From NCBI RefSeq assembly GCF_016595675.1, contig NZ_JAENJH010000006.1, positions 310,001-374,000 of the forward strand: a stretch of DNA of 64,000 nucleotides, read 5' to 3'. A model generated the notes under the pieces. That model did not search any database. It was not told the DNA's origin and saw only the letters and a list, made by a program, of their open reading frames with translations. Positions 1 to 64,000 of the stretch are shown here, one piece after another. Origin of the DNA: Prauserella cavernicola. GTDB lineage: Bacteria; Actinomycetota; Actinomycetes; Mycobacteriales; Pseudonocardiaceae. The translations under genes and the position numbers were made by a program. Every line of letters begins with the position of its first letter. The first letter of the stretch is position 1.

Positions 1-921
1 CAGCGCGGCCGCGCCGCCGTCGACGGCCCACGGTGCGAGCCGCGACATCAGCCCCGTACTCGATGCGGTGTAGGGGTACACGTCCGCCCCGACGTCCACA
101 CCACGCTGCATGGCGGTCTCGATCAGCCGAAGCGCCTCGTGCACTGAACCGTGGTTCGCCCTGCCCATGCATTTGAGGTGCGAGATCTCCAGCCGGACCC
201 CGGATCGCTCCGCGGTCCGGATGGCCTCGGTGACCGCTTCGACGAGCCGGTCGGTCTCGTTGCGCATGTGCGTCGAGTAGAGCATCCCGTGCCGGGCCGC
301 GACGCGAGCGAGCTCCTCGATCTCGTCCGCGCCACCGAAGAGTCCCGGGGCGTAGATCAGCCCGGAGGAGAACCCGAGCGCCCCACCGCGCGCGGCGTCG
401 GCGACCAACTGTCGCATGTGGTCGAGTTCGTCCGTGCTCGGCGGCCGGTCCTCGCCGCCGAGCACCGCGTGGCGCACCGCTCCGTGCCCGATCTGCAGGC
501 CGACGTTGACCGCGGGACGCGCACGTTCGAGTGCGCCGCCGAAACCGGCCGCGTCCTTCCAGTCCCAGCTCAACTCGTGCCCGTGCACGGGCAGGCGGGG
601 CGGCAGTCCGCCGACGACGGGAAACGGCGAGAATCCGCAGTTGCCGACCAGCAAGGTCGTGACGCCCTGATGGAGCTGAGTCGTCGCATGCGGCGAGGAC
701 TCCAGCGTGAAGTCCGCGTGCGAGTGCAGATCGATGAACCCCGGCGCGACCACCATGCCACCGGCGTCCACGGTCTCGGCCCCGTCGAGGCCCGGCCCGA
801 TCCCGCTGATGCGATCGCCGGTGATCCCGATGTCGGCGCGTACCCTCGGAGCTCCGCTGCCGTCGATGATCTCGCCACCACGAATGACGATCTCGTGTTC
901 CGTCACGGTCGAGTGCCTCAC
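1..921 (-). CDS. N-acyl-D-amino-acid deacylase (D-aminoacylase family), 3' end outside window
   Basis: This is a metal-dependent amidohydrolase expected to cut the N-acyl group from N-acyl-D-amino acids in the cytoplasm. About 307 N-terminal residues are visible and the C-terminus runs off the left edge. The metal motif DLHSHADF carries His66 and His68. Cys95 in VGNCGFSP matches the bridging-metal cysteine of D-aminoacylases, and EISHLKCMG supplies a later ligand region. I chose the GTG at 921 because it overlaps the permease stop in a GTGA junction; a second in-frame GTG at 906 is possible. It is the last visible gene of the three-gene operon starting at 3710. The exact acyl-amino-acid substrate is not known. 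Family assignment is firm. Confidence 0.88.
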   Translation of the reverse strand, partial: MRHSTVTEHEIVIRGGEIIDGSGAPRVRADIGITGDRISGIGPGLDGAETVDAGGMVVAPGFIDLHSHADFTLESSPHATTQLHQGVTTLLVGNCGFSPFPVVGGLPPRLPVHGHELSWDWKDAAGFGGALERARPAVNVGLQIGHGAVRHAVLGGEDRPPSTDELDHMRQLVADAARGGALGFSSGLIYAPGLFGGADEIEELARVAARHGMLYSTHMRNETDRLVEAVTEAIRTAERSGVRLEISHLKCMGRANHGSVHEALRLIETAMQRGVDVGADVYPYTASSTGLMSRLAPWAVDGGAAAL

Positions 922-2366
922 AGTTCGAAGAAGAGAATGGCGGCGTACATCAGGGTCGCCGGAATGATCACCAGCCAGCCGACGACGAGCAGATTTCGCA
1001 GATTCGCCGAGCGGGCGAGACCCATCGCGCCCACCATGTTCGCGTTGGGGAACGGCCCGTAGGTGTCGATCTTGGAGGCGAACAGCAGCACGATGACCCA
1101 CGCGTTGGCGCCGACGCCGATGCTGGCCGCGAGGCTGCCGAAGACGTTGTCCAGCAACACGACCTGGGCAGCGGTCGCCCCGGGTACGCCGACCCAGCCG
1201 AGCATCGCGATCACCGCCACGAACACCAGCGGCGGCAGGGCGCCCAGTTCGGCGGCGAACAGATCCAGCACGACGTCGAAGGGCTTGAGCTCGTCGACGG
1301 CGAGGAAGAAGACCGCGAGCAACCAGAACAGCATGAACATCTTGACCTGGCCGGCGGCGCCTCGGATCAGGTGCTCGGCGACCCGGATGGCGGGCAGCCC
1401 ACCGGCGAGACCGGTGACGATGGCGATCACCGGCAGCGCGACGAGCGGGAACGTCGTTCCCGCGCCGACGACGATCGCGTAGCCGACACAGGCCAGCAGC
1501 GAGACCGTGAAGGCGACCGTCGCCGGGCCACGGCGAATGCCGGCCATCACCGGAGGCGGCTCCGCGACTTCGAGCGTGTCGTACTCGTCGCCGGTGTTCA
1601 CGGTCCGTCGCTGTACCCAGGGCACGATGATCATGCCGGCGACGACGGAGAGAATGGCCAGCGGACCCGCGCCGTAGAGCACGTACTGCAGATAGCCGAC
1701 GTCCGCGGCGGTCATGATCGCGACGTTCGAGCCCGCGAACGGCGCGAGCGCGAGACCTGCCGATCCGCCGATGAACATCATCGCGGCCGAGGCGGAACGG
1801 GTGAAGCCGAGCCGCGCGACCACGGGCAGCAACAGTGGGGCCGCGATGGCCAGCGCACCTGCCAGCGTCCCCAGTGCCGCGACCAGGATGAGACAGGCAA
1901 GCATCACACCGAGAATCGCCCTGGTGCGACTGGTGTGCCCCACCACGCGCAGGACGGCCCGCACGATCGAGTCGGCCGCGCCGGTGACCCTGAGCAGTTC
2001 ACCGACGCCCGCCCCGAGCATGATGATCAGGCCGATCATCGTGATCGTCTCGCTGAGCGAGGCGCCGAACAGATCGCCGACCGCGGCCGGGCTCGGCAGC
2101 AGGAGCAGCAGACCACTCAGCACGGCCACCGCGGTCGCGATGAGGATGTCCATGCCGATGAGAGCGAGCACGGCGAACAGCGCGATGGGCAGCAGGCCCC
2201 AGAGCGTCGGCGGCTGGGTGAGGATTCCCGCCACCAGCGAGACCAGGATCCCGGCCAGCCCGGTGCCGGAGATCAGTCTGCGTGTGAGTGGCGATCGCTG
2301 GCCCTGTTCGACGGGTGCCGGAGCATCCGTGCCGTCGTCGGACGATGTTCTGCTGGGATTGCTCAT
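918..2366 (-). CDS. GntP/Dcu-type ion-transporter-superfamily permease
   Basis: This 482-residue inner-membrane transporter has about 12 hydrophobic segments and a short polar N-terminus (residues 1-30). Repeated Gly/Ala/Pro-rich re-entrant stretches, such as GGSAGLALAPFAGSN in the middle and GWVGVPGATAAQ near the C-terminus, are typical of the GntP and related carboxylate/organic-acid symporters. It lies 21 bp after the PLP decarboxylase and overlaps the D-aminoacylase start by four bases, so the three are probably co-translated. From that context it may import an N-acyl-amino acid or related carboxylate; this is inference. No gene-specific substrate residues can be read. Confidence 0.75.
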   Translation of the reverse strand: MSNPSRTSSDDGTDAPAPVEQGQRSPLTRRLISGTGLAGILVSLVAGILTQPPTLWGLLPIALFAVLALIGMDILIATAVAVLSGLLLLLPSPAAVGDLFGASLSETITMIGLIIMLGAGVGELLRVTGAADSIVRAVLRVVGHTSRTRAILGVMLACLILVAALGTLAGALAIAAPLLLPVVARLGFTRSASAAMMFIGGSAGLALAPFAGSNVAIMTAADVGYLQYVLYGAGPLAILSVVAGMIIVPWVQRRTVNTGDEYDTLEVAEPPPVMAGIRRGPATVAFTVSLLACVGYAIVVGAGTTFPLVALPVIAIVTGLAGGLPAIRVAEHLIRGAAGQVKMFMLFWLLAVFFLAVDELKPFDVVLDLFAAELGALPPLVFVAVIAMLGWVGVPGATAAQVVLLDNVFGSLAASIGVGANAWVIVLLFASKIDTYGPFPNANMVGAMGLARSANLRNLLVVGWLVIIPATLMYAAILFFEL

Positions 2367-2387
2367 GCTGGTGTCCTTTGTGGTGCG

Positions 2388-3710
2388 TTATCGGGCGAGT
2401 AGCGCGTCCCGGTGCTCGGCGCCCGATTCTGACACGATCTCGGCGACCGTCTGGCCGGTACGGACCGGCGCGAACACCGTTTTCCCTTCGGTGGTACGGA
2501 ATCCGTGCACGGCGGGCCGGGGTAGACTGTTGTACGAGAAGGGCGAGGAGAAGTAGTACGCGCCGGTGTCGGGCAGGACGACCAGATCCCCCTCCGCCAG
2601 TTCGGGAAGCTCCCGTTCGGATGCGACCAGATCACCCGCGAAACAGCACGGCCCGGCCACGTCCTGACGCAGTGGACGATCCCGCTTGCGCCGCCCCGAG
2701 GCATCGAAGGCGACGACCCGCAACGGCCACGCCTGCGGCATGAAGACCGTGCGGGTCGCGACGTGCGCGCCGGCGTGAGTCACCGCGATCCGCCGGCCGC
2801 CGGCGTCCTTGACGTACTCCACGCGAGCGATGATGAAGCCGTTCTTGCCCAGCAACGACCGGCCGAACTCGGTCAGCAGCGAGTACCGGCCGTCGAAGAG
2901 TCCAGGCACCCGCTCCCGCAGTACCGCGGCGTACTCGGCGAAGGTCGGGCGCACGGTGTCGTCGGCGAAGTTGACCGGCAGGCCACCGCCGATGTCGATG
3001 CTCGTCACCTGGTGCCTGCCGGCGTTCGCGTTGATCTCCTCGGCGAGCTGGTACACCGCGTGGATGCCGTCGGCGATCAGGTCGAGCGGGCAGCCCTGCG
3101 ATCCGACGTGGACATGCAGCCGCGTCAGCCACGGCCGCGCGGCGAACGCCGCGATCAGCTCGTCGCGAGAGCCCGGGTCGTCGAGCGGAATCCCGAACTT
3201 CGAGTTCGGCGACGCGGTGCTCATGGCGTTGATCGTGCCCGCACCGACCTGGGGATTCACGCGCGCGCCGAGTGCGGCACGGGTGTCCGGGGTGACCAGG
3301 ACATCGAGCCGCTTGAGCTCGTCGAGGTTGTCCGCGTTGACGGCGACGCCGAGTTCGAGCGCTTCCCGTAGTTCCGCCTGGGTTTTCGCCGGGGAGTCCA
3401 GCACGATCCGCTCTGGCTGGAAGCCGGCGGCGAGGGCTTGGGCGAGTTCGCCCGCGCTCGCCACCTCGCAGCCCAGCCCTTCGTCGGCGAGCAGCCGAAG
3501 TACCGGAACCAGTGGGCTCGCCTTCGCCGCGAACGCGTGCAGTACCTCGGTGCCCTCGAACGCGGCGTGCAGATCGCGAACCGTGGACCGCACCCCGTCG
3601 ATGTCGATGAATCCCGCCACCGGGTTCTCCTGCCCGACCAGGCCCGCCTCGACCGCGGCCAGCACGGCGCGCTCCACCCTGCTCGTACTCCTGTGCGCAT
3701 TCGGCCCCAT
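2388..3710 (-). CDS. PLP-dependent fold-type III decarboxylase, diaminopimelate/ornithine decarboxylase-like
   Basis: This 440-residue protein has the alanine-racemase-like barrel followed by the C-terminal beta domain of the LysA/ornithine decarboxylase family. The PLP lysine is Lys63 in LHAFAAKAS. HVHVGSQG and DIGGGLPVNF are the usual cofactor-phosphate motifs. The GPCCFAGD segment replaces the classical C-E-S/D active-site signature, so the substrate need not be diaminopimelate. The ATG at 3710 is preceded by a perfect AGGAGG at 3717-3722, which decides the start. It heads an operon with a permease and a D-aminoacylase, so an amino acid released from an N-acyl precursor is a plausible substrate. 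A racemase-like or D-amino-acid function cannot be excluded. Confidence 0.82.
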   Translation of the reverse strand: MGPNAHRSTSRVERAVLAAVEAGLVGQENPVAGFIDIDGVRSTVRDLHAAFEGTEVLHAFAAKASPLVPVLRLLADEGLGCEVASAGELAQALAAGFQPERIVLDSPAKTQAELREALELGVAVNADNLDELKRLDVLVTPDTRAALGARVNPQVGAGTINAMSTASPNSKFGIPLDDPGSRDELIAAFAARPWLTRLHVHVGSQGCPLDLIADGIHAVYQLAEEINANAGRHQVTSIDIGGGLPVNFADDTVRPTFAEYAAVLRERVPGLFDGRYSLLTEFGRSLLGKNGFIIARVEYVKDAGGRRIAVTHAGAHVATRTVFMPQAWPLRVVAFDASGRRKRDRPLRQDVAGPCCFAGDLVASERELPELAEGDLVVLPDTGAYYFSSPFSYNSLPRPAVHGFRTTEGKTVFAPVRTGQTVAEIVSESGAEHRDALLAR

Positions 3711-3766
3711 CTGGCCCCTCCTGTCGATCTGAGCAAGGATCAACCCCTCGCGCGGACCAACGGCGG

Positions 3767-3793
3767 AATTGCAGGGATCCGTCACAATTGCAG
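3767..3793. promoter_or_regulatory. Tandem AATTGCAG repeats in the Lrp/decarboxylase divergent region
   Basis: AATTGCAG occurs at 3767-3774 and again at 3786-3793, 19 bp apart start to start. Both copies lie in the 116-bp gap between the divergent decarboxylase and Lrp-type genes. The phasing is close to two helical turns. A binding site for the neighbouring Lrp protein is the obvious guess, but it is inference. Confidence 0.4.
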
Positions 3794-3826
3794 CAGTATG
3801 GGCACTTGCGCGTGCACAATGCCGCC

Positions 3827-4891
3827 ATGGTGACCGCCGCACCGCCAGATTCCGTCATCGACGAAGTCGATCTCGAACTCATCAACGCGCTGCAGGTCAC
3901 GCCGCGCGGGTCCTGGGCCGTGCTCGGACGCGCGCTCGACCTGGACCCGGCGACCGCCGCACGCAGGTGGCGGAGATTGACCGAGACCGGTCTGGCCTGG
4001 GTGACCTGCACGATCGGGCCCGCCCGCCACCACGAGTTCTGCATGGCCTACATCAGGGTGTCGGTCGCGCCGGGCTCGTTCGACTCGGTCGCCGCGACCC
4101 TGCTCGAGGAGGATTCCGCTCCGTACCTGCACCACGTGACCGGGCCGAGCCCGCTGCTCGTGGTGATCGCGGTGCGCAACCCCGCCGCGGTATCGGCGTT
4201 CCTCCGCGACGTGCTCGACCGGTTGCCCGGGGTGACCTCCTACCAGGCCGAGATCCGCACCGTGGGGTACAGCGAACCCAGCCGCTGGCGGCTGGACAGT
4301 CTCGATCCCGTGCGCCGGGGACGATTGCCGCCCCCGGCGGGCGAGTCCCGCGGGTTCACCGTCGACGAGACCGATCGAGCGCTGTACCGGTTGCTGCACA
4401 TCGACGGAAGGACGTCGTTCGCCGACCTCGCGGCCGGGACCGGCATCAGCCAGGCGACCGCCCGGCGCAGGGTGAACCGGCTGTTGGACACGCGTCACCT
4501 GAGGATGCGGTGCGACATGGCGCAGTCGGTCTCCGGCTGGCCGATCACCGGCGTGCTGTGGGTCCACGTGCCGGCGAGTTCACTCGACACGGTCGCGCGA
4601 GCGCTGGGAAATCGAGCCGAGGTCCGCCTGAGCTGCACGCTGTCGGGTTCGGCGAACCTGCTGGTGATGGTGTGGCTGCGCACCTTGGAGGGCCTCACCG
4701 AGTTCGAGCGCGTCGTCGGAGAGCTCCACCCCGGCCTCACGATCGTCGATCGCTCGGTGTGTCTGCACACGATGAAGCAGATGTGGCGCCAGCTCGACTC
4801 GACGGGCCGGGTCGTGCGGGTGTTCGATCCGAACCGGATCAGCTTTCCCGGCGTCCCGTCACCTGCCGAGGAGGAGGGCCTCCGGTCGTGA
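3827..4891 (+). CDS. Lrp/AsnC-family regulator with two tandem modules
   Basis: This 354-residue regulator contains two complete Lrp units. Each has an N-terminal helix-turn-helix (about residues 8-55, and 175-225 around TSFADLAAGTGISQ) followed by a ligand-binding RAM-like domain. Double-module Lrp proteins of this length are common in actinomycetes. I chose the ATG at 3827; a longer in-frame start at 3788 has no ribosome-binding site and would run through the divergent regulatory gap. The gene is opposite the decarboxylase/permease/D-aminoacylase operon, so amino-acid-responsive control of that operon is likely. Its own promoter probably overlaps the AATTGCAG repeats. Confidence 0.9.
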   Translation: MVTAAPPDSVIDEVDLELINALQVTPRGSWAVLGRALDLDPATAARRWRRLTETGLAWVTCTIGPARHHEFCMAYIRVSVAPGSFDSVAATLLEEDSAPYLHHVTGPSPLLVVIAVRNPAAVSAFLRDVLDRLPGVTSYQAEIRTVGYSEPSRWRLDSLDPVRRGRLPPPAGESRGFTVDETDRALYRLLHIDGRTSFADLAAGTGISQATARRRVNRLLDTRHLRMRCDMAQSVSGWPITGVLWVHVPASSLDTVARALGNRAEVRLSCTLSGSANLLVMVWLRTLEGLTEFERVVGELHPGLTIVDRSVCLHTMKQMWRQLDSTGRVVRVFDPNRISFPGVPSPAEEEGLRS

Positions 4892-4924
4892 CGTGCTGAA
4901 CCGGGCAGCTCCACGTCACGACCG
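4883..4924. terminator. Hairpin between convergent Lrp and NmrA-like genes
   Basis: A perfect 13-bp stem (4883-4895 with 4912-4924) extends outward with one mismatch to about 4877-4930. It overlaps the Lrp stop codon. It has no T tract, so it would be a two-way GC-hairpin terminator. Confidence 0.6.
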
Positions 4925-4954
4925 AAGGCCGCTTCGGGCGGTGGTGATCGGTCG

Positions 4955-5791
4955 TCAACGTCGCCAGGCGCCCGACGCCGTGGTGCGGACGACGTAGTCC
5001 TCGAAGGTCCGGGGTGGACGGCCCAGCACTGTCGCGACGCCGTCGGTCGCCTCGGCCAGGTTTCCCCGGGCCATCAGGACGAACATCGCGGCGATCTCGC
5101 CAGCGTCCTGTTCGCTCAGTCCCGCGTCGAGCAGGGACGCCGTGTAGTCGGCTGGCGAGAGCTGCCGGTAGGTGATGGGCCTGCCGGAGGCCCGGGAGAT
5201 CAGCTCGACGGCCTCGTCGAAGGGCAGCGAGCGTGGTCCGGTCAGTTCGTAAGTCGATCCGGCGTGCTTGCCGGGCTCGGTGAGCACCGTGGCCGCGGCG
5301 TCGGCGACGTCCTCGATGTCGATGAACGGCTCGGGCACCGGGCCCGCCGGAAGCGCCAGCTCACCGGCGAGTAGCGGGGCGTGGAAGACGTCCTCGTCGA
5401 AGTTCTGGTCGAAGTTCGACGACCGCAGGATCGTCCACTCCAGACCCGAGCCGCGCACGGCGTTCTCGGCCGACCGCATGTCGAGCCCGAACTCCGAGTC
5501 GCCCCAGCGGTCGGCTCCGTGACCGGAGAGCAGCACCACGCGACGCACTCCGGAGGCCTCGGCCCTGGCCACGAACTCGTGTGCCTGACCGGGCACGCGA
5601 GGCGGCACCACGTACGCGGCGGCGACCCCCTGGAGGGCGGCGTCCCAGCCACTCGGGTCGGACCAGTCGAAGCGGACCTGGCTCGACCGGGAGGCGGCGC
5701 GGACCGGCACGTCGTGCAGGCGCAAGCGCGCGGCGACCCGCCTTCCGGTCTTGCCGGTGGCACCGAGGACGAGAGTGGTGTCGTTGTTCAT
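4955..5791 (-). CDS. NmrA-like NAD(P)-binding atypical SDR
   Basis: This 278-residue cytoplasmic protein has an N-terminal Rossmann motif, LVLGATGKTGRRVAARL, near residue 7. It also has the NmrA-family pattern VVLLSGHGA and the segment LEWTILRSSNFDQNF near the middle. Members are NAD(P)-dependent reductases or redox sensors and often lack the classical Tyr-Lys pair; none is obvious here. The substrate is unknown. The ATG at 5791 starts the only Rossmann-complete frame. It lies 69 bp after a LysR gene on the same strand, so the two could be co-transcribed. A related gene lies at 12692. Confidence 0.8.
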   Translation of the reverse strand: MNNDTTLVLGATGKTGRRVAARLRLHDVPVRAASRSSQVRFDWSDPSGWDAALQGVAAAYVVPPRVPGQAHEFVARAEASGVRRVVLLSGHGADRWGDSEFGLDMRSAENAVRGSGLEWTILRSSNFDQNFDEDVFHAPLLAGELALPAGPVPEPFIDIEDVADAAATVLTEPGKHAGSTYELTGPRSLPFDEAVELISRASGRPITYRQLSPADYTASLLDAGLSEQDAGEIAAMFVLMARGNLAEATDGVATVLGRPPRTFEDYVVRTTASGAWRR

Positions 5792-5860
5792 GACGCCGAT
5801 TCAACGCGCCACGGTTGGACGAATCCATAGGCGATGAACCGGATCGCCTGTGCATTCGTC

Positions 5861-6775
5861 TCAGTCCGCCGGGTCTTCCGGCGGCGTGATGTGGGCCTGG
5901 GCGTACCTGCCGAACGCCGTGAGGAGGCGGTTGGTGCGGTCGTCGGCCCGGGTGGCGAGCACGACGTGACACGGCTCGATGCCGTCGAGGGCAATGGTCG
6001 TGAGGTCGGGCCGCAGGCCGCCGAGGCCGACACCGGCCGGGACGATCGCGACGGCGTCGCCGGAGGCGATGAGTTCGTACTTGTCGTCGACCGCGTCGAT
6101 GTCCGGTCCGTCGGGAACGGGGCGGCCGTCGGGGCGTGGCTCTGCGCGCCAGAACGCGTGCCAGTCGGGCGGGGTGTGCCTGATCCGCGGCATGGGTTCG
6201 CCCGCGATGTCGTCGAGCGTCACCGACTCCCTGCCCGCGAGCCGGTGCTCGCGCGGCACGAGCAGCACCCTCGGCTCGTCGTAGAGCACGGTCACGTGCA
6301 GGTCGGTGGTGGGGAACGGGAGCCGCGCCACCACCGCGTCGACCCGGTGGTCGAGCAGCGCGGCGCGCGGCTCGTCCCAGTCCAGGTGCAGGGTCTGGAT
6401 CTCGGCCTCCGGGTGGTGGCGCCGGAGTTCGCGCACGGCGGCCGTGACGATCAAGCCCGAGATGTAGCCGACGACGAGCCGGCTCGGCCGGGCCGCGGCC
6501 CGCGTCCTGGCCGCGGCCTGCCGGGCGGAGCGCAGCAGGCTCCTCGCCAGAGGCAGGAACGTCTCGCCCGCTTCGGTGAGCCTGCTGCCCTGCGGGCTGC
6601 GGTCGATCAGGCGGGCACCGAGCTGGCTCTCCAGCCTGCGGATCTGGCGGCTCAGCGACGGCTGCGTGGTGTGCAGGACCTCGGCGGCGCGGCCGAAGTG
6701 CCCATGCTCGGCGACGATGGTGAAGCACCACACGAGCCGGAGATCGAGATCGACGGGTGCTGTGGAGTCCGGCAT
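5861..6775 (-). CDS. LysR-family transcriptional regulator
   Basis: This 304-residue protein has a winged helix-turn-helix at about residues 8-65 (HFGRAAEVLHTTQPSLSRQI) and a C-terminal periplasmic-binding-protein-like effector domain. The ATG at 6775 fits the usual family start; a GTG 21 bases upstream at 6796 is possible. It is transcribed away from the epimerase-like gene at 6941 and upstream of the NmrA-like gene. LysR proteins commonly act on the divergent neighbour, so the 165-bp gap is the likely operator region. The effector cannot be predicted. Confidence 0.92.
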   Translation of the reverse strand: MPDSTAPVDLDLRLVWCFTIVAEHGHFGRAAEVLHTTQPSLSRQIRRLESQLGARLIDRSPQGSRLTEAGETFLPLARSLLRSARQAAARTRAAARPSRLVVGYISGLIVTAAVRELRRHHPEAEIQTLHLDWDEPRAALLDHRVDAVVARLPFPTTDLHVTVLYDEPRVLLVPREHRLAGRESVTLDDIAGEPMPRIRHTPPDWHAFWRAEPRPDGRPVPDGPDIDAVDDKYELIASGDAVAIVPAGVGLGGLRPDLTTIALDGIEPCHVVLATRADDRTNRLLTAFGRYAQAHITPPEDPAD

Positions 6776-6940
6776 ACGCCAAGCGTAACGCGGCACGCAG
6801 GTGCTCAGGCCCGCTCAGGCAAGCCTGAACTGCGAAGATGCGCCGATCGTATTGCGCCTTACCGATGTTTCATTGGACGTCTGGTGTTCGGCGGTCGCAG
6901 AGTCGGTGGTGATTCCTCGTCATTGGAGAAGGGACACACC

Positions 6941-7861
6941 ATGCGCGTTTTCGTCACCGGAGCGAGTGGCTTCGTGGGCAGCGCCGTCGTTCGCGAGCTG
7001 CTCGACGCGGGGCACGACGTGCTCGGCCTCGCCCGCTCGGACGCCTCCGCAGCCGCGGTCTCGGCTGCGGGAGCCGACGTGCACCGCGGCAGCCTCGAGG
7101 ACCCGGACGGCCTGCGGGCCGCCGCGGCCACAGTGGACGGTGTGGTGCACACCGCGTTCCACCACGACTTCACGGACTTCCCGAACGCCGCCTCACTGGA
7201 CCTGCGGGCCATCGAGGCGATGGGGGAGGCGCTCACCGGAACCGGCAAGCCGTTCGTGATGTCGTCCGGCACCGGGCTGCTGACCCCCGGACGTGTCGGA
7301 ACGGAGGACGACGCCCTCGATCCCGCCGCGCCGACAGGGGCGAGGAACCCGTCCGAGGGCGCCGCGCTGGCGCTCGCCGACCACGGGGTGCGGCCCGCGG
7401 CGGTGCGGTTGCCGCCGACGGTGCACGGCGAGGGCGACCACGGGTTCGTCCCCGCGCTGATCGCCGTCGCGCGCGAGCGAGGTGTCTCGGCCTACGTGGG
7501 AGAAGGTGCCAACCGGTGGGCCGCCGTGCACCGGCGCGACGCCGCCCGGCTCTACCGGCTGGCGCTGGAGTCCGCGCCCGCGGGCGCGCGGCTGCACGCC
7601 GTGGGCGAGCAGGAGGTGCGGACCAGGGAGATCGCCGAGGCCATCGGGCGCGCACTCGGACTCCCGGTGACGTCCATCGCCGCGGGGGAGGCCTTCGGGC
7701 ACTTCGGCATGAGCGGCGCGTACTTCGCCGCGGACCACCCGGCCTCGAGCGCGAAGACCCGGGCGCTGCTGTCCTGGCACCCGCTCGAACCGGGGTTGAT
7801 CGCCGACCTCGACGAGGGCCACTACTTCACCGAGTCTCACCGGCCCGCCGTCGGCTTGTGA
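6941..7861 (+). CDS. NAD-dependent epimerase/dehydratase-type extended SDR
   Basis: This 306-residue protein begins with the NAD-binding motif VTGASGFVGSAVVREL. It continues with the extended-SDR pattern through residue 300, including VMSSGTGLL and VRLPPTVHG. The classical Y-x3-K pair is not visible where expected, so this is a reductase-like member rather than a proven sugar epimerase. ATG at 6941 follows GGAGAAGGG with a good spacing. A very long upstream extension in the same frame is antisense to LysR and is not real. Control by the divergent LysR gene is plausible. Confidence 0.85.
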   Translation: MRVFVTGASGFVGSAVVRELLDAGHDVLGLARSDASAAAVSAAGADVHRGSLEDPDGLRAAAATVDGVVHTAFHHDFTDFPNAASLDLRAIEAMGEALTGTGKPFVMSSGTGLLTPGRVGTEDDALDPAAPTGARNPSEGAALALADHGVRPAAVRLPPTVHGEGDHGFVPALIAVARERGVSAYVGEGANRWAAVHRRDAARLYRLALESAPAGARLHAVGEQEVRTREIAEAIGRALGLPVTSIAAGEAFGHFGMSGAYFAADHPASSAKTRALLSWHPLEPGLIADLDEGHYFTESHRPAVGL

Positions 7862-7864
7862 CAA

Positions 7865-7906
7865 GGCCGGGTGCCGGCGATCGACCTCGATCGCCGGCAC
7901 CCGGCC
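7865..7906. terminator. Perfect 20-bp inverted repeat between convergent genes
   Basis: Arms 7865-7884 and 7887-7906 are exact reverse complements around a two-base CC centre. The hairpin begins three bases after the SDR stop and ends nine bases before the stop of the opposite lipoprotein gene. It fits a bidirectional terminator without a T tract. Confidence 0.7.
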
Positions 7907-7915
7907 GCGGTGGCC

Positions 7916-9589
7916 CTAGCTGCCCTTCGGCCCGGCGGGCTTCGTGGTGGCCGGTGGCGGCTCGCAGACGGTGCCGTCGGCGGGCAGGTCGCCGTTGATC
8001 AGCGTGGCGTCCACGGCGGTGTCGATGCACTCGACACCGCGCCGGTAGGAGGTGTGGCCGACGCCCTCGCGGGTGAGCAGCACACTGTTCTCCATGGTCT
8101 CGACCATTTTCTCGGCCCAGTGGTACGGGGACACGTTGTCCACGCGGCCACCGACCACCAGCACCGGCGGAGCACCGGCACCGGTCAGCGGCTCGGTGAA
8201 GCGGTCCTCGTTCGGCGCGGGCCACAGGGCGCAGTTGAGCGCGCTGTAGCCGGCCCGGCCGCCCAGCCGCGTGTCACGTTCGGCGACCGTGGTGGCCATG
8301 TCGGTGTGCGCGTCGATCTCGGTCGGCGTCTGCCAGTCGGCGCAGCGCACCCCGGTGTGGGGCTCCTGCAGGACGGCGAAGGGGCCGCCGAAAGGCGCGA
8401 CCGTGACGTTCGTGACCAGGAAGTGGAGCAGCGTGCCGTCGCCCCGCTGCGCGGCCAGCAGACCCGAGGTGAGCGTCGGCCACAGCGACTCGACCCCCGC
8501 ACCGGCCCGCACGGCTTCGAGCGCGACGGCACCGTCGAGCCTGCCGCCCGGGGTAAGGCCCTCGGTCGGCGGGACCTCCAGCGGCGCTGCCTCCAGCTGG
8601 GCGATCAGCTCGTCGAGGGCGGCTTCTGGCTCTCCGTCGCCGAACGGGCAGACCTTCGTGCCCTCGCTGCGGCAGGTCTCCAGCCACGTGTCCAGTGTCT
8701 GCTCGTTGGACCGCGAGACGTCGTCGAGCAGCGCCAGCGGGTCGTTGTGCCACAGGTCGGTGTCGACGGGTGCGTCGATCACCATCTGGCGGACACGGTC
8801 CGGGAACAGCGTGGCGTACATGGGGCCGACCACCGTGCCGTAGGACATGCCGTAGTAGGTGATCTTCTCCTCGCCGAGCGCGGCGCGGATCTGGTCGATG
8901 TCGCGGGCGACGTTGTCGGTGGACAGGCTCGCCAGGAACTCCTTGCTCTGGTGCTTCAGGCAGCCCTCGGTGTAGGTGGTGGCGTCGGCCTCGAGTTCCG
9001 GGAGCGGCTTGCCGCCCGGGATGGTCGGATCGAGGTCGTCGGCAGCGGCTTCGGTGCGCTGCTCGTCGGTGAGACAGCGGACGGCGCCGGACTCTCCGAC
9101 ACCGCGCGGATCCATGCCGATGATGTCGAAGCGCGCCTGCACGTCGGCCGAGAACGGGCTGGTGGCGCTGTCGGGGTCGATGATGCCGACCATCTCGGTG
9201 GCGGGCACTCCTGGCCCGCCCGGGTTGAAGAAGAGACTGCCGATGCGCTGGTCCGGATCGGTGGCGCGGTGGCGCTTCACCGAGAGCGAGATCTGCTCGC
9301 CGCCGGGTTCGCTGTACTCCAGCGGAACCTCAACGGTGGCGCAGTCCACGTTGGGTCCGCACTCGTTCCAGTCGATCGGGTCCGGCGTCGGTGCCGCCGC
9401 GGGCGCACCGGTCTCCGGCGCCGCGTCGGGCTCGCCCGCGCACCCGGTCAACGCCACCGCGGCGACGGCGAGCACCGCGGCGAACCGGCGCGCGGACCGT
9501 CCCGGTCTCGTTCTCGGGCGGGTGCTCAGACGGGGCGGGCCGGTGTCGGGCGGTGCGGGCACATCGTGCCGTCGAGTTGGTCCGGACAT
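7916..9589 (-). CDS. Secreted alpha/beta-hydrolase lipoprotein, tripeptidyl-aminopeptidase-like
   Basis: This 557-residue protein has a basic, Pro-rich N-terminus, a hydrophobic stretch and a lipobox, VALTGC, with lipidated Cys50. It should therefore be anchored outside the membrane. The catalytic Ser249 lies in GMSYG, the acid in GGRVDNVSP and the His in GVGHTSY, in the order of the TAP/SlpD-E peptidase family. GMDPRGVGESG is the oxyanion-region signature. Actinomycetes use these enzymes to trim peptides outside the cell. The ATG at 9587-9589 is the best start, but the Shine-Dalgarno is weak. The gene stands alone between a terminator and a two-component system. Confidence 0.88.
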   Translation of the reverse strand: MSGPTRRHDVPAPPDTGPPRLSTRPRTRPGRSARRFAAVLAVAAVALTGCAGEPDAAPETGAPAAAPTPDPIDWNECGPNVDCATVEVPLEYSEPGGEQISLSVKRHRATDPDQRIGSLFFNPGGPGVPATEMVGIIDPDSATSPFSADVQARFDIIGMDPRGVGESGAVRCLTDEQRTEAAADDLDPTIPGGKPLPELEADATTYTEGCLKHQSKEFLASLSTDNVARDIDQIRAALGEEKITYYGMSYGTVVGPMYATLFPDRVRQMVIDAPVDTDLWHNDPLALLDDVSRSNEQTLDTWLETCRSEGTKVCPFGDGEPEAALDELIAQLEAAPLEVPPTEGLTPGGRLDGAVALEAVRAGAGVESLWPTLTSGLLAAQRGDGTLLHFLVTNVTVAPFGGPFAVLQEPHTGVRCADWQTPTEIDAHTDMATTVAERDTRLGGRAGYSALNCALWPAPNEDRFTEPLTGAGAPPVLVVGGRVDNVSPYHWAEKMVETMENSVLLTREGVGHTSYRRGVECIDTAVDATLINGDLPADGTVCEPPPATTKPAGPKGS

Positions 9590-9682
9590 GACACCGAGGC
9601 TAGGAGGGCCACCCGGTGGGCCGGATCGTCCGACGGGTCCGACTCGAGGGACCAAAGTCGGAGCGGGTCGTCGGTGCGCTGC

Positions 9683-10369
9683 TCAGTCCGGTCCGTCCGG
9701 CAGGTCGAGTTCGGCGTCGTGCACGAGCAGCGCCACCTGCACGCGGTTGTTGAGCCGCAGCTTGGTGAGTATCGCCGACACGTGGGTCTTCACCGTGGTC
9801 AGGCCGAGGTGGTGGCGTGCGGCGATCTCGGCGTTGGAGCGCCCGGTACCGATCTCGATCGCGACCTCGCGCTCCCGGTCGCCGAGCAGGTCGAGACGCC
9901 TGCGGGCAGCGCCACGGCGACTGTCCTGCTCGGACTCCGCGACCCTGGCGATGAGCCGCCGGGTCACCTCGGGGGAGAGCACGGGACGCCCCTGGGCCGC
10001 GTGCCGGATCGCGACGACGAGCTCGTCCGGCGGGGTGTCCTTGAGCAGGAACCCCGCGGCACCGGCCCGCAGCGCACGCAGGACGTGGGCGTCGGCGTCG
10101 AAGGTGGTGAGCACGATGACCTGCGGCGCGGGAGAGCCGGACCGCAACGTCTCCGTCGCGGTGAGCCCGTCCGTCCCCGGCATCCGGATGTCCATCAGCA
10201 CGACGGCCGGGTTGTGCCGCCGGGCCAGCTCGACCGCTTCCGCGCCGTCACCGGCCTCGGCGACCACCCGGAGGTCGGGCGCGCCGCGCAGCATCATGGT
10301 CAGCCCGAACCGCACCACCGGGTCGTCGTCGACGAGCAGCACGTCGATGATCTCCGCAGCATCGCTCAC
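9683..10369 (-). CDS. NarL/FixJ-type response regulator
   Basis: This 228-residue protein has a receiver domain (about residues 8-120) with phospho-acceptor Asp60 in VVLMDIRMPG, acidic DDD at 14-16 and the switch lysine in LLKDTPP. A LuxR-type helix-turn-helix follows at about 155-215. GTG at 10369 overlaps the kinase stop in a GTGA junction, so the two are translationally coupled. It is the cognate regulator of the kinase at 10366. Its targets are unknown; the upstream TetR gene at 11598 is on the same strand and may share the transcript. Confidence 0.94.
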   Translation of the reverse strand: MSDAAEIIDVLLVDDDPVVRFGLTMMLRGAPDLRVVAEAGDGAEAVELARRHNPAVVLMDIRMPGTDGLTATETLRSGSPAPQVIVLTTFDADAHVLRALRAGAAGFLLKDTPPDELVVAIRHAAQGRPVLSPEVTRRLIARVAESEQDSRRGAARRRLDLLGDREREVAIEIGTGRSNAEIAARHHLGLTTVKTHVSAILTKLRLNNRVQVALLVHDAELDLPDGPD

Positions 10370-11541
10370 GTCGGCCACGGTAGCCACATCCACACCCGCC
10401 AGCCGCCCGAGGTGGTCGGGCCGAACTCGAGTCGTCCGGCCACGAGCCGCGCCCGCTCGGCCAGCCCGCGCAACCCCTCTCCGGAACCCTCGGACCGCGG
10501 CGGTGGCCCCGAGGTCGGCGCGCTGACGATCTCGGTGGCCAGGTGGTCGCCGGGCCGACCGGTGATCCGGACGACGACCGACGCTCCCGGGGCGTGTTTG
10601 CGCGCGTTGGTCAGGCCTTCCTGCACCAGGCGGTAGAGCGTGCGGCCCTGCGTCGCCGGCAGCAGCCCGCCGTCGGCGGTCACTCCCGGTTCGTCCCGCA
10701 GCTCGACCGAGGTGCCTGCCCGGCGTGCCTCGTCGATGAGCTCCACCACGTCCTCGACGACCGGCAACGGCAGCTCGCCCACCGGAGCCCGGAGCACGCC
10801 GATCACCTCGCGGAGGTCCTGCAGCGCGCGGTGCGCGTTCTCCCGCACGACCTCGGCCGCTTTTCCGATGTCCTCGGTGGACGCGTCGCGGTAGTAGGTG
10901 AGGGCGCCCGCGTGGACGCTGACCAGGGACAGCCGATGACCGAGGACGTCGTGCATCTCCCTGGCGAGTGCTTCCCGTGCCTCGTGCTGGGAGTGCTCCG
11001 CCCGCAGCCGTGCCTCGACCTCGGCCGCCGCGGCGCGCTCGCGCAGGGACGCGACCAGCTCGCGGCGGCTGCGTACGGACAGCGCCCACGCCACGACCGC
11101 GGTGTGTCCCAGGACGATGGCGACGAACATCGTGAACGGTGGCATCGCCGGTTCGGGCCGCAGCAGCTGGTACACGTTGAGCGCCGTCACGCTGGCCGCG
11201 CACAGCACCGCCGTGACCTTGGTCGAGCAGTGCACCGCGACCGTGAACAGCGCGACGATCGAAGGCCCGGACACCGTCTCGGCCACCGAACTCGCCGCGA
11301 TCAGGACGGTGGCCAGCACCACCGGGAACCGGCGCCGCCACCACAACGCGACGCAGCCGAGCAGCCCCAGGATCCGGTCCCCGTACAGCACCCACATCGG
11401 TACCGGCTCCGGCACGTCCATCCGGCGGACGAAGGCGATCAGCCAGATCCCGGCGGCCACGGCGATCAGGGCGCTGTCGACCACGCGGTCCCCGATCGAC
11501 TCCCGCAGCGTTCGCCCTCGGCCGACCGTCGAGTCACTCAT
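10366..11541 (-). CDS. NarL-family sensor histidine kinase
   Basis: This 391-residue membrane kinase has four to six hydrophobic segments in residues 20-155, a short linker and a HisKA_3 dimerisation domain. His197 lies in AREMHDVLGHRLS. An HATPase domain follows, with the N box around LVQEGLTNARKHAP. There is no large extracellular loop, so it may sense a membrane or intramembrane signal. It overlaps the response-regulator start by four bases. The architecture matches DesK/LiaS-like actinobacterial kinases, but the signal cannot be named. Confidence 0.93.
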   Translation of the reverse strand: MSDSTVGRGRTLRESIGDRVVDSALIAVAAGIWLIAFVRRMDVPEPVPMWVLYGDRILGLLGCVALWWRRRFPVVLATVLIAASSVAETVSGPSIVALFTVAVHCSTKVTAVLCAASVTALNVYQLLRPEPAMPPFTMFVAIVLGHTAVVAWALSVRSRRELVASLRERAAAAEVEARLRAEHSQHEAREALAREMHDVLGHRLSLVSVHAGALTYYRDASTEDIGKAAEVVRENAHRALQDLREVIGVLRAPVGELPLPVVEDVVELIDEARRAGTSVELRDEPGVTADGGLLPATQGRTLYRLVQEGLTNARKHAPGASVVVRITGRPGDHLATEIVSAPTSGPPPRSEGSGEGLRGLAERARLVAGRLEFGPTTSGGWRVWMWLPWPT

Positions 11542-11597
11542 CGCCGGTGAGCATAGGAGATCTCGCGGGAATCGGTGATCGGCTGTTCCGGATCGGG

Positions 11598-12188
11598 TCA
11601 ACCGGACGAGCCGGAGTTCAGGACGCCGGTGGTGAAGTCGGCCAGTTGCGCGCGGATCCGTTCGCGCGGCAGCCCTTCCTGCCCGGCCAGGTACTCGACG
11701 AGATCGGCCCTGACGGCGGCGAGCAGCACGTGGGCGGTGAAGTCGCCGCCGGTCGAGCCGGGGATCTGCTCCAGCATGGTCCGGAGCAGACGGTGCCACC
11801 GCTGATAGTGCTCCGCCTGATAGGGACTGGTGCTCCCGCTGTCCTCCAACGCGAGCGTGAGGCGCCGGTTGTCGAGTTTGAAGCACAGGGTCGCGTCGAG
11901 TACCGCGAGTACGCGCTGCTGCGGTGGCGTGGCCGGCCCCAGCGGTGGCGGACCCGCTTCGACGGCCTGCTCGATCGGTTCGAGCCGCGACGCGTAGAGA
12001 GTGCGGAGCAGTCCCGCGCGGTCGCCGAAGGCCCGGAAGAGCGTTCCCTTGCCGACGCCTGCCGCCGCCGCGATGTCGGCCATGGTGACGTCGTTCGGAT
12101 CCTCGCACCCGGCGAAGAGGGCGTCGGCGGCCGCGAAGATGGTCTCCCGGTTGCGGGCGGCGTCCTTGCGGGGCTTGCGCTCAGGCAT
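11598..12188 (-). CDS. TetR-family repressor
   Basis: This 196-residue protein has an N-terminal DNA-binding domain at about residues 10-60 (VTMADIAAAAGVGKGTLFRAF) and a variable ligand domain. It lies opposite the SnoaL-like/NmrA-like pair at 12270 and 12692. Between them are two copies of a palindrome, GGACC-N3-GGTCC, which are strong candidate operators. It therefore probably represses both its own gene and the pair. The two-component genes lie 56 bp downstream on the same strand and could be read through. Confidence 0.92.
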   Translation of the reverse strand: MPERKPRKDAARNRETIFAAADALFAGCEDPNDVTMADIAAAAGVGKGTLFRAFGDRAGLLRTLYASRLEPIEQAVEAGPPPLGPATPPQQRVLAVLDATLCFKLDNRRLTLALEDSGSTSPYQAEHYQRWHRLLRTMLEQIPGSTGGDFTAHVLLAAVRADLVEYLAGQEGLPRERIRAQLADFTTGVLNSGSSG

Positions 12189-12207
12189 GCGACTTCCCTT
12201 GCAAAGC

Positions 12208-12245
12208 GGACCTACGGTCCGTATTGTTAAGTGGACCCAAGGTCC
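12208..12245. promoter_or_regulatory. Paired TetR operators GGACC-N3-GGTCC
   Basis: Perfect 13-bp palindromes lie at 12208-12220 (spacer TAC) and 12233-12245 (spacer CAA), 25 bp apart. They sit between the divergent TetR gene and the SnoaL-like gene, where a repressor would block both promoters. Confidence 0.7.
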
Positions 12246-12269
12246 GGATCATCTGAGTGAGGATAATCG

Positions 12270-12695
12270 ATGCCCGCAACCACGTCTTCGGCGGAACTCT
12301 TCCGTCACGGCCTGCGACTACTGCTCGACAAGAACATCCCGGCGTGGGTGGACCTGTGGGCCGACGACGGTGTCATGGAATTCCCGTTCGCGCCGGAGGG
12401 CTGGCCCCGGCGGTTGGAGGGCAAGAACGCCGTCGCCGACTACATGCGCTCCTACCCCGACCACATCGACCTGCACGATTTCCCTGAGCTGCGGATCCAC
12501 CAGACCGCCGAGCCGGAGACCATCGTGGTCGAGATGCGCGGCGTCGGCCTCGTGGTGCGAGACGGCAGTCCCTTCGACATGACCTACATCGCCGTCGTCA
12601 CCGTCGAGGACGGGCGGATCACCGCCTACCGCGACTACTGGAACCCCCTGGCCGTCCTCGAATCCGACGTCGCGTTCGCCGGGAGCGGCCAGTGA
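12270..12695 (+). CDS. SnoaL-like (NTF2-fold) protein
   Basis: This 141-residue protein has the alpha+beta barrel pattern of the SnoaL/ketosteroid-isomerase-like family. Typical elements are ALWVDLWADDGVMEFPF-like acidic and aromatic spacing near residues 25-40, a GKNAVADYM helix, and the C-terminal ITAYRDYWNP segment. Such proteins act as isomerases, hydrolases or carriers of small hydrophobic molecules. No specific reaction can be assigned. The ATG at 12270 follows GAGTGAGGA. Its stop overlaps the GTG of the next gene, so the two are made together under the divergent TetR repressor. Confidence 0.82.
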   Translation: MPATTSSAELFRHGLRLLLDKNIPAWVDLWADDGVMEFPFAPEGWPRRLEGKNAVADYMRSYPDHIDLHDFPELRIHQTAEPETIVVEMRGVGLVVRDGSPFDMTYIAVVTVEDGRITAYRDYWNPLAVLESDVAFAGSGQ

Positions 12696-13537
12696 GCACG
12701 TCCGGAACCACTCTGGTCATCGGCGCCACCGGTACCACCGGCAGCCGGGTCGTCGCGGGATTGACGGCCGCGGGGCGCCGCGTGAAGGCGGCCAGCCGTC
12801 GCGCCACTCCGGCTCCGGGTGTCGACGCGGTCTTCTTCAACTGGTACGACCCGGCCACCCATGCCGCCGCTCTCGACGGCGTCGATCGCGCCTACCTCAT
12901 CCCGCCGCTGGGAGATCCCGATCCCGCGGCGGTCATGGTGCCGTTTCTCGAGCGGGCCCGAGGCGCCGGTGTGGAGCGGGTGGTGCTCCTCAGTGCCTCC
13001 GCGATCCCCGAGGGTGGCCCGGCGGTGGGCATGGTGCACCGGGCTCTGCCCGGCCTGTTCGACCAGTGGGCGGTGTTGCGGCCCTCGTGGTTCATGCAGA
13101 ACTTCACGACGGCGCATCTGCACGCCCTCAGTATTCGTGACGAGGGCGCCATCCTGACCGCCGCGGGCGACGGCCGCGTCGCTTTCATCGACGCCGGGGA
13201 CATCGCCGCGGTCGGCGTGCACGCGCTGACGGCCGAGCACGCTCCCAACACCGATCTCCTGCTGACGGGACCGCAGGCGCTCAGCTACGACGACATCGCC
13301 GCGATCGTCACCGAGGTCACCGGTCGGCCGGTGGTCCACCGCCGACTGTCCTACGAGCAGTTGTGCGAGCGCCTGGCCACGGACATGCCGGAGGAGTTCG
13401 CCGCGTTGCTCGCGGGCCTGGACCGCGCCGTCGCCGAGGGCGCGGAGGACCGCGTCACCGACACCGTCCAACGCCTCATCGGCCGGCCCGCCCGTACCTT
13501 CCGCGCTCTCCTGGAGCGGGAGGGCTTGACGGCGTAG
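12692..13537 (+). CDS. NmrA-like NAD(P)-binding protein
   Basis: This 281-residue atypical SDR has the N-terminal motif LVIGATGTTGSRVVAGL and the family pattern VVLLSASAIP and AVLRPSWFMQNF. It resembles the protein at 4955 in layout. It is probably an NADPH-dependent reductase or a redox-responsive binding protein; the substrate is unknown. The GTG at 12692 overlaps the SnoaL-like stop as GTGA. Its pairing with a SnoaL-like protein and a ligand-responsive TetR suggests detoxification or modification of a small hydrophobic compound, which is inference. Confidence 0.83.
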   Translation: MSTSGTTLVIGATGTTGSRVVAGLTAAGRRVKAASRRATPAPGVDAVFFNWYDPATHAAALDGVDRAYLIPPLGDPDPAAVMVPFLERARGAGVERVVLLSASAIPEGGPAVGMVHRALPGLFDQWAVLRPSWFMQNFTTAHLHALSIRDEGAILTAAGDGRVAFIDAGDIAAVGVHALTAEHAPNTDLLLTGPQALSYDDIAAIVTEVTGRPVVHRRLSYEQLCERLATDMPEEFAALLAGLDRAVAEGAEDRVTDTVQRLIGRPARTFRALLEREGLTA

Positions 13538-13585
13538 GCGGCCACCCGCCTGTCCAGCTGAATGTAACGGTCGTAACATGGTCAC

Positions 13586-14158
13586 GTGACGAATGAACCC
13601 GCGTGGTTGGTGGTCAGCGTGTCGACCGCGGGCGGTCCCGACTCGCTGCGGGTGCAGGTGTGGCGCAAGCTGCGCTCCCTCGGTGCGCTGTACCTGCAGC
13701 AGTCGGTCTGCCTGCTCCCCGAGCGGACCGAGGTGGCCACTGAGGTTCGGCGGCTGGTCGACCGGGTGCGGAGCCAAGGTGGCAGCGCCCGGGTCCTGTC
13801 GATGGCGTTCACCGACGCCGCCGAGCAACAGGCGGTGATCGCCGAGTTCAACGCCGCCCGCGATGCCGAGTACGCCGAGGTGCTCGAACGGCTGCCGGAG
13901 TTGCGCCGCGAACTGGCCGAGGAACAGGCGCGGGGCAACGCGACCTACTCGGAGGTCGAGGAGTCCGAGGCCGACCTGGAGCGGTTCCGCTCCTGGCTGG
14001 GCAAGATCGCCTCCCGCGACCATTTCCACGCGCCGGGAGGCGCGGTCGCCAGGGACGCGATCGATCAGGCCGCCGCCGCCCTGGCCGCGTTCGAGGACGC
14101 CGCGGTGCGCGCGGAGGCTCCCGGGCACGACCGGTCACAGGACGGGCAGCGGCAGTGA
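13586..14158 (+). CDS. ChrB N-terminal-domain protein
   Basis: This 190-residue protein corresponds to the N-terminal domain of ChrB, the chromate-resistance regulator. It has the segment VWRKLRSLGALYLQQSVC near residues 25-42 and a long helical middle region rich in Glu and Arg. The usual C-terminal ChrB domain is absent, and no ChrA chromate transporter is nearby, so a chromate role is not supported. GTG at 13586 is the likely start. Just upstream, GTAAC is repeated within GTAACGGTCGTAAC (13563-13576), which might be an operator. The stop overlaps the next start. Confidence 0.75.
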   Translation: MTNEPAWLVVSVSTAGGPDSLRVQVWRKLRSLGALYLQQSVCLLPERTEVATEVRRLVDRVRSQGGSARVLSMAFTDAAEQQAVIAEFNAARDAEYAEVLERLPELRRELAEEQARGNATYSEVEESEADLERFRSWLGKIASRDHFHAPGGAVARDAIDQAAAALAAFEDAAVRAEAPGHDRSQDGQRQ

Positions 14159-14577
14159 CGGGTTCGTGGTGGTGGGACCTGCTGATCACCGGGGTCATCG
14201 CGGTGCTGCTGGCCTGGCTCGCGCTCGTGGTCGTCCTGCTGATCGTCCGGCCGAAGGGCGGACTGCTGCGGGAGGCGCTGCGTGTGCTGCCCGACGTCGT
14301 GCGACTGGTCCGCAGACTGGCCGTCGACCGGAGCCTGCCGCGCGGCGTGCGCATCCGGCTGGGTCTGTTGCTGGGGTATCTGGCGTTGCCGATCGATCTG
14401 ATCCCCGACTTCGTTCCCGTGCTCGGCTATGCCGACGACGCGATCGTCGTCACGGCCGTGCTGCGCAGCGTTGTGCGGCGTGCCGGGCTCGACGCCGTCC
14501 GTGCGCACTGGCCCGGCACCGACGACGGTTTCGCCGCGGTCGTGCGGCTCACCGGGCTGAGCCGCGCCCGCTCCTGA
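14155..14577 (+). CDS. YkvA-family (DUF1232) membrane protein
   Basis: This 140-residue protein has an N-terminal transmembrane helix (residues 8-32) and the DUF1232 core, YLALPIDLIPDFVPVLGYA, with Asp-Asp following. The family is small and membrane-associated, with no proven biochemical function. GTG at 14155 overlaps the ChrB-N stop, so the two proteins are probably produced together. A weak inverted repeat after the stop (CGTCCGTG at 14580 and CACGGACG at 14614) may end the transcript. Confidence 0.85.
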   Translation: MTGSWWWDLLITGVIAVLLAWLALVVVLLIVRPKGGLLREALRVLPDVVRLVRRLAVDRSLPRGVRIRLGLLLGYLALPIDLIPDFVPVLGYADDAIVVTAVLRSVVRRAGLDAVRAHWPGTDDGFAAVVRLTGLSRARS

Positions 14578-14682
14578 TGTCGTCCGTGCCTCAGCGGAAT
14601 TCGCCGTGGCACCACGGACGGGACCCTGTTCTTCAGTACGCTTCCTCGAGTTCGATCGTGCCTTCGATGACAGGAGTCGGCG

Positions 14683-15186
14683 ATGCCCGTGGAATCACTG
14701 GACTGGTTGCGCGCCGATCCGGAACGGTGGGCACACGTCGACTACGTGCGGGGCGTGGACGATGACGGTGTGCCCGGTGACGTCAACCGATCAACACGCG
14801 AGCTCGTACTGGGGATGCTCGCGCGAGATCACCTGCCTGACGACGCGGAGCTGGTGCGATATCTCCTGCGCCAGGAGATCGCCGCGCACGAGGCTTCGTG
14901 GGGATACGGTGACAGTCTTGGCGCTGCGGCGCTCTTGTTGGTCGATTGTGGTGCCGTTGAGGACGTATGGCTGGTGTGGCAGGCGAAGAATGCCAATGTC
15001 GACACGTTCATCGGGATCGACAGGGAGCTCCTGTTCGGCGCTGGTGTGGCTGAGACACTGGAATTCGTCCGCGCGTCGGATCATCGTGACCGCGATGAAC
15101 TCCTGGAGTACGTGAACGATGGCGTGCCCACTGAGGAGGACATCAGGGCGCTCCTCGGGTGGCTCCGCGAGTATCACCGGTTCTGA
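14683..15186 (+). CDS. Hypothetical acidic protein
   Basis: I do not recognise this 167-residue protein. It is soluble, strongly acidic and mostly helical, with an aromatic-rich N-terminus (ESLDWLRADPERW) and a C-terminal WLREYHRF. It has no signal peptide, membrane segment or metal motif. Codon use is less GC-biased than in its neighbours (for example gat, cga, gtt, ttg), which hints at transfer. ATG at 14683 is preceded by AGGAGTCGGCG. Small acidic orphans of this kind are often immunity proteins or antitoxins, but no toxin partner is present here, so that remains speculation. Confidence 0.65.
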   Translation: MPVESLDWLRADPERWAHVDYVRGVDDDGVPGDVNRSTRELVLGMLARDHLPDDAELVRYLLRQEIAAHEASWGYGDSLGAAALLLVDCGAVEDVWLVWQAKNANVDTFIGIDRELLFGAGVAETLEFVRASDHRDRDELLEYVNDGVPTEEDIRALLGWLREYHRF

Positions 15187-15206
15187 GCCTGATCGTCCAC
15201 TGTGGA

Positions 15207-17156
15207 TCAGCGGCCGTGCCACGCGGAGTTGCGCAGCAGCCGCAGCCCGTTGAGTCCGACGATGATCGTCGAGCCCTCGTGCCCGGCGACGCCGAGCGGC
15301 AGTGGGAGTGTGCCGATGAGGTCCCACAGCACGAGCACGGTGATGAACGTGGCCGCGATCGCGAGGTTGGCGGCGACCACCCGCCGGGCCCTGCGCGCCA
15401 GGGAGAGCAGCTGCGGGATGGTCGTGAGGTCGTCGCGCACGATGATCGCGTCGGCCGTTCGCAGGGTCAGGTCGGCTCCCGCGCCGCCCATCGCGATGCC
15501 CGTGTGTGCGGCGGCCAGCGCCGGAGCGTCGTTGATGCCGTCGCCCACCACGGTCAGCCGCGCACCGGTGGCTTCGAGCTCCCTGACGGCGGCGACCTTG
15601 TCGTCGGGCAGGAGTCCGGCGCGGACGTCGGACACGCCGACCTCGCCGGCGAGCCGGCGTGCCGCCGTGTCGTGGTCCCCGGTCAGCAGGACGGGCGCGG
15701 TGCCGGTCAGCTCGGTCACCGCCGCGACGGTCGAGGCCGCTTCCGGGCGCACCTGGTCGCTGATCGCCAGCACCGCGATCGGCCTGCGTTCGCACAGCAC
15801 CACGACGGCGGTCTGTCCCCCCGCATGCAGCGTGGCCACGGTGTCGGCGGCATCGCCAGGCTCGCTCAGCAGCGCGGCGGGGGAGCCGACCTGGATGAAG
15901 CGGTCCTCGACGAGCGCGGACACCCCGCGTCCCGGCTGGGCGCTGAACTCCTCGGCCGAGGGCACGGTAAGCCCGCGCCCGCGCGCGGCGGAGACCACGG
16001 CCGAGCCGAGCGGATGCTCGCTCGGGTACTCCGCTCCGGCCGCCAGCCGAAGTACCCGGTCCTCGGTGAACGTGTCCGTGGCGAGCAGCTGTACTCCCGT
16101 CAGTTCCGGGGTCCCGCGCGTGAGGGTGCCGGTCTTGTCGAACGCGACGCGCGTGGTGCCGGCGAGACGTTCGAGGACGACGGCGGACTTCACCAGCACG
16201 CCGTGCCGTCCGGCGTTGGCGATCGCGGCCAGCAGCGGCGGCATCGTCGCCAGCACCACCGCGCACGGTGAGGCCACGATCATGAAGGTCATCGCCCGCA
16301 ACAGCGCGTCCTCGAAGGAATCGCCCCACAGCAACGGAAGCACGAAGATCGCGAGCGTCGCCGCGACCATGCCGAGTGAGTACCGTTGCTCGATCTTCTC
16401 GATGAACAGCTGGGTCCGGGCCTTGGTGCGGCTCGCCTCCTCGACCCTGGCGGCGATCCGGGCCACCACCGAGTCCGCCGCGCGGCGCTGCACCCGCACC
16501 CGCAACGCGCCGGTCCCGTTGAGGGTTCCGGCGAAAGCCTCGTCGCCGACGGTCTTGTCCACCGGCAACGGTTCGCCGGTGATCGTGGCCTGATCGACCT
16601 CGCTCGCACCGGCCACCACGGTGCCGTCCGCGGGAATCCGCTCGCCGGGCCGGACGAGCACCACCTCGCCGACGGCCAGGTCCGCCGCGGGCACCGCGGT
16701 CTCCCCGCCGTCCTCGTCGATGCGCGTGGCCGTGTCCGGTGCCAGCTCGAGGAGGCCACGAACGGAGTCCTCGGTGCGGGCGGTCGCCAGTGCCTCCAGT
16801 GCACCCGAGGTGGCGAAGATGACGATCAGTAGCGCTCCGTCCAGCACCTGCCCGATCGCCGCCGCGCCGACCGCCGCGACCACCATCAGCAGATCCACGT
16901 CCAGGGTCCTCTCCCGCAGCGCCTGGAGTCCGGACCAGCCCGGCTCCCACCCGCCCGCGGCGTAGCAGGCCAGGAACAGGCCCCAGTAGAGCCACACCGG
17001 GCCGCTCAGCAGGTACACGGCGAGTCCGACGAGGAACAGCGCCAGCGCCGCGGCGGCCCATCGGGTCTCCGGGAGCGCGAACATCCCTCTCCGCCGCGCC
17101 GGGGCGGTCGCCACCGTCGGCGAGTCGATACCGGCCGTCGCCGTGTCCGTCGTCAT
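15207..17156 (-). CDS. ctpJ: P1B-4-type metal-exporting ATPase (CtpJ/NmtA-like)
   Basis: This 649-residue P-type ATPase exports a transition metal from the cytoplasm. It has TGEP in the actuator domain, the phosphorylated Asp in DKTGTLTRG, the SEHPLG motif and GDGINDAPAL in the nucleotide/hinge region. The membrane signature SPC in VASPCAVVL together with HEGST near the C-terminus defines the P1B-4 class (Co, Ni or Fe). There is no N-terminal CxxC metal domain. GGAGGT just upstream selects the ATG at 17156. It is divergent from an NmtR-type sensor, as ctpJ is in Mycobacterium tuberculosis, so Ni(II)/Co(II) efflux is the likely role. Confidence 0.9.
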   Translation of the reverse strand: MTTDTATAGIDSPTVATAPARRRGMFALPETRWAAAALALFLVGLAVYLLSGPVWLYWGLFLACYAAGGWEPGWSGLQALRERTLDVDLLMVVAAVGAAAIGQVLDGALLIVIFATSGALEALATARTEDSVRGLLELAPDTATRIDEDGGETAVPAADLAVGEVVLVRPGERIPADGTVVAGASEVDQATITGEPLPVDKTVGDEAFAGTLNGTGALRVRVQRRAADSVVARIAARVEEASRTKARTQLFIEKIEQRYSLGMVAATLAIFVLPLLWGDSFEDALLRAMTFMIVASPCAVVLATMPPLLAAIANAGRHGVLVKSAVVLERLAGTTRVAFDKTGTLTRGTPELTGVQLLATDTFTEDRVLRLAAGAEYPSEHPLGSAVVSAARGRGLTVPSAEEFSAQPGRGVSALVEDRFIQVGSPAALLSEPGDAADTVATLHAGGQTAVVVLCERRPIAVLAISDQVRPEAASTVAAVTELTGTAPVLLTGDHDTAARRLAGEVGVSDVRAGLLPDDKVAAVRELEATGARLTVVGDGINDAPALAAAHTGIAMGGAGADLTLRTADAIIVRDDLTTIPQLLSLARRARRVVAANLAIAATFITVLVLWDLIGTLPLPLGVAGHEGSTIIVGLNGLRLLRNSAWHGR

Positions 17157-17198
17157 CAGCACCTCCGGGCCACTGTCGCGGCCAAGATAGCAGAAAGA

Positions 17199-17214
17199 AT
17201 GAAGACGTCTTCAT
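17199..17214. promoter_or_regulatory. NmtR operator palindrome
   Basis: ATGAAGACGTCTTCAT is a perfect 16-bp palindrome in the 85-bp gap between the divergent ATPase and nmtR genes. Its ATGAA...TTCAT ends match the known SmtB/NmtR-type operators. Confidence 0.8.
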
Positions 17215-17241
17215 ATGTTTGACGTGAGCTAGGCTACGCGC

Positions 17242-17601
17242 ATGGGACATGGGGTTCGGGGCGAGGACCGCCCGGTCGACCGGCTGGACGCGGCCTCGGC
17301 CGCGCACGTGGCGACCACCCTGCAGGCCCTGGCCACCCCCAGCAGGCTGCTCATCCTGGCCGAGCTGCGGCATGGTCCGCTGCCGGTCACCGCGTTGGCC
17401 GAGGCCATCGGGATGGAACAGTCCGCGGTGTCCCACCAGCTACGGCTGCTGCGCAACCTCGGCCTGGTCACCGGAACCCGCACCGGCCGCAACATCGTCT
17501 ACAGCCTCTACGACAACCACGTCGCCCAGTTGCTCGACGAGGCCGTCTACCACAGTGAGCATCTCCGGCTCGGCCTCGCCGACCGGCCCACCACGGCCTG
17601 A
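17242..17601 (+). CDS. nmtR: NmtR, Ni(II)/Co(II)-responsive ArsR/SmtB repressor
   Basis: This 119-residue winged-helix repressor looks very close to M. tuberculosis NmtR. It has the N-terminal MGHG, the DNA-recognition segment GMEQSAVSHQLRLLRN and the alpha-5 metal site in DNHVAQLLDEAVYHSEH, whose Asp and three His residues are the Ni/Co ligands. The N-terminal His3 is also kept. It should release the 17199-17214 operator when nickel or cobalt binds, switching on the divergent ATPase gene. ATG at 17242 gives exactly the mycobacterial N-terminus. Confidence 0.93.
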   Translation: MGHGVRGEDRPVDRLDAASAAHVATTLQALATPSRLLILAELRHGPLPVTALAEAIGMEQSAVSHQLRLLRNLGLVTGTRTGRNIVYSLYDNHVAQLLDEAVYHSEHLRLGLADRPTTA

Positions 17602-17625
17602 CGACGGCGCCGGCCGCGGCCGGGG

Positions 17626-17976
17626 TCAGTCGTGGTCGGGCAGGCCCAGGACGTGGTGCTCCGCGGCGTTGAGCGCCTCGGCGAGCAGGCGGCGGACGTG
17701 GCCACCCCTGGCGCTGTAGAGCGAGCGCCGCCCGTCGCGGCGAACGGAGACCAATCCGGCGAGCTTCAGTTTGGCCAGGTGCTGGGAGACGACCGGCCTT
17801 GCCACCAGGACCGCCTCGGCGAGACTCGCCACGTCGTGCTCGCTGCCGCTGAGCAACCAGAGGATCCGCATCCGGGTCGGTTCGGCGAGCATGCGCAGCG
17901 CCGTCGTGGCGACGTCGATCTGATCCGGCGGCGGCAACGTGTGCCATTGGCCACCAGATACATCATGTGCATACAT
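17626..17976 (-). CDS. KmtR-like ArsR/SmtB metal sensor
   Basis: This 116-residue ArsR protein has the helix-turn-helix ARPVVSQHLAKLKLAGL and a C-terminal helix GGHVRRLLAEALNAAEHH with several His residues. The N-terminus MYAHD and the C-terminus resemble KmtR, the second Ni/Co sensor of M. tuberculosis. The ATG at 17976 gives that N-terminus; a GTG at 17982 is also in frame. It faces the MFS exporter at 18043 and is convergent with nmtR. It probably represses the exporter and itself through the palindrome overlapping its start. Metal specificity is inferred from family resemblance. Confidence 0.82.
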   Translation of the reverse strand: MYAHDVSGGQWHTLPPPDQIDVATTALRMLAEPTRMRILWLLSGSEHDVASLAEAVLVARPVVSQHLAKLKLAGLVSVRRDGRRSLYSARGGHVRRLLAEALNAAEHHVLGLPDHD

Positions 17977-17982
17977 GTGCAC
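17967..17982. promoter_or_regulatory. Candidate operator for the KmtR-like sensor
   Basis: GTGCA-N6-TGCAC forms a 16-bp palindrome, and ATGTGCA is also repeated directly at 17965 and 17975. It overlaps the start of the ArsR gene and lies 61 bp before the divergent MFS start. Confidence 0.55.
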
Positions 17983-18042
17983 CTATCATGGGCTGAAGGA
18001 TTGTTCTCGTGCGAGAGCCTAGCCGGTGACAGGAGCGTGTCC

Positions 18043-19383
18043 GTGTCGTCGTTGTTCGCCCACCGCGACTACCGTCAGCTGTTCACCGCCCAGGTGGTGG
18101 CCCTGTTCGGCACCGGATTGACGACCGTCGCGCTCGGGCTGCTCGCCTACGAACTCGCCGGTGCGGACGCGGGTGCGGTGCTCGGGACCGCGCTGGCGAT
18201 CAAGATGATCACCTACGTGGTGGTGGCCCCGGTGGTGGCGGCGTTCGCCGACCGTGTGCCGCGGCGGCTGTTCCTGGTCCTGCTCGACCTGGCCAGGGCG
18301 GGCGTGGTGCTGGCGCTGCCGTTCGTCACGCAGGTGTGGCAGATCTACGTGCTCATCGTCGTGCTGCAGGCGGCCTCCGCCGCCTTCACTCCGACGTTCC
18401 AGGCGGTGTTGCCCGACATCCTCGTCGACGAACGGGACTACACGAAGGCGCTGTCGGCCTCGCAGCTGGCCACCACGATGGAGAACCTGCTGAGCCCGGT
18501 GATCGCCGCGGCGCTGCTGAGCGTGATCAGTTTCCACTGGTTGTTCGCGGGCACGTCGGCCGGTTTTCTCGCCTCGGCCGTGCTGGTGCTGTCCACGCGG
18601 GTTCCCGACGCGCACCGCAGCGAGCGCGGCGGTGTGTGGGATCGCACCGTGGCCGGCGGGCGGATCTTCGCCGCGACGCCGCGGTTGCGGGGCGTCGTCG
18701 GGTTCAACCTGGTGGTCGCCGCCGCCGGGGCCGTGGTGATCGTCAACACCGTGAACTTCGTGCGCGACACGCTGGGCCGTGGGCAGGCCGACGTCGCCTG
18801 GCTGCTCGCCGCCAACGGCGCAGGCACGATGGTGACGGCGCTGGTGCTGCCGACGGTCCTCGGCCGGGTCTCCGAGCGGTCGGTGATGAGCTGCGGTGCC
18901 GGGCTGGCGCTCACCGGGCTCACCGGTGCCATTCTTCTCTCCACTGTGGATAGTGGGGAGTGGCGATGGTCCGCGGCGCTCGTGATCTGGTCGGTGACCG
19001 GAGCCGGGACGGGCCTGGTGCTGACGCCCATCGGCCGCGTCCTGCGACGCTCGTCCCGCCACACCGACCGCGCGGCGGTGTTCGCCGCCCAGTTCTCCCT
19101 GTCGCACGCGTGCTGGTTGCTCACCTACCCGATCGCGGGGTGGGTGGCGACCGAGCTCGGGTTCACGCAGGCCTGGCTGGTGCTCGCCGTGCTGGCCGTC
19201 GCAGGCGCGGTGACGGCGTGGAACTCCTGGCCCCGGCGCGAGCACACGGTGCTGGAACACGTGCACAGCGCACCTCCGAGCGACGCCGAACACCTGGTGG
19301 GGGCCGCCGTCGGCGCAGAAGGGACCCACCGGCACTCGCACGAGTTCGTGATCGACCACGACCACCGGCGCTGGCCCTCGTAG
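18043..19383 (+). CDS. MFS exporter with His-rich C-terminal tail (probable metal efflux)
   Basis: This 446-residue transporter has 12 predicted membrane segments and the cytoplasmic-loop signature FADRVPRRLFL. The C-terminal tail, about 45 residues after the last helix, contains ten His residues in patches such as THRHSHEF and DHDHRRW, which suggests metal binding. GTG at 18043 lies seven bases after AGGAG, better placed than the GTG at 18037. It is divergent from a KmtR-like sensor and beside the nmtR/ATPase pair. NreB-type nickel exporters have a similar layout. The metal is inferred. Confidence 0.82.
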   Translation: MSSLFAHRDYRQLFTAQVVALFGTGLTTVALGLLAYELAGADAGAVLGTALAIKMITYVVVAPVVAAFADRVPRRLFLVLLDLARAGVVLALPFVTQVWQIYVLIVVLQAASAAFTPTFQAVLPDILVDERDYTKALSASQLATTMENLLSPVIAAALLSVISFHWLFAGTSAGFLASAVLVLSTRVPDAHRSERGGVWDRTVAGGRIFAATPRLRGVVGFNLVVAAAGAVVIVNTVNFVRDTLGRGQADVAWLLAANGAGTMVTALVLPTVLGRVSERSVMSCGAGLALTGLTGAILLSTVDSGEWRWSAALVIWSVTGAGTGLVLTPIGRVLRRSSRHTDRAAVFAAQFSLSHACWLLTYPIAGWVATELGFTQAWLVLAVLAVAGAVTAWNSWPRREHTVLEHVHSAPPSDAEHLVGAAVGAEGTHRHSHEFVIDHDHRRWPS

Positions 19384-19399
19384 CGAGCAGCCGCCCGCC

Positions 19400-19413
19400 G
19401 GGACTTGCGCCCC
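19400..19413 (-). promoter_or_regulatory. DevR/DosR-box-like site before the SulP gene
   Basis: On the minus strand this reads GGGGC-GCAA-GTCCC. That matches the core of the mycobacterial DosR box (GGGAC-N4-GTCCC) with one mismatch. It lies 35 bp before the SulP start, and the same GGGGC-N4-GTCCC pattern recurs at 21247. Confidence 0.4.
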
Positions 19414-19448
19414 TACCCGCCGCCTCCGCCGGTGACGACCGTGGGGTG

Positions 19449-21239
19449 ATGAGGGGAGCGGGCACGGTCTCGCGGTACGGCCCGCGGATCCTGCCGGGGC
19501 TGCGGCAGTTCCGCGGTTACCGGCGACAGTGGCTCACCGGCGATCTCCTCGCCGGGGTCACCGTCGCCGCCTACCTCGTTCCGCAGGTCATGGCCTACGC
19601 CTCGGTGGCAGGCCTGCCTCCGGTCACCGGGCTGTGGGCGGCGGTGGGCCCGCTCGCGGTCTACGTGTTGTTCGGATCGTCGCGGCAGTTGTCGGTGGGC
19701 CCGGAATCCACGACCGCGTTGATGACCGCCGTGGCGCTCGCGCCGCTCGCGGCAGGCGACCCGGCCCGGTACGCGACGCTCGCGGCCATGCTGGCCGTGC
19801 TCGTCGGTGCCGTGTGCCTGCTCGGCAGCCTCGTGCGCCTCGGCGTCCTCGCGGAGCTGCTCTCGAAACCCGTGCTCGTCGGATATCTCTGCGGAATCGC
19901 AGTCGTCATGATCGCCAGTCAGCTGGGCAGGTTCACCGGCGTCCCGGTCGACGGGGAGAGCTTCGTCGCGCTCGTGCGTTCGTTCGCGGCGGAGGCCGGG
20001 ACGGTGCACTGGCCGACGCTCGCGCTCAGCAGTGCGATCCTGCTCGCGCTGCTGCTCGCCGACCGGCTGGTGCCCCGGCTACCGGCGCCGCTGATCGCGA
20101 TCCTGCTCGCGACCCTCGTGGTCGCGGTCTTTTCCCTGCAGCGGTACGGGATCGCCGTCGTGGGCGACATCCCGTCCGGGCTGCCGGTGCCGGGGTTGTC
20201 CTCGGTCTCCTCCGCCGACCTGCTGGCGCTGGCCCTGCCCGCCGCGGGGATCGCGATCGTTGGCTTCTCGGACAACGTGCTGACCGCGCGCGCGTTCGCG
20301 GGCCGGGCAGGGCACGGTGTGGAGGTCAACCAGGAACTGGCCGCGCTCGGCGCCATCAACGTGTCGTCCGGGCTGCTGCACGGGTTTCCGGTCAGCTGCA
20401 GTGGCAGCCGCACGGCTCTCGGCGACGCTGTCGGCAGCCGTACGCAGCTGTACTCGGTGACCGCGTTGGCCGCTGTGCTCGTGACGCTGCTCGTGGCGGG
20501 GCCGCTGCTCGCCCGCTTCCCGGTCGCGGCACTGGCCGCGCTCGTCGTGTACGCCGCACTGCGGTTGATCAACGTGCGAGAGTTCCGCCGCATCGCCCGG
20601 TTCCGGCACAGCGAGTTGCTTCTCGCGCTGGGCACGACCGTCGGGGTGCTGGCGCTCGGGGTCCTCTACGGCGTGCTGGCCGCGGTGGCACTGTCCATCG
20701 TGGATCTGTTGCGCAAGCTGGCGCGCCCGCACGACGCGATCCTCGGCTATGTGGCCGGTGTGCCGGGCATGCACGACGTCGACGACTACCCGGCCGCCCA
20801 GCCGGTGCCGGGACTCGTCGTCTACCGCTACGACGCGCCGTTGTGCTTCGCCAATGCCGAGGACTTCCGCCGCCGCGCGCTGGCGTCGCTCGACTCGCCG
20901 ACGGCGCGGCCAGAGCCGGTGGAGTGGTTCCTGCTCAACGCCGAGGCCAACGTGGAGATCGACGTGACCGGCGCCGACGCGGTGGAACAGCTCCGCGCCG
21001 AGCTCAGCCACCGCGGCATCACCTTCGCCATCGCGAGAGTGAAGCAGGATCTGCGGGACAAGCTGGTCGCGGCAGGTCTCGCCGAACGCATCGGCACCGA
21101 GTACCTCTTCATGACCCTGCCGAGCGCCATCGCCGCCTACACCAGGGCCTACGCCGGCCGGCACGGCGCTCTGCCGCCCGGCATGGTCACGCCGGTGGTG
21201 CCACCTGACCCGATGCGGCCCGAGCCGGACAGCGAATGA
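19449..21239 (+). CDS. SulP/SLC26-family anion transporter with STAS domain
   Basis: This 596-residue protein has a membrane domain of 10-14 segments (residues 20-440), beginning with the SulP signature LAGVTVAAYLVPQVMAYASVAG. A cytoplasmic STAS domain follows at about residues 460-570. Family members carry sulfate, bicarbonate or other anions; the substrate cannot be read from sequence. ATG at 19449 is the start closest to the conserved region. It is followed by two CBS proteins on the same strand, and similar possible dormancy-type boxes precede both units, so shared regulation is likely. A long antisense frame across it is not a gene. Confidence 0.9.
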   Translation: MRGAGTVSRYGPRILPGLRQFRGYRRQWLTGDLLAGVTVAAYLVPQVMAYASVAGLPPVTGLWAAVGPLAVYVLFGSSRQLSVGPESTTALMTAVALAPLAAGDPARYATLAAMLAVLVGAVCLLGSLVRLGVLAELLSKPVLVGYLCGIAVVMIASQLGRFTGVPVDGESFVALVRSFAAEAGTVHWPTLALSSAILLALLLADRLVPRLPAPLIAILLATLVVAVFSLQRYGIAVVGDIPSGLPVPGLSSVSSADLLALALPAAGIAIVGFSDNVLTARAFAGRAGHGVEVNQELAALGAINVSSGLLHGFPVSCSGSRTALGDAVGSRTQLYSVTALAAVLVTLLVAGPLLARFPVAALAALVVYAALRLINVREFRRIARFRHSELLLALGTTVGVLALGVLYGVLAAVALSIVDLLRKLARPHDAILGYVAGVPGMHDVDDYPAAQPVPGLVVYRYDAPLCFANAEDFRRRALASLDSPTARPEPVEWFLLNAEANVEIDVTGADAVEQLRAELSHRGITFAIARVKQDLRDKLVAAGLAERIGTEYLFMTLPSAIAAYTRAYAGRHGALPPGMVTPVVPPDPMRPEPDSE

Positions 21240-21246
21240 CCCGGCA

Positions 21247-21260
21247 GGGGCATTGGTCCC
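21247..21260 (+). promoter_or_regulatory. DevR/DosR-box-like site before the CBS genes
   Basis: GGGGC-ATTG-GTCCC differs by one base from the DosR-box core GGGAC-N4-GTCCC. A nested inverted repeat (TTGGTCCCGTG with CCACGGGGACCAA) overlaps it at 21253-21276. It lies 112 bp before the first CBS gene. Confidence 0.45.
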
Positions 21261-21372
21261 GTGCCACGGGGACCAACGCAGGCAGCGCGGGCCAGGGCGG
21301 GCTCGTAGCGTCCGGGTCAGGGATGCCGGTGATCCGGGCCCGGGCAGCCTCCGGCGACGTGAGGAGCACGCC

Positions 21373-21954
21373 ATGCACGCCCGCGACATCATGAGCAGGC
21401 CCGTCGTCACGGTGTACCCGGACACGACGGTCCTCGACGCGATCGCCTTGCTGCTGCGGTACGGGTTCGCCGCGCTGCTCGTCGTCGACGAGGACGACCA
21501 TGCCGTCGGCATCTTCACGGAGGCCGACGCGCTGCGAGCGCAGACGGCCGCGAGCGATGCCCCTGCCGAGGCTGCCGTGGCGTCGTCGATGACGAGCCCG
21601 GTCGAGGTGGTCACCGCCGACACCGATGTGGTGCGGATCGGCCAGAAGATGCTGACAGACGGTCTGCGCTGCATCCCGGTCGTGGACGACGGCGTCCTGG
21701 TCGGGGTCGTCAGCAGGCGCGACCTGTTGCATCCACTGGTGCGCCAGGACGACGCGATCGCCGCGCAGCTGCGCGGGCTGCTCGCCGACTACGACGGCCA
21801 TCGGCACCGGTGGACCGTCGAGGTGGCGGGCGGAATGGCGACGATCAGGGGAGAGTTCGCCGACGCCGCCGAGCGGAGCATGCTGGACGCCCTCGCCAAG
21901 ACCGTTCCCGGCGTGCTCCGGACCCAGCTGCTCGCCCGGCCCGCGAACGTGTGA
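21373..21954 (+). CDS. CBS-pair protein with C-terminal BON-like domain
   Basis: This 193-residue cytoplasmic protein has two CBS motifs: residues 1-55 (ARDIMSRPVVTVYPDTTVLD) and 70-125 (SMTSPVEVV, VGVVSRRDLL). A short BON-like C-terminus lies at about 140-190. CBS pairs bind adenosine nucleotides and often act as energy sensors. The layout resembles the hypoxic-response protein Hrp1 plus a BON domain. GAGGAG seven bases before the ATG at 21373 fixes the start. It is 32 bp from a paralogue, with which it probably forms an operon. Confidence 0.88.
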   Translation: MHARDIMSRPVVTVYPDTTVLDAIALLLRYGFAALLVVDEDDHAVGIFTEADALRAQTAASDAPAEAAVASSMTSPVEVVTADTDVVRIGQKMLTDGLRCIPVVDDGVLVGVVSRRDLLHPLVRQDDAIAAQLRGLLADYDGHRHRWTVEVAGGMATIRGEFADAAERSMLDALAKTVPGVLRTQLLARPANV

Positions 21955-21986
21955 GCACGGCGCGATCCCTGTCAGGGGAGTGGGAG

Positions 21987-22589
21987 ATGTTGGCACGCGA
22001 GGTGATGAGCGCTCCGGTGGTGACGGTGACTCCGGACACCCCGGTCAGGACCGCGGCGGCCCTGCTCGCCGATCGAGGGTTCACCGCGTTGCCCGTGGTG
22101 GACGACGACGGCTGGCTGCTCGGCGTCGTCACCGAGGCCGACCTGGTGCGCGGCCGGTTCCGGCAGGACATCCGCTCGCCCCACGACGGTGAGGTCGCCG
22201 AGCCCTCGGCGGGATCGACGACGGGGGAGGTGATGACCGCTCCCGCCGTGGCCGTGAGCGTTCTGCTCGACGTCGTCGAGATCGTCCGCGTGATGCTGGA
22301 CGAGGGGCTGCGCAGCGTTCCCGTGGTGGACGGCGAGCGGGTGGTCGGCATCGTCAGCCGCAGGGACCTCGTGCGCATGCTCGCCAGAGACGACGAGCGG
22401 CTGGCCCGCGACGTGCGCAACCGGCTCGCCATGGTCGGCACGCCCGATCGCTGGTCCGTGCGGGTCGCCGATGGCGTCGTGACGATCACCGACCCGCGCG
22501 ACGACGAGGCGGACCGCCACGTCGCCACCGTGCTCGCGGAGAGCGTGCCGGGGGTCCTGCGGGTGCGATGCGTCCACGACCCGGCGTGA
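21987..22589 (+). CDS. CBS-pair protein with C-terminal BON-like domain, paralogue
   Basis: This 200-residue protein has the same order as its neighbour. CBS1 is at about residues 1-55 (AREVMSAPVVTVTPDTPVR), CBS2 at about 85-140 (EVMTAPAVAVSV, VGIVSRRDLV) and a BON-like end around RWSVRVADGVVTITD. The two proteins are clearly duplicates that have diverged. ATG at 21987 follows GGGGAGTGGGAG. It is likely a nucleotide-responsive regulator or partner of a stress protein or transporter; the SulP gene upstream is an obvious but unproven candidate. Confidence 0.88.
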   Translation: MLAREVMSAPVVTVTPDTPVRTAAALLADRGFTALPVVDDDGWLLGVVTEADLVRGRFRQDIRSPHDGEVAEPSAGSTTGEVMTAPAVAVSVLLDVVEIVRVMLDEGLRSVPVVDGERVVGIVSRRDLVRMLARDDERLARDVRNRLAMVGTPDRWSVRVADGVVTITDPRDDEADRHVATVLAESVPGVLRVRCVHDPA

Positions 22590-22608
22590 GCGCACCGGCC
22601 GGGGCGGT

Positions 22609-22989
22609 TCAGGTGTCCTGCTCGTCCTGGTCCGAGTCGGTTTCCCAGCGATGGACGTAGTCGGCGATCGGCCGGAGCGCGGTGACGAGATCGGCGCCCC
22701 GGGGCGTCAGCCGGTAGCGGATGGTGACCGGCATGGTGGGGACGACCGTGCGTTCGACGAGCCGGGATGCCTCCAGCTGTGTCAGACGCAGCGTGAGCAT
22801 GCGTGCCGAGAGACCGGTGACGGCCGTGGTGATGTCGGTGAAGCGTTCGGCACCGCGGGCCAGTGCGAGCAAGATGCTCGGCGACCACCGCTGGCCGACG
22901 ACTTCCAGGACATGGCTGGCGTGCTTGCAGTCGGCCTCGTCGGCGTCGCGCCATGCCACGGGTGATCGGGGTGTCCGCTTCGATGCCAC
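22609..22989 (-). CDS. HxlR-family transcriptional regulator
   Basis: This 126-residue winged-helix protein has the HxlR signature: the cysteine in DEADCKHASHVLEVVG, the core VGQRWSPSILLALARG, and the beta-wing around VRYRLTPRGADL. The cysteine may sense redox or electrophiles, as in HypR/YodB; this is inference. It is divergent from the azoreductase at 23137, with two identical-pattern operators in the gap. The GTG at 22989 overlaps the first operator, so its transcript may be leaderless. No other in-frame start precedes the conserved region. Confidence 0.9.
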   Translation of the reverse strand: MASKRTPRSPVAWRDADEADCKHASHVLEVVGQRWSPSILLALARGAERFTDITTAVTGLSARMLTLRLTQLEASRLVERTVVPTMPVTIRYRLTPRGADLVTALRPIADYVHRWETDSDQDEQDT

Positions 22990-23048
22990 TTACCGAATGT
23001 AAGTCAGTTACGACGCCGGCGGCAACGGGTCACTTACCAAAGGTAAGT
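22988..23048. promoter_or_regulatory. Two HxlR operators ACTTAC-N5-GTAAGT
   Basis: Perfect six-base half-sites with a five-base spacer lie at 22988-23004 and 23032-23048. Their starts are 44 bp apart, about four helical turns. They fill the gap between the HxlR and azoreductase genes and should control both. Confidence 0.8.
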
Positions 23049-23136
23049 CGGTTACTTGGTGTTTGCGCTTCTGCCTACAGTGGACGCAGCATGGGCGGGT
23101 CCCGATCACGAACATCCGCACCCCAGAAGGACAACC

Positions 23137-23790
23137 GTGTCTCTGTTTCGTCTTGATGCCAGCATTCGCGTGGACGGCTCCACCAGCCGCGCACTGGCCG
23201 ACCTCGTCGAGGACAACTGGAGCAAGGCCGCGCCCGGCTCGTCGGTGACCCGCCGGGACCTCGGCCTCGACCCGATCCCTGGCGACGCGTGGCCCACCGC
23301 CGTCACGGCATGGCCCGCCCCCGAAGCCGGCCGCACCGCGCCCCAGCGGTCCGCGGTCGACCTGGCGAGCTCACTGGTCGACGAGCTCGCAGGCGCCGAC
23401 GCCTACCTGTTCGCCGTGCCGCTGTACAACTTCGGGGTCTCCCAGCACTTCAAGACGTACGTCGACCTCGTCATGACCGACCCGCGCATGGCTCCCGACA
23501 CCGCGTCGGCCACCTCGGGCAAGCCCGGCGTCCTGGTCACCGTGCAGGGCGGCAACTACTCCCCGGGAACCCCCAAGGAGGGCTGGGACCACGCCACCGC
23601 GTGGATGCGCCGCATCCTCGAAGACGTGTGGCACGTCGAACTGGACGTCGTCACCTGCGAGTTCACCCTCGTCGGCGTCAACCCGGCCCTGGACGCCTTC
23701 ACCGACCTGGCCGACCGGATCCGAACCGATGCCGAGCACCAGGCCCGCGAGCGCGGGCGCGCACTCGGCTCGCACCGCGTGGCCGCCTGA
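23137..23790 (+). CDS. FMN-dependent NADH-azoreductase (AzoR-like flavodoxin-fold)
   Basis: This 217-residue protein matches the AzoR/NAD(P)H dehydrogenase flavodoxin-fold family. The FMN-phosphate region is LDASIRVDGSTSRALAD, PLYNFGVSQHFKTYVD is the family signature near residue 95, and VTVQGGNYSPG binds FMN. These enzymes reduce azo dyes and quinones and protect against quinone stress. GTG at 23137 follows AGAAGGA. It is divergent from an HxlR regulator, a pairing known for quinone- and diamide-responsive systems such as yodB/azoR in Bacillus. Confidence 0.92.
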   Translation: MSLFRLDASIRVDGSTSRALADLVEDNWSKAAPGSSVTRRDLGLDPIPGDAWPTAVTAWPAPEAGRTAPQRSAVDLASSLVDELAGADAYLFAVPLYNFGVSQHFKTYVDLVMTDPRMAPDTASATSGKPGVLVTVQGGNYSPGTPKEGWDHATAWMRRILEDVWHVELDVVTCEFTLVGVNPALDAFTDLADRIRTDAEHQARERGRALGSHRVAA

Positions 23791-23842
23791 GCCGGGCGGG
23801 TCCCGCTGGCAGGCAGGCCGGTGTGGAGCAGCCGTCGCGTGC

Positions 23843-24547
23843 TCAGTGAGCGGCGACGGTGATCGCCTGGGCCGCCTCGTGGATGAGTGCGGTGACCGCA
23901 TCGGGGCGGGAGACGTAGATGGAGTGGCTGCCGGTCACCTCACTGACCGTGGAGCCCGCCCGTTCTGCCATGGCCTGCTGCGCCGGAGGCGGGATCATGT
24001 GGTCGTCCGTGGCCATCAGGTACCAGCTGGGCTTGGAGCGCCAGGCCGGTTCCGTGATCACGCCGGCGAGGGCGTCCACTCCCCAGGGGACCTGCGAGTC
24101 CGCCAGGAAGGCGGCCTGTTCCGGCGGGAGGTCGGCGGCGAACGCCGCGGCGAACTTCTCGCGGTCCAGCGCCAGGAATCCGTCCCGGGGCGGCAGGATC
24201 GGCGGCACCGGCGCACCGGGCGGCGGGTCGGCGATGAGGGTGTTGACCGACTCGCCCCGGTCGGGGACGAACGCCGTCACGTAGACCAGCGCGGCAACTC
24301 GCTCGTCGGTGCCCGCCTCGGTGATCACCGCGCCGCCGTACGAGTGCCCGACGAGCACGACCGGACCGTCCAGCCGGTCCAGCACCCAGCGGACCGCGGC
24401 CACGTCCCCCGTCAGCGACGACGTCGGGTTCTGCACCACCCGGACCTGATGGCCTTCCCGGGCCAGCAGGTCGTACACCGCCCGCCACCCCGAGCCGTCG
24501 ACGAATCCGCCGTGCACGAGCACCACGGTCGCTGGAACCGCGTTCAT
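23843..24547 (-). CDS. Alpha/beta hydrolase, salicylate-esterase-like
   Basis: This 234-residue cytoplasmic hydrolase has the oxyanion segment LVHGGFVDGSGW, the nucleophile serine in VGHSYGG, an acid around MATDDHMIP and the histidine in TGSHSIYVS. It resembles the small esterase/hydroxynitrile-lyase-type group often annotated as alpha/beta hydrolase. The substrate is unknown. The ATG at 24547 gives the normal family start. It is convergent with the azoreductase gene; no operon partner is visible. Confidence 0.9.
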   Translation of the reverse strand: MNAVPATVVLVHGGFVDGSGWRAVYDLLAREGHQVRVVQNPTSSLTGDVAAVRWVLDRLDGPVVLVGHSYGGAVITEAGTDERVAALVYVTAFVPDRGESVNTLIADPPPGAPVPPILPPRDGFLALDREKFAAAFAADLPPEQAAFLADSQVPWGVDALAGVITEPAWRSKPSWYLMATDDHMIPPPAQQAMAERAGSTVSEVTGSHSIYVSRPDAVTALIHEAAQAITVAAH

Positions 24548-24834
24548 GGTGACCCCTCCCGGCCGGACAACAGACCTCGGCAGACCTGGTTCACGCCGGG
24601 GGCCGGAGCCCGCTGCGCTCCGTCCCCGGCGCGGTCAGCGCCACGCCGCTTCAGAGTCCGCCGCCACCACGGACGCGACAACGGCCGAAAGACCCCACTT
24701 GTCGCCGGAACGGCTCCTGGTGAGGTGGACGAGCCGTTCCGGAACCTGTTCCGAGTGCGCGCTGTTTCTCGCACCGGGGCTCGGTCGGCCGGAAGTGATC
24801 TGCGCGCTCGCGCGTCCATCGAGATGATGTCGGC
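24548..24834. other. Intergenic region, divergent promoters
   Basis: This 287-bp gap lies between the divergent hydrolase and acetyltransferase genes. Short frames in it lack coding character. I see no clear palindrome, RNA or repeat; it presumably holds two promoters. Confidence 0.5.
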
Positions 24835-25389
24835 ATGGGCGAGCAGAAGAACCGGATGCTGCGCAACGAGTGGTACCTCGACGAGCCGGAGCTGGCCGAG
24901 GACCGGCGCCGGTGCTGGCGGCTGCTGGATGAGTTCAACGCCACCGGCGCCGACGACGACGCACCGCGCCGCGCGGTGCTCACCGAACTGCTGGGCGAGA
25001 TCGGCCCCGGAGCGGTGATCCTGCCCCGGTTCCTGTGCAGCTACGGCTCGAACATCCGGCTGGGAGCGAGCGTGTTCGTCAACCATGACGGGCTGCTGAT
25101 GGACGACGCCACGATCACCATCGGCGACGACGTCCGCATCGGACCTCGAACCCAATTGCTCACCGCTCTGCATCCCATCGAGGACCACGACCGCCGCAGA
25201 CAGGGCTGGGAACGCCCGCTACCCATCACCATCGGTGCCAACACGTGGCTCGCCGCGGGTGTTCTCGTCTGCCCTGGTGTGACCATCGGGCAGAACTCGG
25301 TGATCGGCGCGGGCAGCGTCGTGATCCGGGACGTCCCCGAGCACACATTCGCGGCCGGAAACCCGGCGCGGGTCATCCGGAAACTCTGA
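24835..25389 (+). CDS. Maltose/galactoside O-acetyltransferase-like left-handed beta-helix enzyme
   Basis: This 184-residue acetyltransferase has an N-terminal Mac domain (residues 1-55) and hexapeptide repeats. It includes IGDDVRIGPRTQLLTALHP with the catalytic His, and VTIGQNSVIGAGSVV near the C-terminus. It should transfer acetyl from acetyl-CoA to a sugar or similar alcohol in the cytoplasm. The length is typical for LacA/MaaA. ATG at 24835 is the natural start. No sugar genes are adjacent, so the acceptor is unknown. Confidence 0.92.
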   Translation: MGEQKNRMLRNEWYLDEPELAEDRRRCWRLLDEFNATGADDDAPRRAVLTELLGEIGPGAVILPRFLCSYGSNIRLGASVFVNHDGLLMDDATITIGDDVRIGPRTQLLTALHPIEDHDRRRQGWERPLPITIGANTWLAAGVLVCPGVTIGQNSVIGAGSVVIRDVPEHTFAAGNPARVIRKL

Positions 25390-25441
25390 CGGCCACGCGT
25401 GGAACCACCGCGCGGCGCGGAGTCCCTGACGGCGGCGAGAA

Positions 25442-25822
25442 CTAGTCCTTGTTCTGGACGCTCCATTCGACGAGCGGGTGCAGGACGCGCATCAGACTCG
25501 CGCCTCGCTCGGTGGGCCGGTACGTGATCTGGACCGGGGTCGTCGGCACCACGACCCGCTCGATCAGGCCGTGGCTCTCGAGCTCGCGGAGGCGCTGGGA
25601 CAGCAGCTGGTTCGAGATTCCGGTGACGCGTGCCCGGTAGTCGACGAACCGGCGGGCGCCCCGCATCGACGCCATGAGCACCGCGGCGGTCCACTTCCTG
25701 CCCACGATCTCGACCGAGCGCTGAAAGCTGCGGCACACGTCGTCGTCGATGTGCGCGTAGTCGATGTCGGGGCGGCGCTGGTCCGCGGCGGAGGATTCGT
25801 CGGTCGATCGAGAGCTGCCCAC
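25442..25822 (-). CDS. HxlR-family transcriptional regulator
   Basis: This 126-residue winged-helix regulator has the family cysteine in DDDVCRSFQRSVEIVG, the helix VGRKWTAAVLMASMRG and the wing VQITYRPTERGASL. It is divergent from the flavin-oxidase gene at 25942 and probably controls it. The gap contains the repeated half-site GTTGRYTT as GAGTTGGTTTAGTTGACTT (25842-25860), a possible operator. The GTG at 25822 is the only in-frame start before the domain. Confidence 0.88.
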   Translation of the reverse strand: MGSSRSTDESSAADQRRPDIDYAHIDDDVCRSFQRSVEIVGRKWTAAVLMASMRGARRFVDYRARVTGISNQLLSQRLRELESHGLIERVVVPTTPVQITYRPTERGASLMRVLHPLVEWSVQNKD

Positions 25823-25941
25823 CCGGTCATGATACCTGACCGAGTTGGTTTAGTTGACTTGCTCACCTCCCGTTTGTCGCCGGTGGTCGTTCTCGGGCAG
25901 CCTGGTGTCATGAACGCACGCACCGCTCGTCCCGACGCGCT

Positions 25942-28152
25942 GTGAACTACGGACACCGGCTGAGGTTCGGGCTGCGCCTGAGCACCGATGCCGACCACGA
26001 ACCCGATCACCTGATCAAGAGCGCGGCCCTGGCCGAGCGGTGGGGACTGGACCTGCTGGTCGTCCCGGCCGGAACCGCGGGCGCCGACCTCGAGCCGGGC
26101 ACCGTGTCGTCGTGGATCGCGGCGGCGACGGGCTCGCTCGGGCTGGTCGTGGAGTCTCCGCCGACGCCGCATCCGGCAATGCTCGCCAGGGCCGTCGCCA
26201 GTCTGGACCAGCTCACAGCGGGCCGGGTCGAACTGGCTCTGCACGCCGAAGCGGCGGATTCCGGGGAAGCACTCGGCGACACGATCGCCGTCGTCCGCGA
26301 GCTCTGGAACGTCCTCGACCGCGGCCTCGGCCGGTACACCGGCCGCCTCCACCGGCTTTCCGGCGCGCAGAAGGCCGCGCCCGCGCACGACGTGCCGATC
26401 GCCGTGCACGCCGACAGCCACGTGCTGCGGCTGGTGGGACGGCAGGCCGACGAATGGTCGACGGGCGACGTCACCGCGCTGGCGGAGGGCAACCGCGTGG
26501 TCGACGAGGCCGCGCGAGCGGCGGGGCGCGATCCCCGTGAGATCCGCAGGCGCATCACGATCCGAGGTGACGTCGGCGAGCGCGCGGGCACGTTCACCGG
26601 AACCACCGAGGACTGGGTGAGCGACCTGCTGCCACTCGTTCTCGACCACGGGGTGGGCACGGTCGTGCTCGACACCGACTCCGAGGATCTCGCGGCGCGG
26701 TTCGCGAACGATGTCGCTCCCGCGCTGCGGGCCGCCGTGGACGCGGCGCTGCCTCACGGCTGGTCGAGCACACGGGTCCGCCGTGCGGCGGCGCTCGCCA
26801 GGCGCCGCCCCGGGATCGACTACGAGGGCACTCCGGAGGGGATGGCCGAGGTCGTCGAGCCAGGCGACCTGGCCTACGCGCGCCTGCGCTCCGGGTACCT
26901 GCGCGGTGGTGCACCGGGAATCGTCCTGCGTGCCACGACGGCCGAACAGGTGGCGCAGGCGCTGGCGTACGCCCGCCGGCATCCCGGCGTGCCCCTGTCC
27001 CGCCGCAGCGCCGGGCACGGGGTTTCCGGACGCTCCACAAACGACGGCGGGATCGTCATCGACGTGTCGCTGATGAACACGATCGAGGTCCTCGACGAGA
27101 AGACGCGCCGCGTGCGCATCGGGCCGGGTGCCCGCTGGGCCGAGGTCGCGGCCGCGCTGGAACCCTACGGCTGGGCGTTGAGCTCGGGCGACTACGGCGG
27201 TGTCGGCGTCGGCGGCCTCGCGACCGCGGGCGGCATCGGATACCTCTCACGCGAGCACGGTCTGACGATCGACCACCTGCGGGCCGTGGAGATGGTGCTC
27301 GCGGACGGCTCCATCGTGCGGGCCAGCGACGTGGAGAACGCGGACCTGTTCTGGGCGGTCCGGGGTGCGGGCGCCAACTTCGGGATCGTCACCGCGTTCG
27401 AGTTCGAGGCCGACGAGGTCGGTCCGGTCGCCTTCGCCCAGCTCACCCAGGACGCGAGCGACGTCGAGCGCTACCTCGTCGAGTGGGGCCGCGTGGTCGA
27501 ACAGTCCCCGAGGGATCTCACCAGCTTCGTGATCCTGCCGCCGTCGCGGGCGGGGCGACCGGCGGTGGCGCTGAGCCACACCATGGTCCACGCCGCCGAC
27601 CGCGAGACCGTGCTCGCGCGGCTGGAGCCGCTGGCCGCGATCTCCCCGATGTACGCCCAGGACGTCGCCATCTCGTCCTACGCGGCCGTCATGAACAACG
27701 CGAGCGACGACGCGCCGGTATCGCGCGGCGAGCCGGTCTCGCGCAGTGGCCTGTTGCGGCACGTGACCCCGGAGTTCGCCGCGGCCTCGGCCCGTGTGCT
27801 CCGCAGCGGCGCGATCGGCTGGTTCCAGCTCCGCGCGGTCGGCGGGGCCGTCGCCGACGTTCCCGCGGACGCCACCGCCTACGCCCACCGCGACGCGAAC
27901 TTCTCGCTCGTGGTGATGGGCGGTGACGACGAGGTGGTGGACGCGGCCTGGGAGCTGCTGCGTCCCTTCCTCGACGGCCTCTACCTCAGCTTCGAGTCCA
28001 GTCTCCGGCCCGAACGCCTCGCCGAGGCCTTTCCACCGGCGACTCTCTCGCGGCTGCGTCGGCTCAAGTCCACGTACGACCCGGAGGGAGTGTTCGACGA
28101 CAACTTCGCACTCACTCCCGCCACGAACGATCCCGGAGGAAGCGACCAATGA
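25942..28152 (+). CDS. Fusion of luciferase-like flavin monooxygenase and BBE-type FAD oxidase
   Basis: This 736-residue protein joins two flavin domains. Residues 1-265 resemble luciferase-like (F420/FMN) monooxygenases, with LDQLTAGRVELAL and VGRQADEWSTG. Residues 285-730 form an FAD-linked oxidase of the berberine-bridge type, with RRSAGHGVSGRSTNDGG (FAD site), GVGVGGLATAGGIGYLSREHG and a C-terminal BBE-like YDPEGVFDDNFAL. GTG at 25942 overlaps the stop of an 11-codon upstream frame. The next gene is a free-standing luciferase-like enzyme overlapping by four bases. Together they may hydroxylate and oxidise one substrate; its identity is unknown. Control by the divergent HxlR gene is likely. 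Confidence 0.85.
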   Translation: MNYGHRLRFGLRLSTDADHEPDHLIKSAALAERWGLDLLVVPAGTAGADLEPGTVSSWIAAATGSLGLVVESPPTPHPAMLARAVASLDQLTAGRVELALHAEAADSGEALGDTIAVVRELWNVLDRGLGRYTGRLHRLSGAQKAAPAHDVPIAVHADSHVLRLVGRQADEWSTGDVTALAEGNRVVDEAARAAGRDPREIRRRITIRGDVGERAGTFTGTTEDWVSDLLPLVLDHGVGTVVLDTDSEDLAARFANDVAPALRAAVDAALPHGWSSTRVRRAAALARRRPGIDYEGTPEGMAEVVEPGDLAYARLRSGYLRGGAPGIVLRATTAEQVAQALAYARRHPGVPLSRRSAGHGVSGRSTNDGGIVIDVSLMNTIEVLDEKTRRVRIGPGARWAEVAAALEPYGWALSSGDYGGVGVGGLATAGGIGYLSREHGLTIDHLRAVEMVLADGSIVRASDVENADLFWAVRGAGANFGIVTAFEFEADEVGPVAFAQLTQDASDVERYLVEWGRVVEQSPRDLTSFVILPPSRAGRPAVALSHTMVHAADRETVLARLEPLAAISPMYAQDVAISSYAAVMNNASDDAPVSRGEPVSRSGLLRHVTPEFAAASARVLRSGAIGWFQLRAVGGAVADVPADATAYAHRDANFSLVVMGGDDEVVDAAWELLRPFLDGLYLSFESSLRPERLAEAFPPATLSRLRRLKSTYDPEGVFDDNFALTPATNDPGGSDQ

Positions 28153-29048
28153 CCGACTACGGCCACGACCTGTGGTTCGGCAGCTTCGTCACGCCCGCCG
28201 CCCGCCCGCCTCAGGCGCCGGTCGAGCTGGCACTGGCGTCGGAGCGGGCCGGGCTCGATCTCGTCAGCTTCCAGGACCACCCCTACCAGTCGGCGTTCCA
28301 GGACACCTGGACGCTGATGTCGTACGTCGCGGCGCGCACCGAGCGGATCCGGATCAGCGGCAACGTACTGAGTCTTCCGTTGCGTTCGCCTGCCGTGCTG
28401 GCCCGCGCCGCCGCGAGCCTCGACCGGCTCACCGGAGGGCGGGTCGACCTGGGCATCGGCGCGGGCGCGTTCTGGGACGGCATCGCCGCGATGGGAGGTC
28501 GCAGGCTCACTCCGGGCCAGGCCGTGCAGGCCTTGGAGGAGGCCGTCCAGGTGATCCGTGGACTGTGGGCCACCGACGAGCCGGGCCCGCTCAAGGTCGA
28601 CGGCGAGTACTACTCCGTGACCGGCGCCAAGCGCGGGCCCGCGCCCGCCCACCGGATCCCGATCCACATCGGCGCCTACAAGCCGCGCATGCTCCGGCTG
28701 ACCGGGCGGATCGCCGACGGTTGGCTGCCGTCACTGGGATATCTGCCCGACGGTCCCGCATCGCTCGACGCCATGAACGAGCAGATCGACGAGGCCGCCT
28801 CGGCCGCGGGCCGCGAGCCCGCCGCGGTCAGCCGCCTGCTCAACCTGAGCGGCCGATTCACGACCGGCGGTGGCGGGCTGTTGCAGGGAACCCCCGGCGA
28901 CTGGGCGGAGCAGCTCGCCGACCTCGCACTGCAGTACGGCGTGTCCGGGTTCATCCTCGCCTCGGACGAGCCCGCCGAACTGGACCTCTTCGGACACGAG
29001 GTCGCGCCGCGAACCCGCGAGCTCGTCCAGTCCGAACGCACGGCGTGA
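28149..29048 (+). CDS. LLM-class flavin-dependent oxidoreductase
   Basis: This 299-residue TIM-barrel enzyme is related to luciferase and F420-dependent reductases. It has SFQDHPYQSAFQDTWTLMSY near residue 40, LDRLTGGRVDLGIGAGAFWD near residue 95 and ITGRIADGWLPSLGY-type substrate-side motifs. It overlaps the preceding fusion gene at an ATGA junction. The N-terminus YGHDLWFGSF echoes YGHRLRFGLR of the fusion, so the two luciferase-like domains may have arisen by duplication. FMN or F420 use cannot be decided from sequence alone. Confidence 0.9.
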   Translation: MTDYGHDLWFGSFVTPAARPPQAPVELALASERAGLDLVSFQDHPYQSAFQDTWTLMSYVAARTERIRISGNVLSLPLRSPAVLARAAASLDRLTGGRVDLGIGAGAFWDGIAAMGGRRLTPGQAVQALEEAVQVIRGLWATDEPGPLKVDGEYYSVTGAKRGPAPAHRIPIHIGAYKPRMLRLTGRIADGWLPSLGYLPDGPASLDAMNEQIDEAASAAGREPAAVSRLLNLSGRFTTGGGGLLQGTPGDWAEQLADLALQYGVSGFILASDEPAELDLFGHEVAPRTRELVQSERTA

Positions 29049-29063
29049 CGCTGTTCGGTGGTA

Positions 29064-29095
29064 CGAGCGGGACCCCGGATCCGAGGTCCCGCTCG
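29064..29095. terminator. Hairpin between convergent LLM and Nramp-like genes
   Basis: An 11-bp perfect stem pairs 29064-29074 with 29085-29095. It lies between the LLM stop and the opposite Nramp-like stop and lacks a T tract. It fits a bidirectional terminator. Confidence 0.65.
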
Positions 29096-29110
29096 CGACT
29101 GTGTTCGTGG

Positions 29111-30433
29111 TCAGAAGATCCCCACGATCGCCTGGTATGACGCCCAGACGCCGATGCCGCCGACGACGATCAGTGCCGCGGTCATCCACCACCGGTTGAC
29201 GTGCTGGCGCAGCACGAACTTGCTGCTCGTGGTCAGCACGATGATCGCGATGATGATGATCGGTCCCGCGATCGCGGCCAGCGCGTTGACCAGGATGGTG
29301 AGCTCCACGAACGACGGCATCACCGGCAACGAGAAGATCAGGGGCAGCACCAGGAGGAAGCCTCCCTGCAGCCACCGGAAGGACGCTTTCTTCTCGAAGT
29401 CCTCGCCGGCCACCTGGGAAGCGGCGTCACCGGCTGGCCTGAAGGTGTTGACCACGCCGTCCATCAGGAGCTTCGTCTGTCCGTAGGAGTACGCCGGAAA
29501 CGTGGTGAAGGTGATGAAGAACAGCCCCAGCCAGAACAGGATCTCTCCGGCCAGCCCGATCGTGCTGCCCAGCAGTCCCGCGAGGGCGTTCGCGTCGTCG
29601 ATCGCGCTGCCGGCGACACTCGTCTCCGCCGCCGTCACCCAGATCGCGAGGTTGATGACCAGGATCACCAGCATGCCGACGGCGAGGTCGATCAACTGGA
29701 TCTTGCGGTGTTTCGGTGTCAGCCAACCCTTGTCCTGCAGGAAGTAGTTGTACATCAGGTTGGTCGTCGACCCGCCGACGCCGCCGATCAGTGCGGCCAC
29801 GATGACGAGGCTCTCGAAGCCTCCCGTGCTCTCGGGAACCTGGAACGTCAGCCCCTGCACGAACTCCGCCGGGTCGAACCCCTGGATCAGCACGACAGCA
29901 CCGAAACTGCCGAGCAGGATCACGGCGGCGGCGCGGGCGACGAACTCGAACGTCGCATACTGCCTGCGCGTGAACAACAGGAGCAGCGTGACGGCGACAA
30001 GCGCGGCCGCGGAGTAGAAGACACCCCATTCGGAGTCTCCCGGCCGCCCGATCAGGTTGTAGAAGGCGGTACCCGCGCCCTTGATGATGTAGGTCGCATA
30101 GCCGAATCCGAGGGCGAACGCGCACAGCCCGATGATGAACGGAAGCGGGCGCCAGATCCTGGCGAAGCCCTCCATGATGGAGTTGCTCGAGTTGTTGTTG
30201 CACAGGACGTACTTGGCGATCGCCGCGACGAACACGTAGCGCGCGAGCAGTGACAGAACCAGTGCCCACATCAGCGCGTAGCCGTAGTCCGCACCGGACA
30301 CCGACGACGCGATGAGGTCACCGGCGCTCATCCACGCCAGTGCCATCACGATGCCGGGTCCCAGGGCGCGCAGATGGCCCCGCGCGCCTTGGGGGACGGG
30401 CGCTACGCCAGCTCGAGTTTCAGGGGCTGTCAC
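29111..30433 (-). CDS. Nramp-fold transporter lacking canonical metal ligands
   Basis: This 440-residue membrane protein has about 11 helices and Nramp-family spacing. The TM1 motif DPGN is replaced by SAGD (residues 36-39), and the TM6 MPHN motif is replaced by STTN in GGSTTNLMYNY (residues 221-230). A canonical Mn/Fe site is therefore missing. Nramp-related Mg or non-metal transporters show such changes. The GTG at 30433 starts the usual N-terminus. It lies 62 bp downstream of a GntR gene on the same strand and is divergent from an FAD oxidoreductase, so an organic substrate is possible. Transport function itself is not proven. Confidence 0.8.
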   Translation of the reverse strand: MTAPETRAGVAPVPQGARGHLRALGPGIVMALAWMSAGDLIASSVSGADYGYALMWALVLSLLARYVFVAAIAKYVLCNNNSSNSIMEGFARIWRPLPFIIGLCAFALGFGYATYIIKGAGTAFYNLIGRPGDSEWGVFYSAAALVAVTLLLLFTRRQYATFEFVARAAAVILLGSFGAVVLIQGFDPAEFVQGLTFQVPESTGGFESLVIVAALIGGVGGSTTNLMYNYFLQDKGWLTPKHRKIQLIDLAVGMLVILVINLAIWVTAAETSVAGSAIDDANALAGLLGSTIGLAGEILFWLGLFFITFTTFPAYSYGQTKLLMDGVVNTFRPAGDAASQVAGEDFEKKASFRWLQGGFLLVLPLIFSLPVMPSFVELTILVNALAAIAGPIIIIAIIVLTTSSKFVLRQHVNRWWMTAALIVVGGIGVWASYQAIVGIF

Positions 30434-30495
30434 GGTGGATCACTACTCCTCGTTGAGTGTGTTCGTTCGATTCCCGCGGGCTGGCTCGGAAGGTG

Positions 30496-31194
30496 TCAGA
30501 TCGTGTCGTCCGAGTTCGGGGGCGGAACGTCGCCTGCCAGCCGGGATCGGAGGAAGCCGGCCCAGGTCGACACGTGCTTGCGCATGGTGTCCTCGGCGAG
30601 GTCGGCGTCGCCGCGGCTGATGGCCGTCGCGATGGCCAGGTGTTCTTCGGCGGCGCGTCGCGACCAGGCGGGTGACGCGTGCCCGTAGGCGAGCCGGCGG
30701 CACAGCCGCACGCGGTCGTGGATCGTCGCGAGCAGTTCGATCACCGTGGCGTTGCGGCTTCCCCGGGCGATGGCGTCGTGGAAGTCGTTGCCGAGCTCGG
30801 ATGCCTCCGTGGGACTCATGTCGATCGATCCGTCGACCAACCCTTCGAACTGCACCATGAACGGGGCCAGGAAGTCCTCGTCGACGCGCTCGGCGGCCAG
30901 CCGTGCCGCCATTCCCTCCAGTGCTTCGCGCGCCTGGTAGAGGCTGTGCATGTTCTCCGCGCTGAACTCGCGTACGTGCGCGCCTCGCTGCGCGATGATC
31001 GACACGAGCCCGTCGCGTTCGAGCTGACGGAGCGCCTCGCGAACCGGAACCCGGCTCACCGCCAGCTCGTCGGCCACCACGCGCTCGGGAATGGGGTCGC
31101 CAGGTTGGTAGTGGCCGCTCAGGATCCGGGTGCGCAGTTCCTGGCGGATCGCCTCGTACTTACGCGCGCTGCCGTCGCGCTCTCCGGTGGTCAT
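30496..31194 (-). CDS. GntR-family regulator (FadR/FCD type)
   Basis: This 232-residue protein has an N-terminal winged helix (residues 15-80, with VADELAVSRVPVREALRQLE) and an all-helical FCD effector domain with metal-site His residues around NDFHDAIARG and EEHLAI. It is divergent from the FAD oxidoreductase gene and upstream of the Nramp-like gene. GGAGGG four bases before the ATG at 31194 fixes the start, shortening the longest frame by 35 codons. Two TGGTATACC palindromes in the gap are its probable operators. The inducer may be a carboxylic acid, as for many FCD proteins. Confidence 0.93.
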   Translation of the reverse strand: MTTGERDGSARKYEAIRQELRTRILSGHYQPGDPIPERVVADELAVSRVPVREALRQLERDGLVSIIAQRGAHVREFSAENMHSLYQAREALEGMAARLAAERVDEDFLAPFMVQFEGLVDGSIDMSPTEASELGNDFHDAIARGSRNATVIELLATIHDRVRLCRRLAYGHASPAWSRRAAEEHLAIATAISRGDADLAEDTMRKHVSTWAGFLRSRLAGDVPPPNSDDTI

Positions 31195-31212
31195 CGGGCC
31201 CTCCGCCAAGGG

Positions 31213-31242
31213 TGGTATACCAACATCGTCGTATGGTATACC
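31213..31242. promoter_or_regulatory. Two GntR operators TGGTATACC
   Basis: TGGTATACCA at 31213-31222 is a perfect palindrome and TGGTATACC recurs at 31234-31242. The copies are 21 bp apart (two helical turns) and lie between the divergent GntR and FAD-oxidoreductase genes. Confidence 0.8.
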
Positions 31243-31352
31243 GGTAGCCGGGTGAGTCAACCCTTGTACGACGTCGGCTCTGCACGTCGATCCACGCACG
31301 CATCGTCGGCGCTGATCAGGAACCCGTAAGCCAGCTGCGGAAGTGAGGAACC

Positions 31353-32696
31353 ATGGAACATCTTGGTGACTACGACACCATCGTCGTGGGGGCAGGCGTG
31401 ACCGGAATCGTCGCTTCCGTCGCCGCGGCCCGCGCCGGAGCCACCGTGCTGCTGGTGGAGAGCAGCGGCATCCTGGGCGGGCTCATCACCGGTGGCCGTC
31501 TCACCAAGCCGACCGGCATCGTCCAGCCTGGTGTATACCTCGAACTCATCGAACGTGCCGCCGCCTACGGTGGTGCCGACCCGAACGTCCAGGAATCGCA
31601 CTGGGGCGGCTACAGCGGGGTCTTCGACACCGAGGTGATGCAGCGCGTCATCATCGAGACCATCGAGGAGGCCGGGGTCGAGGTCCTGCTCTTCGCCCAT
31701 GTCACCGGTGCGCTTCGCGAGGGCGACCGGGTGCGCGGGGTCGAGCTGCACACCAAGGCCGGTCCGCAGCTGGCCACCGCCACGACCGTGATCGACGCGA
31801 GTGGCGACGGCGATCTCGCCGCACTGGCGGGAGTGGATTTCATGTACGGGCGCCCGGGTGACGGGCACGTGCAGCCGATGACCAGCTACTTCCGGATCCT
31901 GAACGTCCGGTTCTCGGAGTTCGCCCAGGATTGCCTGGACCACCCCGACGACATCCGCGAACTGGTGATCCCCGAGGGCGCGGGCCAGGACAACGAGGAC
32001 TACGTCCTGAAGTTCTACATGGCCGGTTTCGAGCAGCGCATCGCGGACGCGCGTCGCGACGGGTTCGAGTGGATCATCCCCAAGACCCACCTGCACATGA
32101 AGGCCGGGCTGCTGCCCGGCGAGCTCAACGTCAACGCCACCCGGGTCCAGGGCAACGCGCTCGATCCGCGGACCCGCACCCGGGCGGCCCTCGAGGTGCG
32201 CAAGCAGGCGTACTGCGCGTTCGACTTCCTGAAGAAGTACGTCCGCGGGATGGAGTCGGCGATCTTCCTCGACGTGGCGCCCGTTCTCGGTGTCCGGGAG
32301 ACCCGCCGCATCCAGGGCGACTACGTGCTCACCGAAAGCGACGTCCGAGGCGAAGCGCGATTCGACGACGCCATCGGACTGTCGAACGCGCCGCTGGACA
32401 TCCACGAGCCGGGCGGTGAGGGCGGCGCGATGATCGGCGTCAACAGCGGTTACGGCATTCCGTATCGGACCATGCTGCCCCGGGGCGCCGAAGGTCTGCT
32501 GATCGCCGGTCGTTGCCTGTCCGTCGACTCCGGCGCGTTCGCCTCGACCCGCAACACGCCGGCGTGCGCGATCACGGCTCAGGCGGCGGGGATCGCCGCC
32601 GCCGAATGCGCGCGCCGGAAGGTCTCGCCACGGGAGTTGCCCGTCGAGGTCGTCCAGAAGGCGCTGGCCGACATCGGGGTCTCGCTCGGGAACTAG
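31353..32696 (+). CDS. FAD-dependent oxidoreductase (FAD_oxidored family)
   Basis: This 447-residue flavoprotein has the dinucleotide motif VVGAGVTGIVASVAAARAG near residue 11, the aligned GGLITGGRL, the core motif TTVIDASGDGDLAALAG and the C-terminal FAD segment GLLIAGRCLSVD. It belongs to the group that includes fumarate-reductase-like enzymes of unknown substrate. There is no signal peptide. GAGGAACC precedes the ATG at 31353. Its expression should respond to the divergent GntR protein, together with the Nramp-like transporter on the other side. The three genes look like one uptake-and-oxidation module. Confidence 0.88.
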   Translation: MEHLGDYDTIVVGAGVTGIVASVAAARAGATVLLVESSGILGGLITGGRLTKPTGIVQPGVYLELIERAAAYGGADPNVQESHWGGYSGVFDTEVMQRVIIETIEEAGVEVLLFAHVTGALREGDRVRGVELHTKAGPQLATATTVIDASGDGDLAALAGVDFMYGRPGDGHVQPMTSYFRILNVRFSEFAQDCLDHPDDIRELVIPEGAGQDNEDYVLKFYMAGFEQRIADARRDGFEWIIPKTHLHMKAGLLPGELNVNATRVQGNALDPRTRTRAALEVRKQAYCAFDFLKKYVRGMESAIFLDVAPVLGVRETRRIQGDYVLTESDVRGEARFDDAIGLSNAPLDIHEPGGEGGAMIGVNSGYGIPYRTMLPRGAEGLLIAGRCLSVDSGAFASTRNTPACAITAQAAGIAAAECARRKVSPRELPVEVVQKALADIGVSLGN

Positions 32697-32702
32697 TGCG
32701 GG

Positions 32703-32733
32703 GGTGCGCGTCGAGTCCTGCTCGGCGCGCACC
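32703..32733. terminator. Hairpin between convergent FAD-oxidoreductase and TIGR03086-like genes
   Basis: A 13-bp stem with one mismatch pairs 32703-32715 with 32721-32733 around a five-base loop, seven bases after the stop codon. There is no clear T tract. Confidence 0.55.
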
Positions 32734-32741
32734 TCGTGTTC

Positions 32742-33302
32742 TCAGGGACGACGCCCCAGAGCCGTGAGGAGCCGCTCCTGCGGCGACCCGCCGGGGTCGT
32801 GGCCGGGGTCGAACTGATCGTTCGGGCCGAGCGCGGTCACCCAGGGAAGGTAGGTCGTCAGCACCACCGCGACGAGCTCGTGGTCGAGGGCCTCGACGGT
32901 TCCGGTGGCACGGGCCAGATCCCACGCGTGCACGGCGATGTCACCGGCCCGGTAGAGCGCGAACTCGCGCCCGCTGATCCGGTCGGCGGGATGCTGACAG
33001 AGTCGTTGCAGCGCACCGTGTTCGGCGAAGGCCCGAGCCTGCTCCTCCGCGCTGTCCCGGAGGTCACCGGCGGCCGCATCGGCTGTCAGGCCGCCACGTC
33101 GCACGCGCGCGGCGGCCCGGTCGGCGGTGGCGCCGTTGAGCAGGAGGACGGCCATGCGGTTGCCGTTGGCGACGTGCTCCACCAGCTCCAGCACCGTCCA
33201 GGACTCGCACGGCGTGGGCCACCTCCACCGGTCCCCGGCGACGTCGCGCAGTCGCCGGTCGAACTCGGTGACGGCACGACGCAGCACCGTGAGTTCGTCC
33301 AT
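32742..33302 (-). CDS. TIGR03086/DinB-like metal-binding protein
   Basis: This 186-residue protein belongs to the DinB/mycothiol-maleylpyruvate-isomerase fold common in actinomycetes. PCESWTVLELVEHVANGN carries the first metal His, and GDIAVHAWDLARATG carries the later His pair. These four-helix proteins bind a divalent metal, and some are thiol-dependent transferases or isomerases. The exact reaction is not readable. I prefer the ATG at 33302 (start MDELTVLRRA); a GTG at 33338 is also open. It is on the same strand as, and about 80 bp downstream of, the TetR gene of the rubber locus. Confidence 0.85.
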   Translation of the reverse strand: MDELTVLRRAVTEFDRRLRDVAGDRWRWPTPCESWTVLELVEHVANGNRMAVLLLNGATADRAAARVRRGGLTADAAAGDLRDSAEEQARAFAEHGALQRLCQHPADRISGREFALYRAGDIAVHAWDLARATGTVEALDHELVAVVLTTYLPWVTALGPNDQFDPGHDPGGSPQERLLTALGRRP

Positions 33303-33381
33303 CGTCCGCCCCTGGGGAGTCCGGTCCGACAGGTCCACACCCTGAGCGGAGGCCAGTGCTCGCGGCTTTTCGGCGTCGTGA

Positions 33382-34062
33382 TCAGGTGGGCTCTGGCGGC
33401 GCGTCGAGCATCGGCACGAGGAACCTGCGGGCTACAGCACGGACCTGCTCGTCGTCGTCGAGGTCGACGAGTTCGCTCGGCGTCACCAGGAACGACGCGG
33501 ACAGCCGGACCATCACCTCGGCGGCGAGTTCGACGTCCACGGCGGTGGAGACGTTGCCCGCCTCCTGTTCGCGACGGAGCTGGCCCGCGAGAAAGCGCCG
33601 GACGGTGGCCATGGTCCGTCCGCCGTCGTTGATCATCGACGGCACGAGCACGTCCGGTTCGATGGCCATCAGCCCGCCGATGAGCGGGTTGGACCGGATG
33701 GCGCGCAACGCGCTCGTGAAGCCGAGCACCACCCGGTCGGCGATTGTCCCGGCCTTCTTGATCTCCACGAGGAACTCGTCGAAGTAGCGGCGGAACTCGC
33801 GCCGCACGACTTGTTCGACCAGCGCGTCCTTGGTGGCGAACCGGCGGTAGACGGTGACCCTCGAGACCCCGGCCCGGCGAGCCACGTCCTCGACGGTGGA
33901 GCGCCGGATGCCCACGAGACAGAACTGCTCGTAGGCGGCCGCGAGCAGCCGCTCGGTGCCCTCGTCGTTGTCGTCGGCCCGCTCGACGGCGTCGGCGAAC
34001 GCCCGTTCCAGCAGCGATTCCGAGTCCGGTCGAGTCATGTCAGCGGACAGTACAGGTTCCAC
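33382..34062 (-). CDS. TetR-family regulator of the latex-clearing operon
   Basis: This 226-residue regulator has a helix-turn-helix at about residues 45-90 (STVEDVARRAGVSRVTVYRRF) and a TetR ligand domain. It faces the lcp operon across a gap holding four GTATCA half-sites. TetR proteins called LcpR are known to control lcp in Gordonia and Streptomyces, and this is its likely counterpart. GTG at 34062 follows AGGAAGGG; an internal ATG at 34038 has no ribosome-binding site. The inducer may be an oligo-isoprenoid cleavage product, which is inference. Confidence 0.88.
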   Translation of the reverse strand: MEPVLSADMTRPDSESLLERAFADAVERADDNDEGTERLLAAAYEQFCLVGIRRSTVEDVARRAGVSRVTVYRRFATKDALVEQVVRREFRRYFDEFLVEIKKAGTIADRVVLGFTSALRAIRSNPLIGGLMAIEPDVLVPSMINDGGRTMATVRRFLAGQLRREQEAGNVSTAVDVELAAEVMVRLSASFLVTPSELVDLDDDEQVRAVARRFLVPMLDAPPEPT

Positions 34063-34128
34063 GGCGCCCTTCCTGGTGCGTGTTCACTCCAGCGGCCGGT
34101 TGGCGTCTTGCCTCCGAAACGTCCTCAC

Positions 34129-34163
34129 TGATACAAAGTATCACTGCGCGTATCAGGGTATCA
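34129..34163. promoter_or_regulatory. GTATCA half-site array before lcp
   Basis: TGATAC-AAA-GTATCA is a perfect 15-bp palindrome at 34129-34143. It is followed by direct GTATCA copies at 34150-34155 and 34158-34163. The array is 35 bp before the first lcp start and 67 bp from the divergent TetR start, which fits a repressor operator. Confidence 0.75.
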
Positions 34164-34197
34164 TTCCGAATTCGTGACTCGAGGAGGAGTTCGCGGC

Positions 34198-35421
34198 ATG
34201 GCGGAACTCAGCAGGCGCAACATGTTGATAGCCGGGGGAGCGGTCGGTGCGCTGGGCGCGCTCACCGTGGCGTCCCCCGCACAGGCTCGCTCGCTGTGGA
34301 CGTGGTCGCCACAAGGTTCGGTGGCGGGCACGGGAGCGGGCGCCGACCCGCGCTGGGTGTGGGACGAGGAGGCGGACCCGCTGGTCGCCTCGCTGCTCGA
34401 CCGTGGCGACGTCCCCAGGGTCAACGCGCTACTGCGCACCTGGACGAAGAACGGTCAGCCACTGCCGGACGGGTTGCCCGCGGACCTGCGGGACTTCATG
34501 GAGCGAGCGCGCTCGCTGCCGTCGTGGGCCGATCAGGGCAAGCTCGCCACCGCGGTGGAGTTCAACGAGAAGCGGGGGCTCTACCTCGGCGTGTTGTACG
34601 GGCTGGCCAGCGGCATGATGAGCACGGTCATCCCCAAGGAAGCGCGAGCGGTCTACTACTCGCAGGGCGGCGCGGACATGAAGGACCGCATCTCCAAAAC
34701 CGCCAAGCTCGGCTACGACATCGGTTCGCGCAACGCCTACCAGCCCGACGGCGAGATGATCGTGACCTCGGTCAAGACGCGGCTGGTGCACGCGGCGGTG
34801 CGACACCTGCTGCCGCAGTCCCCGCACTGGGCGGGCGTCGCGGACGAGGACATCCCGATCAGCCAGCGGGACATGATGGTCACCTGGCACAGCCTGCCCA
34901 CCACCGTGATGCAGAAGCTGCGGGCCTGGGAGGTGCCGATTCCCCGCGTCGAGTCCGAGGCGTTCCTGCACTCGTGGCAGCTGGGTGCGCACCTGCTCGG
35001 GATCAAGGACGAGTACATCCCCGCGTCCTGGGCCGAGGCCGACTCCCAGGCCAAGCAGGTCCTCGACCCCGTGCTGGCGCCGACCCCCGAGGGCGTGAAG
35101 CTGGCCGACATCCTGCTCAACCTGGGCTCCGAGATCGACGCCGGGATCCTGAGCAAGCCCGTGCTCGGCTCGTTCACGCGCTTCATGCTCGGCGACGAGA
35201 TCGCGGCCTGGCTGAAGATCCCGAGGGAGCCGGTGTGGGATCCGCTGCTCAACGCGGCCTGGGGGCCGTTCGTCGCGGTCCGCGAGGGTCTGTTGCCGTT
35301 CCCGTTGGCGCCCAAGGCCTACTGGACGTTCGACGAGTTCCTGCGCCGGGCCGCGCTGTTGTTCCTGTCCGAGGCCCGGCCGATCAGCATCGAGATCCCG
35401 GAGACCAACCGGCCGTCCTGA
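34198..35421 (+). CDS. lcp: Latex clearing protein (rubber oxygenase), first copy
   Basis: This 407-residue secreted b-type haem dioxygenase cleaves the double bonds of poly(cis-1,4-isoprene) to oligomers with aldehyde and methyl-ketone ends. A Tat signal (SRRNML at residues 5-10, ending near PAQA at 27-30) exports it. The residue numbers match Streptomyces sp. K30 Lcp exactly: Glu148, Arg164, Lys167, Thr168, His198 and Arg328. Lys167 and His198 are the haem ligands. Length is also the same. GAGGAGGAG precedes the ATG at 34198. It heads an operon with a second lcp and oxiB-oxiA. Confidence 0.96.
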   Translation: MAELSRRNMLIAGGAVGALGALTVASPAQARSLWTWSPQGSVAGTGAGADPRWVWDEEADPLVASLLDRGDVPRVNALLRTWTKNGQPLPDGLPADLRDFMERARSLPSWADQGKLATAVEFNEKRGLYLGVLYGLASGMMSTVIPKEARAVYYSQGGADMKDRISKTAKLGYDIGSRNAYQPDGEMIVTSVKTRLVHAAVRHLLPQSPHWAGVADEDIPISQRDMMVTWHSLPTTVMQKLRAWEVPIPRVESEAFLHSWQLGAHLLGIKDEYIPASWAEADSQAKQVLDPVLAPTPEGVKLADILLNLGSEIDAGILSKPVLGSFTRFMLGDEIAAWLKIPREPVWDPLLNAAWGPFVAVREGLLPFPLAPKAYWTFDEFLRRAALLFLSEARPISIEIPETNRPS

Positions 35422-35471
35422 TCGGACCGTCGCTGCCACTGGAGACACCGGACTCAAAGAGGAGTCAGCAC

Positions 35472-36692
35472 ATGGCCGAACTCAACAGACGCAGGATCCT
35501 GGTGTCGGGCGGGACGCTGGGAGCGATCGGCGCCCTCGGCATGGCCGCACCGGCGCACGCGCGCTCGCTCGTCGAGTGGACATGGGCACCGAGCGGGTCG
35601 ATCGCGGGCGCCGGGGCCGGCGCCGACCCGCACTGGGTGTGGGACGAGGAGGCCGACCGGCTCGTCGCCTCACTGCTCGATCGCGGTGACGTCCCCGAGG
35701 TCAACCGTCTACTGTGGAACTGGACCCGCAACGACCAGCCCTTGCCCAGCGGGCTTCCCCAGGATCTCCACGCGTTCATGGAGAAGGCGCGCCGGCTGCC
35801 GCCGTGGGCCGACCGCGCCAAGCTGGAGATCGCCGCCGAGTTCAACAAGTCCCGCGGGCTCTACCTCAACCTGCTCAACGGCGTGGGCGGCGGGATCCTC
35901 GCCACGGCGATCCCCAACGAGGCGCGCTCGGTCTACTACTCCAAGGGCGGCGCCGACATGGAGGACCGGGTCGCCAAGACGAGCATCTTCGGGTTCTCGG
36001 TCGGTGCTCTCAACGCCTACCGGCCGGGCGGCTCGTGCGTGGTGGAGTCCGTCAAGACGCGGCTGGTCCACGCCGCGGTGCGGCACCTGCTGCAGCAGTC
36101 GCCGCACTGGACCGGGGACATCCCGATCAGCCAGGAGGACATGCTCGTCACCTGGCACACGCTGCCGACGTTCGCCATGCGCAAGCTGCGCGAGTGGAAG
36201 GTGCCGATCACCAAGGCCGAGTCGGATGCCTACCTGCACGTGTGGCAGGTGACCGCCTACCTGCTCGGCATCAAGGAGGAGTACATCCCCGCGTCGTGGG
36301 ATGCCGCCTACGAACAGTCGGACCAGGTGCTGCCGCGCAACATGGGCCCGACCCGCGAGGGCGTGGAGCTGACCGACATCCTGCTCGGCCAGCTCGCCGA
36401 GCAGACCAGCCCCGGCAGCATCAGCAGGCCGTTGTGCAACGCGCTCGCGCGCTACCTCGTCGGCGACAAGGTGGCCGACTGGGACGGCATTCCGAGGGAA
36501 CCGGTGTGGGATCCGCTGATCGCCACCGCCTGGCCCGCGCTGGTGCGGTTCCGGGAGGGTCTCGTGCCGCTGCCGCTCGTTCCCGAGATCGCCTGGACCC
36601 TCGACGAGGCCGTACGGCAGTACATCCTCTTCTACCTCACCAAGGGCGAGGAGACCAAGATCGAGATTCCGACCACGAACCGGCCCGAGTGA
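35472..36692 (+). CDS. lcp: Latex clearing protein (rubber oxygenase), second tandem copy
   Basis: This 406-residue paralogue follows the first lcp by 50 bp. It keeps a Tat signal (NRRRIL at residues 5-10, PAHA cleavage region). The key residues are conserved with a two-residue shift: Glu150, Arg166, Lys169, Thr170 and His200, plus Arg327. It should therefore be an active haem-dependent rubber oxygenase. It differs from copy one around the active-site entrance (GVGGGILATA against GLASGMMSTV), so cleavage pattern or chain preference may differ. GAGGAG precedes the ATG at 35472. Its stop overlaps the oxiB start. Confidence 0.95.
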   Translation: MAELNRRRILVSGGTLGAIGALGMAAPAHARSLVEWTWAPSGSIAGAGAGADPHWVWDEEADRLVASLLDRGDVPEVNRLLWNWTRNDQPLPSGLPQDLHAFMEKARRLPPWADRAKLEIAAEFNKSRGLYLNLLNGVGGGILATAIPNEARSVYYSKGGADMEDRVAKTSIFGFSVGALNAYRPGGSCVVESVKTRLVHAAVRHLLQQSPHWTGDIPISQEDMLVTWHTLPTFAMRKLREWKVPITKAESDAYLHVWQVTAYLLGIKEEYIPASWDAAYEQSDQVLPRNMGPTREGVELTDILLGQLAEQTSPGSISRPLCNALARYLVGDKVADWDGIPREPVWDPLIATAWPALVRFREGLVPLPLVPEIAWTLDEAVRQYILFYLTKGEETKIEIPTTNRPE

Positions 36693-38953
36693 GCGGGACC
36701 CTCGGCCGCCGCCGGTTCCTCGGCTACGTGCTGGCGGCCCCGACCCTGGTCGCGGTGGCCGGGCCGGGGCCGACGGCCGCCGCGCAGCTGCCGTCGCCGG
36801 AGATCACGGAGATCCTCGACCTCAACGACCTGATGACGGTGGCGGCGCTGCCGACCGCCAACCTGATCGCCGTCGAGGTCAATCCGGACGGCACGGTGTC
36901 GTTCGCCCTGCCCCGCGCGGAGGTGGGGCAGGGCATCACCACCTCGACGGCCATGTTGATCGCCGAGGAGATGGACGTGCCGCTGGAACGGGTGCGGGTG
37001 ACGCTGGCCGGTGCCCGCCCGGAACTGGTGTTCAACCAGCTCACCGGCGGGTCGAACACCACCATCGCGACCTACACACCGGTCCGGGTCGCCGCGGCCA
37101 TCGCGCGGCGCAGGCTGCTCGACGCGGCGGCGAGCAGGCTCGGCTCACCGCCGCGCGAGCTGACGCTGACCGCCGGGGTCGTCTCCGACCGTCGCGGCGG
37201 CAGTGTCGCCATCGGCGCGCTGGCGACGGCGGCCGCCGCCACACGCACCGAGCCGGTGTCGGTGCGGCTGCGGCCGAGGGAGCAGTTCACCGTCATCGGC
37301 ACCCCGCGCAACCGGATCGACGCGCTGGCCGCCGTCACCGGGCGCAAGAAGTTCGCGATGGACCTCGACGTCGGCGACGCCAAGCCGACGATGGTGTGCC
37401 GCCCGCCGACCATCAACGGCGCGGTCGGCTCGGTGACCAACCTCGCCCAGGTCCGCGCCCTGCCCGGCGTCACCGACGTCGCGGTGATCTCCACCGGTGT
37501 CGCGGTGCGCGCCGAGACCTTCGGCCAGTGCATCGACGCCGTGCGGGCCCTGCGCGTGTCCTGGAAACCCGGGACGGTGGAAGGGACGTCGGACGACACT
37601 GTGCTCAGGCGACTGCGGGCGGCCGAGCTCCCGATCGGCCTTCCTCCGCCGACGCCGACCGTGGAGGGCCGGTTCACCTTCTACTTCCGCAGCAACAGCG
37701 CGCTGGAACCCAACTGCGCGATCGCCGACGTGCGCGCGGACAGAGCCGAGGTCTGGTCGGCGCTGAAGTCGCCGATCGTGGCGCAGCAGAGCATCGCGGC
37801 GAAGCTCCGGCTCCCACTGTCCAGGGTCACGGTGCACGTCACCGAGGGCGGTGGGTCCTTCGGGCGCAAGCTGTTCTTCGACGCCGCGCTGGAAGCCGCC
37901 GAGGCGTCGAAGGCGATGGGTAAACCCGTCAAGCTCATGTGGCACCGCGCCGACGACTCGCGCCAGGGCCGCACCCACCCGATGTGCACCTCCCGGGTGC
38001 GGGCGTCCTACCTCGGCGACACCGTGCTCGGCTACCACCAGCGGCACACCAGCGTCACCACCGATCTCGGCCACGGGCTCGGCGAGATCATCACGGCCAC
38101 GGCGGCGCGGCTGCCGGTCGGCGACATCGGCTTCGCCGGCACGTTCTTCCAGCTCTCCCAGACGATGTCGTACGACTTCGGCGTCAGCACGCGCCTGCTC
38201 AGCGAAACCGGCAGGGGCTTCAACACGGGCAGCATGCGCAACGTGTACTCGCCCGACGTCACGTGTGCCCGCGAGCTCATCGTCGACCAGCTCGCCGCAC
38301 GCATGGGCAAGGACCCCTACGAGTTCCGGCGCGACTTCCTGCGCGACGACCGGTCCCGCGCCGTGCTGGAGCGGGCCGCCGAGGCTGGCGGCTGGGGGAG
38401 GACGATGCCGGAGGGCACCGCGCAGGGCATCGCGTTCCACGCCGAGTACAAGGCGGTCAGCGCCGCGCTGGTGGAGATCGACTGCAGGCCCGAGACGGTC
38501 GGCCGGCCCGTCCGGGACGGCGTCGCCGGTCCCCGCGTCACCAGGGTCGTCTTCGCCGTGGACGTCGGCCTCGCCGTCAATCCCCGGGGTCTCGAGGCAC
38601 AGATGCTGGGCTGCATCTCCGACGGCATCGCGCTGGCGCTGACGTCCAGCCTGCACCTGCGGGACGGTCACTTCCTCGAAGCCAGCTGGGACAACTACTT
38701 CTACACCCGGCAGTGGAACATCCCGCCCGAGGTTCGGATCATCGTCGTGCCCAGCACCTCGGAGGAACCCGGAGGCGCGGGGGAGCTGGGTGTCGCCGCG
38801 TCGATGGCCGCGGTCGCCTGTGCCTACGGCCGTGCGACCGGGACGATGCCCACCAGCTTCCCGATCAACCACCAGACCCTGTCCTTCGAACCCAAACCCA
38901 CCGTCCCGCCCGTACCCGAGTCTCCGGTGGACGGCCTGGACCACGCCCGCTGA
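36689..38953 (+). CDS. oxiB: Molybdopterin aldehyde oxidoreductase large subunit (OxiB-like)
   Basis: This 754-residue xanthine-oxidase-family subunit resembles the isoquinoline 1-oxidoreductase beta chain. With OxiA it should oxidise the aldehyde ends of Lcp oligomers to acids. It has a Tat-type N-terminus (GRRRFLGYVLAAPT, then AAAQ), molybdopterin motifs such as TEGGGSFGRKLFF and a C-terminal EEPGGAGELGVAAS with the active-site Glu region. GTG at 36689 overlaps the second lcp stop as GTGA, so translation is coupled. lcp followed by oxiA and oxiB is the known gene set of rubber-degrading Streptomyces and Gordonia. Confidence 0.93.
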   Translation: MSGTLGRRRFLGYVLAAPTLVAVAGPGPTAAAQLPSPEITEILDLNDLMTVAALPTANLIAVEVNPDGTVSFALPRAEVGQGITTSTAMLIAEEMDVPLERVRVTLAGARPELVFNQLTGGSNTTIATYTPVRVAAAIARRRLLDAAASRLGSPPRELTLTAGVVSDRRGGSVAIGALATAAAATRTEPVSVRLRPREQFTVIGTPRNRIDALAAVTGRKKFAMDLDVGDAKPTMVCRPPTINGAVGSVTNLAQVRALPGVTDVAVISTGVAVRAETFGQCIDAVRALRVSWKPGTVEGTSDDTVLRRLRAAELPIGLPPPTPTVEGRFTFYFRSNSALEPNCAIADVRADRAEVWSALKSPIVAQQSIAAKLRLPLSRVTVHVTEGGGSFGRKLFFDAALEAAEASKAMGKPVKLMWHRADDSRQGRTHPMCTSRVRASYLGDTVLGYHQRHTSVTTDLGHGLGEIITATAARLPVGDIGFAGTFFQLSQTMSYDFGVSTRLLSETGRGFNTGSMRNVYSPDVTCARELIVDQLAARMGKDPYEFRRDFLRDDRSRAVLERAAEAGGWGRTMPEGTAQGIAFHAEYKAVSAALVEIDCRPETVGRPVRDGVAGPRVTRVVFAVDVGLAVNPRGLEAQMLGCISDGIALALTSSLHLRDGHFLEASWDNYFYTRQWNIPPEVRIIVVPSTSEEPGGAGELGVAASMAAVACAYGRATGTMPTSFPINHQTLSFEPKPTVPPVPESPVDGLDHAR

Positions 38954-38968
38954 AACGAGGAGTTTCCC

Positions 38969-39445
38969 TTGCCCGAGCACACCTTCCGGGTCAACGGCGA
39001 GCAGGTGACCGTCGACGTCGAGGGCGACGTGCGCCTGCTGTGGGTGCTGCGCGACCTGCTCGGCATCACCGGGCCGAAGTACGGTTGCGGCATCAACGTC
39101 TGCAAGGCGTGCACCAGTCATCTCAACGGTGCCGCGGTGAACCCGTGCGCGATTCCCGTCGAGAACCTGCGGCCGACCGACGAGGTCACCACCATTGAGG
39201 GCCTCGCGGACACGGTGGACGCCGAGCTGCATCCGATGCAGCAGGCCTGGCTCGACCACGACGTCGCCCAGTGCGGCTACTGCCAGCCCGGCCAGATCAT
39301 GGCCGCGGTGGCGCTGGTCCGCCGCGTCGCCGCCGAGGGCAGGCCGGTCACCGACGCCGACCTCGACGGCCTGCGCAACATCTGCCGCTGCGGCACCTAC
39401 TCGCGCATCCGCGACGCCATCAGGACCGGAGCCGGGAACATGTGA
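38969..39445 (+). CDS. oxiA: [2Fe-2S] small subunit of the aldehyde oxidoreductase (OxiA-like)
   Basis: This 158-residue iron-sulfur subunit passes electrons from the molybdenum site of OxiB. The plant-type cluster motif is CGINVCKAC followed by the Cys in AAVNPC. The second cluster is CGYCQPGQ with CRCGTY. The start is a rare TTG at 38969, six bases after GAGGAG; no ATG or GTG lies nearby that would keep the full ferredoxin domain. It has no signal peptide, so it is probably carried out by the Tat signal of OxiB. It closes the operon and is convergent with a methyltransferase gene seven bases away. Confidence 0.93.
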   Translation: MPEHTFRVNGEQVTVDVEGDVRLLWVLRDLLGITGPKYGCGINVCKACTSHLNGAAVNPCAIPVENLRPTDEVTTIEGLADTVDAELHPMQQAWLDHDVAQCGYCQPGQIMAAVALVRRVAAEGRPVTDADLDGLRNICRCGTYSRIRDAIRTGAGNM

Positions 39446-39452
39446 GCGCCGT

Positions 39453-40295
39453 TCAGGGACAACGTGCGGTGACCAGCCAGGTCGCCGAGTCGTAGTGCAC
39501 GCCGCGTTCGTCGAGGTGCCCGTGGAGAGTGCGGCGCAGGGCCTCCAGCGCGCGGGCCCGCGGGTCGGGATCGAGCTGTGCCAGCCTGCCCGCGTTCTGA
39601 CTGGTGACGAATCGCAGCGCATCGTCGACGTCGGCACCGAAGTACATGGGCTCGGCCAGCCCTCGCAGGTCGACATCGGCGAAACCGGCCGACGTCAGCA
39701 GGTCCCGAACCCGGGGCGGGTCGCTGAGCGCGAGCGGACTCGGCGCGTCCGCCGGCGGTGACTCCTCGACGCCCAGCGCGGCGAAGAAGCTGCGCAGCCA
39801 CTCCTGCCGTGCGAGCGGCTGCCAGGTCAGCAGCACGAGTCGTCCGCCGGGACGCAGCGCCCGGCCGAGGTTGGCGAACGCCGCCACCGGGTCGCCGAAG
39901 AACATCGCACCGTGCCTGCTGATGGCGATGTCGAAACCCTGTCGTGCGAAGTCGTGGACCTGTGCGTCCGCCTGCTCGAACGACGCGTTGGGCAGCCCGT
40001 CGAGCCGGGCGCGCTCGCGGGCCAGTTCGAGCATGGCCGACGACAGGTCCACGCCGAGGGCCATGCCGTCCGGGGCGGCCCGCGCGGCGTCGCGGGTCGT
40101 GCGCCCCGTTCCGCAGCCGACGTCGAGCACGGCCGAGGTCCGCTTGAACTCCGCGGCGGCGAGGAAGGTGTCCTGATAGTTCGCGACGCCGTTGTCGAAG
40201 CGGTCGGCGTTCGCGACCCAGACGTCGCCCCCCGCGCCGTCCCAGCTCGTCAGTTGGGACACGTTCGACGGATCGACAGGGTTCTCGGTGCTCAC
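39453..40295 (-). CDS. Class I SAM-dependent methyltransferase
   Basis: This 280-residue Rossmann-fold methyltransferase has motif I, VLDVGCGTGRTTRDAA, near residue 55, the acidic GVDLSSAML, and the post-motif ALRPGGRLVLLTW. It matches the UbiE/Coq5-like group, whose substrates cannot be told from sequence. The GTG at 40295 is the start that gives the usual N-terminus. It is convergent with oxiA and divergent from the acyl-CoA cluster, with no sign that it belongs to either. Confidence 0.9.
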   Translation of the reverse strand: MSTENPVDPSNVSQLTSWDGAGGDVWVANADRFDNGVANYQDTFLAAAEFKRTSAVLDVGCGTGRTTRDAARAAPDGMALGVDLSSAMLELARERARLDGLPNASFEQADAQVHDFARQGFDIAISRHGAMFFGDPVAAFANLGRALRPGGRLVLLTWQPLARQEWLRSFFAALGVEESPPADAPSPLALSDPPRVRDLLTSAGFADVDLRGLAEPMYFGADVDDALRFVTSQNAGRLAQLDPDPRARALEALRRTLHGHLDERGVHYDSATWLVTARCP

Positions 40296-40381
40296 CCCAC
40301 GACGATCGCAGACCCCGGAGCGAAGCCCGATGACCGGGTCGTGCGCTTCTCAACCTGTCCCGCTCCGGGTAACGTACCGAG

Positions 40382-40396
40382 TCGACTTCAGTTCAG
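40382..40396 (-). promoter_or_regulatory. Acyl-CoA-cluster operator, site 1
   Basis: On the minus strand this reads CTGAACTGAAGTCGA, one of six copies of the cluster motif YTGAACTNARNTCGA. It lies 26 bp before the SDR start at 40423. The core is an imperfect GAACT-N-AGTTC palindrome. Confidence 0.65.
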
Positions 40397-40422
40397 GTCG
40401 CGAAACGAGAGGTGGGATCGCT

Positions 40423-41181
40423 GTGGTGGGCCGGTTCGATGGTTCCGTCGCCGCTGTCACGGGGGCGGGCTCGGGGCTGGGGCGCGCGGCGGCGGAGCGG
40501 CTGGCGGCCGAGGGAGCCGAGGTCGTGCTGCTCGACCGGGACCACTCGGCGATCACCGAGCTCGCCTCGCGGTTGCCCGGCGCGACGCCGTATCAGCTCG
40601 ACGTCAGCGACTCCGCGGCCGTGGACTCGGTCTTCGACGACGTGGTCGGCAGGCACGGCCCGCTCGGCGCGGTCTTCAACAACGCCGGCATCGCGGCCGA
40701 GCAGGCTCCGCTGCACCTCACGACCGACGAGAACTGGGCGGCCGTGCTGAGGGTGAACGCCGACGGCGCCTTCTACGTCCTGCGCGCGACCTTGCGGGCG
40801 ATGGTGGCCGCGGGTGGCGGTGCGGTGGTCAACATGTCGTCCTCGTCCGGACTGTCCGGCAAACGCCACATGGCGCCGTACAGCTTCTCGAAGGCGGGCA
40901 TCGTCAATCTGACCCGGTCGGCCGCCATCGAGTACGCGGACAGGGGAATCCGGGTGAACGCCGTCGCGCCCGCGGCGGTCCGGACCCCGCTCGTCGAGAA
41001 GCACATCCGTACCGCGCCGGATCCCGAGGCGATGGAGCGGCTGGTCACCTCGCAGTCCCCGATCCCCGGAATGGCGACTCCCGCTGACGTGGCCGGGGTC
41101 GTGACCTTTCTTCTGTCGGACGACGCCGCGTGGATCACCGGCCTGACCGTCCCGGTCGACGGCGGCTATCACGCGATCTGA
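40423..41181 (+). CDS. Classical short-chain dehydrogenase/reductase
   Basis: This 252-residue SDR has the cofactor motif VTGAGSGLGRAAAERLA with an Asp at the end of beta-2 (LLDRD), indicating NAD(H). It also has NNAGIA, the serine in VNMSSSSG, and the catalytic YSFSKAG. It should oxidise a secondary alcohol, probably a hydroxyacyl-CoA or terpenoid alcohol of the cluster. GTG at 40423 is the start; GGTGGGA lies just upstream. It shares a transcript with the alcohol dehydrogenase 16 bp downstream and has a cluster operator in front. Confidence 0.9.
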   Translation: MVGRFDGSVAAVTGAGSGLGRAAAERLAAEGAEVVLLDRDHSAITELASRLPGATPYQLDVSDSAAVDSVFDDVVGRHGPLGAVFNNAGIAAEQAPLHLTTDENWAAVLRVNADGAFYVLRATLRAMVAAGGGAVVNMSSSSGLSGKRHMAPYSFSKAGIVNLTRSAAIEYADRGIRVNAVAPAAVRTPLVEKHIRTAPDPEAMERLVTSQSPIPGMATPADVAGVVTFLLSDDAAWITGLTVPVDGGYHAI

Positions 41182-41197
41182 GCGAAAGGAGACTCCG

Positions 41198-42229
41198 GTG
41201 CTCGCTTACCGGATGGCGGGCTCCGGGCGCGCCGAGCTCGTGGACCACGAGAGTCCCGAACCGGGGCCCGGCGAGGTGCGGCTGGACGTTCTCGCGGCCG
41301 GTGTCTGCCACTCCGATCTCGCGGTGCTGGCCGGCGGGGTGTCGCGAGCGTGGGCGCTGCCGTTCACCCTGGGACACGAGATCTGCGGACGGGTCGCCGT
41401 CCTGGGGTCCGATGTGGAGGGTGTCGATGTCGGAGACCAGGTGGTGGTGCACGCCCCCTACGGCTGCGGCCGGTGTCGGCGGTGCGAGCGTGGCCAGACC
41501 AACTACTGCGACGACCGCGACCGCTTGCCGGCGGCGGGAATCGGGCTCGGTGTGGACGGCGGCATGGCCGACTCGGTCGTCGTCGGCGCCGAGCGTCTCG
41601 TGTCCGCGTCCGGGGTGGATCCCGTGGTCGCCGCGACGCTCACCGACGCCGGGCTGACGTCGTTCCACGCCATCGAGGGGTGCCGGGACCTGCTGACCGA
41701 GCCTGATGCCGTGGTCGTGGTCATCGGCGTCGGGGGTTTGGGGCATCTGGCGATCGGCATCCTGCGGGCGTGCTACGGGGTTCAGGTCGTGGCGGTGGAC
41801 ACCCGGGATGCCGCGTTGGAGCTGGCCGGAGAATGCGGTGCCGATGTGGCGGTCGGACCCGGAGGCGCTGCCGCCGCCGTGACGGCCGTGGCGGGCGGAC
41901 GTGGTGCCGATGTGGTGTTCGACTTCGCCGGCGCGCAGAGCAGCCTGGAGCTGGCGACCGCTGTGCTGCGCACGGCGGGTGAGCTCGTGGTGGTCGGCAG
42001 CGGTGGCGGCGTCCTGAGGGTGGCGAAGCCGGGAGTGCTGCCGGCCGGAATCCGCCTGCGGTTGCCGTTCTGGGGCTCGCGTACGGAGCTGAGCGGGGTC
42101 GTCGAACTGGCCCGGCAGGGAGCGCTGCGGCCGAGGACCACGACGTTCCCGCTGACGGAGGCCGACCGTGCTTTCGCCGAGCTGCGCGACGGAAAGCTGG
42201 TCGGCCGGGCGGTGCTGGTTCCGCGCTGA
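41198..42229 (+). CDS. Zinc-dependent alcohol dehydrogenase (MDR family)
   Basis: This 343-residue enzyme has the catalytic-zinc cysteine in GVCHSDLAVLAGG, the His-Glu of LGHEICGRV and a structural-zinc lobe with four Cys in CGRCRRCERGQTNYC. It also has the cofactor motif IGVGGLGHLAIG with an Asp after beta-2, suggesting NAD(H). It oxidises an alcohol to an aldehyde or ketone. GTG at 41198 follows AAAGGAGAC. It is the second gene of the two-gene operon behind operator site 1. The stop codon lies inside a hairpin shared with the opposing SDR gene. Confidence 0.92.
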   Translation: MLAYRMAGSGRAELVDHESPEPGPGEVRLDVLAAGVCHSDLAVLAGGVSRAWALPFTLGHEICGRVAVLGSDVEGVDVGDQVVVHAPYGCGRCRRCERGQTNYCDDRDRLPAAGIGLGVDGGMADSVVVGAERLVSASGVDPVVAATLTDAGLTSFHAIEGCRDLLTEPDAVVVVIGVGGLGHLAIGILRACYGVQVVAVDTRDAALELAGECGADVAVGPGGAAAAVTAVAGGRGADVVFDFAGAQSSLELATAVLRTAGELVVVGSGGGVLRVAKPGVLPAGIRLRLPFWGSRTELSGVVELARQGALRPRTTTFPLTEADRAFAELRDGKLVGRAVLVPR

Positions 42230-42251
42230 GCCGGTGTTTCCGGCTCAGCGC
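42223..42251. terminator. Hairpin overlapping both convergent stop codons
   Basis: A perfect 12-bp stem pairs 42223-42234 with 42240-42251 around TGTTT. Both stop codons (TGA at 42227 and TCA at 42245) lie within the arms. It fits a compact bidirectional terminator. Confidence 0.65.
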
Positions 42252-42994
42252 GCGGACCAGCCGCCGTCGACGAAGATCTCCGACCCCGTGGTGTAGCCGG
42301 AGTCGTCGCACGCGAGGAACGCGACGGCGGCGGCGACCTCCTCGGGGCGCCCGAGCCGGCCCATCGGGGTGTTGGCCAGCATCGCCGTGTGCCGTTCGGT
42401 GCCGCCGAAGCGCTCGAGCAGTGGGGCCGTGCCGATGAACGCGGGGACCACCGCGTTCACCCGCACTCCGTGGGCGGCCCAGTGCAGCGCGGCGTTCATC
42501 GTCATCGAGCGCACCGCACCTTTCGCGGCGGCGTAGGAGAAACTGTTGGCCAGACCGCCTGACGCCCCGAGGATCGACGCGATGTTGACGATCGCGCCGC
42601 CACCGCCCGCCTCGATGACCGGCCCGACGTGCTTCATGCCCAGCCAGGTACCGAGCTGGTCGATGTCGACGACCTGGTCCCAGCGCTCCCGTGTCTCGGT
42701 CTCGACCGTTCCCAGGCTCCCGACGCCCGCGTTGTTCACCAGCGCGTGCACCGAGCCCCACGCGTCCTGGACCTCGGCCACGGCGTGGCTCCACGCGTCC
42801 TCGTCGGTGACGTCGAGAGCGATCGCGATCGTGGTGCCGCCGAGTCGCGCGGCCAGTGCGCCGCAGGCGTCCACGTCGACGTCGGTGAGCGCCACCGAGG
42901 CTCCCTCGGCGACGAGCCGCTGCGCGATCGCCGTGCCGAGTCCGCCGGTGGCTCCCGTGAGGATGACGTGGCGATCGTCGAGTCGTCGTGACAT
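42245..42994 (-). CDS. Classical short-chain dehydrogenase/reductase
   Basis: This 249-residue SDR has LTGATGGLGTAIAQRLV with an Asp after beta-2 (LTDVD), which favours NAD(H). It also has VNNAGVG, the serine segment IVNIASILG, and YAAAKGAVRSM with the catalytic pair. It is the third gene of a leftward operon after the transporter and a second SDR, 26 bp from the latter. It probably oxidises a ring or side-chain hydroxyl of the cluster substrate. ATG at 42994 is the start. Confidence 0.9.
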   Translation of the reverse strand: MSRRLDDRHVILTGATGGLGTAIAQRLVAEGASVALTDVDVDACGALAARLGGTTIAIALDVTDEDAWSHAVAEVQDAWGSVHALVNNAGVGSLGTVETETRERWDQVVDIDQLGTWLGMKHVGPVIEAGGGGAIVNIASILGASGGLANSFSYAAAKGAVRSMTMNAALHWAAHGVRVNAVVPAFIGTAPLLERFGGTERHTAMLANTPMGRLGRPEEVAAAVAFLACDDSGYTTGSEIFVDGGWSAR

Positions 42995-43020
42995 CTCGTT
43001 CGGTGCTCCGTTCGTCCTGA

Positions 43021-43788
43021 TCAGACCGCGGTGTAGCCACCGTCGACGGGAATCCCGGCTCCGGTGACGAAGGAAGCGTTGTCGGACAACAAGAACGCCA
43101 CCGCGGTGGCGATCTCTCCCGGTGCCGCCGCACGGGTGAGCGGGGCGCTCACCCTGCCCGCGATGCCGGTGCGCGGACTGGGCCGCAGTCCCTGACCATC
43201 AGCCGCACTGTTCTCGGCGAGGTTGGTGGCCACGTATCCCGGGCACACGCAGTTCAGCCGGATGCCCCGGTCCGCGTACTCCGCGGCGAGGCTGCGGGTC
43301 AGTGCCAGCACACCGCCCTTGGTCGCGTCGTAGGCGGCCGAGCGGCCCGCCGCCACCATGGCGCCCACCGAGCCGACGGTGACGACCGCCCCGGCCGTGG
43401 CGTCGAGAAGATGCGGCAGCGCCGCCTGGATGCTCAGGAAGGTTCCCGTGAGGTTCACGTCGACCAGCCGTTGCCAGGTCGCCAGGGGCATCTCGTCCGA
43501 CGGGGTACCGTCGGTGACTCCCGCGCAGGTGACGAGTCCGTCGATCCCGCCCAGCCCCGTCGCTGCACCGGTGAATGCGGACTCGACCGCGGCGGCGTTC
43601 GCGACGTCGCAGTGCAGCGGCAGGACGGGATGCCGCTGCCCTGCGCTCGACTCGAACTCGGGGCGGCGCACGTCCAGCGCGGCGACGTGCGCACCGCGGG
43701 CGGTGAGCAGTTCCGCGACGGCGCGCCCGATCCCGCTCCCGGCGCCGGTGACGACGATGCGACGGTCCGCGACCTGATCCGGGCTCAC
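43021..43788 (-). CDS. Classical short-chain dehydrogenase/reductase
   Basis: This 255-residue SDR has VTGAGSGIGRAVAELLT with Asp after beta-2 (ALDVR), VTCAGVT in place of NNAG, VVTVGSVGAM and the catalytic YDATKGGVLAL. GTG at 43788 overlaps the transporter stop as GTGA, so the two are coupled. The longest open frame extends upstream into the transporter, which is not real. Substrate is unknown; together with the neighbouring SDR it suggests two alcohol oxidations after uptake. Confidence 0.9.
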   Translation of the reverse strand: MSPDQVADRRIVVTGAGSGIGRAVAELLTARGAHVAALDVRRPEFESSAGQRHPVLPLHCDVANAAAVESAFTGAATGLGGIDGLVTCAGVTDGTPSDEMPLATWQRLVDVNLTGTFLSIQAALPHLLDATAGAVVTVGSVGAMVAAGRSAAYDATKGGVLALTRSLAAEYADRGIRLNCVCPGYVATNLAENSAADGQGLRPSPRTGIAGRVSAPLTRAAAPGEIATAVAFLLSDNASFVTGAGIPVDGGYTAV

Positions 43789-45131
43789 GACTCGGCCTGC
43801 GCGACGGGACCGGTCACCCGGCTCACCTTCGACGCCGGTCCGTCGTCCAGATCCACGGACCGGGTTTCGCTCATGGTCGCCACCACGGCCAGTCCGATGG
43901 CCGCGGCGACGATGATGTAGAACGCCGGCGCCATCGTGATGCCGGTGACGGCGACGAGCCAGGTCGAGATCAACGAGACGAGCCCCGAGCCGAGGACGCC
44001 ACCGATGTTGAAGCCGAGCGAGACGCCGGTGTAGCGCACCCGCGTCGGGAACAGTTCGGAGTACTGCGCGTACACCACTCCCTGCTGGACGCTGAACGGA
44101 AGGTTCAGGATCAGCGCCGCGCCGATGGCGAGTGCGAGCGAACCCTGTTGCATGGCCCAGAAACACGGAATGGCGAGTACGACGAACGTGATCATGCTGC
44201 CGGCGAGGATCCGCCGTCGCCCGAACCGGTCGCTCATCGCGCCGGCCAACGGGGTGAGCGCGAGCGGGACCAGCACGATGAACACGACCAGCCAGAGCGC
44301 TCCGGTCAACGGGTACTCCAGCACCGCCGACAGGTGGACGAGGATGTAGACCGACGCGATGCCGCCGGTGGTCATCGTCGAGTAGGCGATGGCCACGATC
44401 CGCAGCACGCTGGCCTTGTGCGTGCGGACGACCTCCTTGACCGGTGCCTGGGCGGGCGCGTTCTCCTCGACCATCTGCAGGAACAGCGGCGAGTCCTCCA
44501 CCCGCATCCGGTACAGGACCGCGCCGGCGAGCAGCGGTGCGGCGATGAGGAACGGCACCCGCCAGCCCCAGGCGCTCATCTGCTCGGCGGTGAGCAGCGA
44601 GCTCAGCGTCCCGACGGTGGCGGCCGCGCCCGCGAGCCCGAGGGAGATTCCGACCGAGGTGGCCGAGCCGAACAGGCCACGCCTGCGCGAGGGAGCCGAC
44701 TCCGTGGACAGCGACGTCGCTCCGCCGATCTCGCCGCCCGCCGAGAATCCCTGCAGGATGCGCAGGAGGGTCAACAGGATCGGGGCCGAGACACCGATCG
44801 AGGCGTAGGTGGGCAGGAGCCCGGTGAGCGTGGTCGCCACGCCCATGACCAGCACGGTCGCCAGCAGCACGGTCTTGCGGCCGTGCCGGTCGCCGAGCCT
44901 GCCGAAGAACAGACCGCCCAGCGGCCGGGCGAGGAACCCGCTCGCGACCACGCCGAGCGTGCCGAGCAGGCCGACCAGTCCGTCCTGGCCTGGGAAGAAC
45001 AGGGGAGCGAGCACGACCGCGAGATAGCCGTAGATCGCGAAGTCGTAGTACTCGATGGCCGTACCGACCGCGGCGGCCAGGCTCGCCCGGCGAGCGACTC
45101 GATCCCGTTCGGGCAGCGCTTGTGTCGACAT
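43785..45131 (-). CDS. MHS-type MFS transporter
   Basis: This 448-residue permease has 12 predicted helices and the MHS subgroup signature: AIEYYDFAIYGYLA near residue 25, RPLGGLFFGRLGDRHGRK after TM2 and LRILQGFSAGGEIGGA near TM4. MHS proteins are proton symporters for organic acids such as shikimate, ketoglutarate or proline-like compounds. It leads the operon with two SDRs, and operator site 2 lies 72 bp before its ATG at 45131. Uptake of a carboxylated substrate of the cluster is the likely role. Confidence 0.92.
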   Translation of the reverse strand: MSTQALPERDRVARRASLAAAVGTAIEYYDFAIYGYLAVVLAPLFFPGQDGLVGLLGTLGVVASGFLARPLGGLFFGRLGDRHGRKTVLLATVLVMGVATTLTGLLPTYASIGVSAPILLTLLRILQGFSAGGEIGGATSLSTESAPSRRRGLFGSATSVGISLGLAGAAATVGTLSSLLTAEQMSAWGWRVPFLIAAPLLAGAVLYRMRVEDSPLFLQMVEENAPAQAPVKEVVRTHKASVLRIVAIAYSTMTTGGIASVYILVHLSAVLEYPLTGALWLVVFIVLVPLALTPLAGAMSDRFGRRRILAGSMITFVVLAIPCFWAMQQGSLALAIGAALILNLPFSVQQGVVYAQYSELFPTRVRYTGVSLGFNIGGVLGSGLVSLISTWLVAVTGITMAPAFYIIVAAAIGLAVVATMSETRSVDLDDGPASKVSRVTGPVAQAES

Positions 45132-45202
45132 CGGCGCTCCTTTGCGCGTCAGGAGGACGGCCGTGAGGCCAGCGAACTAGCAGGGTGAAGACTAAGCACG
45201 AA

Positions 45203-45217
45203 CCGATCTCAGTTCAA
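45203..45217 (-). promoter_or_regulatory. Acyl-CoA-cluster operator, site 2
   Basis: On the minus strand this reads TTGAACTGAGATCGG. It faces the transporter operon. The flanking GAACTGAGATCGGTTCG matches site 3 at all but one base. Confidence 0.7.
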
Positions 45218-45246
45218 GTTGCTGGCGGAAAACCTTGACGGCGAGA

Positions 45247-45261
45247 CCGAACTGAGATTGG
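45247..45261 (+). promoter_or_regulatory. Acyl-CoA-cluster operator, site 3
   Basis: CCGAACTGAGATTGG lies only nine bases before the ATG of the nitroreductase gene at 45271. Together with site 2 it lies in the 139-bp divergent gap, which suggests control of both directions. Confidence 0.7.
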
Positions 45262-45270
45262 TTCGCTCGC

Positions 45271-45972
45271 ATGGACATCGACGAGACACTGGCGACGACG
45301 AGGGCCGTGCGCCGCAGGCTGGACCCGAGCAGGCCGGTCCCGATCGAGCTCATCCGCGACTGCGTCGAGCTGGCCGTGCAGGCGCCCGCCGGATCGAACG
45401 TGGCGCGCACGCGGTTCGTCGTCGTGCGCGAGCCGGCACTGCGACGTGGACTGGCGGAGCTGTACTCCGAGGTCTACCGCGGTACGTACGTCGGCTCGGC
45501 CGGCTACATCGGGAATGTGCGCCGCGACGACCCGGCCGCGGCGCGAGCGCAGGAGCGGACGGCTCGCTCGGCCGACGCGCTCGAGCGGGCGCTGCACGAG
45601 GTCGACACGATCGTCCTCGCCTGCCTGGACGGCACGCGGCTCGACGGCGTCTCGGCGATGGCGAGCGCGTCGATGCTCGGCGGCGTGCTGCCCGCGATGT
45701 GGAGCTTCATGCTCGCCGCCCGCGCCCGAGGGCTCGGAACCTGCTGGACGACGATGCACCTCGCCAAGGAGCGGGAGGCCGCCGAGCTGCTGGGTATCCC
45801 GTTCGACGAGGTGCAGCAGGTGTGCCTGACCCCGCTGGCTTTCACGGTGGGGGACCGGTTCGGCAGGGCGCGGCGACCTGCCGTCGACGAGGTCGTGCAC
45901 TGGGACCGCTGGGATCCGGGTCTGCCGCGCGCCGGGCGCCTCGCCGGCATCGTCGCCGAACCGGGGTCTTGA
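45271..45972 (+). CDS. Nitroreductase-family flavoprotein
   Basis: This 233-residue FMN enzyme has the N-terminal TTRAVRRRLDP, the FMN segment APAGSNVARTRFVVV, and the conserved SMLGGVLPAMWSFMLAARARGLGTCW. The family reduces nitro groups, enones or quinones with NAD(P)H, and some members act in ring degradation. No Shine-Dalgarno precedes the ATG at 45271, and operator site 3 ends nine bases upstream, so the transcript may be leaderless. It stands alone on its strand before the enoyl-CoA hydratase operon, 67 bp away. Confidence 0.88.
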   Translation: MDIDETLATTRAVRRRLDPSRPVPIELIRDCVELAVQAPAGSNVARTRFVVVREPALRRGLAELYSEVYRGTYVGSAGYIGNVRRDDPAAARAQERTARSADALERALHEVDTIVLACLDGTRLDGVSAMASASMLGGVLPAMWSFMLAARARGLGTCWTTMHLAKEREAAELLGIPFDEVQQVCLTPLAFTVGDRFGRARRPAVDEVVHWDRWDPGLPRAGRLAGIVAEPGS

Positions 45973-46002
45973 CAGCGGCGAGGGCTCGCGAACATTATCA
46001 AG

Positions 46003-46017
46003 TCGAATTCAGTTCAG
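46003..46017 (-). promoter_or_regulatory. Acyl-CoA-cluster operator, site 4
   Basis: On the minus strand this reads CTGAACTGAATTCGA. It lies 22 bp before the enoyl-CoA hydratase ATG. A longer match, AGTCGANTTCAGTTCAG, is shared with site 1. Confidence 0.7.
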
Positions 46018-46039
46018 TTCAGCGTGGTTCGGAGGACTC

Positions 46040-46828
46040 ATGGCAGTCGAAGACGACATCCAGTTCGAGCGGGACGGTCACGTTGCGCGCATCTGGTTCA
46101 ACCGGCCGCACAAGCGGAACTGCATCACCGTGCCGATGCTCCACCGGCTCGACGAGATCATCACCGAGATCGAGGCGGACGCGAACCTGCGCGTCGTGGT
46201 CGTCCGTGGCAGGGAGAACACGTTCTCCTCCGGCTTCGACCTCGACAGCCTGCAGTCCGACTTCATCGGCACCAGCACCGCGATGGACGTCGCGGTGGTG
46301 TCGGCGAAGGTCTGCGACCGCCTCTACAACATGTCCAAGCCGTCGGTCGCCGTGCTCGAGGGCTACGTCACCGCGGGCGGCTTCGAGGTCATGATCTCCT
46401 GCGACTTCGCGATCGCCGACGAGACAGCGAAGATCGGTGACTTCCACATTCGCCGGGCACTGTTCGGTGGTGCGGGGCCGATCTACCGGCTGCCGAGGAT
46501 GCTGGGCGTGCGCAAGACCAAGGAGCTGATGCTCACCGGCAAGCTGCTCAGCGGCACGGAGGCCGCGGAGTTCGACCTGGTCAACGCCAGCGCTCCCGCC
46601 GACGAGCTGGACGCGACCGTCGAGGAGTTCATCAGCCACCTCACGGACAAGAGCCCGTTCCAGATGAAGCTCACGAAGATGGCCGTCGATCGCGGGCTCG
46701 ACGCCGACATCGCCTCGTTGATGGTGCTCGAACACCTCGCGGTGGGCGTGACGCTGAACTCGGAGGACGCGGCGGAGGGTGTCGCGGCGTTCCTCGAGAA
46801 GCGCGATCCGAAGTGGACCGGTCGCTGA
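46040..46828 (+). CDS. Enoyl-CoA hydratase/isomerase
   Basis: This 262-residue crotonase-fold enzyme has the oxyanion motif ENTFSSGFDLDSL and the second oxyanion segment LEGYVTAGGFEVMISCDFA, then FHIRRALFGGAGPIYRLPR. The usual catalytic Glu pair is not fully clear: the second site reads GGAGPIYR, so it could be an isomerase or a hydrolase-like member. GGAGGACTC precedes the ATG at 46040. It heads the long operon that runs to 54635 and carries operator site 4. It should act on an enoyl-CoA intermediate of the cluster. Confidence 0.9.
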   Translation: MAVEDDIQFERDGHVARIWFNRPHKRNCITVPMLHRLDEIITEIEADANLRVVVVRGRENTFSSGFDLDSLQSDFIGTSTAMDVAVVSAKVCDRLYNMSKPSVAVLEGYVTAGGFEVMISCDFAIADETAKIGDFHIRRALFGGAGPIYRLPRMLGVRKTKELMLTGKLLSGTEAAEFDLVNASAPADELDATVEEFISHLTDKSPFQMKLTKMAVDRGLDADIASLMVLEHLAVGVTLNSEDAAEGVAAFLEKRDPKWTGR

Positions 46829-46854
46829 TCCCTCGGTGCGGGTGAAGGAGTGAC

Positions 46855-47874
46855 ATGAGCCGAGCCACGGCACACGCTGATGCCGACGGCGCGCTCGCGA
46901 CGCGAGTGCGGCGGGCGCTGCCCGTCCGGGACGCCGGAGCGCTGAGCGTGCTGGAAGGCGGCCGGTCCGGGTTGACCTACCTGATCCGGGCCGGTGAGCT
47001 CGGTTTCGTGGTGAAGGCCGTTCCTCCCGGGCGGCCCGCGACCGGGCGCAACGACGTGCTGCGTCAGGCCCACGTACTGTCCGCGTTGGACGGACACGGA
47101 CTGCCCGTTCCGGCCGTGATCGCCCACGAGACTGCCGAGCCCGCCTGGTTCGCGATGAGCTTCGCGGCGGGTGATGCCACGGAGCCGGTGCTCGACGTCG
47201 AGGGCACGATCGCCCCCGCGCTCGCGCGGTCCCGCATGCTGGCCGCCGCGCGGGTGCTCGGCGCGCTGCACGCGGTGCCCGTGGAGCGGGTGGCGGCCGG
47301 TGTCGGCGCGGCGGGTGGTGCCGCGCCCGATCCGGCGGATCCCGCCGACGAGCTCGACCGGTGGACCAGGACGATGCGTGCGGTACCACGGGAGCTCCGG
47401 CCCGGTTCGGAGGAGCTGCTCGCCGCACTGGCCGCGTCGGTTCCGGCCTCGGTGGCCCCGGTGTTGCTGCACGGCGACTTCCGGCTCGGGAACCTGTTGT
47501 GCGAGGGCGAGACTCCCACGGCACTGATCGACTGGGAGATCTGGAGCGTCGGTGACCCGCGGGTCGATCTCGGCTGGTTCGGTGTGTTCACCGACGGTCG
47601 CCTGTTCCCGGGCACGGGCAGGGTCGTCGACGGGCTGCCCGGCGAGGACGAACTCGTCGAGGTCTACCGGCTGGCGCGCGGCGAGTCCGGGGGCACGGAC
47701 GCCGACTACACCTGGTTCCGTGCGCTCGGCCGCATGAAGATGGCCGCGATCATGGGGCACAACCTGCGCAGGCACCGCGAGGGCAGGCACCACGATCCCG
47801 TGCAGGAGGAGCTGCCGCCCACCATCGCGGCTCTGATCGCCGACGCGCAGCGCCTGATGGGTCCTGCCCGATGA
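46855..47874 (+). CDS. APH-type kinase of acyl-CoA catabolism (ACAD10/LvaA-like)
   Basis: This 339-residue protein has the aminoglycoside-phosphotransferase/choline-kinase fold. The ATP-side lysine is in LGFVVKAVPPG, the catalytic loop is LLHGDFRLGNLL and the Mg motif is LIDWEIWSVGDPRVDLGW. Homologues occur with acyl-CoA dehydrogenases (ACAD10/11, FadE36 neighbours). In levulinate degradation such a kinase phosphorylates 4-hydroxyacyl-CoA. It is therefore unlikely to confer antibiotic resistance. It sits between the enoyl-CoA hydratase and an SDR, and overlaps the latter at an ATGA junction. Confidence 0.88.
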   Translation: MSRATAHADADGALATRVRRALPVRDAGALSVLEGGRSGLTYLIRAGELGFVVKAVPPGRPATGRNDVLRQAHVLSALDGHGLPVPAVIAHETAEPAWFAMSFAAGDATEPVLDVEGTIAPALARSRMLAAARVLGALHAVPVERVAAGVGAAGGAAPDPADPADELDRWTRTMRAVPRELRPGSEELLAALAASVPASVAPVLLHGDFRLGNLLCEGETPTALIDWEIWSVGDPRVDLGWFGVFTDGRLFPGTGRVVDGLPGEDELVEVYRLARGESGGTDADYTWFRALGRMKMAAIMGHNLRRHREGRHHDPVQEELPPTIAALIADAQRLMGPAR

Positions 47875-48638
47875 CCGCCCCCTCGCCCGCGGAGGTCTTC
47901 GACCTGACGGGACGCACGGCTCTGGTCACCGGCGCTTCCTCCGGGCTGGGCAACCGGTTCGCCCGTGTGCTGGCCGCGGCCGGTGCCACCGTGTGGGCGT
48001 CGGCTCGCCGGAAGGACCGGCTGGAGGAGCTCGCGGCCGAGGTCGAGGGCGTGCGCCCCGTCCGGTGCGACGTCGCCTCCGAGTCCGACCGGGCCGCGCT
48101 CGTCGACCACGTGGTGTCGGAGACCGGGCCGCTCGACGTGCTGATCAACAACGCGGGCACCGCCAGCAAGGCGAAGCCGCACGAGGAGAGTTCCGCCGCG
48201 TTCACCGAGGTGTTGGAGACGAACCTGGTCGCGCCGTTCCACCTGGCACAGCTTGTGGCCGGCGTGGCGGAGGGACGCGCCGTGTCGATCGTGAACGTCA
48301 GCTCGATCGTCGGCGTGGTCTCCACCGCTCCCCGGGGCGGCGCGGGCTACGCGGCGGGCAAATCCGGCCTGATCGGGCTCACCCGTCAGCTCGCCGGTCA
48401 CTGGGGACGCAACGGGGTCCGGGTCAACGCGCTCGCACCCGGCTGGTTCCGCACGGAGATGAACGACGCGATGTTCGAGGACGACGCGTCGGTGCGGTGG
48501 ATCGAGCGCAACACGATGCTGCGCCGCTCTGGCGACCAGAGCGAGCTCGACGGCGCGCTGCTGTTCCTGGCCTCGGCGGCGTCGACCTACTGCACGGGAC
48601 AGGTGCTGGCGATCGACGGAGGGTGGACGGCCCGATGA
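47871..48638 (+). CDS. Short-chain dehydrogenase/reductase
   Basis: This 255-residue SDR has VTGASSGLGNRFARVLA followed by SARRKDRL, with Arg at the end of beta-2, which suggests NADP(H). It also has INNAGTA, VNVSSIVGVV and YAAGKSGLIGL. Being coupled to the kinase, it could supply or remove a 4-hydroxyacyl group, as LvaD does, though that is inference. The ATG overlaps the kinase stop and its own stop overlaps the next start, so the chain is tightly coupled. Confidence 0.9.
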   Translation: MTAPSPAEVFDLTGRTALVTGASSGLGNRFARVLAAAGATVWASARRKDRLEELAAEVEGVRPVRCDVASESDRAALVDHVVSETGPLDVLINNAGTASKAKPHEESSAAFTEVLETNLVAPFHLAQLVAGVAEGRAVSIVNVSSIVGVVSTAPRGGAGYAAGKSGLIGLTRQLAGHWGRNGVRVNALAPGWFRTEMNDAMFEDDASVRWIERNTMLRRSGDQSELDGALLFLASAASTYCTGQVLAIDGGWTAR

Positions 48639-49864
48639 GCGACGTGTCCGAGGCCGAGCTGACCGCGTTCGCCGACACGGCCCGCGCGTGGCTGGCCGGA
48701 CGGCTTCCGCCCCGTGCCGACGACGCGGGCCGGTCCGTGGCCGTGTTCCACGACCTGCCGTTCGACGAGGAACGTGCTCTGCTCGCCCGCATCCAGCACT
48801 GGTTGCGCACCAGGTTCGACGCGGGCTACGGCGCGCTGTCCTGGCCGGAGGAGTACGGCGGCGCCGGACTGTCGGAGCTGCACGAGGAAGTCTTCGCCGG
48901 AGTCGAGCGCGAGTTCGAGACGCCGGGCAGGCACGAGCTGACATCGGTGAGCACCGCGCTGATCGCCCCGACCGTGCAGCTGTTCGGCACCGCCCGGCAA
49001 CGGGAGCGGCTGGTCCGGCCGCTGCTGCGCGGAGACGAGCTGGCCTGTCAGCTCTTCTCCGAGCCGGGAGCCGGATCGGACCTGGCGGGGCTCGGCACGC
49101 GCGCGGTGCGGGACGGCGACGGCTGGATCGTCACCGGCCAGAAGGTGTGGAGCTCCGGTGCGCAGTTCGCGGGGTGGGGTGAACTGATCACCAGGACGGA
49201 CCCGGACCTGCCGAAGCACAAGGGACTGACCGCGTTCCTGCTGCCGATGGACACTCCCGGTGTGGAGGTGCGGCCGCTGCGGCAGATGTCGGGCGGGTCG
49301 TCGTTCTGCGAGGTCTTTCTCGACGACGTGCGGATTCCCGACTCGCTGCGGCTGGGCGAGGTCGGCGGTGGCTGGTCGGTGACGCTCGCGACGCTGGGCT
49401 TCGAGCGAGGGCATTCGGGAGCCGAGGTGGACCTGGGCGGCGGCTACGCGCAGCTGGCCGAGGATGCGCGCAGGCTCGGCCGTACCCACGATCCCGAGGT
49501 GCGCAGGCTGCTGGCCGAGGTGTGGGTGGCCGAGCAGGTCGCCACGATCTCCGCCCAGCGCGACCGTGAGGCCCGGCGGGCGGGCGACCAGCCGGGGCCG
49601 CTGGGGTCGCTGCGCAAACTCGCGTGGGCGCAGCGGCTGAAGCTCGTGTCGGAGGCCGCGGCGGTCGTGCTGGGCCCACGGCTGATCGCCGACGCCGCTG
49701 ACGGCGGTTGGCGGTGGACCGAGCACTACCTCGGGGCGCCGGGGTATCGCATCGCGGGGGGCTCGGACGAGGTCCAGCGCACGATCATCGCGGAGCGCCT
49801 GCTCGGCCTTCCGCCGGAACCGCGCGCCGACCGCGGCGTGGCGTGGAAGGACATCCCGAGATGA
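48635..49864 (+). CDS. Acyl-CoA dehydrogenase
   Basis: This 409-residue flavoprotein has the ACAD order: helical N-terminus, FSEPGAGSDLAGLGTRAV near residue 135, the beta domain with FCEVFLDDVRIPD, and a C-terminal GGSDEVQRTIIAERLLGLP. It should introduce a 2,3-double bond in an acyl-CoA, passing electrons to ETF. ATG at 48635 overlaps the preceding SDR stop; the stop overlaps the next SDR start. It is one of three ACAD genes here. Sequence does not show whether it works alone or as part of a mixed complex. Confidence 0.93.
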   Translation: MSDVSEAELTAFADTARAWLAGRLPPRADDAGRSVAVFHDLPFDEERALLARIQHWLRTRFDAGYGALSWPEEYGGAGLSELHEEVFAGVEREFETPGRHELTSVSTALIAPTVQLFGTARQRERLVRPLLRGDELACQLFSEPGAGSDLAGLGTRAVRDGDGWIVTGQKVWSSGAQFAGWGELITRTDPDLPKHKGLTAFLLPMDTPGVEVRPLRQMSGGSSFCEVFLDDVRIPDSLRLGEVGGGWSVTLATLGFERGHSGAEVDLGGGYAQLAEDARRLGRTHDPEVRRLLAEVWVAEQVATISAQRDREARRAGDQPGPLGSLRKLAWAQRLKLVSEAAAVVLGPRLIADAADGGWRWTEHYLGAPGYRIAGGSDEVQRTIIAERLLGLPPEPRADRGVAWKDIPR

Positions 49865-50658
49865 GCAGATCGCTACAGCAGTCGGTGGCCGCGGCACGGG
49901 TCGTGGAACAACCACTGGCGGGCAGGACAGCACTGGTGACGGGCGGATCCCGCGGCCTGGGCAGGGAGATCGCGATCGCGTTCGCCGCGGCGGGCGCGGA
50001 CGTGGCGGTGGTGTCGCGCAAGAAGGACGCCTGCGCGCGGCTGGCCGAGGAACTGGCCGCGGCGACGGGACGGCGCGTGAGCGCACACGCCGCGCACGTC
50101 GGCGACTGGGACGGGCTGGGCACGATGCTCGACGAGGTCGAGCGCGAGCTGGGGCCGGTGGACGTGCTGGTGAACAACGCGGGGATCGCACCGGTGTATC
50201 CGAGTCTGGACCAGGTGGACGAGGCGTTGTTCGACAAGGTCTTCGCGGTCAACGTGAAGGGCCCGTTCCGCCTGCTGGCCCTGGTGGGCGCGCGCATGGC
50301 GGCCGCTGGGGGAGGGGCGATGCTCAACATCTCCTCGATGGGCTCGCGGCGCCCGACCGCGGGCGATCTTCCCTACACCGCGGCGAAGTCCGCGCTGAAC
50401 ACGCTGACGGCGGGGTTCGCCCAGGAGTACGGCCCGTCGGTGCGGGTGAACACGATCCTGGCCGGTCCCTTCGCGACGGACATCAGCAAGTCCTGGGACC
50501 CCGACGTGGTCGCGGCCATGGCGCGGGACTGGCCCGCGAAGCGGGTCGGCGAACCGGAGGAGATCGTCGGCGCCGCGTTGTACCTGTGCGGCCCGCAGGC
50601 CTCCTACACCACCGGCGCGCTGCTGGCCGTCGACGGGGGAAGGCTGGCCGCGCCGTGA
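49861..50658 (+). CDS. Short-chain dehydrogenase/reductase
   Basis: This 265-residue SDR has VTGGSRGLGREIAIAFA followed by VVSRKKD, indicating NADP(H) preference. It also has VNNAGIAPV, LNISSMGSRR and the catalytic YTAAKSALNTL. It has a 17-residue N-terminal lead before the Rossmann motif. It lies in the long overlapping run between an acyl-CoA dehydrogenase and the DUF35/thiolase-like pair, so it probably acts as a beta-hydroxyacyl-CoA dehydrogenase. That role is from context. Confidence 0.9.
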   Translation: MSRSLQQSVAAARVVEQPLAGRTALVTGGSRGLGREIAIAFAAAGADVAVVSRKKDACARLAEELAAATGRRVSAHAAHVGDWDGLGTMLDEVERELGPVDVLVNNAGIAPVYPSLDQVDEALFDKVFAVNVKGPFRLLALVGARMAAAGGGAMLNISSMGSRRPTAGDLPYTAAKSALNTLTAGFAQEYGPSVRVNTILAGPFATDISKSWDPDVVAAMARDWPAKRVGEPEEIVGAALYLCGPQASYTTGALLAVDGGRLAAP

Positions 50659-51065
50659 GACTTGTCGACGAGTCGCTGTTCACCGAGACGCCGGAAGGCC
50701 TGGCGCTGCTGGGAAGCCGGTGCGCGGACTGCGAGGCGCACACGTTTCCGCGCCAGAGCGGATGCCCGCGGTGCACCGGTTCGGTGCTGGCGGACGTGCC
50801 GCTGGCCAGGACGGGCGTTCTGTGGTCGTGGACCGTGCAGGGCTTCCGGCCCAAACCGCCCTACACCGGCTCGGAGGCCTACGAGCCGTACGGGGTCGGT
50901 TATGTCGAGCTGCCCGGACAGCTGATCGTCGAGACGCGCCTGGTCGAGAGCGACCCCGGCAAGCTGCGGATCGGGATGCCGGTGGAACTGGCCTTCGTGC
51001 CGTTCCGGGACGACGACCAGGGTCAGGTCCACACGTTCGCGTTCGTGGAGGCGGCACATGGTTGA
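50655..51065 (+). CDS. DUF35 zinc-ribbon OB-fold partner of the thiolase-like protein
   Basis: This 136-residue protein has a rubredoxin-like zinc ribbon (Cys23-x2-Cys26, Cys37-x2-Cys40) followed by an OB-fold (about residues 45-130, with YGVGYVELPGQLIVETRL). DUF35 proteins form complexes with thiolase-like enzymes and are needed for their activity, as in the steroid side-chain Ltp2-ChsH2 aldolase. The GTG at 50655 overlaps the SDR stop and the gene overlaps the next by eight bases. The partner is therefore almost certainly the product at 51058. Confidence 0.92.
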   Translation: MRLVDESLFTETPEGLALLGSRCADCEAHTFPRQSGCPRCTGSVLADVPLARTGVLWSWTVQGFRPKPPYTGSEAYEPYGVGYVELPGQLIVETRLVESDPGKLRIGMPVELAFVPFRDDDQGQVHTFAFVEAAHG

Positions 51066-52203
51066 GGTGGCGATCGTCGGCATCGGGATGCACCGGTTCG
51101 GCCGCACGGACGGCGTGTCCGGCCGGGCGCAGGCCGTGCACGCGGCGCGGGAAGCGATGCGGGACGCCGGGGTCCGGTTCTCGGACCTGCAGTTCGGGTT
51201 CGGCGGTTCGCATTCGGCGGGCGACGCCGACACGCTGGTGTCGGAGCTCGGGCTGACGGGACTGCCGTTCATCAACGTGGCGAACGGTTGCGCCACCGGA
51301 GGATCGGCGTTGATCGCCGCGGAGGCCGCGATTCGTTCCGGCCAGCACGACATCGGCCTGGTGCTCGGGTTCGACAAGCATCCGAGGGGCGCGTTCAACA
51401 CCGATCCGGCCGAGCACGGGATCGGCGCCTGGTACGGCGAGACCGGATTGATGGTGACCACGCAGTTCTTCGGGATGAAGATCCAGCGATACCTGCACGA
51501 GCACGACATCGACCCGGGCGTGCTCGCCCGGATCGCCGAGAAGTCGTTTCGCAACGGTGCGCGCAATCCGATGGCGTGGCGGCGCACGGAGCTCTCGGCG
51601 GCCGAGATCGCGGCGGCGCCGATGATCTCGCACCCGCTGACGCAGTACATGTACTGCTCGCCGGGCGAGGGCGCGGTCGCGCTGGTGCTGTGCCGGGCCG
51701 ACCGGGCCAGGGAGTATCGCGACCGGCCGGTGTTCCTGCGCGGGGCGGCATTGCGCTCGCGCCGGTACGGCTCGTTCGAGGTCTTCTCGCCGTGGCTGGC
51801 GGCGGAACGGGCCGAGTCGCCGAGCGTGGAGGCCGCGCGCGCCGTGTTCGAGCAAGCCGGGGTCGCACCGTCGGACGTGGACGTGGCGCAGGTGCAGGAC
51901 ACCGAGTCGGGCGCGGAGCTGATGCACCTGGCCGAGACAGGACTGTGCGCGCACGGCGACCAGGCCGAGCTGATCGACTCGGGCGCGACGGAGATCGGCG
52001 GCCGGTTGCCGGTCAACACCGACGGCGGGTGTATCGCGAACGGCGAGCCGATCGGGGCGTCGGGACTGCGGCAGGTCCACGAGAACGTGCTGCAGCTGCG
52101 CGGGGACGCGGGCGAGCACCAGGTACCGGGGAGCCCGAGGGTCGGTTTCACGCACGTGTACGGAGCTCCGGGGATCAGCGCGTGCACCGTGCTGTCCCGG
52201 TGA
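51058..52203 (+). CDS. Thiolase-like lipid-transfer protein (thiolase or retro-aldolase)
   Basis: This 381-residue thiolase-superfamily protein keeps a nucleophile-type Cys in NVANGCATGGSAL. The usual thiolase GHPIGA motif reads GEPIGASG (Glu for His), and the C-terminal loop is THVYGAPGISACTVL with a Tyr-Gly. SCP-x/Ltp proteins that pair with DUF35 can be aldolases instead of thiolases, so either C-C cleavage is possible. GG at the end of the family's substrate loop and the length are normal. It starts inside the DUF35 gene by eight bases, indicating a fixed complex. Confidence 0.88.
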   Translation: MVEVAIVGIGMHRFGRTDGVSGRAQAVHAAREAMRDAGVRFSDLQFGFGGSHSAGDADTLVSELGLTGLPFINVANGCATGGSALIAAEAAIRSGQHDIGLVLGFDKHPRGAFNTDPAEHGIGAWYGETGLMVTTQFFGMKIQRYLHEHDIDPGVLARIAEKSFRNGARNPMAWRRTELSAAEIAAAPMISHPLTQYMYCSPGEGAVALVLCRADRAREYRDRPVFLRGAALRSRRYGSFEVFSPWLAAERAESPSVEAARAVFEQAGVAPSDVDVAQVQDTESGAELMHLAETGLCAHGDQAELIDSGATEIGGRLPVNTDGGCIANGEPIGASGLRQVHENVLQLRGDAGEHQVPGSPRVGFTHVYGAPGISACTVLSR

Positions 52204-52215
52204 AAGGAACGAGCC

Positions 52216-53523
52216 ATGGCCTGGGAATTCGAGACCGAACCCGAGGTGCAGCGGGAGCTGGACTGGGTCGAGGAGTTCGTCAGCGAGCAGGTGGAGCCGG
52301 TCGACCAGCTGATCGAGCACGCGTGGAACCCGCGCGATCCGGTGCGCAACGCTCTGATCAAACCCTTGCAGCAGCAGGTCAGGGACCGTGAGCTGTGGGC
52401 GTGTCATCTCGGCCCCGAGCTGGGTGGCAAGGGCTACGGCCAGCTGCGGTTGGCGCTGTTGAACGAAAAGCTAGGCCGGACGCACTCGGGCCCGGTGGTG
52501 TTCGGCTGTCAGGCGCCGGATTCGGGCAATGCCGAGATCCTGGCCCACTACGGCAGTGAGTACCTGAAGAAGACCTACCTGGAGCCGTTGATCGACGGCG
52601 AGATCGTGTCGTGCTTCTCGATGACGGAGCCCCACGGCGGATCCGACCCGACGGGGTTTCGCACCACCGCGGTGCTCGACGGCGACGAGTGGGTGCTCAA
52701 CGGGGAGAAGTGGTTCTCCTCGCACGCGCTGTTCGCGGAGTTCCTGATCGTGATGGCGGTGACCGAGCCGGACGCGCCCGCGCACACGAGCATGTCGATG
52801 TTCGTGGTGCCTGCTAACGCGCCGGGCATCGAGCGCGTGCGGGACGTGTCGGTGTGGGGCCACGAGGAAACCGTTGGCACTCACCAGTATCTGCGCTACA
52901 CCGACGTCCGGGTGCCCGCCGAGAACCTGCTGGGCGAGCGCGGCCAAGCGTTTGCGGTGGCGCAGACGCGGCTGGGTGGCGGGCGAATCCACCACGCGAT
53001 GCGCACCGTCGGACTGGTCCAGTCCGCGTTCGAGATGATGAAGCGCAGAGCGGTGTCGAGGAGAGCCAAAGGGCAGCGACTGGCCGACACCCAGCTGGTG
53101 CAGGAGATGATCGCCGACTCCTGGATCCAGGTGGAGCAGTTCCGGTTGCTGGTGCTGCGCACCGCGTGGCGGATCGACCGGTACAACGACTACCGCAGGG
53201 TGCGGGCCGACATCTCGGCCGTCAAGGCCGCGATGCCGAAGGTGCTCGCCGACGTCGCGGGCCGGGCCATCCAGATCCACGGTTCGCTGGGTATCTCGAA
53301 GGAGCTGCCGTTCGGAAAGTGGGTGATGGAGTCGTTCCACATGGGACTGGCCGATGGCGCGACCGAGGTGCACAAGGTCAATCTCGCCCAGGCGCTGTTG
53401 CGGGGCACGGAACCCGACGACGGCCTGTTCCCGCCCTACATCCTGCCCACCCGCGGGGCCGATGCCCGCGAACGCTTCGCCGACGTGCTCGCCGCGGTGG
53501 CCGACGACGGGGAACCGGCATGA
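52216..53523 (+). CDS. Acyl-CoA dehydrogenase, ACAD10/11-like
   Basis: This 435-residue ACAD has a long helical N-terminus, FSMTEPHGGSDPTGFRTTA, and the C-terminal segment IQIHGSLGISKELPFG ending in LADGATEVHKVNLAQ. That end resembles the ACAD10/11 and LvaC type, which acts on phosphorylated or 4-hydroxyacyl-CoA, rather than a simple fatty-acyl dehydrogenase. The APH-type kinase at 46855 supplies the matching partner. AAAGGAACGAGCC precedes the ATG at 52216. Its stop overlaps the next ACAD start. Confidence 0.9.
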   Translation: MAWEFETEPEVQRELDWVEEFVSEQVEPVDQLIEHAWNPRDPVRNALIKPLQQQVRDRELWACHLGPELGGKGYGQLRLALLNEKLGRTHSGPVVFGCQAPDSGNAEILAHYGSEYLKKTYLEPLIDGEIVSCFSMTEPHGGSDPTGFRTTAVLDGDEWVLNGEKWFSSHALFAEFLIVMAVTEPDAPAHTSMSMFVVPANAPGIERVRDVSVWGHEETVGTHQYLRYTDVRVPAENLLGERGQAFAVAQTRLGGGRIHHAMRTVGLVQSAFEMMKRRAVSRRAKGQRLADTQLVQEMIADSWIQVEQFRLLVLRTAWRIDRYNDYRRVRADISAVKAAMPKVLADVAGRAIQIHGSLGISKELPFGKWVMESFHMGLADGATEVHKVNLAQALLRGTEPDDGLFPPYILPTRGADARERFADVLAAVADDGEPA

Positions 53524-54635
53524 GCCCGCGGATCACCCCGGACGCCGACGCCGAGGAACTCCGGTCGGTGGTCCGGGACTTCCTCGCCCGGTACGGAGAT
53601 GCCGAGGTGGTGCTGGGTCAGGCGGCGACCGGGCAGTCCTGGGTCCGGGAGCTGTGGCGGCGCTTCGCCGTCGAGCTCGGCGCGGTCGCGCTCGACGTCC
53701 CGGAAGACGCCGGGGGAGCGGGGGCCGGCTTCCGTGAGGTCGCGATCGTGGCGGAGGAGCTGGGCCGGTCGCTGGTGCGCTCGCCCTGGTTCTCCACGGC
53801 CGTGCTCGGTGTGGGCGTGCTGCTCGAGGTCACGGACGCCACGGAGCTGCTCGCCGAGGTGGCCTCCGGCGCCACGACCGCCACCCTGGCCTACCGCGAG
53901 GACTACGGCGACGACGATCCCGCCGTGGTGCGGACCACCGCCGAGCGGGACCGTCACGGCGAGTGGTTCCTGACCGGACGGAAGACGCTGGTCGTGGAGG
54001 GCGCCACCGCCGATGTGGTGTTCGTCGTCGCCTCGGTCGAGGGCGAGTCGACACTGTTCGCCGTCGACGGCGCGGCCAAGGGCCTGGAGCGCACGCCGGT
54101 ACGCGCCCTCGATCCCACCCGGCAGCTGGCCGAACTCGGGTTCGAGCGCACGCCGGCGCGACTGCTCGGCGATCCCGGTGACGCGCGTCCGGTGCTGGAC
54201 CGCGTGCTCGACCGCGCCGTGGCCGCGCTGTCGTGCGAACAGGCCGGCGGCGCGGCGGCCGCACTGGACATGTCCGTGGCCCATGCGGGCACCCGGCTCC
54301 AGTTCGGCAGGCCCATCGGTACCTTCCAGGCGATCAAACACCGCTGCGCGGACATGGCCGTGCACGTCGAGGCTGCCCGATCCGCGTCACTGTGGGCCGC
54401 GGCAGCCGCGTCCGACGACCAGGCGGCGCTGCCTGCCGCGGCCGCCACGGCCGCGCTGGTCTGCGGCGAGGCCTACACCTGGGTGGCCGCCGAGACGGTT
54501 CAGGTGCACGGCGGCATCGGCTTCACATGGGAACACCCCGCACACCTCCACGTGCGCAGGGCGGCCACGTCCTCGGCGCTGTTCGGGGACCGGACCCGGC
54601 AGCGGGAATCGCTGCTCGCCCGGCTCGGGATCTGA
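53520..54635 (+). CDS. Acyl-CoA dehydrogenase
   Basis: This 371-residue ACAD has a short helical N-terminus and the C-terminal signature VQVHGGIGFTWEHPAHLHVRRA, with the catalytic-loop Glu in TWEHP typical of actinobacterial FadE proteins. The central FAD-binding loop is degenerate (VVEGATADVVFVV), as in subunits of mixed ACAD complexes. It overlaps the ACAD at 52216 at an ATGA junction. The two may form an alpha2-beta2 enzyme like the steroid-side-chain FadE pairs, which is inference. It closes the operon. Confidence 0.9.
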   Translation: MSPRITPDADAEELRSVVRDFLARYGDAEVVLGQAATGQSWVRELWRRFAVELGAVALDVPEDAGGAGAGFREVAIVAEELGRSLVRSPWFSTAVLGVGVLLEVTDATELLAEVASGATTATLAYREDYGDDDPAVVRTTAERDRHGEWFLTGRKTLVVEGATADVVFVVASVEGESTLFAVDGAAKGLERTPVRALDPTRQLAELGFERTPARLLGDPGDARPVLDRVLDRAVAALSCEQAGGAAAALDMSVAHAGTRLQFGRPIGTFQAIKHRCADMAVHVEAARSASLWAAAAASDDQAALPAAAATAALVCGEAYTWVAAETVQVHGGIGFTWEHPAHLHVRRAATSSALFGDRTRQRESLLARLGI

Positions 54636-54647
54636 GGTGGAAGGGAG

Positions 54648-54662
54648 TTGAACTTGGTTCGA
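54648..54662 (+). promoter_or_regulatory. Acyl-CoA-cluster operator, site 5
   Basis: TTGAACTTGGTTCGA is the most symmetric copy of the motif. It lies between the operon end and the TetR gene, 46 bp before its ATG. That suggests autoregulation. Confidence 0.75.
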
Positions 54663-54708
54663 TACTGTTGACTAGGCTGGGCCGGTCGCCGTTCGAAGGG
54701 GTCGTGAC

Positions 54709-55353
54709 ATGAGCATCGAGGCACTGACCGAGGCCGACGACGGCCCGCGGTCGAAGCGGCCCGCCATCCTCGCGGCGGCCGTCGAGTGCTTCGGCGAGGT
54801 CGGCTACGAGGCCACCAAGTGGTCCGAGGTGGCCGACCGCGTGGGAATCGGCCAGACCGCGCTCTACCACTACTTCGAGTCGAAGGCCCACTGCCTGCTG
54901 ACGATCATGCGCCTCGGGCTGCGCAACTCCGACGTGGCCTTCCGCGCGGCCACGGCGGAAGCTCCGGACGCGCTCGGCGCGTTGCGCAGCGCCGTCTCCG
55001 CCGCGTACGCGTTGTCGCCGCAGGAGGTGCACCAGAACCGGATCCTGCAGGCGAACATCGCGCTGCTGGCCAACAAGCGCGCCTCCGCGCGCGAGGAAGC
55101 CGAACGGCAGGCCTGCCGTGAGCTCGTGGCGCGCATCGAGCACAACTGGACGGTGCTGCTCGAGCGCGGCATGGCCGCGGGCGAGTTCCCCCGGCACGAC
55201 TCCGTGATCATGGCCAGGAGCCTGCTCGGTCTCATTGTGAGCGTCTGGCGCTGGTACCGGCCCGACGGCTCGCTCGAGCTCGACGGGATCTCGGAGTTCA
55301 TCGCCGACTGCTGCCTGCGCATGGTGGCGGGCACGCAGCCCGCACAGCGCTGA
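54709..55353 (+). CDS. TetR-family regulator of the acyl-CoA cluster
   Basis: This 214-residue regulator has a helix-turn-helix at about residues 20-65 (ATKWSEVADRVGIGQTALYHYFESK) and a long all-helical ligand domain. Its gene is inside the cluster, with a motif copy directly upstream. The same motif occurs before five other promoters of the cluster, so it is the best candidate regulator of all of them. By analogy to KstR-type TetR proteins the inducer is probably a CoA thioester of the substrate; this is inference. Confidence 0.93.
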   Translation: MSIEALTEADDGPRSKRPAILAAAVECFGEVGYEATKWSEVADRVGIGQTALYHYFESKAHCLLTIMRLGLRNSDVAFRAATAEAPDALGALRSAVSAAYALSPQEVHQNRILQANIALLANKRASAREEAERQACRELVARIEHNWTVLLERGMAAGEFPRHDSVIMARSLLGLIVSVWRWYRPDGSLELDGISEFIADCCLRMVAGTQPAQR

Positions 55354-55401
55354 GCATGTTCCCTTGCTCCCACCGGGGCGAGTCACTAGTGTGAAACCAA
55401 A

Positions 55402-55416
55402 CTGAACTCAGGTTTG
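55402..55416 (+). promoter_or_regulatory. Acyl-CoA-cluster operator, site 6
   Basis: CTGAACTCAGGTTTG, within CAAACTGAACTCAGGTTTG, is the most diverged copy. It lies 50 bp before the SnoaL-like gene and probably drives the rightward genes to 59426. Confidence 0.6.
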
Positions 55417-55466
55417 CTTTTAGTGCAATGAAGAACACTGCCGGTCGTCAGAGAGGACGGGGCATT

Positions 55467-55835
55467 GTGATCATCGAGGACTACTACGCACGGCTGGACG
55501 GTCCCCGGCCGCTCGACGGACTCGAGCTCGTGGAGCCCGACGTCGCGTTCCTGTTCGCCCTTCCCGGCCACGAGGTCTCGGGTACGGACCGCGACGACCT
55601 GAAGGCCTACATCGAGGGCAGGCCGCCGGTCGGGCGCAAGCACCAGGTGCTGCGCCGCAGCCGCGACGGCGATCTGGAGATGGTCTACGGGATCGTCACC
55701 GAGGGGGACGGTCGCGGGACCGGTTCCTTCTCCGCCGTCGCCCTGCTCTCCTCGGACCGGAGGGTGGCTCGCTATCAGGCGTTCTTCCATCCCACGTTCG
55801 CTCTGTTCCCGTTGCCCGCCGGCGGTGCGGTGTGA
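55467..55835 (+). CDS. NTF2/SnoaL-like small protein
   Basis: This 122-residue protein has the NTF2-fold pattern, with an early IEDYYARLDG helix, AFLFALPGHEVSGTDRDDL and a C-terminal YQAFFHPTFALF. The family includes small isomerases, dehydratases and carriers. GTG at 55467 is preceded by GAGAGGACGGG; the ATG at 55428 lacks a ribosome-binding site. Its stop overlaps the next SnoaL-like gene as GTGA, so the two are probably produced together, perhaps as a mixed dimer. No substrate can be given. Confidence 0.72.
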   Translation: MIIEDYYARLDGPRPLDGLELVEPDVAFLFALPGHEVSGTDRDDLKAYIEGRPPVGRKHQVLRRSRDGDLEMVYGIVTEGDGRGTGSFSAVALLSSDRRVARYQAFFHPTFALFPLPAGGAV

Positions 55836-56203
55836 GCGCCGCGGACGTGCTGACCCGGTGGTTCGCGGTGATGGATTCGGACCGGCCGGAGGACATCCTC
55901 GAGATGATCACCCCTGACTTCCGGTTCTCGATCGTCTTCGCCACCTCGGACGGTCAGGCGAGGGACTTCGCGGGCGGCCGGGAGGCCATGCAGGGCTACC
56001 TCGCCCAGCGCGAGAAGAGCGTGCTGACCCACCACGTGCTCTCGTCCGCGACGGTGGGTTCTGACGAGCTGGTGCTCGGGCAGGCACGCCGAGGTGAGGC
56101 ATTCGAGTCCACCTTCGTCGCCGCCGCGCGACTGGACGAGGCCGGCAAGGTCGCCTCGCTGATGATCGGGCGCTCGCCCGCCCTCGACATCAGCGCGCTC
56201 TGA
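55832..56203 (+). CDS. SnoaL-like small protein
   Basis: This 123-residue SnoaL-like protein has the N-terminal helix VLTRWFAVMDSD, the acidic-aromatic ITPDFRFSIVFA and a polar end. It may act as a ring-substrate isomerase or dehydratase, as related proteins do in polyketide and steroid pathways. GTG at 55832 overlaps the previous stop. It is followed 28 bp later by an EthD gene. Sequence alone does not show catalytic residues. Confidence 0.78.
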   Translation: MSAADVLTRWFAVMDSDRPEDILEMITPDFRFSIVFATSDGQARDFAGGREAMQGYLAQREKSVLTHHVLSSATVGSDELVLGQARRGEAFESTFVAAARLDEAGKVASLMIGRSPALDISAL

Positions 56204-56231
56204 TTCCTCTCCGACGAAAAGAGGCACATCG

Positions 56232-56552
56232 ATGTTCAATCTCGCACTGCTCGCCGCGCGCCCTCCGGAATGGACGCACGACGAGTTCATCGCCTGGTGG
56301 CGCGGCGAGCACGCCGAGGTCACCTACCCACTGCCCGGCCTGCGGGCGTGGCGGCACACCGCCGTGAGCAGCGCGCTCGAGCCGCGCTCGGAGGGCTGGG
56401 ACGGGCTCTCGGTGCTCAGCTTCGACGACGAACGCGCGGCTCGCGCCGCGCTCGCCAGCGAGGAGTGGGCCGCGGCGGTGCGGCACGTGGGTGCCATGCG
56501 CGGCAAGCGGATCGCCTTGCTCGGCGACGAACGCGAGATGTTCCGGGCCTGA
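56232..56552 (+). CDS. EthD-domain protein
   Basis: This 106-residue protein has the EthD/dimeric alpha-beta barrel pattern: FNLALLAARPPEWTHDEF, then RGEHAEVTYPLPGLRAW and a C-terminal GAMRGKRIALLGDE. EthD proteins occur in ether and ring-degradation clusters and some are decarboxylases or cyclases; most have no proven activity. AAAGAGGCAC precedes the ATG at 56232. It sits between the SnoaL-like pair and the CoA ligase and is probably transcribed with them. Confidence 0.88.
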   Translation: MFNLALLAARPPEWTHDEFIAWWRGEHAEVTYPLPGLRAWRHTAVSSALEPRSEGWDGLSVLSFDDERAARAALASEEWAAAVRHVGAMRGKRIALLGDEREMFRA

Positions 56553-56565
56553 GGAGGTTGTCGCG

Positions 56566-58056
56566 GTGAAGGAGCTCGTCGCCGACCTCGACCGGCGCAA
56601 CGCCGAAGACCCCACCGTGCTCGCCGCGGTGGACGCCGACGGCACGTACACCCTCGGCGAGCTGCTCGCCGCCGGTGACGCGCTCGCGGCGGCCGTGCGG
56701 GCGTGCGCTGGTGCGGAACCCACGGTGCTGGTACAGGCCGACAACACGTGGCGCACCGTGGCCGCCGCGCTCGCGGTCGGCCGCCTCGGCGGCACGCTCG
56801 CCCTGATCAGCAGGCACTGCACGCGGCCGGAGTTCCAGGCCGCCGTGGAGGACCTCGAACCCGACGTCGTGCTCACCGCACCGGAGCGGGCGGCCGAGTG
56901 GGCCGTCGCGGAAGTCCGTCCGCGGGTCCACGGCGACGTCCTCGACGGCTGGTGCCTCGCCGGTGAACGCGTGCGCGCGTCCGGCCGCTGGGGCGGTGGC
57001 GTGGTGATCGGTCTGACGTCGGGCTCGACCGGCCGTGCGAAAGGCGTCGTGCAGTCCGAACGCTCCCTGCGGTACGCCTCCCAGGAGACCGTGGCCGCCG
57101 TCGGGCTCCGGCCCGGTGACGGCGTCGCGGCCCTGGTGCCGCTGTCGTCGGCCGCGGCCGTGTGCTTCGGGCTCTACCTGCCGTTGCTGCTCGGCGGGCG
57201 ACTGCTGTTGTGCGACCGGTGGGAACCGGCCGAGGCCGTGGAGCTGATGGCGCGACACGACGCCCGGTGGACGATGTGCGTACCCACGATGGCGCTGCAG
57301 ATGGGTTCCGCCGCTCGCACCGAAGGCATGCTGAGCGCGCTGACGGCGATGACCGTCGGCGGCGGTCCGATGGACGCGGGCGCGCTCGGCCGCGCCGAAC
57401 GCAGGCTCGGCACTCGCATCCTGCGCGTGTTCGGCATGTCCGAATGCCTGGGGCACACCACACCGAGGCCCGACGATCCGGAGGACCTGCGCCTCGGCAC
57501 GGACGGAATCCCCTTCCCCGGCACGGAGTTGCGGGCCGTCGACGAGTCGGGCTCGCCGGTGCCGACGGGGTCGATCGGCCGAGCCCAGGTCCGGGGACCG
57601 TCACTGTTCGCGGGCTACGCACGGCGCGGCGAGGTCGAGCCGCCCGCGCTGACCGAGGACGGCTTCTTCCCGACCGGCGACCTCGTCGAGATCCGCGCCG
57701 ACGGCGCCATCTCGATCCGGGGCAGGGAGAAGGACATCATCATCCGCGGCGGACGCAACATCGACATCACCGAGGTGGAGACGGCGATCGCCGCCCATCC
57801 CGGGGTCGACCAGGTCTGCGTGGTCGCGGTGCCCGACGCGGTGCTGGGGGAGCGGGTCGCGGCGTTGCTGGTCACCGCTGACGGGCTCGAGCTGCCGCAG
57901 ATTCAGCAGCACCTCGCCGGCATCGGCCTGATGAAGGGGAAATGGCCGGAGTTCGTGTTCCGAGTGGACGATCTCCCGCAGAACCGGGTCGGCAAGATCT
58001 CCCGGGCCGACGCGTCTCGTCTGGCCAGGGAACTCAGGGACGGAGCACCCGCCTGA
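56566..58056 (+). CDS. AMP-dependent acyl-CoA synthetase
   Basis: This 496-residue adenylate-forming ligase has the P-loop-like GLTSGSTGRAKGV (residues 150-165), GMSE in the A5 region, FPTGDLVEI (A7), the hinge GREKDIIIRGGRNI (A8) and the C-terminal catalytic lysine in NRVGKISRAD (A10). It should activate the carboxylate substrate of the cluster to its CoA thioester in the cytoplasm. The N-terminal domain is short for a fatty-acid ligase. GAGGAGG lies eight bases before the GTG at 56566. Substrate is unknown but likely short or cyclic. Confidence 0.93.
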   Translation: MKELVADLDRRNAEDPTVLAAVDADGTYTLGELLAAGDALAAAVRACAGAEPTVLVQADNTWRTVAAALAVGRLGGTLALISRHCTRPEFQAAVEDLEPDVVLTAPERAAEWAVAEVRPRVHGDVLDGWCLAGERVRASGRWGGGVVIGLTSGSTGRAKGVVQSERSLRYASQETVAAVGLRPGDGVAALVPLSSAAAVCFGLYLPLLLGGRLLLCDRWEPAEAVELMARHDARWTMCVPTMALQMGSAARTEGMLSALTAMTVGGGPMDAGALGRAERRLGTRILRVFGMSECLGHTTPRPDDPEDLRLGTDGIPFPGTELRAVDESGSPVPTGSIGRAQVRGPSLFAGYARRGEVEPPALTEDGFFPTGDLVEIRADGAISIRGREKDIIIRGGRNIDITEVETAIAAHPGVDQVCVVAVPDAVLGERVAALLVTADGLELPQIQQHLAGIGLMKGKWPEFVFRVDDLPQNRVGKISRADASRLARELRDGAPA

Positions 58057-58094
58057 CGAGCCGGGCCTCGGCCTCGGCGCAGAGAGGAACATCC

Positions 58095-59426
58095 ATGTCG
58101 GATCGGAACGTGGACCTGCTGGTCATCGGCGGGGGAATGGCCGGGCTGACCGCCGCGGCCCGCACCGCGCGCGACGGCGGGTCGGTGCTGGTCGTGGAGC
58201 GAGCCGACACCGTCGGCGGGTCGGGTCTGTTCGCGGGTTTCGTGTGGACCGCGGCCTCCCACGAGGTGCTGACCGAGATCAACCCCGACGGTGATCCCGC
58301 GCTGGCCCGGCACCTGGTGGACGGCTTCGCCGGTGCGGTGGACTGGATTCGCGACCTCGGCGTCACCTGCGCCGATGCCGTCACCGTGCTGCGCTACGGG
58401 CGGGGTCACCAGTTCGACACGGCTCACTACGCCTCGGAGTGTGCCCGGTCGATCAAGGAGCGGGGTGAGCTGTTGCTGCTCAGCACGGTTCGCCGGTTGC
58501 TCGAGGCGGACGGTGCGGTGCTCGGCGCGGAGATCGAAACCTCCGACGGCGAGGTGCACACGGTCCGAGCCCGCCACACCCTGCTCGCGACCGGCGGGTT
58601 CCAGGCCGATCCCGCACTGCGCGCGGAACTCATCCACGAGCACGCCCGGGACGTCGAGCTGCGATCCAACCCGAACAGCGACGGTGAGGGGCTGCGGCTC
58701 GCGCGCACGCTGGGCGCCGACATCGGGTTCCAAGGAGCCGGTTTCTACGGCCACTTGATGCCCTCGGGCGTCCCGCTGACCGACTCGTCGCTGTTCGTGG
58801 ACCTGGCTCTCTACTACAGCGAGCACGCGCTGCTGTTCAACCTCGCGGGCGAGCGCTTCGTCGACGAGACCGTGGGCGATCACCTGAGCACGATGGCGCT
58901 GCTCGACCAGCCCGAGGCCAGGGGACTGCTCGTCGCCGATGCGCGCGTCCACCGCGAGTGGATTACCGGGTCCTATGTGGAGGGTGTCGCCGGGCTGGAC
59001 AAGTTCGCGCTCGCGCAACGCCGTGGAGCGCGCTGCGCGATCGCGGGCAGCGTGGCCGAGTTCGCCGACATCCCCGAGGAGTGGGGCTACGACGGTGTCC
59101 GGATTCGCGACGTCCTGGCGGAGACGAACGAGGCGGCTCTGGCGGGTCGATCGACCGTGCCGGGCCGAGTTCACGACCCGCCACCGCTGACGGAACCGCC
59201 CTACTACGTGGTGGAGACCCGTCCGGCGGTCACGTTCCCCCTGACCGGAATCCGCATCGACACGCGAGCGCGCGTGCTGCGGCCCGACGGGAGCGCCGTG
59301 CCCGGTCTGCTCGCCGCGGGCTCGGACGCCGGAGGTCTGTACCACCGCGCCTACGCCGGAGGTCTGGCGCCCGCCCTCGTGTTCGGATTGTCCGCCGCGG
59401 AAACGGCGGCCGGAGAATCGCTCTGA
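58095..59426 (+). CDS. KSTD-like FAD-dependent dehydrogenase (FAD_binding_2)
   Basis: This 443-residue flavoprotein has LLVIGGGMAGLTAAART near residue 8 and the second FAD motif VVERADTVGGSGLFAG. It also has RARHTLLATGGFQAD in the middle and a C-terminal PGLLAAGSDAGGLYHRAYAGG. It is related to fumarate reductase-like enzymes and 3-ketosteroid-delta1-dehydrogenases, which desaturate a ring next to a ketone. The usual KSTD catalytic Tyr set is not fully clear, so a different ring-desaturation role is possible. GAGGAACATCC precedes the ATG at 58095. It closes the cluster. Confidence 0.88.
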   Translation: MSDRNVDLLVIGGGMAGLTAAARTARDGGSVLVVERADTVGGSGLFAGFVWTAASHEVLTEINPDGDPALARHLVDGFAGAVDWIRDLGVTCADAVTVLRYGRGHQFDTAHYASECARSIKERGELLLLSTVRRLLEADGAVLGAEIETSDGEVHTVRARHTLLATGGFQADPALRAELIHEHARDVELRSNPNSDGEGLRLARTLGADIGFQGAGFYGHLMPSGVPLTDSSLFVDLALYYSEHALLFNLAGERFVDETVGDHLSTMALLDQPEARGLLVADARVHREWITGSYVEGVAGLDKFALAQRRGARCAIAGSVAEFADIPEEWGYDGVRIRDVLAETNEAALAGRSTVPGRVHDPPPLTEPPYYVVETRPAVTFPLTGIRIDTRARVLRPDGSAVPGLLAAGSDAGGLYHRAYAGGLAPALVFGLSAAETAAGESL

Positions 59427-59729
59427 CGCACGGAGGCTTTCTACGGTTCCACAACGGTGTCATCGTCTGATATCTCTGTGTGAATGTTGCCGCGATAGCC
59501 GATTCTGCCCGTCCTCGTGACGGTCGTTCGACCGACACGCGGACGCTACCCGCGAGTCAACTATTGTTGCGCCCGTAAGGATCGGGGCACGAGAGACGGA
59601 TCTGGGGCTGCGGATCCAATCCGCGATCGCGTGGATCACAGTGTGCCGTCGACAATGTCGGTGGTATGCGCATTCAGATCTGCCGAATGGTCCCGCCCCG
59701 GATTCACTGGTGCATCAGAAGGGATTTTC
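59427..59729. other. Intergenic region before the secreted protein gene
   Basis: This 303-bp gap has lower GC than its surroundings. It contains a small perfect hairpin (CGGTCG-TT-CGACCG around 59520) and presumably the promoter of the gene at 59730. The open frame running from 59517 into that gene lacks coding character. Confidence 0.5.
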
Positions 59730-60194
59730 ATGAGGTCGAAGCGTTTGCGTCGGGCCGGGACGTCCGGCGCGCTGGTCGCCGCGGCGTTGGGCACGTCGAT
59801 GGTCGTCGCGCCCGCGTCGGCATCCGCGGTGAGCGAGTGGAAGTGCTACGGCACGCAGGTCGAACGCTGCGCCACTGTCTGGTGGGACGAGGCTGAGGAC
59901 ACCTACCGGGCGCGGGCGAAGATCACTGACATGCCCGGTGGTGGCGCTTACGAAGTCAAGGTCACCAACGTCAAGCTCATCAACTTCGATGGCGACCGCT
60001 TGGTGACGGTGAAGTCCAAGCAGGACTACGATGGCTGGCACGACACCGAGGACCTGGCCGGTACCGCGACGGTCGACCCGTGCGACTACGGGAACCCGAG
60101 CTTCGAGGTCAAGGCGACCTTCAGCTGGAGGGGCGCGGGCTCCGGCGAGAAGACCTGGAGCCCCGACCAAGGGTGGAGCATGTTCTGCGACTGA
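59730..60194 (+). CDS. Small secreted protein with four cysteines, unknown function
   Basis: I do not recognise this 154-residue protein. It begins with a Sec signal peptide (basic RSKRLRR, hydrophobic core, ASASA near residue 32) and continues as a mature domain of about 120 residues. The mature part has Cys in KCYGTQVERC, VDPCDYG and the final WSMFCD, likely two disulfides, with alternating hydrophobic residues typical of a beta-sandwich. ATG at 59730 gives a standard signal. It is followed by an unusually strong intrinsic terminator. No partner is obvious. Confidence 0.75.
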   Translation: MRSKRLRRAGTSGALVAAALGTSMVVAPASASAVSEWKCYGTQVERCATVWWDEAEDTYRARAKITDMPGGGAYEVKVTNVKLINFDGDRLVTVKSKQDYDGWHDTEDLAGTATVDPCDYGNPSFEVKATFSWRGAGSGEKTWSPDQGWSMFCD

Positions 60195-60210
60195 TCCATT
60201 GAACAACAAC

Positions 60211-60254
60211 GCGTCCGTCCCGCACCGTGTGGTGTGGGGGCGGACGCTTTTTTT
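60211..60254 (+). terminator. Intrinsic terminator with T tract
   Basis: A long stem (GCGTCCG at 60211-60217 with CGGACGC at 60241-60247, and a G-T-paired inner stem) is followed by TTTTTTTG. It is the only classical rho-independent terminator in the window. Confidence 0.85.
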
Positions 60255-60302
60255 GTTGGTCTGCCGCACACCACGTGCCGACATGATCGGGATGACCGCT
60301 GG

Positions 60303-60349
60303 ACGCCACGACGCCCTGACCGTCCGGGACGGTCAGGGCGTCGTGGCGT
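60303..60349. terminator. Perfect 22-bp hairpin upstream of the lipoprotein stop
   Basis: Arms 60303-60324 and 60328-60349 pair without mismatch around a three-base loop. It lies 13 bp past the stop of the minus-strand lipoprotein gene and serves as its terminator from that side. Confidence 0.7.
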
Positions 60350-60362
60350 TGCTACGTGATCG

Positions 60363-61013
60363 TCAGCTGGCCCAGACGACGGGGTTGTCGCTGTAGGCGT
60401 CGCCCTCGTCGAACTGCGCACCCACGACGGGAGCACCCGTCGTCGCGGTGAGCGAGCAGGTCTCGTACGACGCGCCCGCGGTGGTGAACTCGTTGTCGGC
60501 GCCCTCGTTGTCGCACTTGCCGGGGATGTCGCCGATCAGCACGACGCCGGTGCCGCTGCCTCCCTCGAGCACGCCGTTGAGCTTCAACGTCGCGTAGGAG
60601 AGGTCGGCGCCGTCGACGTTCTCGACCTTCATCTTGATGAAGTAGGGCTTCATGCCCTTGGCCTTGTCGCCGAAGGCGGCCATGTCGGACTCGGCCCCCT
60701 CCTCGATCGCCGTGACGGTGATGGCGATCGTGCCCTTCTTGTCGCTCGTGTACTCGAACGGCAGCACGGCCCTGTCGCCGACGGCGAGCTCGGTGCCAGG
60801 CTCGGTGGTCTCCTCGTCGGAGGCGGCACCGTCGCCGCTGTCGTCACCGTCTTCGCTGTCGGCGGACTCGCTCTCGCTGGCAGGCGCGGACGCGGACGAG
60901 GACGCGGGCGGGTCCTGTGCGGTCGCCGACCCTTCCTCGTCGCCGCCACAGGCCGAGAGCCCCAGTCCCAGGGTGGCCACCATGGCCGCGAACACGATGC
61001 GCCTCTTGTGCAC
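60363..61013 (-). CDS. Lipoprotein of unknown function
   Basis: This 216-residue protein has a signal peptide and lipobox, LGLSAC, near residue 19. A long acidic, Ser-rich linker follows (about residues 22-65, with SESESADSEDGDDSG) and then a soluble domain from residue 70 to the end. The domain has two Cys likely to bond and a DUF4352-like pattern (VENVDGADLSYATLKLNG). The GTG at 61013 is preceded by GAGGT. The linker suggests a domain held away from the cell surface. Function is unknown. Confidence 0.8.
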   Translation of the reverse strand: MHKRRIVFAAMVATLGLGLSACGGDEEGSATAQDPPASSSASAPASESESADSEDGDDSGDGAASDEETTEPGTELAVGDRAVLPFEYTSDKKGTIAITVTAIEEGAESDMAAFGDKAKGMKPYFIKMKVENVDGADLSYATLKLNGVLEGGSGTGVVLIGDIPGKCDNEGADNEFTTAGASYETCSLTATTGAPVVGAQFDEGDAYSDNPVVWAS

Positions 61014-61243
61014 TACTACCTCGCTGTTAACAGAGCTGTCCGACACGACAGCTTCGAACGTTCGAATGAGCACGGAAAAGCCCATGATGCGGGGCATTTC
61101 CGGGTGCGCCGGAGCGGATACTTCTCCGGCAGACGAGGGGCACAATAGCCCGGTTCGATCACCGGGTGTGTGGGTCGTTCAACCCACATCGAGCGGTCGC
61201 CGCCCGGTCGATGTGACGGATCGGTCCCGGGGAGTGATCCCGC

Positions 61244-61816
61244 TCAGTCGACCACGGAATCCAGCAGCCTGTCGAGTGCGCGATGCGCGGCCTGCCGGGC
61301 ATCGGCGTCGCCGGGGCGCTCCGCGAGCCACAACGCGGCCTCGTTCATGGCGCCCGACAACTGCGCGGTCATCGCGTCGAGCAGGTCGGAGGCCACTCCG
61401 GACTCGGCCAGTGCCTCGCGGAGGTGGACGACGGAGTTCTCCGAGTCGAACCGTCTCCACTGGGCCCACCCGAGCGCGGCAGGACCGTCCACGAGTAACA
61501 CCCGGTTCGCTGGCGCCGTGGTGATCGCGTCGACGAACGCGTGGCTGCCCGCGCGCAGTCTCCCGGCGGCATCCGGCTGCGTGGCCGCCCCGGTCACGGC
61601 GCTCGCGACGGTCGCCTGAAGCCGCTCCGCCACGGCGCGGAACACCCCGGTCTTGTTGCCGTAGTGGTGGTAGACGGCGCCGCGGGTGACCCCGGCGGCA
61701 TGGGCGACGTCGTCGAGTGACACGGCGGCGAAACCGCGTTCGGCGAACAGTGTGGTCGCTCTGTCGAGGATCTCCTGGGCTGTCGCCGCAGCCGCGGCGG
61801 CGGATGCTCGGGGCAC
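61244..61816 (-). CDS. TetR-family repressor of the VOC gene
   Basis: This 190-residue TetR protein has a helix-turn-helix at about residues 15-55 (VSLDDVAHAAGVTRGAVYHHYGNK) and a ligand domain. It is divergent from the glyoxalase-like gene at 61892 and shares two inverted TACGTAC-N5-GTATGTA operators with it. CTCCTTTACGTAC and its reverse complement place matching ribosome-binding sites at both ends of the gap. It probably represses both genes until an electrophile or toxic small molecule appears; the ligand is unknown. Confidence 0.93.
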   Translation of the reverse strand: MPRASAAAAAATAQEILDRATTLFAERGFAAVSLDDVAHAAGVTRGAVYHHYGNKTGVFRAVAERLQATVASAVTGAATQPDAAGRLRAGSHAFVDAITTAPANRVLLVDGPAALGWAQWRRFDSENSVVHLREALAESGVASDLLDAMTAQLSGAMNEAALWLAERPGDADARQAAHRALDRLLDSVVD

Positions 61817-61826
61817 GGGGCTCCTT

Positions 61827-61878
61827 TACGTACGTCATGTATGTATACTCGTCCACATTTACATACGCATTGTACGTA
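61827..61878. promoter_or_regulatory. Two inverted TetR operators TACGTAC-N5-GTATGTA
   Basis: The 19-bp site occurs at 61827-61845 (plus) and 61860-61878 (minus), each an imperfect palindrome. The outer 13-bp inverted repeat, 61821-61833 with 61872-61884, also contains the Shine-Dalgarno sequence of each divergent gene. Confidence 0.85.
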
Positions 61879-61891
61879 AAGGAGTGCGAAC

Positions 61892-62308
61892 ATGACAGCG
61901 ACGAGCTTCTATCCCGTGATGATGTCGCGGGAGGTCGCCACCGCGGCGACCTTCTACCGGGAGGCGCTGGACTTCGAGGTCACCTTCGACAGCGGCTGGT
62001 ACATCAGCCTGCGGCGGGGGGACTTCGAGCTCGCGATCGTCGACCACGACCACGGCACGGTGCCCGACGGCTTCCGCGTGCCCGTGCGCGGGCTCATCCT
62101 GAATCTGGAGGTCGACGACGTCGACGCGGTGCACGAGGCGCTGACCGGGCGCGGGTTCGTGCCGGTGTCGCCGCTGCGCGACGAGGACTTCGGGCAGCGG
62201 CACTTCATCGTCGAGGCTCCCGACGGTGTGCTGCTCGACGTGATCCAGCCGATCCCGCCCACCGGGGAGTACGCGGACGCCTACGCGGGAGGGTCGCTCG
62301 CGGGTTGA
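61892..62308 (+). CDS. Glyoxalase/bleomycin-resistance (VOC) protein
   Basis: This 138-residue VOC-fold protein has paired beta-alpha-beta-beta-beta units, with FYREALDFEVTFDSGWY in the first and LNLEVDDVDAVHEAL, FIVEAPDGVLLDVIQ in the second. His and Glu residues in these could bind a metal. The family includes glyoxalases, extradiol dioxygenases and drug-binding proteins; no single role can be read. AAAGGAG precedes the ATG at 61892. It is divergent from, and probably repressed by, the TetR gene. Confidence 0.88.
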   Translation: MTATSFYPVMMSREVATAATFYREALDFEVTFDSGWYISLRRGDFELAIVDHDHGTVPDGFRVPVRGLILNLEVDDVDAVHEALTGRGFVPVSPLRDEDFGQRHFIVEAPDGVLLDVIQPIPPTGEYADAYAGGSLAG

Positions 62309-62563
62309 GCACAGAGACCACAGTGGACGCTGTGAGGTCAGCACGTCGGGTGATCACGAACGGGTCAGTCTGTGGAAGGGCCGGCTGCTACGTCGATGCG
62401 GGGATCCACTGGAAGACAAGGATTTCCGCGGCCCTAGCCCGTTCGCGCTCGGGCGGCGACGCAGGGGGTGGGTGAGTGACGCGCCCAGTTTGGCCGACCG
62501 GGGTGTGGGTAGCCGCCCCGTGATCAACTCAGTCACCGCCCGAGCAACAGGGAAGGAATCGTC
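62309..62563. other. Intergenic region before the DUF4232 gene
   Basis: This 255-bp gap contains the promoter of the gene at 62564. I see no palindrome, RNA or repeat of note. Confidence 0.4.
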
Positions 62564-63103
62564 ATGACTCAGGCCATTGTGAAGCGAGTGGCAACAGGCG
62601 TCGCGGCAGCGGCGGGTGTGCTGGTACTGGGAGTCACCACCGCGTCCGCCGCCACCGTCGAGCCGCAGCAGACCGGAGAGGTTCCGCCGTGCACGTCCGA
62701 CCAGCTGATGTTGTCCACGAGTGAGCCGCGGCCGGGTGACGTGTCCGATCAGTACCACCTGACGATCGGCTTCGAGAACATCTCCGAGACCACGTGCGGC
62801 GTGGACGGACTGCCCACAGTGGACCTCGTCGGTCCCGACGACCCCCTGTTCGGCGACACCTACCGCCTTCCCGAGGGGATGGCGAACGACGACTTCGTCG
62901 ACCTCGTACCCGGGCAGTCCGCCGAGATCGCCGAGGTCACCGTGCTGACGCCCAGCGAGGGCGCCGAGGCCTGGACCCCGAACAGCATCCAGATCACCCC
63001 TCCCGGCGAGGAGGACGCGCTGACCAGTGACTGGGGTGACCTGCCGGTGTTGCGCCAGGACGGTGCCACCCATCCCGGCTCCTATGTGCAGGGCATCGGC
63101 TGA
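62564..63103 (+). CDS. Secreted DUF4232-like protein
   Basis: This 179-residue protein has a Sec signal peptide (KRVATGVAAAAG, cleavage near ASA-A at residue 29). The mature domain has the DUF4232 pattern, Cys in VPPCTSDQ and TTCGVDG and a beta-sandwich-like series (YHLTIGFENIS, AEIAEVTVLTP). Function is unknown; such proteins are common in the actinomycete secretome. AAGGAATCGTC precedes the ATG at 62564. It is convergent with the TetR gene at 63108, whose 3' end contains the shared hairpin. Confidence 0.82.
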   Translation: MTQAIVKRVATGVAAAAGVLVLGVTTASAATVEPQQTGEVPPCTSDQLMLSTSEPRPGDVSDQYHLTIGFENISETTCGVDGLPTVDLVGPDDPLFGDTYRLPEGMANDDFVDLVPGQSAEIAEVTVLTPSEGAEAWTPNSIQITPPGEEDALTSDWGDLPVLRQDGATHPGSYVQGIG

Positions 63104-63107
63104 CCTG

Positions 63108-63743
63108 TCATCGACGGGGGCGGGCCGTGCGCGGTCCGCCCCCGTCGTCGGGTCGTCCAGTGTCGACGACCAGTGCGAGCTGGGCGCGAAGCGCGCCGAG
63201 CGCGGTCTCGGGTGTGAGCCGCGCGCTCAGGACGTGCACGGCGAGGCCCTCGGCCGTGGCCAGCAGCGCGGTCGCGATCGTGGCCGGGTCGATCGAGTCG
63301 TCGCGCCGGGCGAGTGCGATCCGGCTCTCGAGGAAGCCGCTCAGCTTCGCGTTCTGGGTGGCCAGGTCGGTGGCGACGTCCGGCCTGCGGGAGGCGTAGG
63401 ACTGGAACGCCAGCGCGACCCGCGCCTCCTGGCGTTCCGGTTCCCCTCGGGGGATGAAACAGCCCAGGATCGCCTCGATCACCTCGGCGGGCGAGGGATC
63501 GGGCGCGAGTGCGGCGATCCTGGTGTCCACTCGCCGCTCGTAGCGCTCGCTCGCCGTGGCCATCGCGAAGCGCAGCATGGCGTCCTTGTTGGGAAAGTAG
63601 TGCTGCACCAGGCCCGCGGTGACGCCGACCTCCTCGGCCACGTGGCGAAGGCTCACCGCTTCCAGCCCGTCCCTGGCGGCGACGCGGAGCAACGCGCTGG
63701 CGACCTGACGCCTGCGTTCCTCGTGGTCGACGCGTTTGGGCAT
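63108..63743 (-). CDS. TetR-family (BetI-like) repressor
   Basis: This 211-residue regulator has a helix-turn-helix at about residues 25-65 (VSLRHVAEEVGVTAGLVQHYFPNK) and a BetI-like C-terminal domain. It is divergent from a SnoaL-like gene cut by the right edge. Between them a CCTTRCCTTGC palindrome overlaps a clear -10 box, so it should repress that gene. ATG at 63743 is the natural start. The inducer is unknown. Confidence 0.92.
   Translation of the reverse strand: MPKRVDHEERRRQVASALLRVAARDGLEAVSLRHVAEEVGVTAGLVQHYFPNKDAMLRFAMATASERYERRVDTRIAALAPDPSPAEVIEAILGCFIPRGEPERQEARVALAFQSYASRRPDVATDLATQNAKLSGFLESRIALARRDDSIDPATIATALLATAEGLAVHVLSARLTPETALGALRAQLALVVDTGRPDDGGGPRTARPRR
63112..63147. 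terminator. Hairpin inside the 3' end of the TetR gene
   Basis: A 12-bp perfect stem pairs 63112-63123 with 63136-63147. It lies between the DUF4232 stop and inside the last codons of the opposing TetR gene. It fits a terminator for the plus-strand gene. Confidence 0.6.
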
Positions 63744-63771
63744 GGCGACACGTTTTCACATTGCAGTCGTA

Positions 63772-63818
63772 TTGACAACGCTCGACCGAGATCCTTACCT
63801 TGCAGGCGCAAGGCAAGG
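63772..63818 (+). promoter_or_regulatory. Promoter and overlapping TetR operator
   Basis: TTGACA (63772-63777) and TTACCT (63795-63800) have a 17-bp spacing. The palindrome CCTTACCTTGC-aggc-GCAAGGCAAGG (63793-63818, one mismatch) covers the -10 box, an ideal position for repression of the gene at 63834. Confidence 0.75.
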
Positions 63819-63833
63819 ATGTGGGAGGCCGAC

Positions 63834-64000
63834 ATGACCGATCACCCCGACGCTCAACTCCTCAGGACGGCCCTGGACGCGCTCAACGCCGGCGACCTCG
63901 ACGCGTGTGTCGAGCTGATGCACCCGAACTTCCTCATCAACCTCGCGGGCCTGCCCACGCAGCTCGTCGGACGCGACGTCTGGCGTGCCGGGGTCGAACT
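63834..64000 (+). CDS. SnoaL-like (NTF2-fold) protein, 3' end outside window
   Basis: Only the first 55 residues are visible. They show the family start LLRTALDALNAGDLDACVELMHPNFLINLAG, then a VGRDVWRAG helix. These proteins are small isomerases or binding proteins. GGGAGG lies five bases before the ATG at 63834. It is divergent from a TetR gene with an operator over its promoter. Nothing can be said about residues beyond the edge. Confidence 0.75.
   Translation, partial: MTDHPDAQLLRTALDALNAGDLDACVELMHPNFLINLAGLPTQLVGRDVWRAGVE

Follow-up and report, generated by a model that had tools for sequence, protein, structure and literature searches.

The 64 000-nucleotide stretch of Prauserella cavernicola DNA analysed here (the window) very probably carries an LcpR-controlled rubber-utilization operon of the tetR–lcp1–lcp2–oxiB–oxiA type. 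This reading is supported by the matches of both Lcp proteins to LcpK30, the conservation of all 12 checked K30 residues in each, the recurring gene order, orthology with the genes of Actinoplanes sp. OR16, the Tat motif of OxiB and a putative operator. The arrangement has been published and recurs in other actinomycetes, and is therefore not new; the operon is a good but ordinary example of a known rubber-degradation gene set. Published work is cited from the available parts of each paper.

The initial annotation had described tandem latex-clearing proteins with oxiB–oxiA and a TetR regulator, and all five genes are indeed open and in that order. The region that it covered, 34129–39445, begins at the first base of the putative operator, and tetR lies just outside it. 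The divergent tetR (33382–34062, reverse strand) encodes up to 226 aa, with an alternative ATG at 34036–34038, and matches the Pfam family TetR_N (8.5e-14). The other genes are on the forward strand: lcp1 (34198–35421, 407 aa, LCP1 subfamily), lcp2 (35472–36692, 406 aa, LCP2 subfamily), oxiB (36689–38953, 754 aa, GTG start) and oxiA (38969–39445, 158 aa, TTG start). The start of Lcp1 was taken at ATG 34198, although the mechanical list of open reading frames begins the gene at GTG 34174; a likely ribosome-binding site, gaggag, can be read at 34184–34189 (forward strand). There are 50 bases between lcp1 and lcp2 and 15 between oxiB and oxiA, while the start of oxiB overlaps the stop of lcp2 by four bases. 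This spacing is compatible with co-transcription of lcp1–lcp2–oxiB–oxiA. A scan of 33900–39700 for sigma-70-like promoters gave none; such scans miss other types of promoter.

The operon is flanked downstream by a methyltransferase gene, and no FAD-subunit gene lies directly beside oxiB–oxiA. The adjoining region 29111–33338 codes for an Nramp-type transporter, a GntR/FCD regulator, an FAD_oxidored protein and a protein resembling mycothiol maleylpyruvate isomerase, with no visible link to rubber. Further away, a single long frame (25942–28152) combines a luciferase-like monooxygenase domain with an FAD_binding_4 domain, and is followed by a second luciferase-like gene at 28149–29048.

Both Lcp proteins are, by their sequences, latex-clearing proteins of the K30 type. 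They belong to the Pfam family PF09995 (MPAB_Lcp_cat; 4.7e-17 for Lcp1 and 1.6e-13 for Lcp2), and NCBIfam assigned no family to either. In a search of PDB sequences (E up to 0.001), LcpK30 (5O1L, 5O1M) was the sole match of both, over nearly the full length: against 5O1L, Lcp1 has 59.3 per cent identity (E 4.1e-164) and Lcp2 has 56.9 per cent (E 6.8e-154). The initial annotation had stated that both copies are intact, that they keep every residue known to matter in K30 and that copy one matches even in residue number. In the alignment, all 12 checked K30 residues are present in each protein. Given the start at ATG 34198, six of them carry their K30 numbers in Lcp1 (E148, R164, K167, T168, H198 and R328); the equivalents in Lcp2 are E150, R166, K169, T170, H200 and R327. 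The other six, K30 D56, D60, R195, R202, H203 and T230, are likewise found in both.

These residues are also conserved among relatives. The proximal His198, the distal Lys167, Arg164, Thr168, Glu148, Arg195 and Arg202 are invariant in 81 of 81 Lcp1 and 27 of 27 Lcp2 sequences, and 80 of the 81 Lcp1 sequences retain D60 and H203. Arg328 is invariant in all 81 and all 27 as well; the available portions of the K30 papers PMC5522427 and PMC11095694 do not mention it, and its importance rests on the initial annotation. At the N-terminus, SRRNML in Lcp1 and NRRRIL in Lcp2 are followed by a hydrophobic stretch, which by reading alone resembles a Tat signal. A regular-expression search found the twin-arginine motif in 52 of 81 LCP1-type and 23 of 26 LCP2-type relatives.

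There are five PF09995 proteins in the whole genome, two of which are Lcp1 and Lcp2. One of the three others, of 412 aa and with no twin-arginine N-terminus, appears by reading to be MpaB-like. The presence of these proteins could suggest that the window pair are DUF2236 oxygenases of another function, similar to MpaB, in an operon for some other isoprenoid, such as a terpenoid from plants or actinomycetes. We consider this very improbable: both proteins match LcpK30 nearly from end to end with all checked residues kept, and the OR16 enzymes active on latex (PMC7413915) appear to belong to the LCP1 and LCP2 types. Membership of a different DUF2236 group, which the initial annotation had named as the outcome that would speak against it, was rejected on these full-length matches and conserved residues; Pfam, PDB, alignment and tree all place both proteins with K30. 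With an Lcp profile (E up to 1e-30), the tandem pair are the sole matches in the genome.

The downstream genes code for a predicted OxiAB molybdenum hydroxylase, with the two subunits and the Tat motif expected of one. OxiB is the molybdopterin-binding large subunit (Pfam MoCoBD_2/MoCoBD_1), with the Tat-like N-terminal sequence GRRRFLGYVLAAP, and OxiA is the [2Fe-2S] small subunit (Fer2/Fer2_2), with eight cysteines (40/45/48/60 and 102/105/139/141) and no signal sequence recognizable by eye. OxiB Glu699, in the motif GGAGELG, is presumably the catalytic glutamate of the xanthine oxidase family. The twin-arginine motif of OxiB was found by regular expression in 27 of 27 near-full OxiB matches among relatives. 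An extracellular OxiAB has already been proposed from the Tat sequence (PMC9782182, PMC8235351), so we do not present the localization of OxiB as a new point.

The closest published precedent is Actinoplanes sp. OR16, which shares with the window all five genes and their order, including a divergent tetR and an LCP1-type gene ahead of the LCP2-type gene (PMC7413915; types assigned by us from the published oligonucleotides). In OR16, lcp1–lcp2–oxiB–oxiA are co-transcribed according to RT-PCR, transcription rises 22- and 17-fold with rubber, the adjacent TetR protein (ACTI_59620) binds the region upstream of lcp1, and, with natural rubber as the substrate, the purified Lcp1 and Lcp2 take up oxygen at 4.02 and 1.17 U/mg (PMC7413915). 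The qPCR oligonucleotides of that paper translate to LYLGVL and VDFNEK (lcp1) and to DCVVN (lcp2). In our set, 58, 63 and 27 of the 81 Lcp1 proteins contain LYLGVLY, YLGVLY and FNEK, respectively, and none of the 27 Lcp2 proteins does, whereas CVV occurs in 16 of the 27 Lcp2 proteins and in none of the 81 Lcp1 proteins. The OR16 peptides are thus of the LCP1 and LCP2 types, which supports gene-by-gene orthology with the window. By this close analogy, the suggestion in the initial annotation that the cluster is a compact rubber-degradation unit is supported. OR16 differs in having, far from the operon, a third lcp next to a regulator of its own (PMC7413915), whereas the window genome has two Lcp matches (E up to 1e-30).

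Similar clusters are known from Streptomyces CFMR 7, Dactylosporangium AC04546 and Microtetraspora AC03309 (PMC9108482, PMC11169899, PMC8538451). Microtetraspora sp. AC03309 resembles the window in having two adjacent lcp genes, which are its only lcp homologues, with oxiB, oxiA and nearby TetR genes; its neighbouring genes and the placing of its TetR genes are different (PMC8538451). Dactylosporangium sp. AC04546 and D. sucinum JCM 19831 share the adjacent lcp pair followed by oxiB–oxiA but carry a third lcp elsewhere (PMC11169899, PMC8538451). Streptomyces sp. K30 shares the enzyme family, the residues and the oxidoreductase pair, as lcp–oxiB–oxiA (PMC5522427, PMC3426405), but has a single lcp (PMC9108482).

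A scan of named genomes was used to examine how often this gene order recurs; the frequencies below apply to the best 80 of 147 relatives of the two Lcps. Gene order was established by tblastn of the window proteins, and neighbouring TetR matches below 50 per cent identity were dropped. The order tetR–lcp1–lcp2–oxiB–oxiA occurs in 24 of the 80 loci, in 22 of them exactly as reverse-strand tetR followed by the four other genes. The remaining two are a Dactylosporangium locus (L029) that carries one additional TetR gene and whose operator matches at 11 of 12, and an Amycolatopsis pretoriensis locus (L053) in which lcp2 lies in two adjacent pieces in different frames (8624–9831), by frameshift or sequencing error.

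Other arrangements are less complete or differently ordered. In two loci (L025 and L040), lcp2–oxiB–oxiA form a unit of their own upstream of a divergent tetR–lcp1 pair, so that lcp2 there goes with oxiBA and not with lcp1. The lcp2 gene stands ahead of lcp1 in L024, and likewise in L102, L103, L104, L109, L114 and L120. The first of these, from Saccharopolyspora indica, reads tetR–lcp2–lcp1 and has downstream just a 37-residue match to OxiB (8453–8563; E up to 1e-8), as if oxiB had been lost or replaced. One locus (L078) has lcp1–oxiB–oxiA with no lcp2. Within the stretch fetched, 19 loci have tetR and lcp1 alone, and 29, of which 27 are from Nocardia, have an LCP1-type gene alone. The latter loci accord with the reported failure to detect oxiAB in mycolic-acid genera (PMC11169899). 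A distant Lcp relative (50% identity) was seen in Micromonospora tulbaghiae (L037, 1781–2989), 4 kb from an LCP1-type gene and on the opposite strand.

Closer to the window, Lcp matches are found in two of the four genomes of the genus examined, the window's own included. The second of them (G003) has all five genes at 76–86% identity, together with the operator. The other two genomes have no Lcp match, so rubber use is not constant across the genus. At family level, an Lcp match (E up to 1e-60) is present in 55 of 200 genomes, and 19 of the 200 have two adjacent Lcp copies on one strand.

Lcp1 and Lcp2 of the window are 61 per cent identical. In a tree of 110 sequences, 81 LCP1-type and 27 LCP2-type proteins form two clades with an SH-aLRT support of 100 each; K30 lies outside both, and the distant L037 sequence is on a long branch. 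The tree is a quick one, supported by SH-aLRT with no bootstrap and midpoint-rooted for drawing. Fragments below 900 bases (both lcp2 pieces of L053 and the first lcp1 piece of L067) were left out of it, and the distant L037 sequence is left out of the subfamily counts as well. Each clade contains Pseudonocardiaceae, Micromonosporaceae and Streptosporangiaceae, which indicates that the duplication predates the spread of the cassette. A recent tandem duplication was rejected on the 61 per cent identity and the presence of each clade in several families.

The initial annotation had also stated that the paralogues differ near the substrate channel and may therefore produce oligomers of different length. 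At the 42 tunnel and pocket positions given for K30 in PMC11095694 they do differ, in 20 cases, but not detectably more than at other mature positions (128 of 335; Fisher p = 0.25). The two subfamilies each have a fixed residue (at 90% or more), but not the same one, at 34 positions: these make up 6 of the 42 channel positions and 28 of the 329 others (p = 0.25); for the pocket taken by itself the count is 2 of 11 (p = 0.27). An enrichment of paralogue differences at the channel was rejected on these values. Some of the changes lie by the haem pocket or tunnel, namely K30 S138 to G, S142 to A, L171 to F, S233 to T and I396 to T; those at 138, 233 and 396 are subfamily-wide, and those at 142 and 171 occur in only 5 of the 27 Lcp2 sequences. 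In K30, mutations of Lys167 and Glu148 altered the activity and not the product spectrum (PMC5522427). Different oligomer lengths for Lcp1 and Lcp2 are thus unsupported by these comparisons, though not refuted.

What then might maintain two copies? We lean slightly towards Lcp2 being a variant in gene dosage or stability with the same chemistry as Lcp1. The seven invariant catalytic and haem-site residues listed above are identical in all sequences of both subfamilies, and the same latex is a substrate of both OR16 enzymes, whose temperature and pH optima lie slightly apart (PMC7413915). However, each clade is conserved in its own right across families, which argues for some distinct role. The two enzymes might instead share the work, with Lcp1 as the main endo-cleaver of long chains and Lcp2 acting on another form of the substrate or giving another product length, the pair shortening the chain in two steps. 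The two well-supported clades, the 34 fixed differences, including pocket and tunnel positions K30 S138G, S233T and I396T, and the unequal specific activities of the OR16 enzymes (PMC7413915) agree with such a split. It is nevertheless somewhat doubtful, since the differences are not concentrated at the channel, the K30 channel-residue mutants kept their product spectrum (PMC5522427), and many loci have an LCP1-type gene and no lcp2 in the stretch fetched, so that Lcp2 is not always beside Lcp1.

A relative of the window TetR, at 61–76% identity, is present at 49 of the 80 related loci, and the tetR product is probably an LcpR-type repressor of the operon, judging from sequence. The gap between tetR and lcp1 contains a putative operator (34129–34163, forward strand) of the form TGATAC-N15-GTWTCA-N2-GTATCA, with half-sites TGATAC at 34129–34134, GTATCA at 34150–34155 and GTATCA at 34158–34163; a further GTATCA, at 34138–34143, makes a short palindrome with the same TGATAC. 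Analysis of 50 tetR–lcp intergenic regions (the 49 loci and the window) showed TGATAC-N15-GTWTCA with at least 11 of 12 matches in 47 of them, vs 0 of 2000 shuffles. Among offsets from 7 to 41, two stand out, 21 (47 regions) and 29 (44 regions), the next best reaching 6; offset 29 is the second right half-site, and the window half-sites begin at 34129, 34150 and 34158. With the spacing one base off there is no enrichment: 44 of the 50 regions have at most 8 of 12 matches and none more than 10.

The spacing was chosen on the same 50 regions, so the fairer tests are the comparison of spacings and 19 tetR–lcp gaps from the window's family, all of which match at 11 or 12 of 12. Seventeen of the 19 do not belong to the defining set; they comprise 12 different operator sequences, again all at 11 or 12 of 12. 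The gaps of L097 and L102 repeat those of L025 (Actinophytocola algeriensis) and L024 (S. indica), with nearly or fully identical intergenic DNA, which suggests that the family sampled is the Pseudonocardiaceae. The 7.2-Mb genome contains a single match to the 35-bp operator pattern with up to three mismatches. The 27-bp pattern of two half-sites, with up to one mismatch, is found at the operator and at two further places, each with one mismatch. A wide regulon was rejected on these results.

The operators of LcpR type known from the palindromes of VH2 and OR16 likewise belong to a regulator of the TetR kind (PMC7413915). The OR16 palindrome holds GTAACA-N2-GTATCA, which resembles the right two half-sites of the window with one base changed in the first; the left half-site TGATAC, 21 bases upstream, would lie beyond the palindrome as printed (PMC7413915). 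It would be attractive to combine old, separately maintained Lcp1 and Lcp2 subfamilies having a real division of labour with a single-target TetR acting through an operator of three half-sites, of which the published OR16 palindrome shows only a part, but we regard this combination as unlikely.

Other regulators of lcp, LcpRB and CRP, are known from the available literature, so the TetR protein may act with them or in their place. The CRP-type box has the consensus TGTGAN6TCACT (PMC8235351). A box TGTGA-N6-TCACA is present with 9 or 10 of 10 matches in 25 of the 50 intergenic regions vs 1.5 per cent of shuffles, and this CRP/GlxR-like box usually begins 27–43 bases ahead of the operator. It is missing from the window between 34063 and 34128, where the best match is 5 of 10, and the 19 regions of the window's family reach at most 8 of 10.

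For the rubber-utilization operon itself, we infer expression, activity, repression, ligand, localization and products along the following lines. When rubber products are absent, TetR would occupy the operator between tetR and lcp1 and keep the operon low, and a rubber-derived ligand would release it. Lcp1 and Lcp2 would be exported folded by the Tat system and would cleave poly(cis-1,4-isoprene) at a haem b whose ligand is the proximal histidine, the lysine serving as a gate and the glutamate as a base, to give oligo-isoprenoids with aldehyde and ketone ends. OxiA would be carried out by OxiB through the Tat signal of the latter, and OxiAB would then oxidize the aldehyde ends to acids outside the membrane. 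These acids would be taken up and degraded by beta-oxidation.

The separate Lcp lines and the operator consensus leave the known picture of rubber cleavage unchanged. What the window contributes is a rubber-degradation operon, its catalytic residues sound, from a genus with Lcp in two of the four genomes examined. With an operator consensus this sharp, LcpR sites can be found or disproved from sequence, and the existence of two separately conserved lines means that the reason for keeping both can be tested with any one tandem pair.
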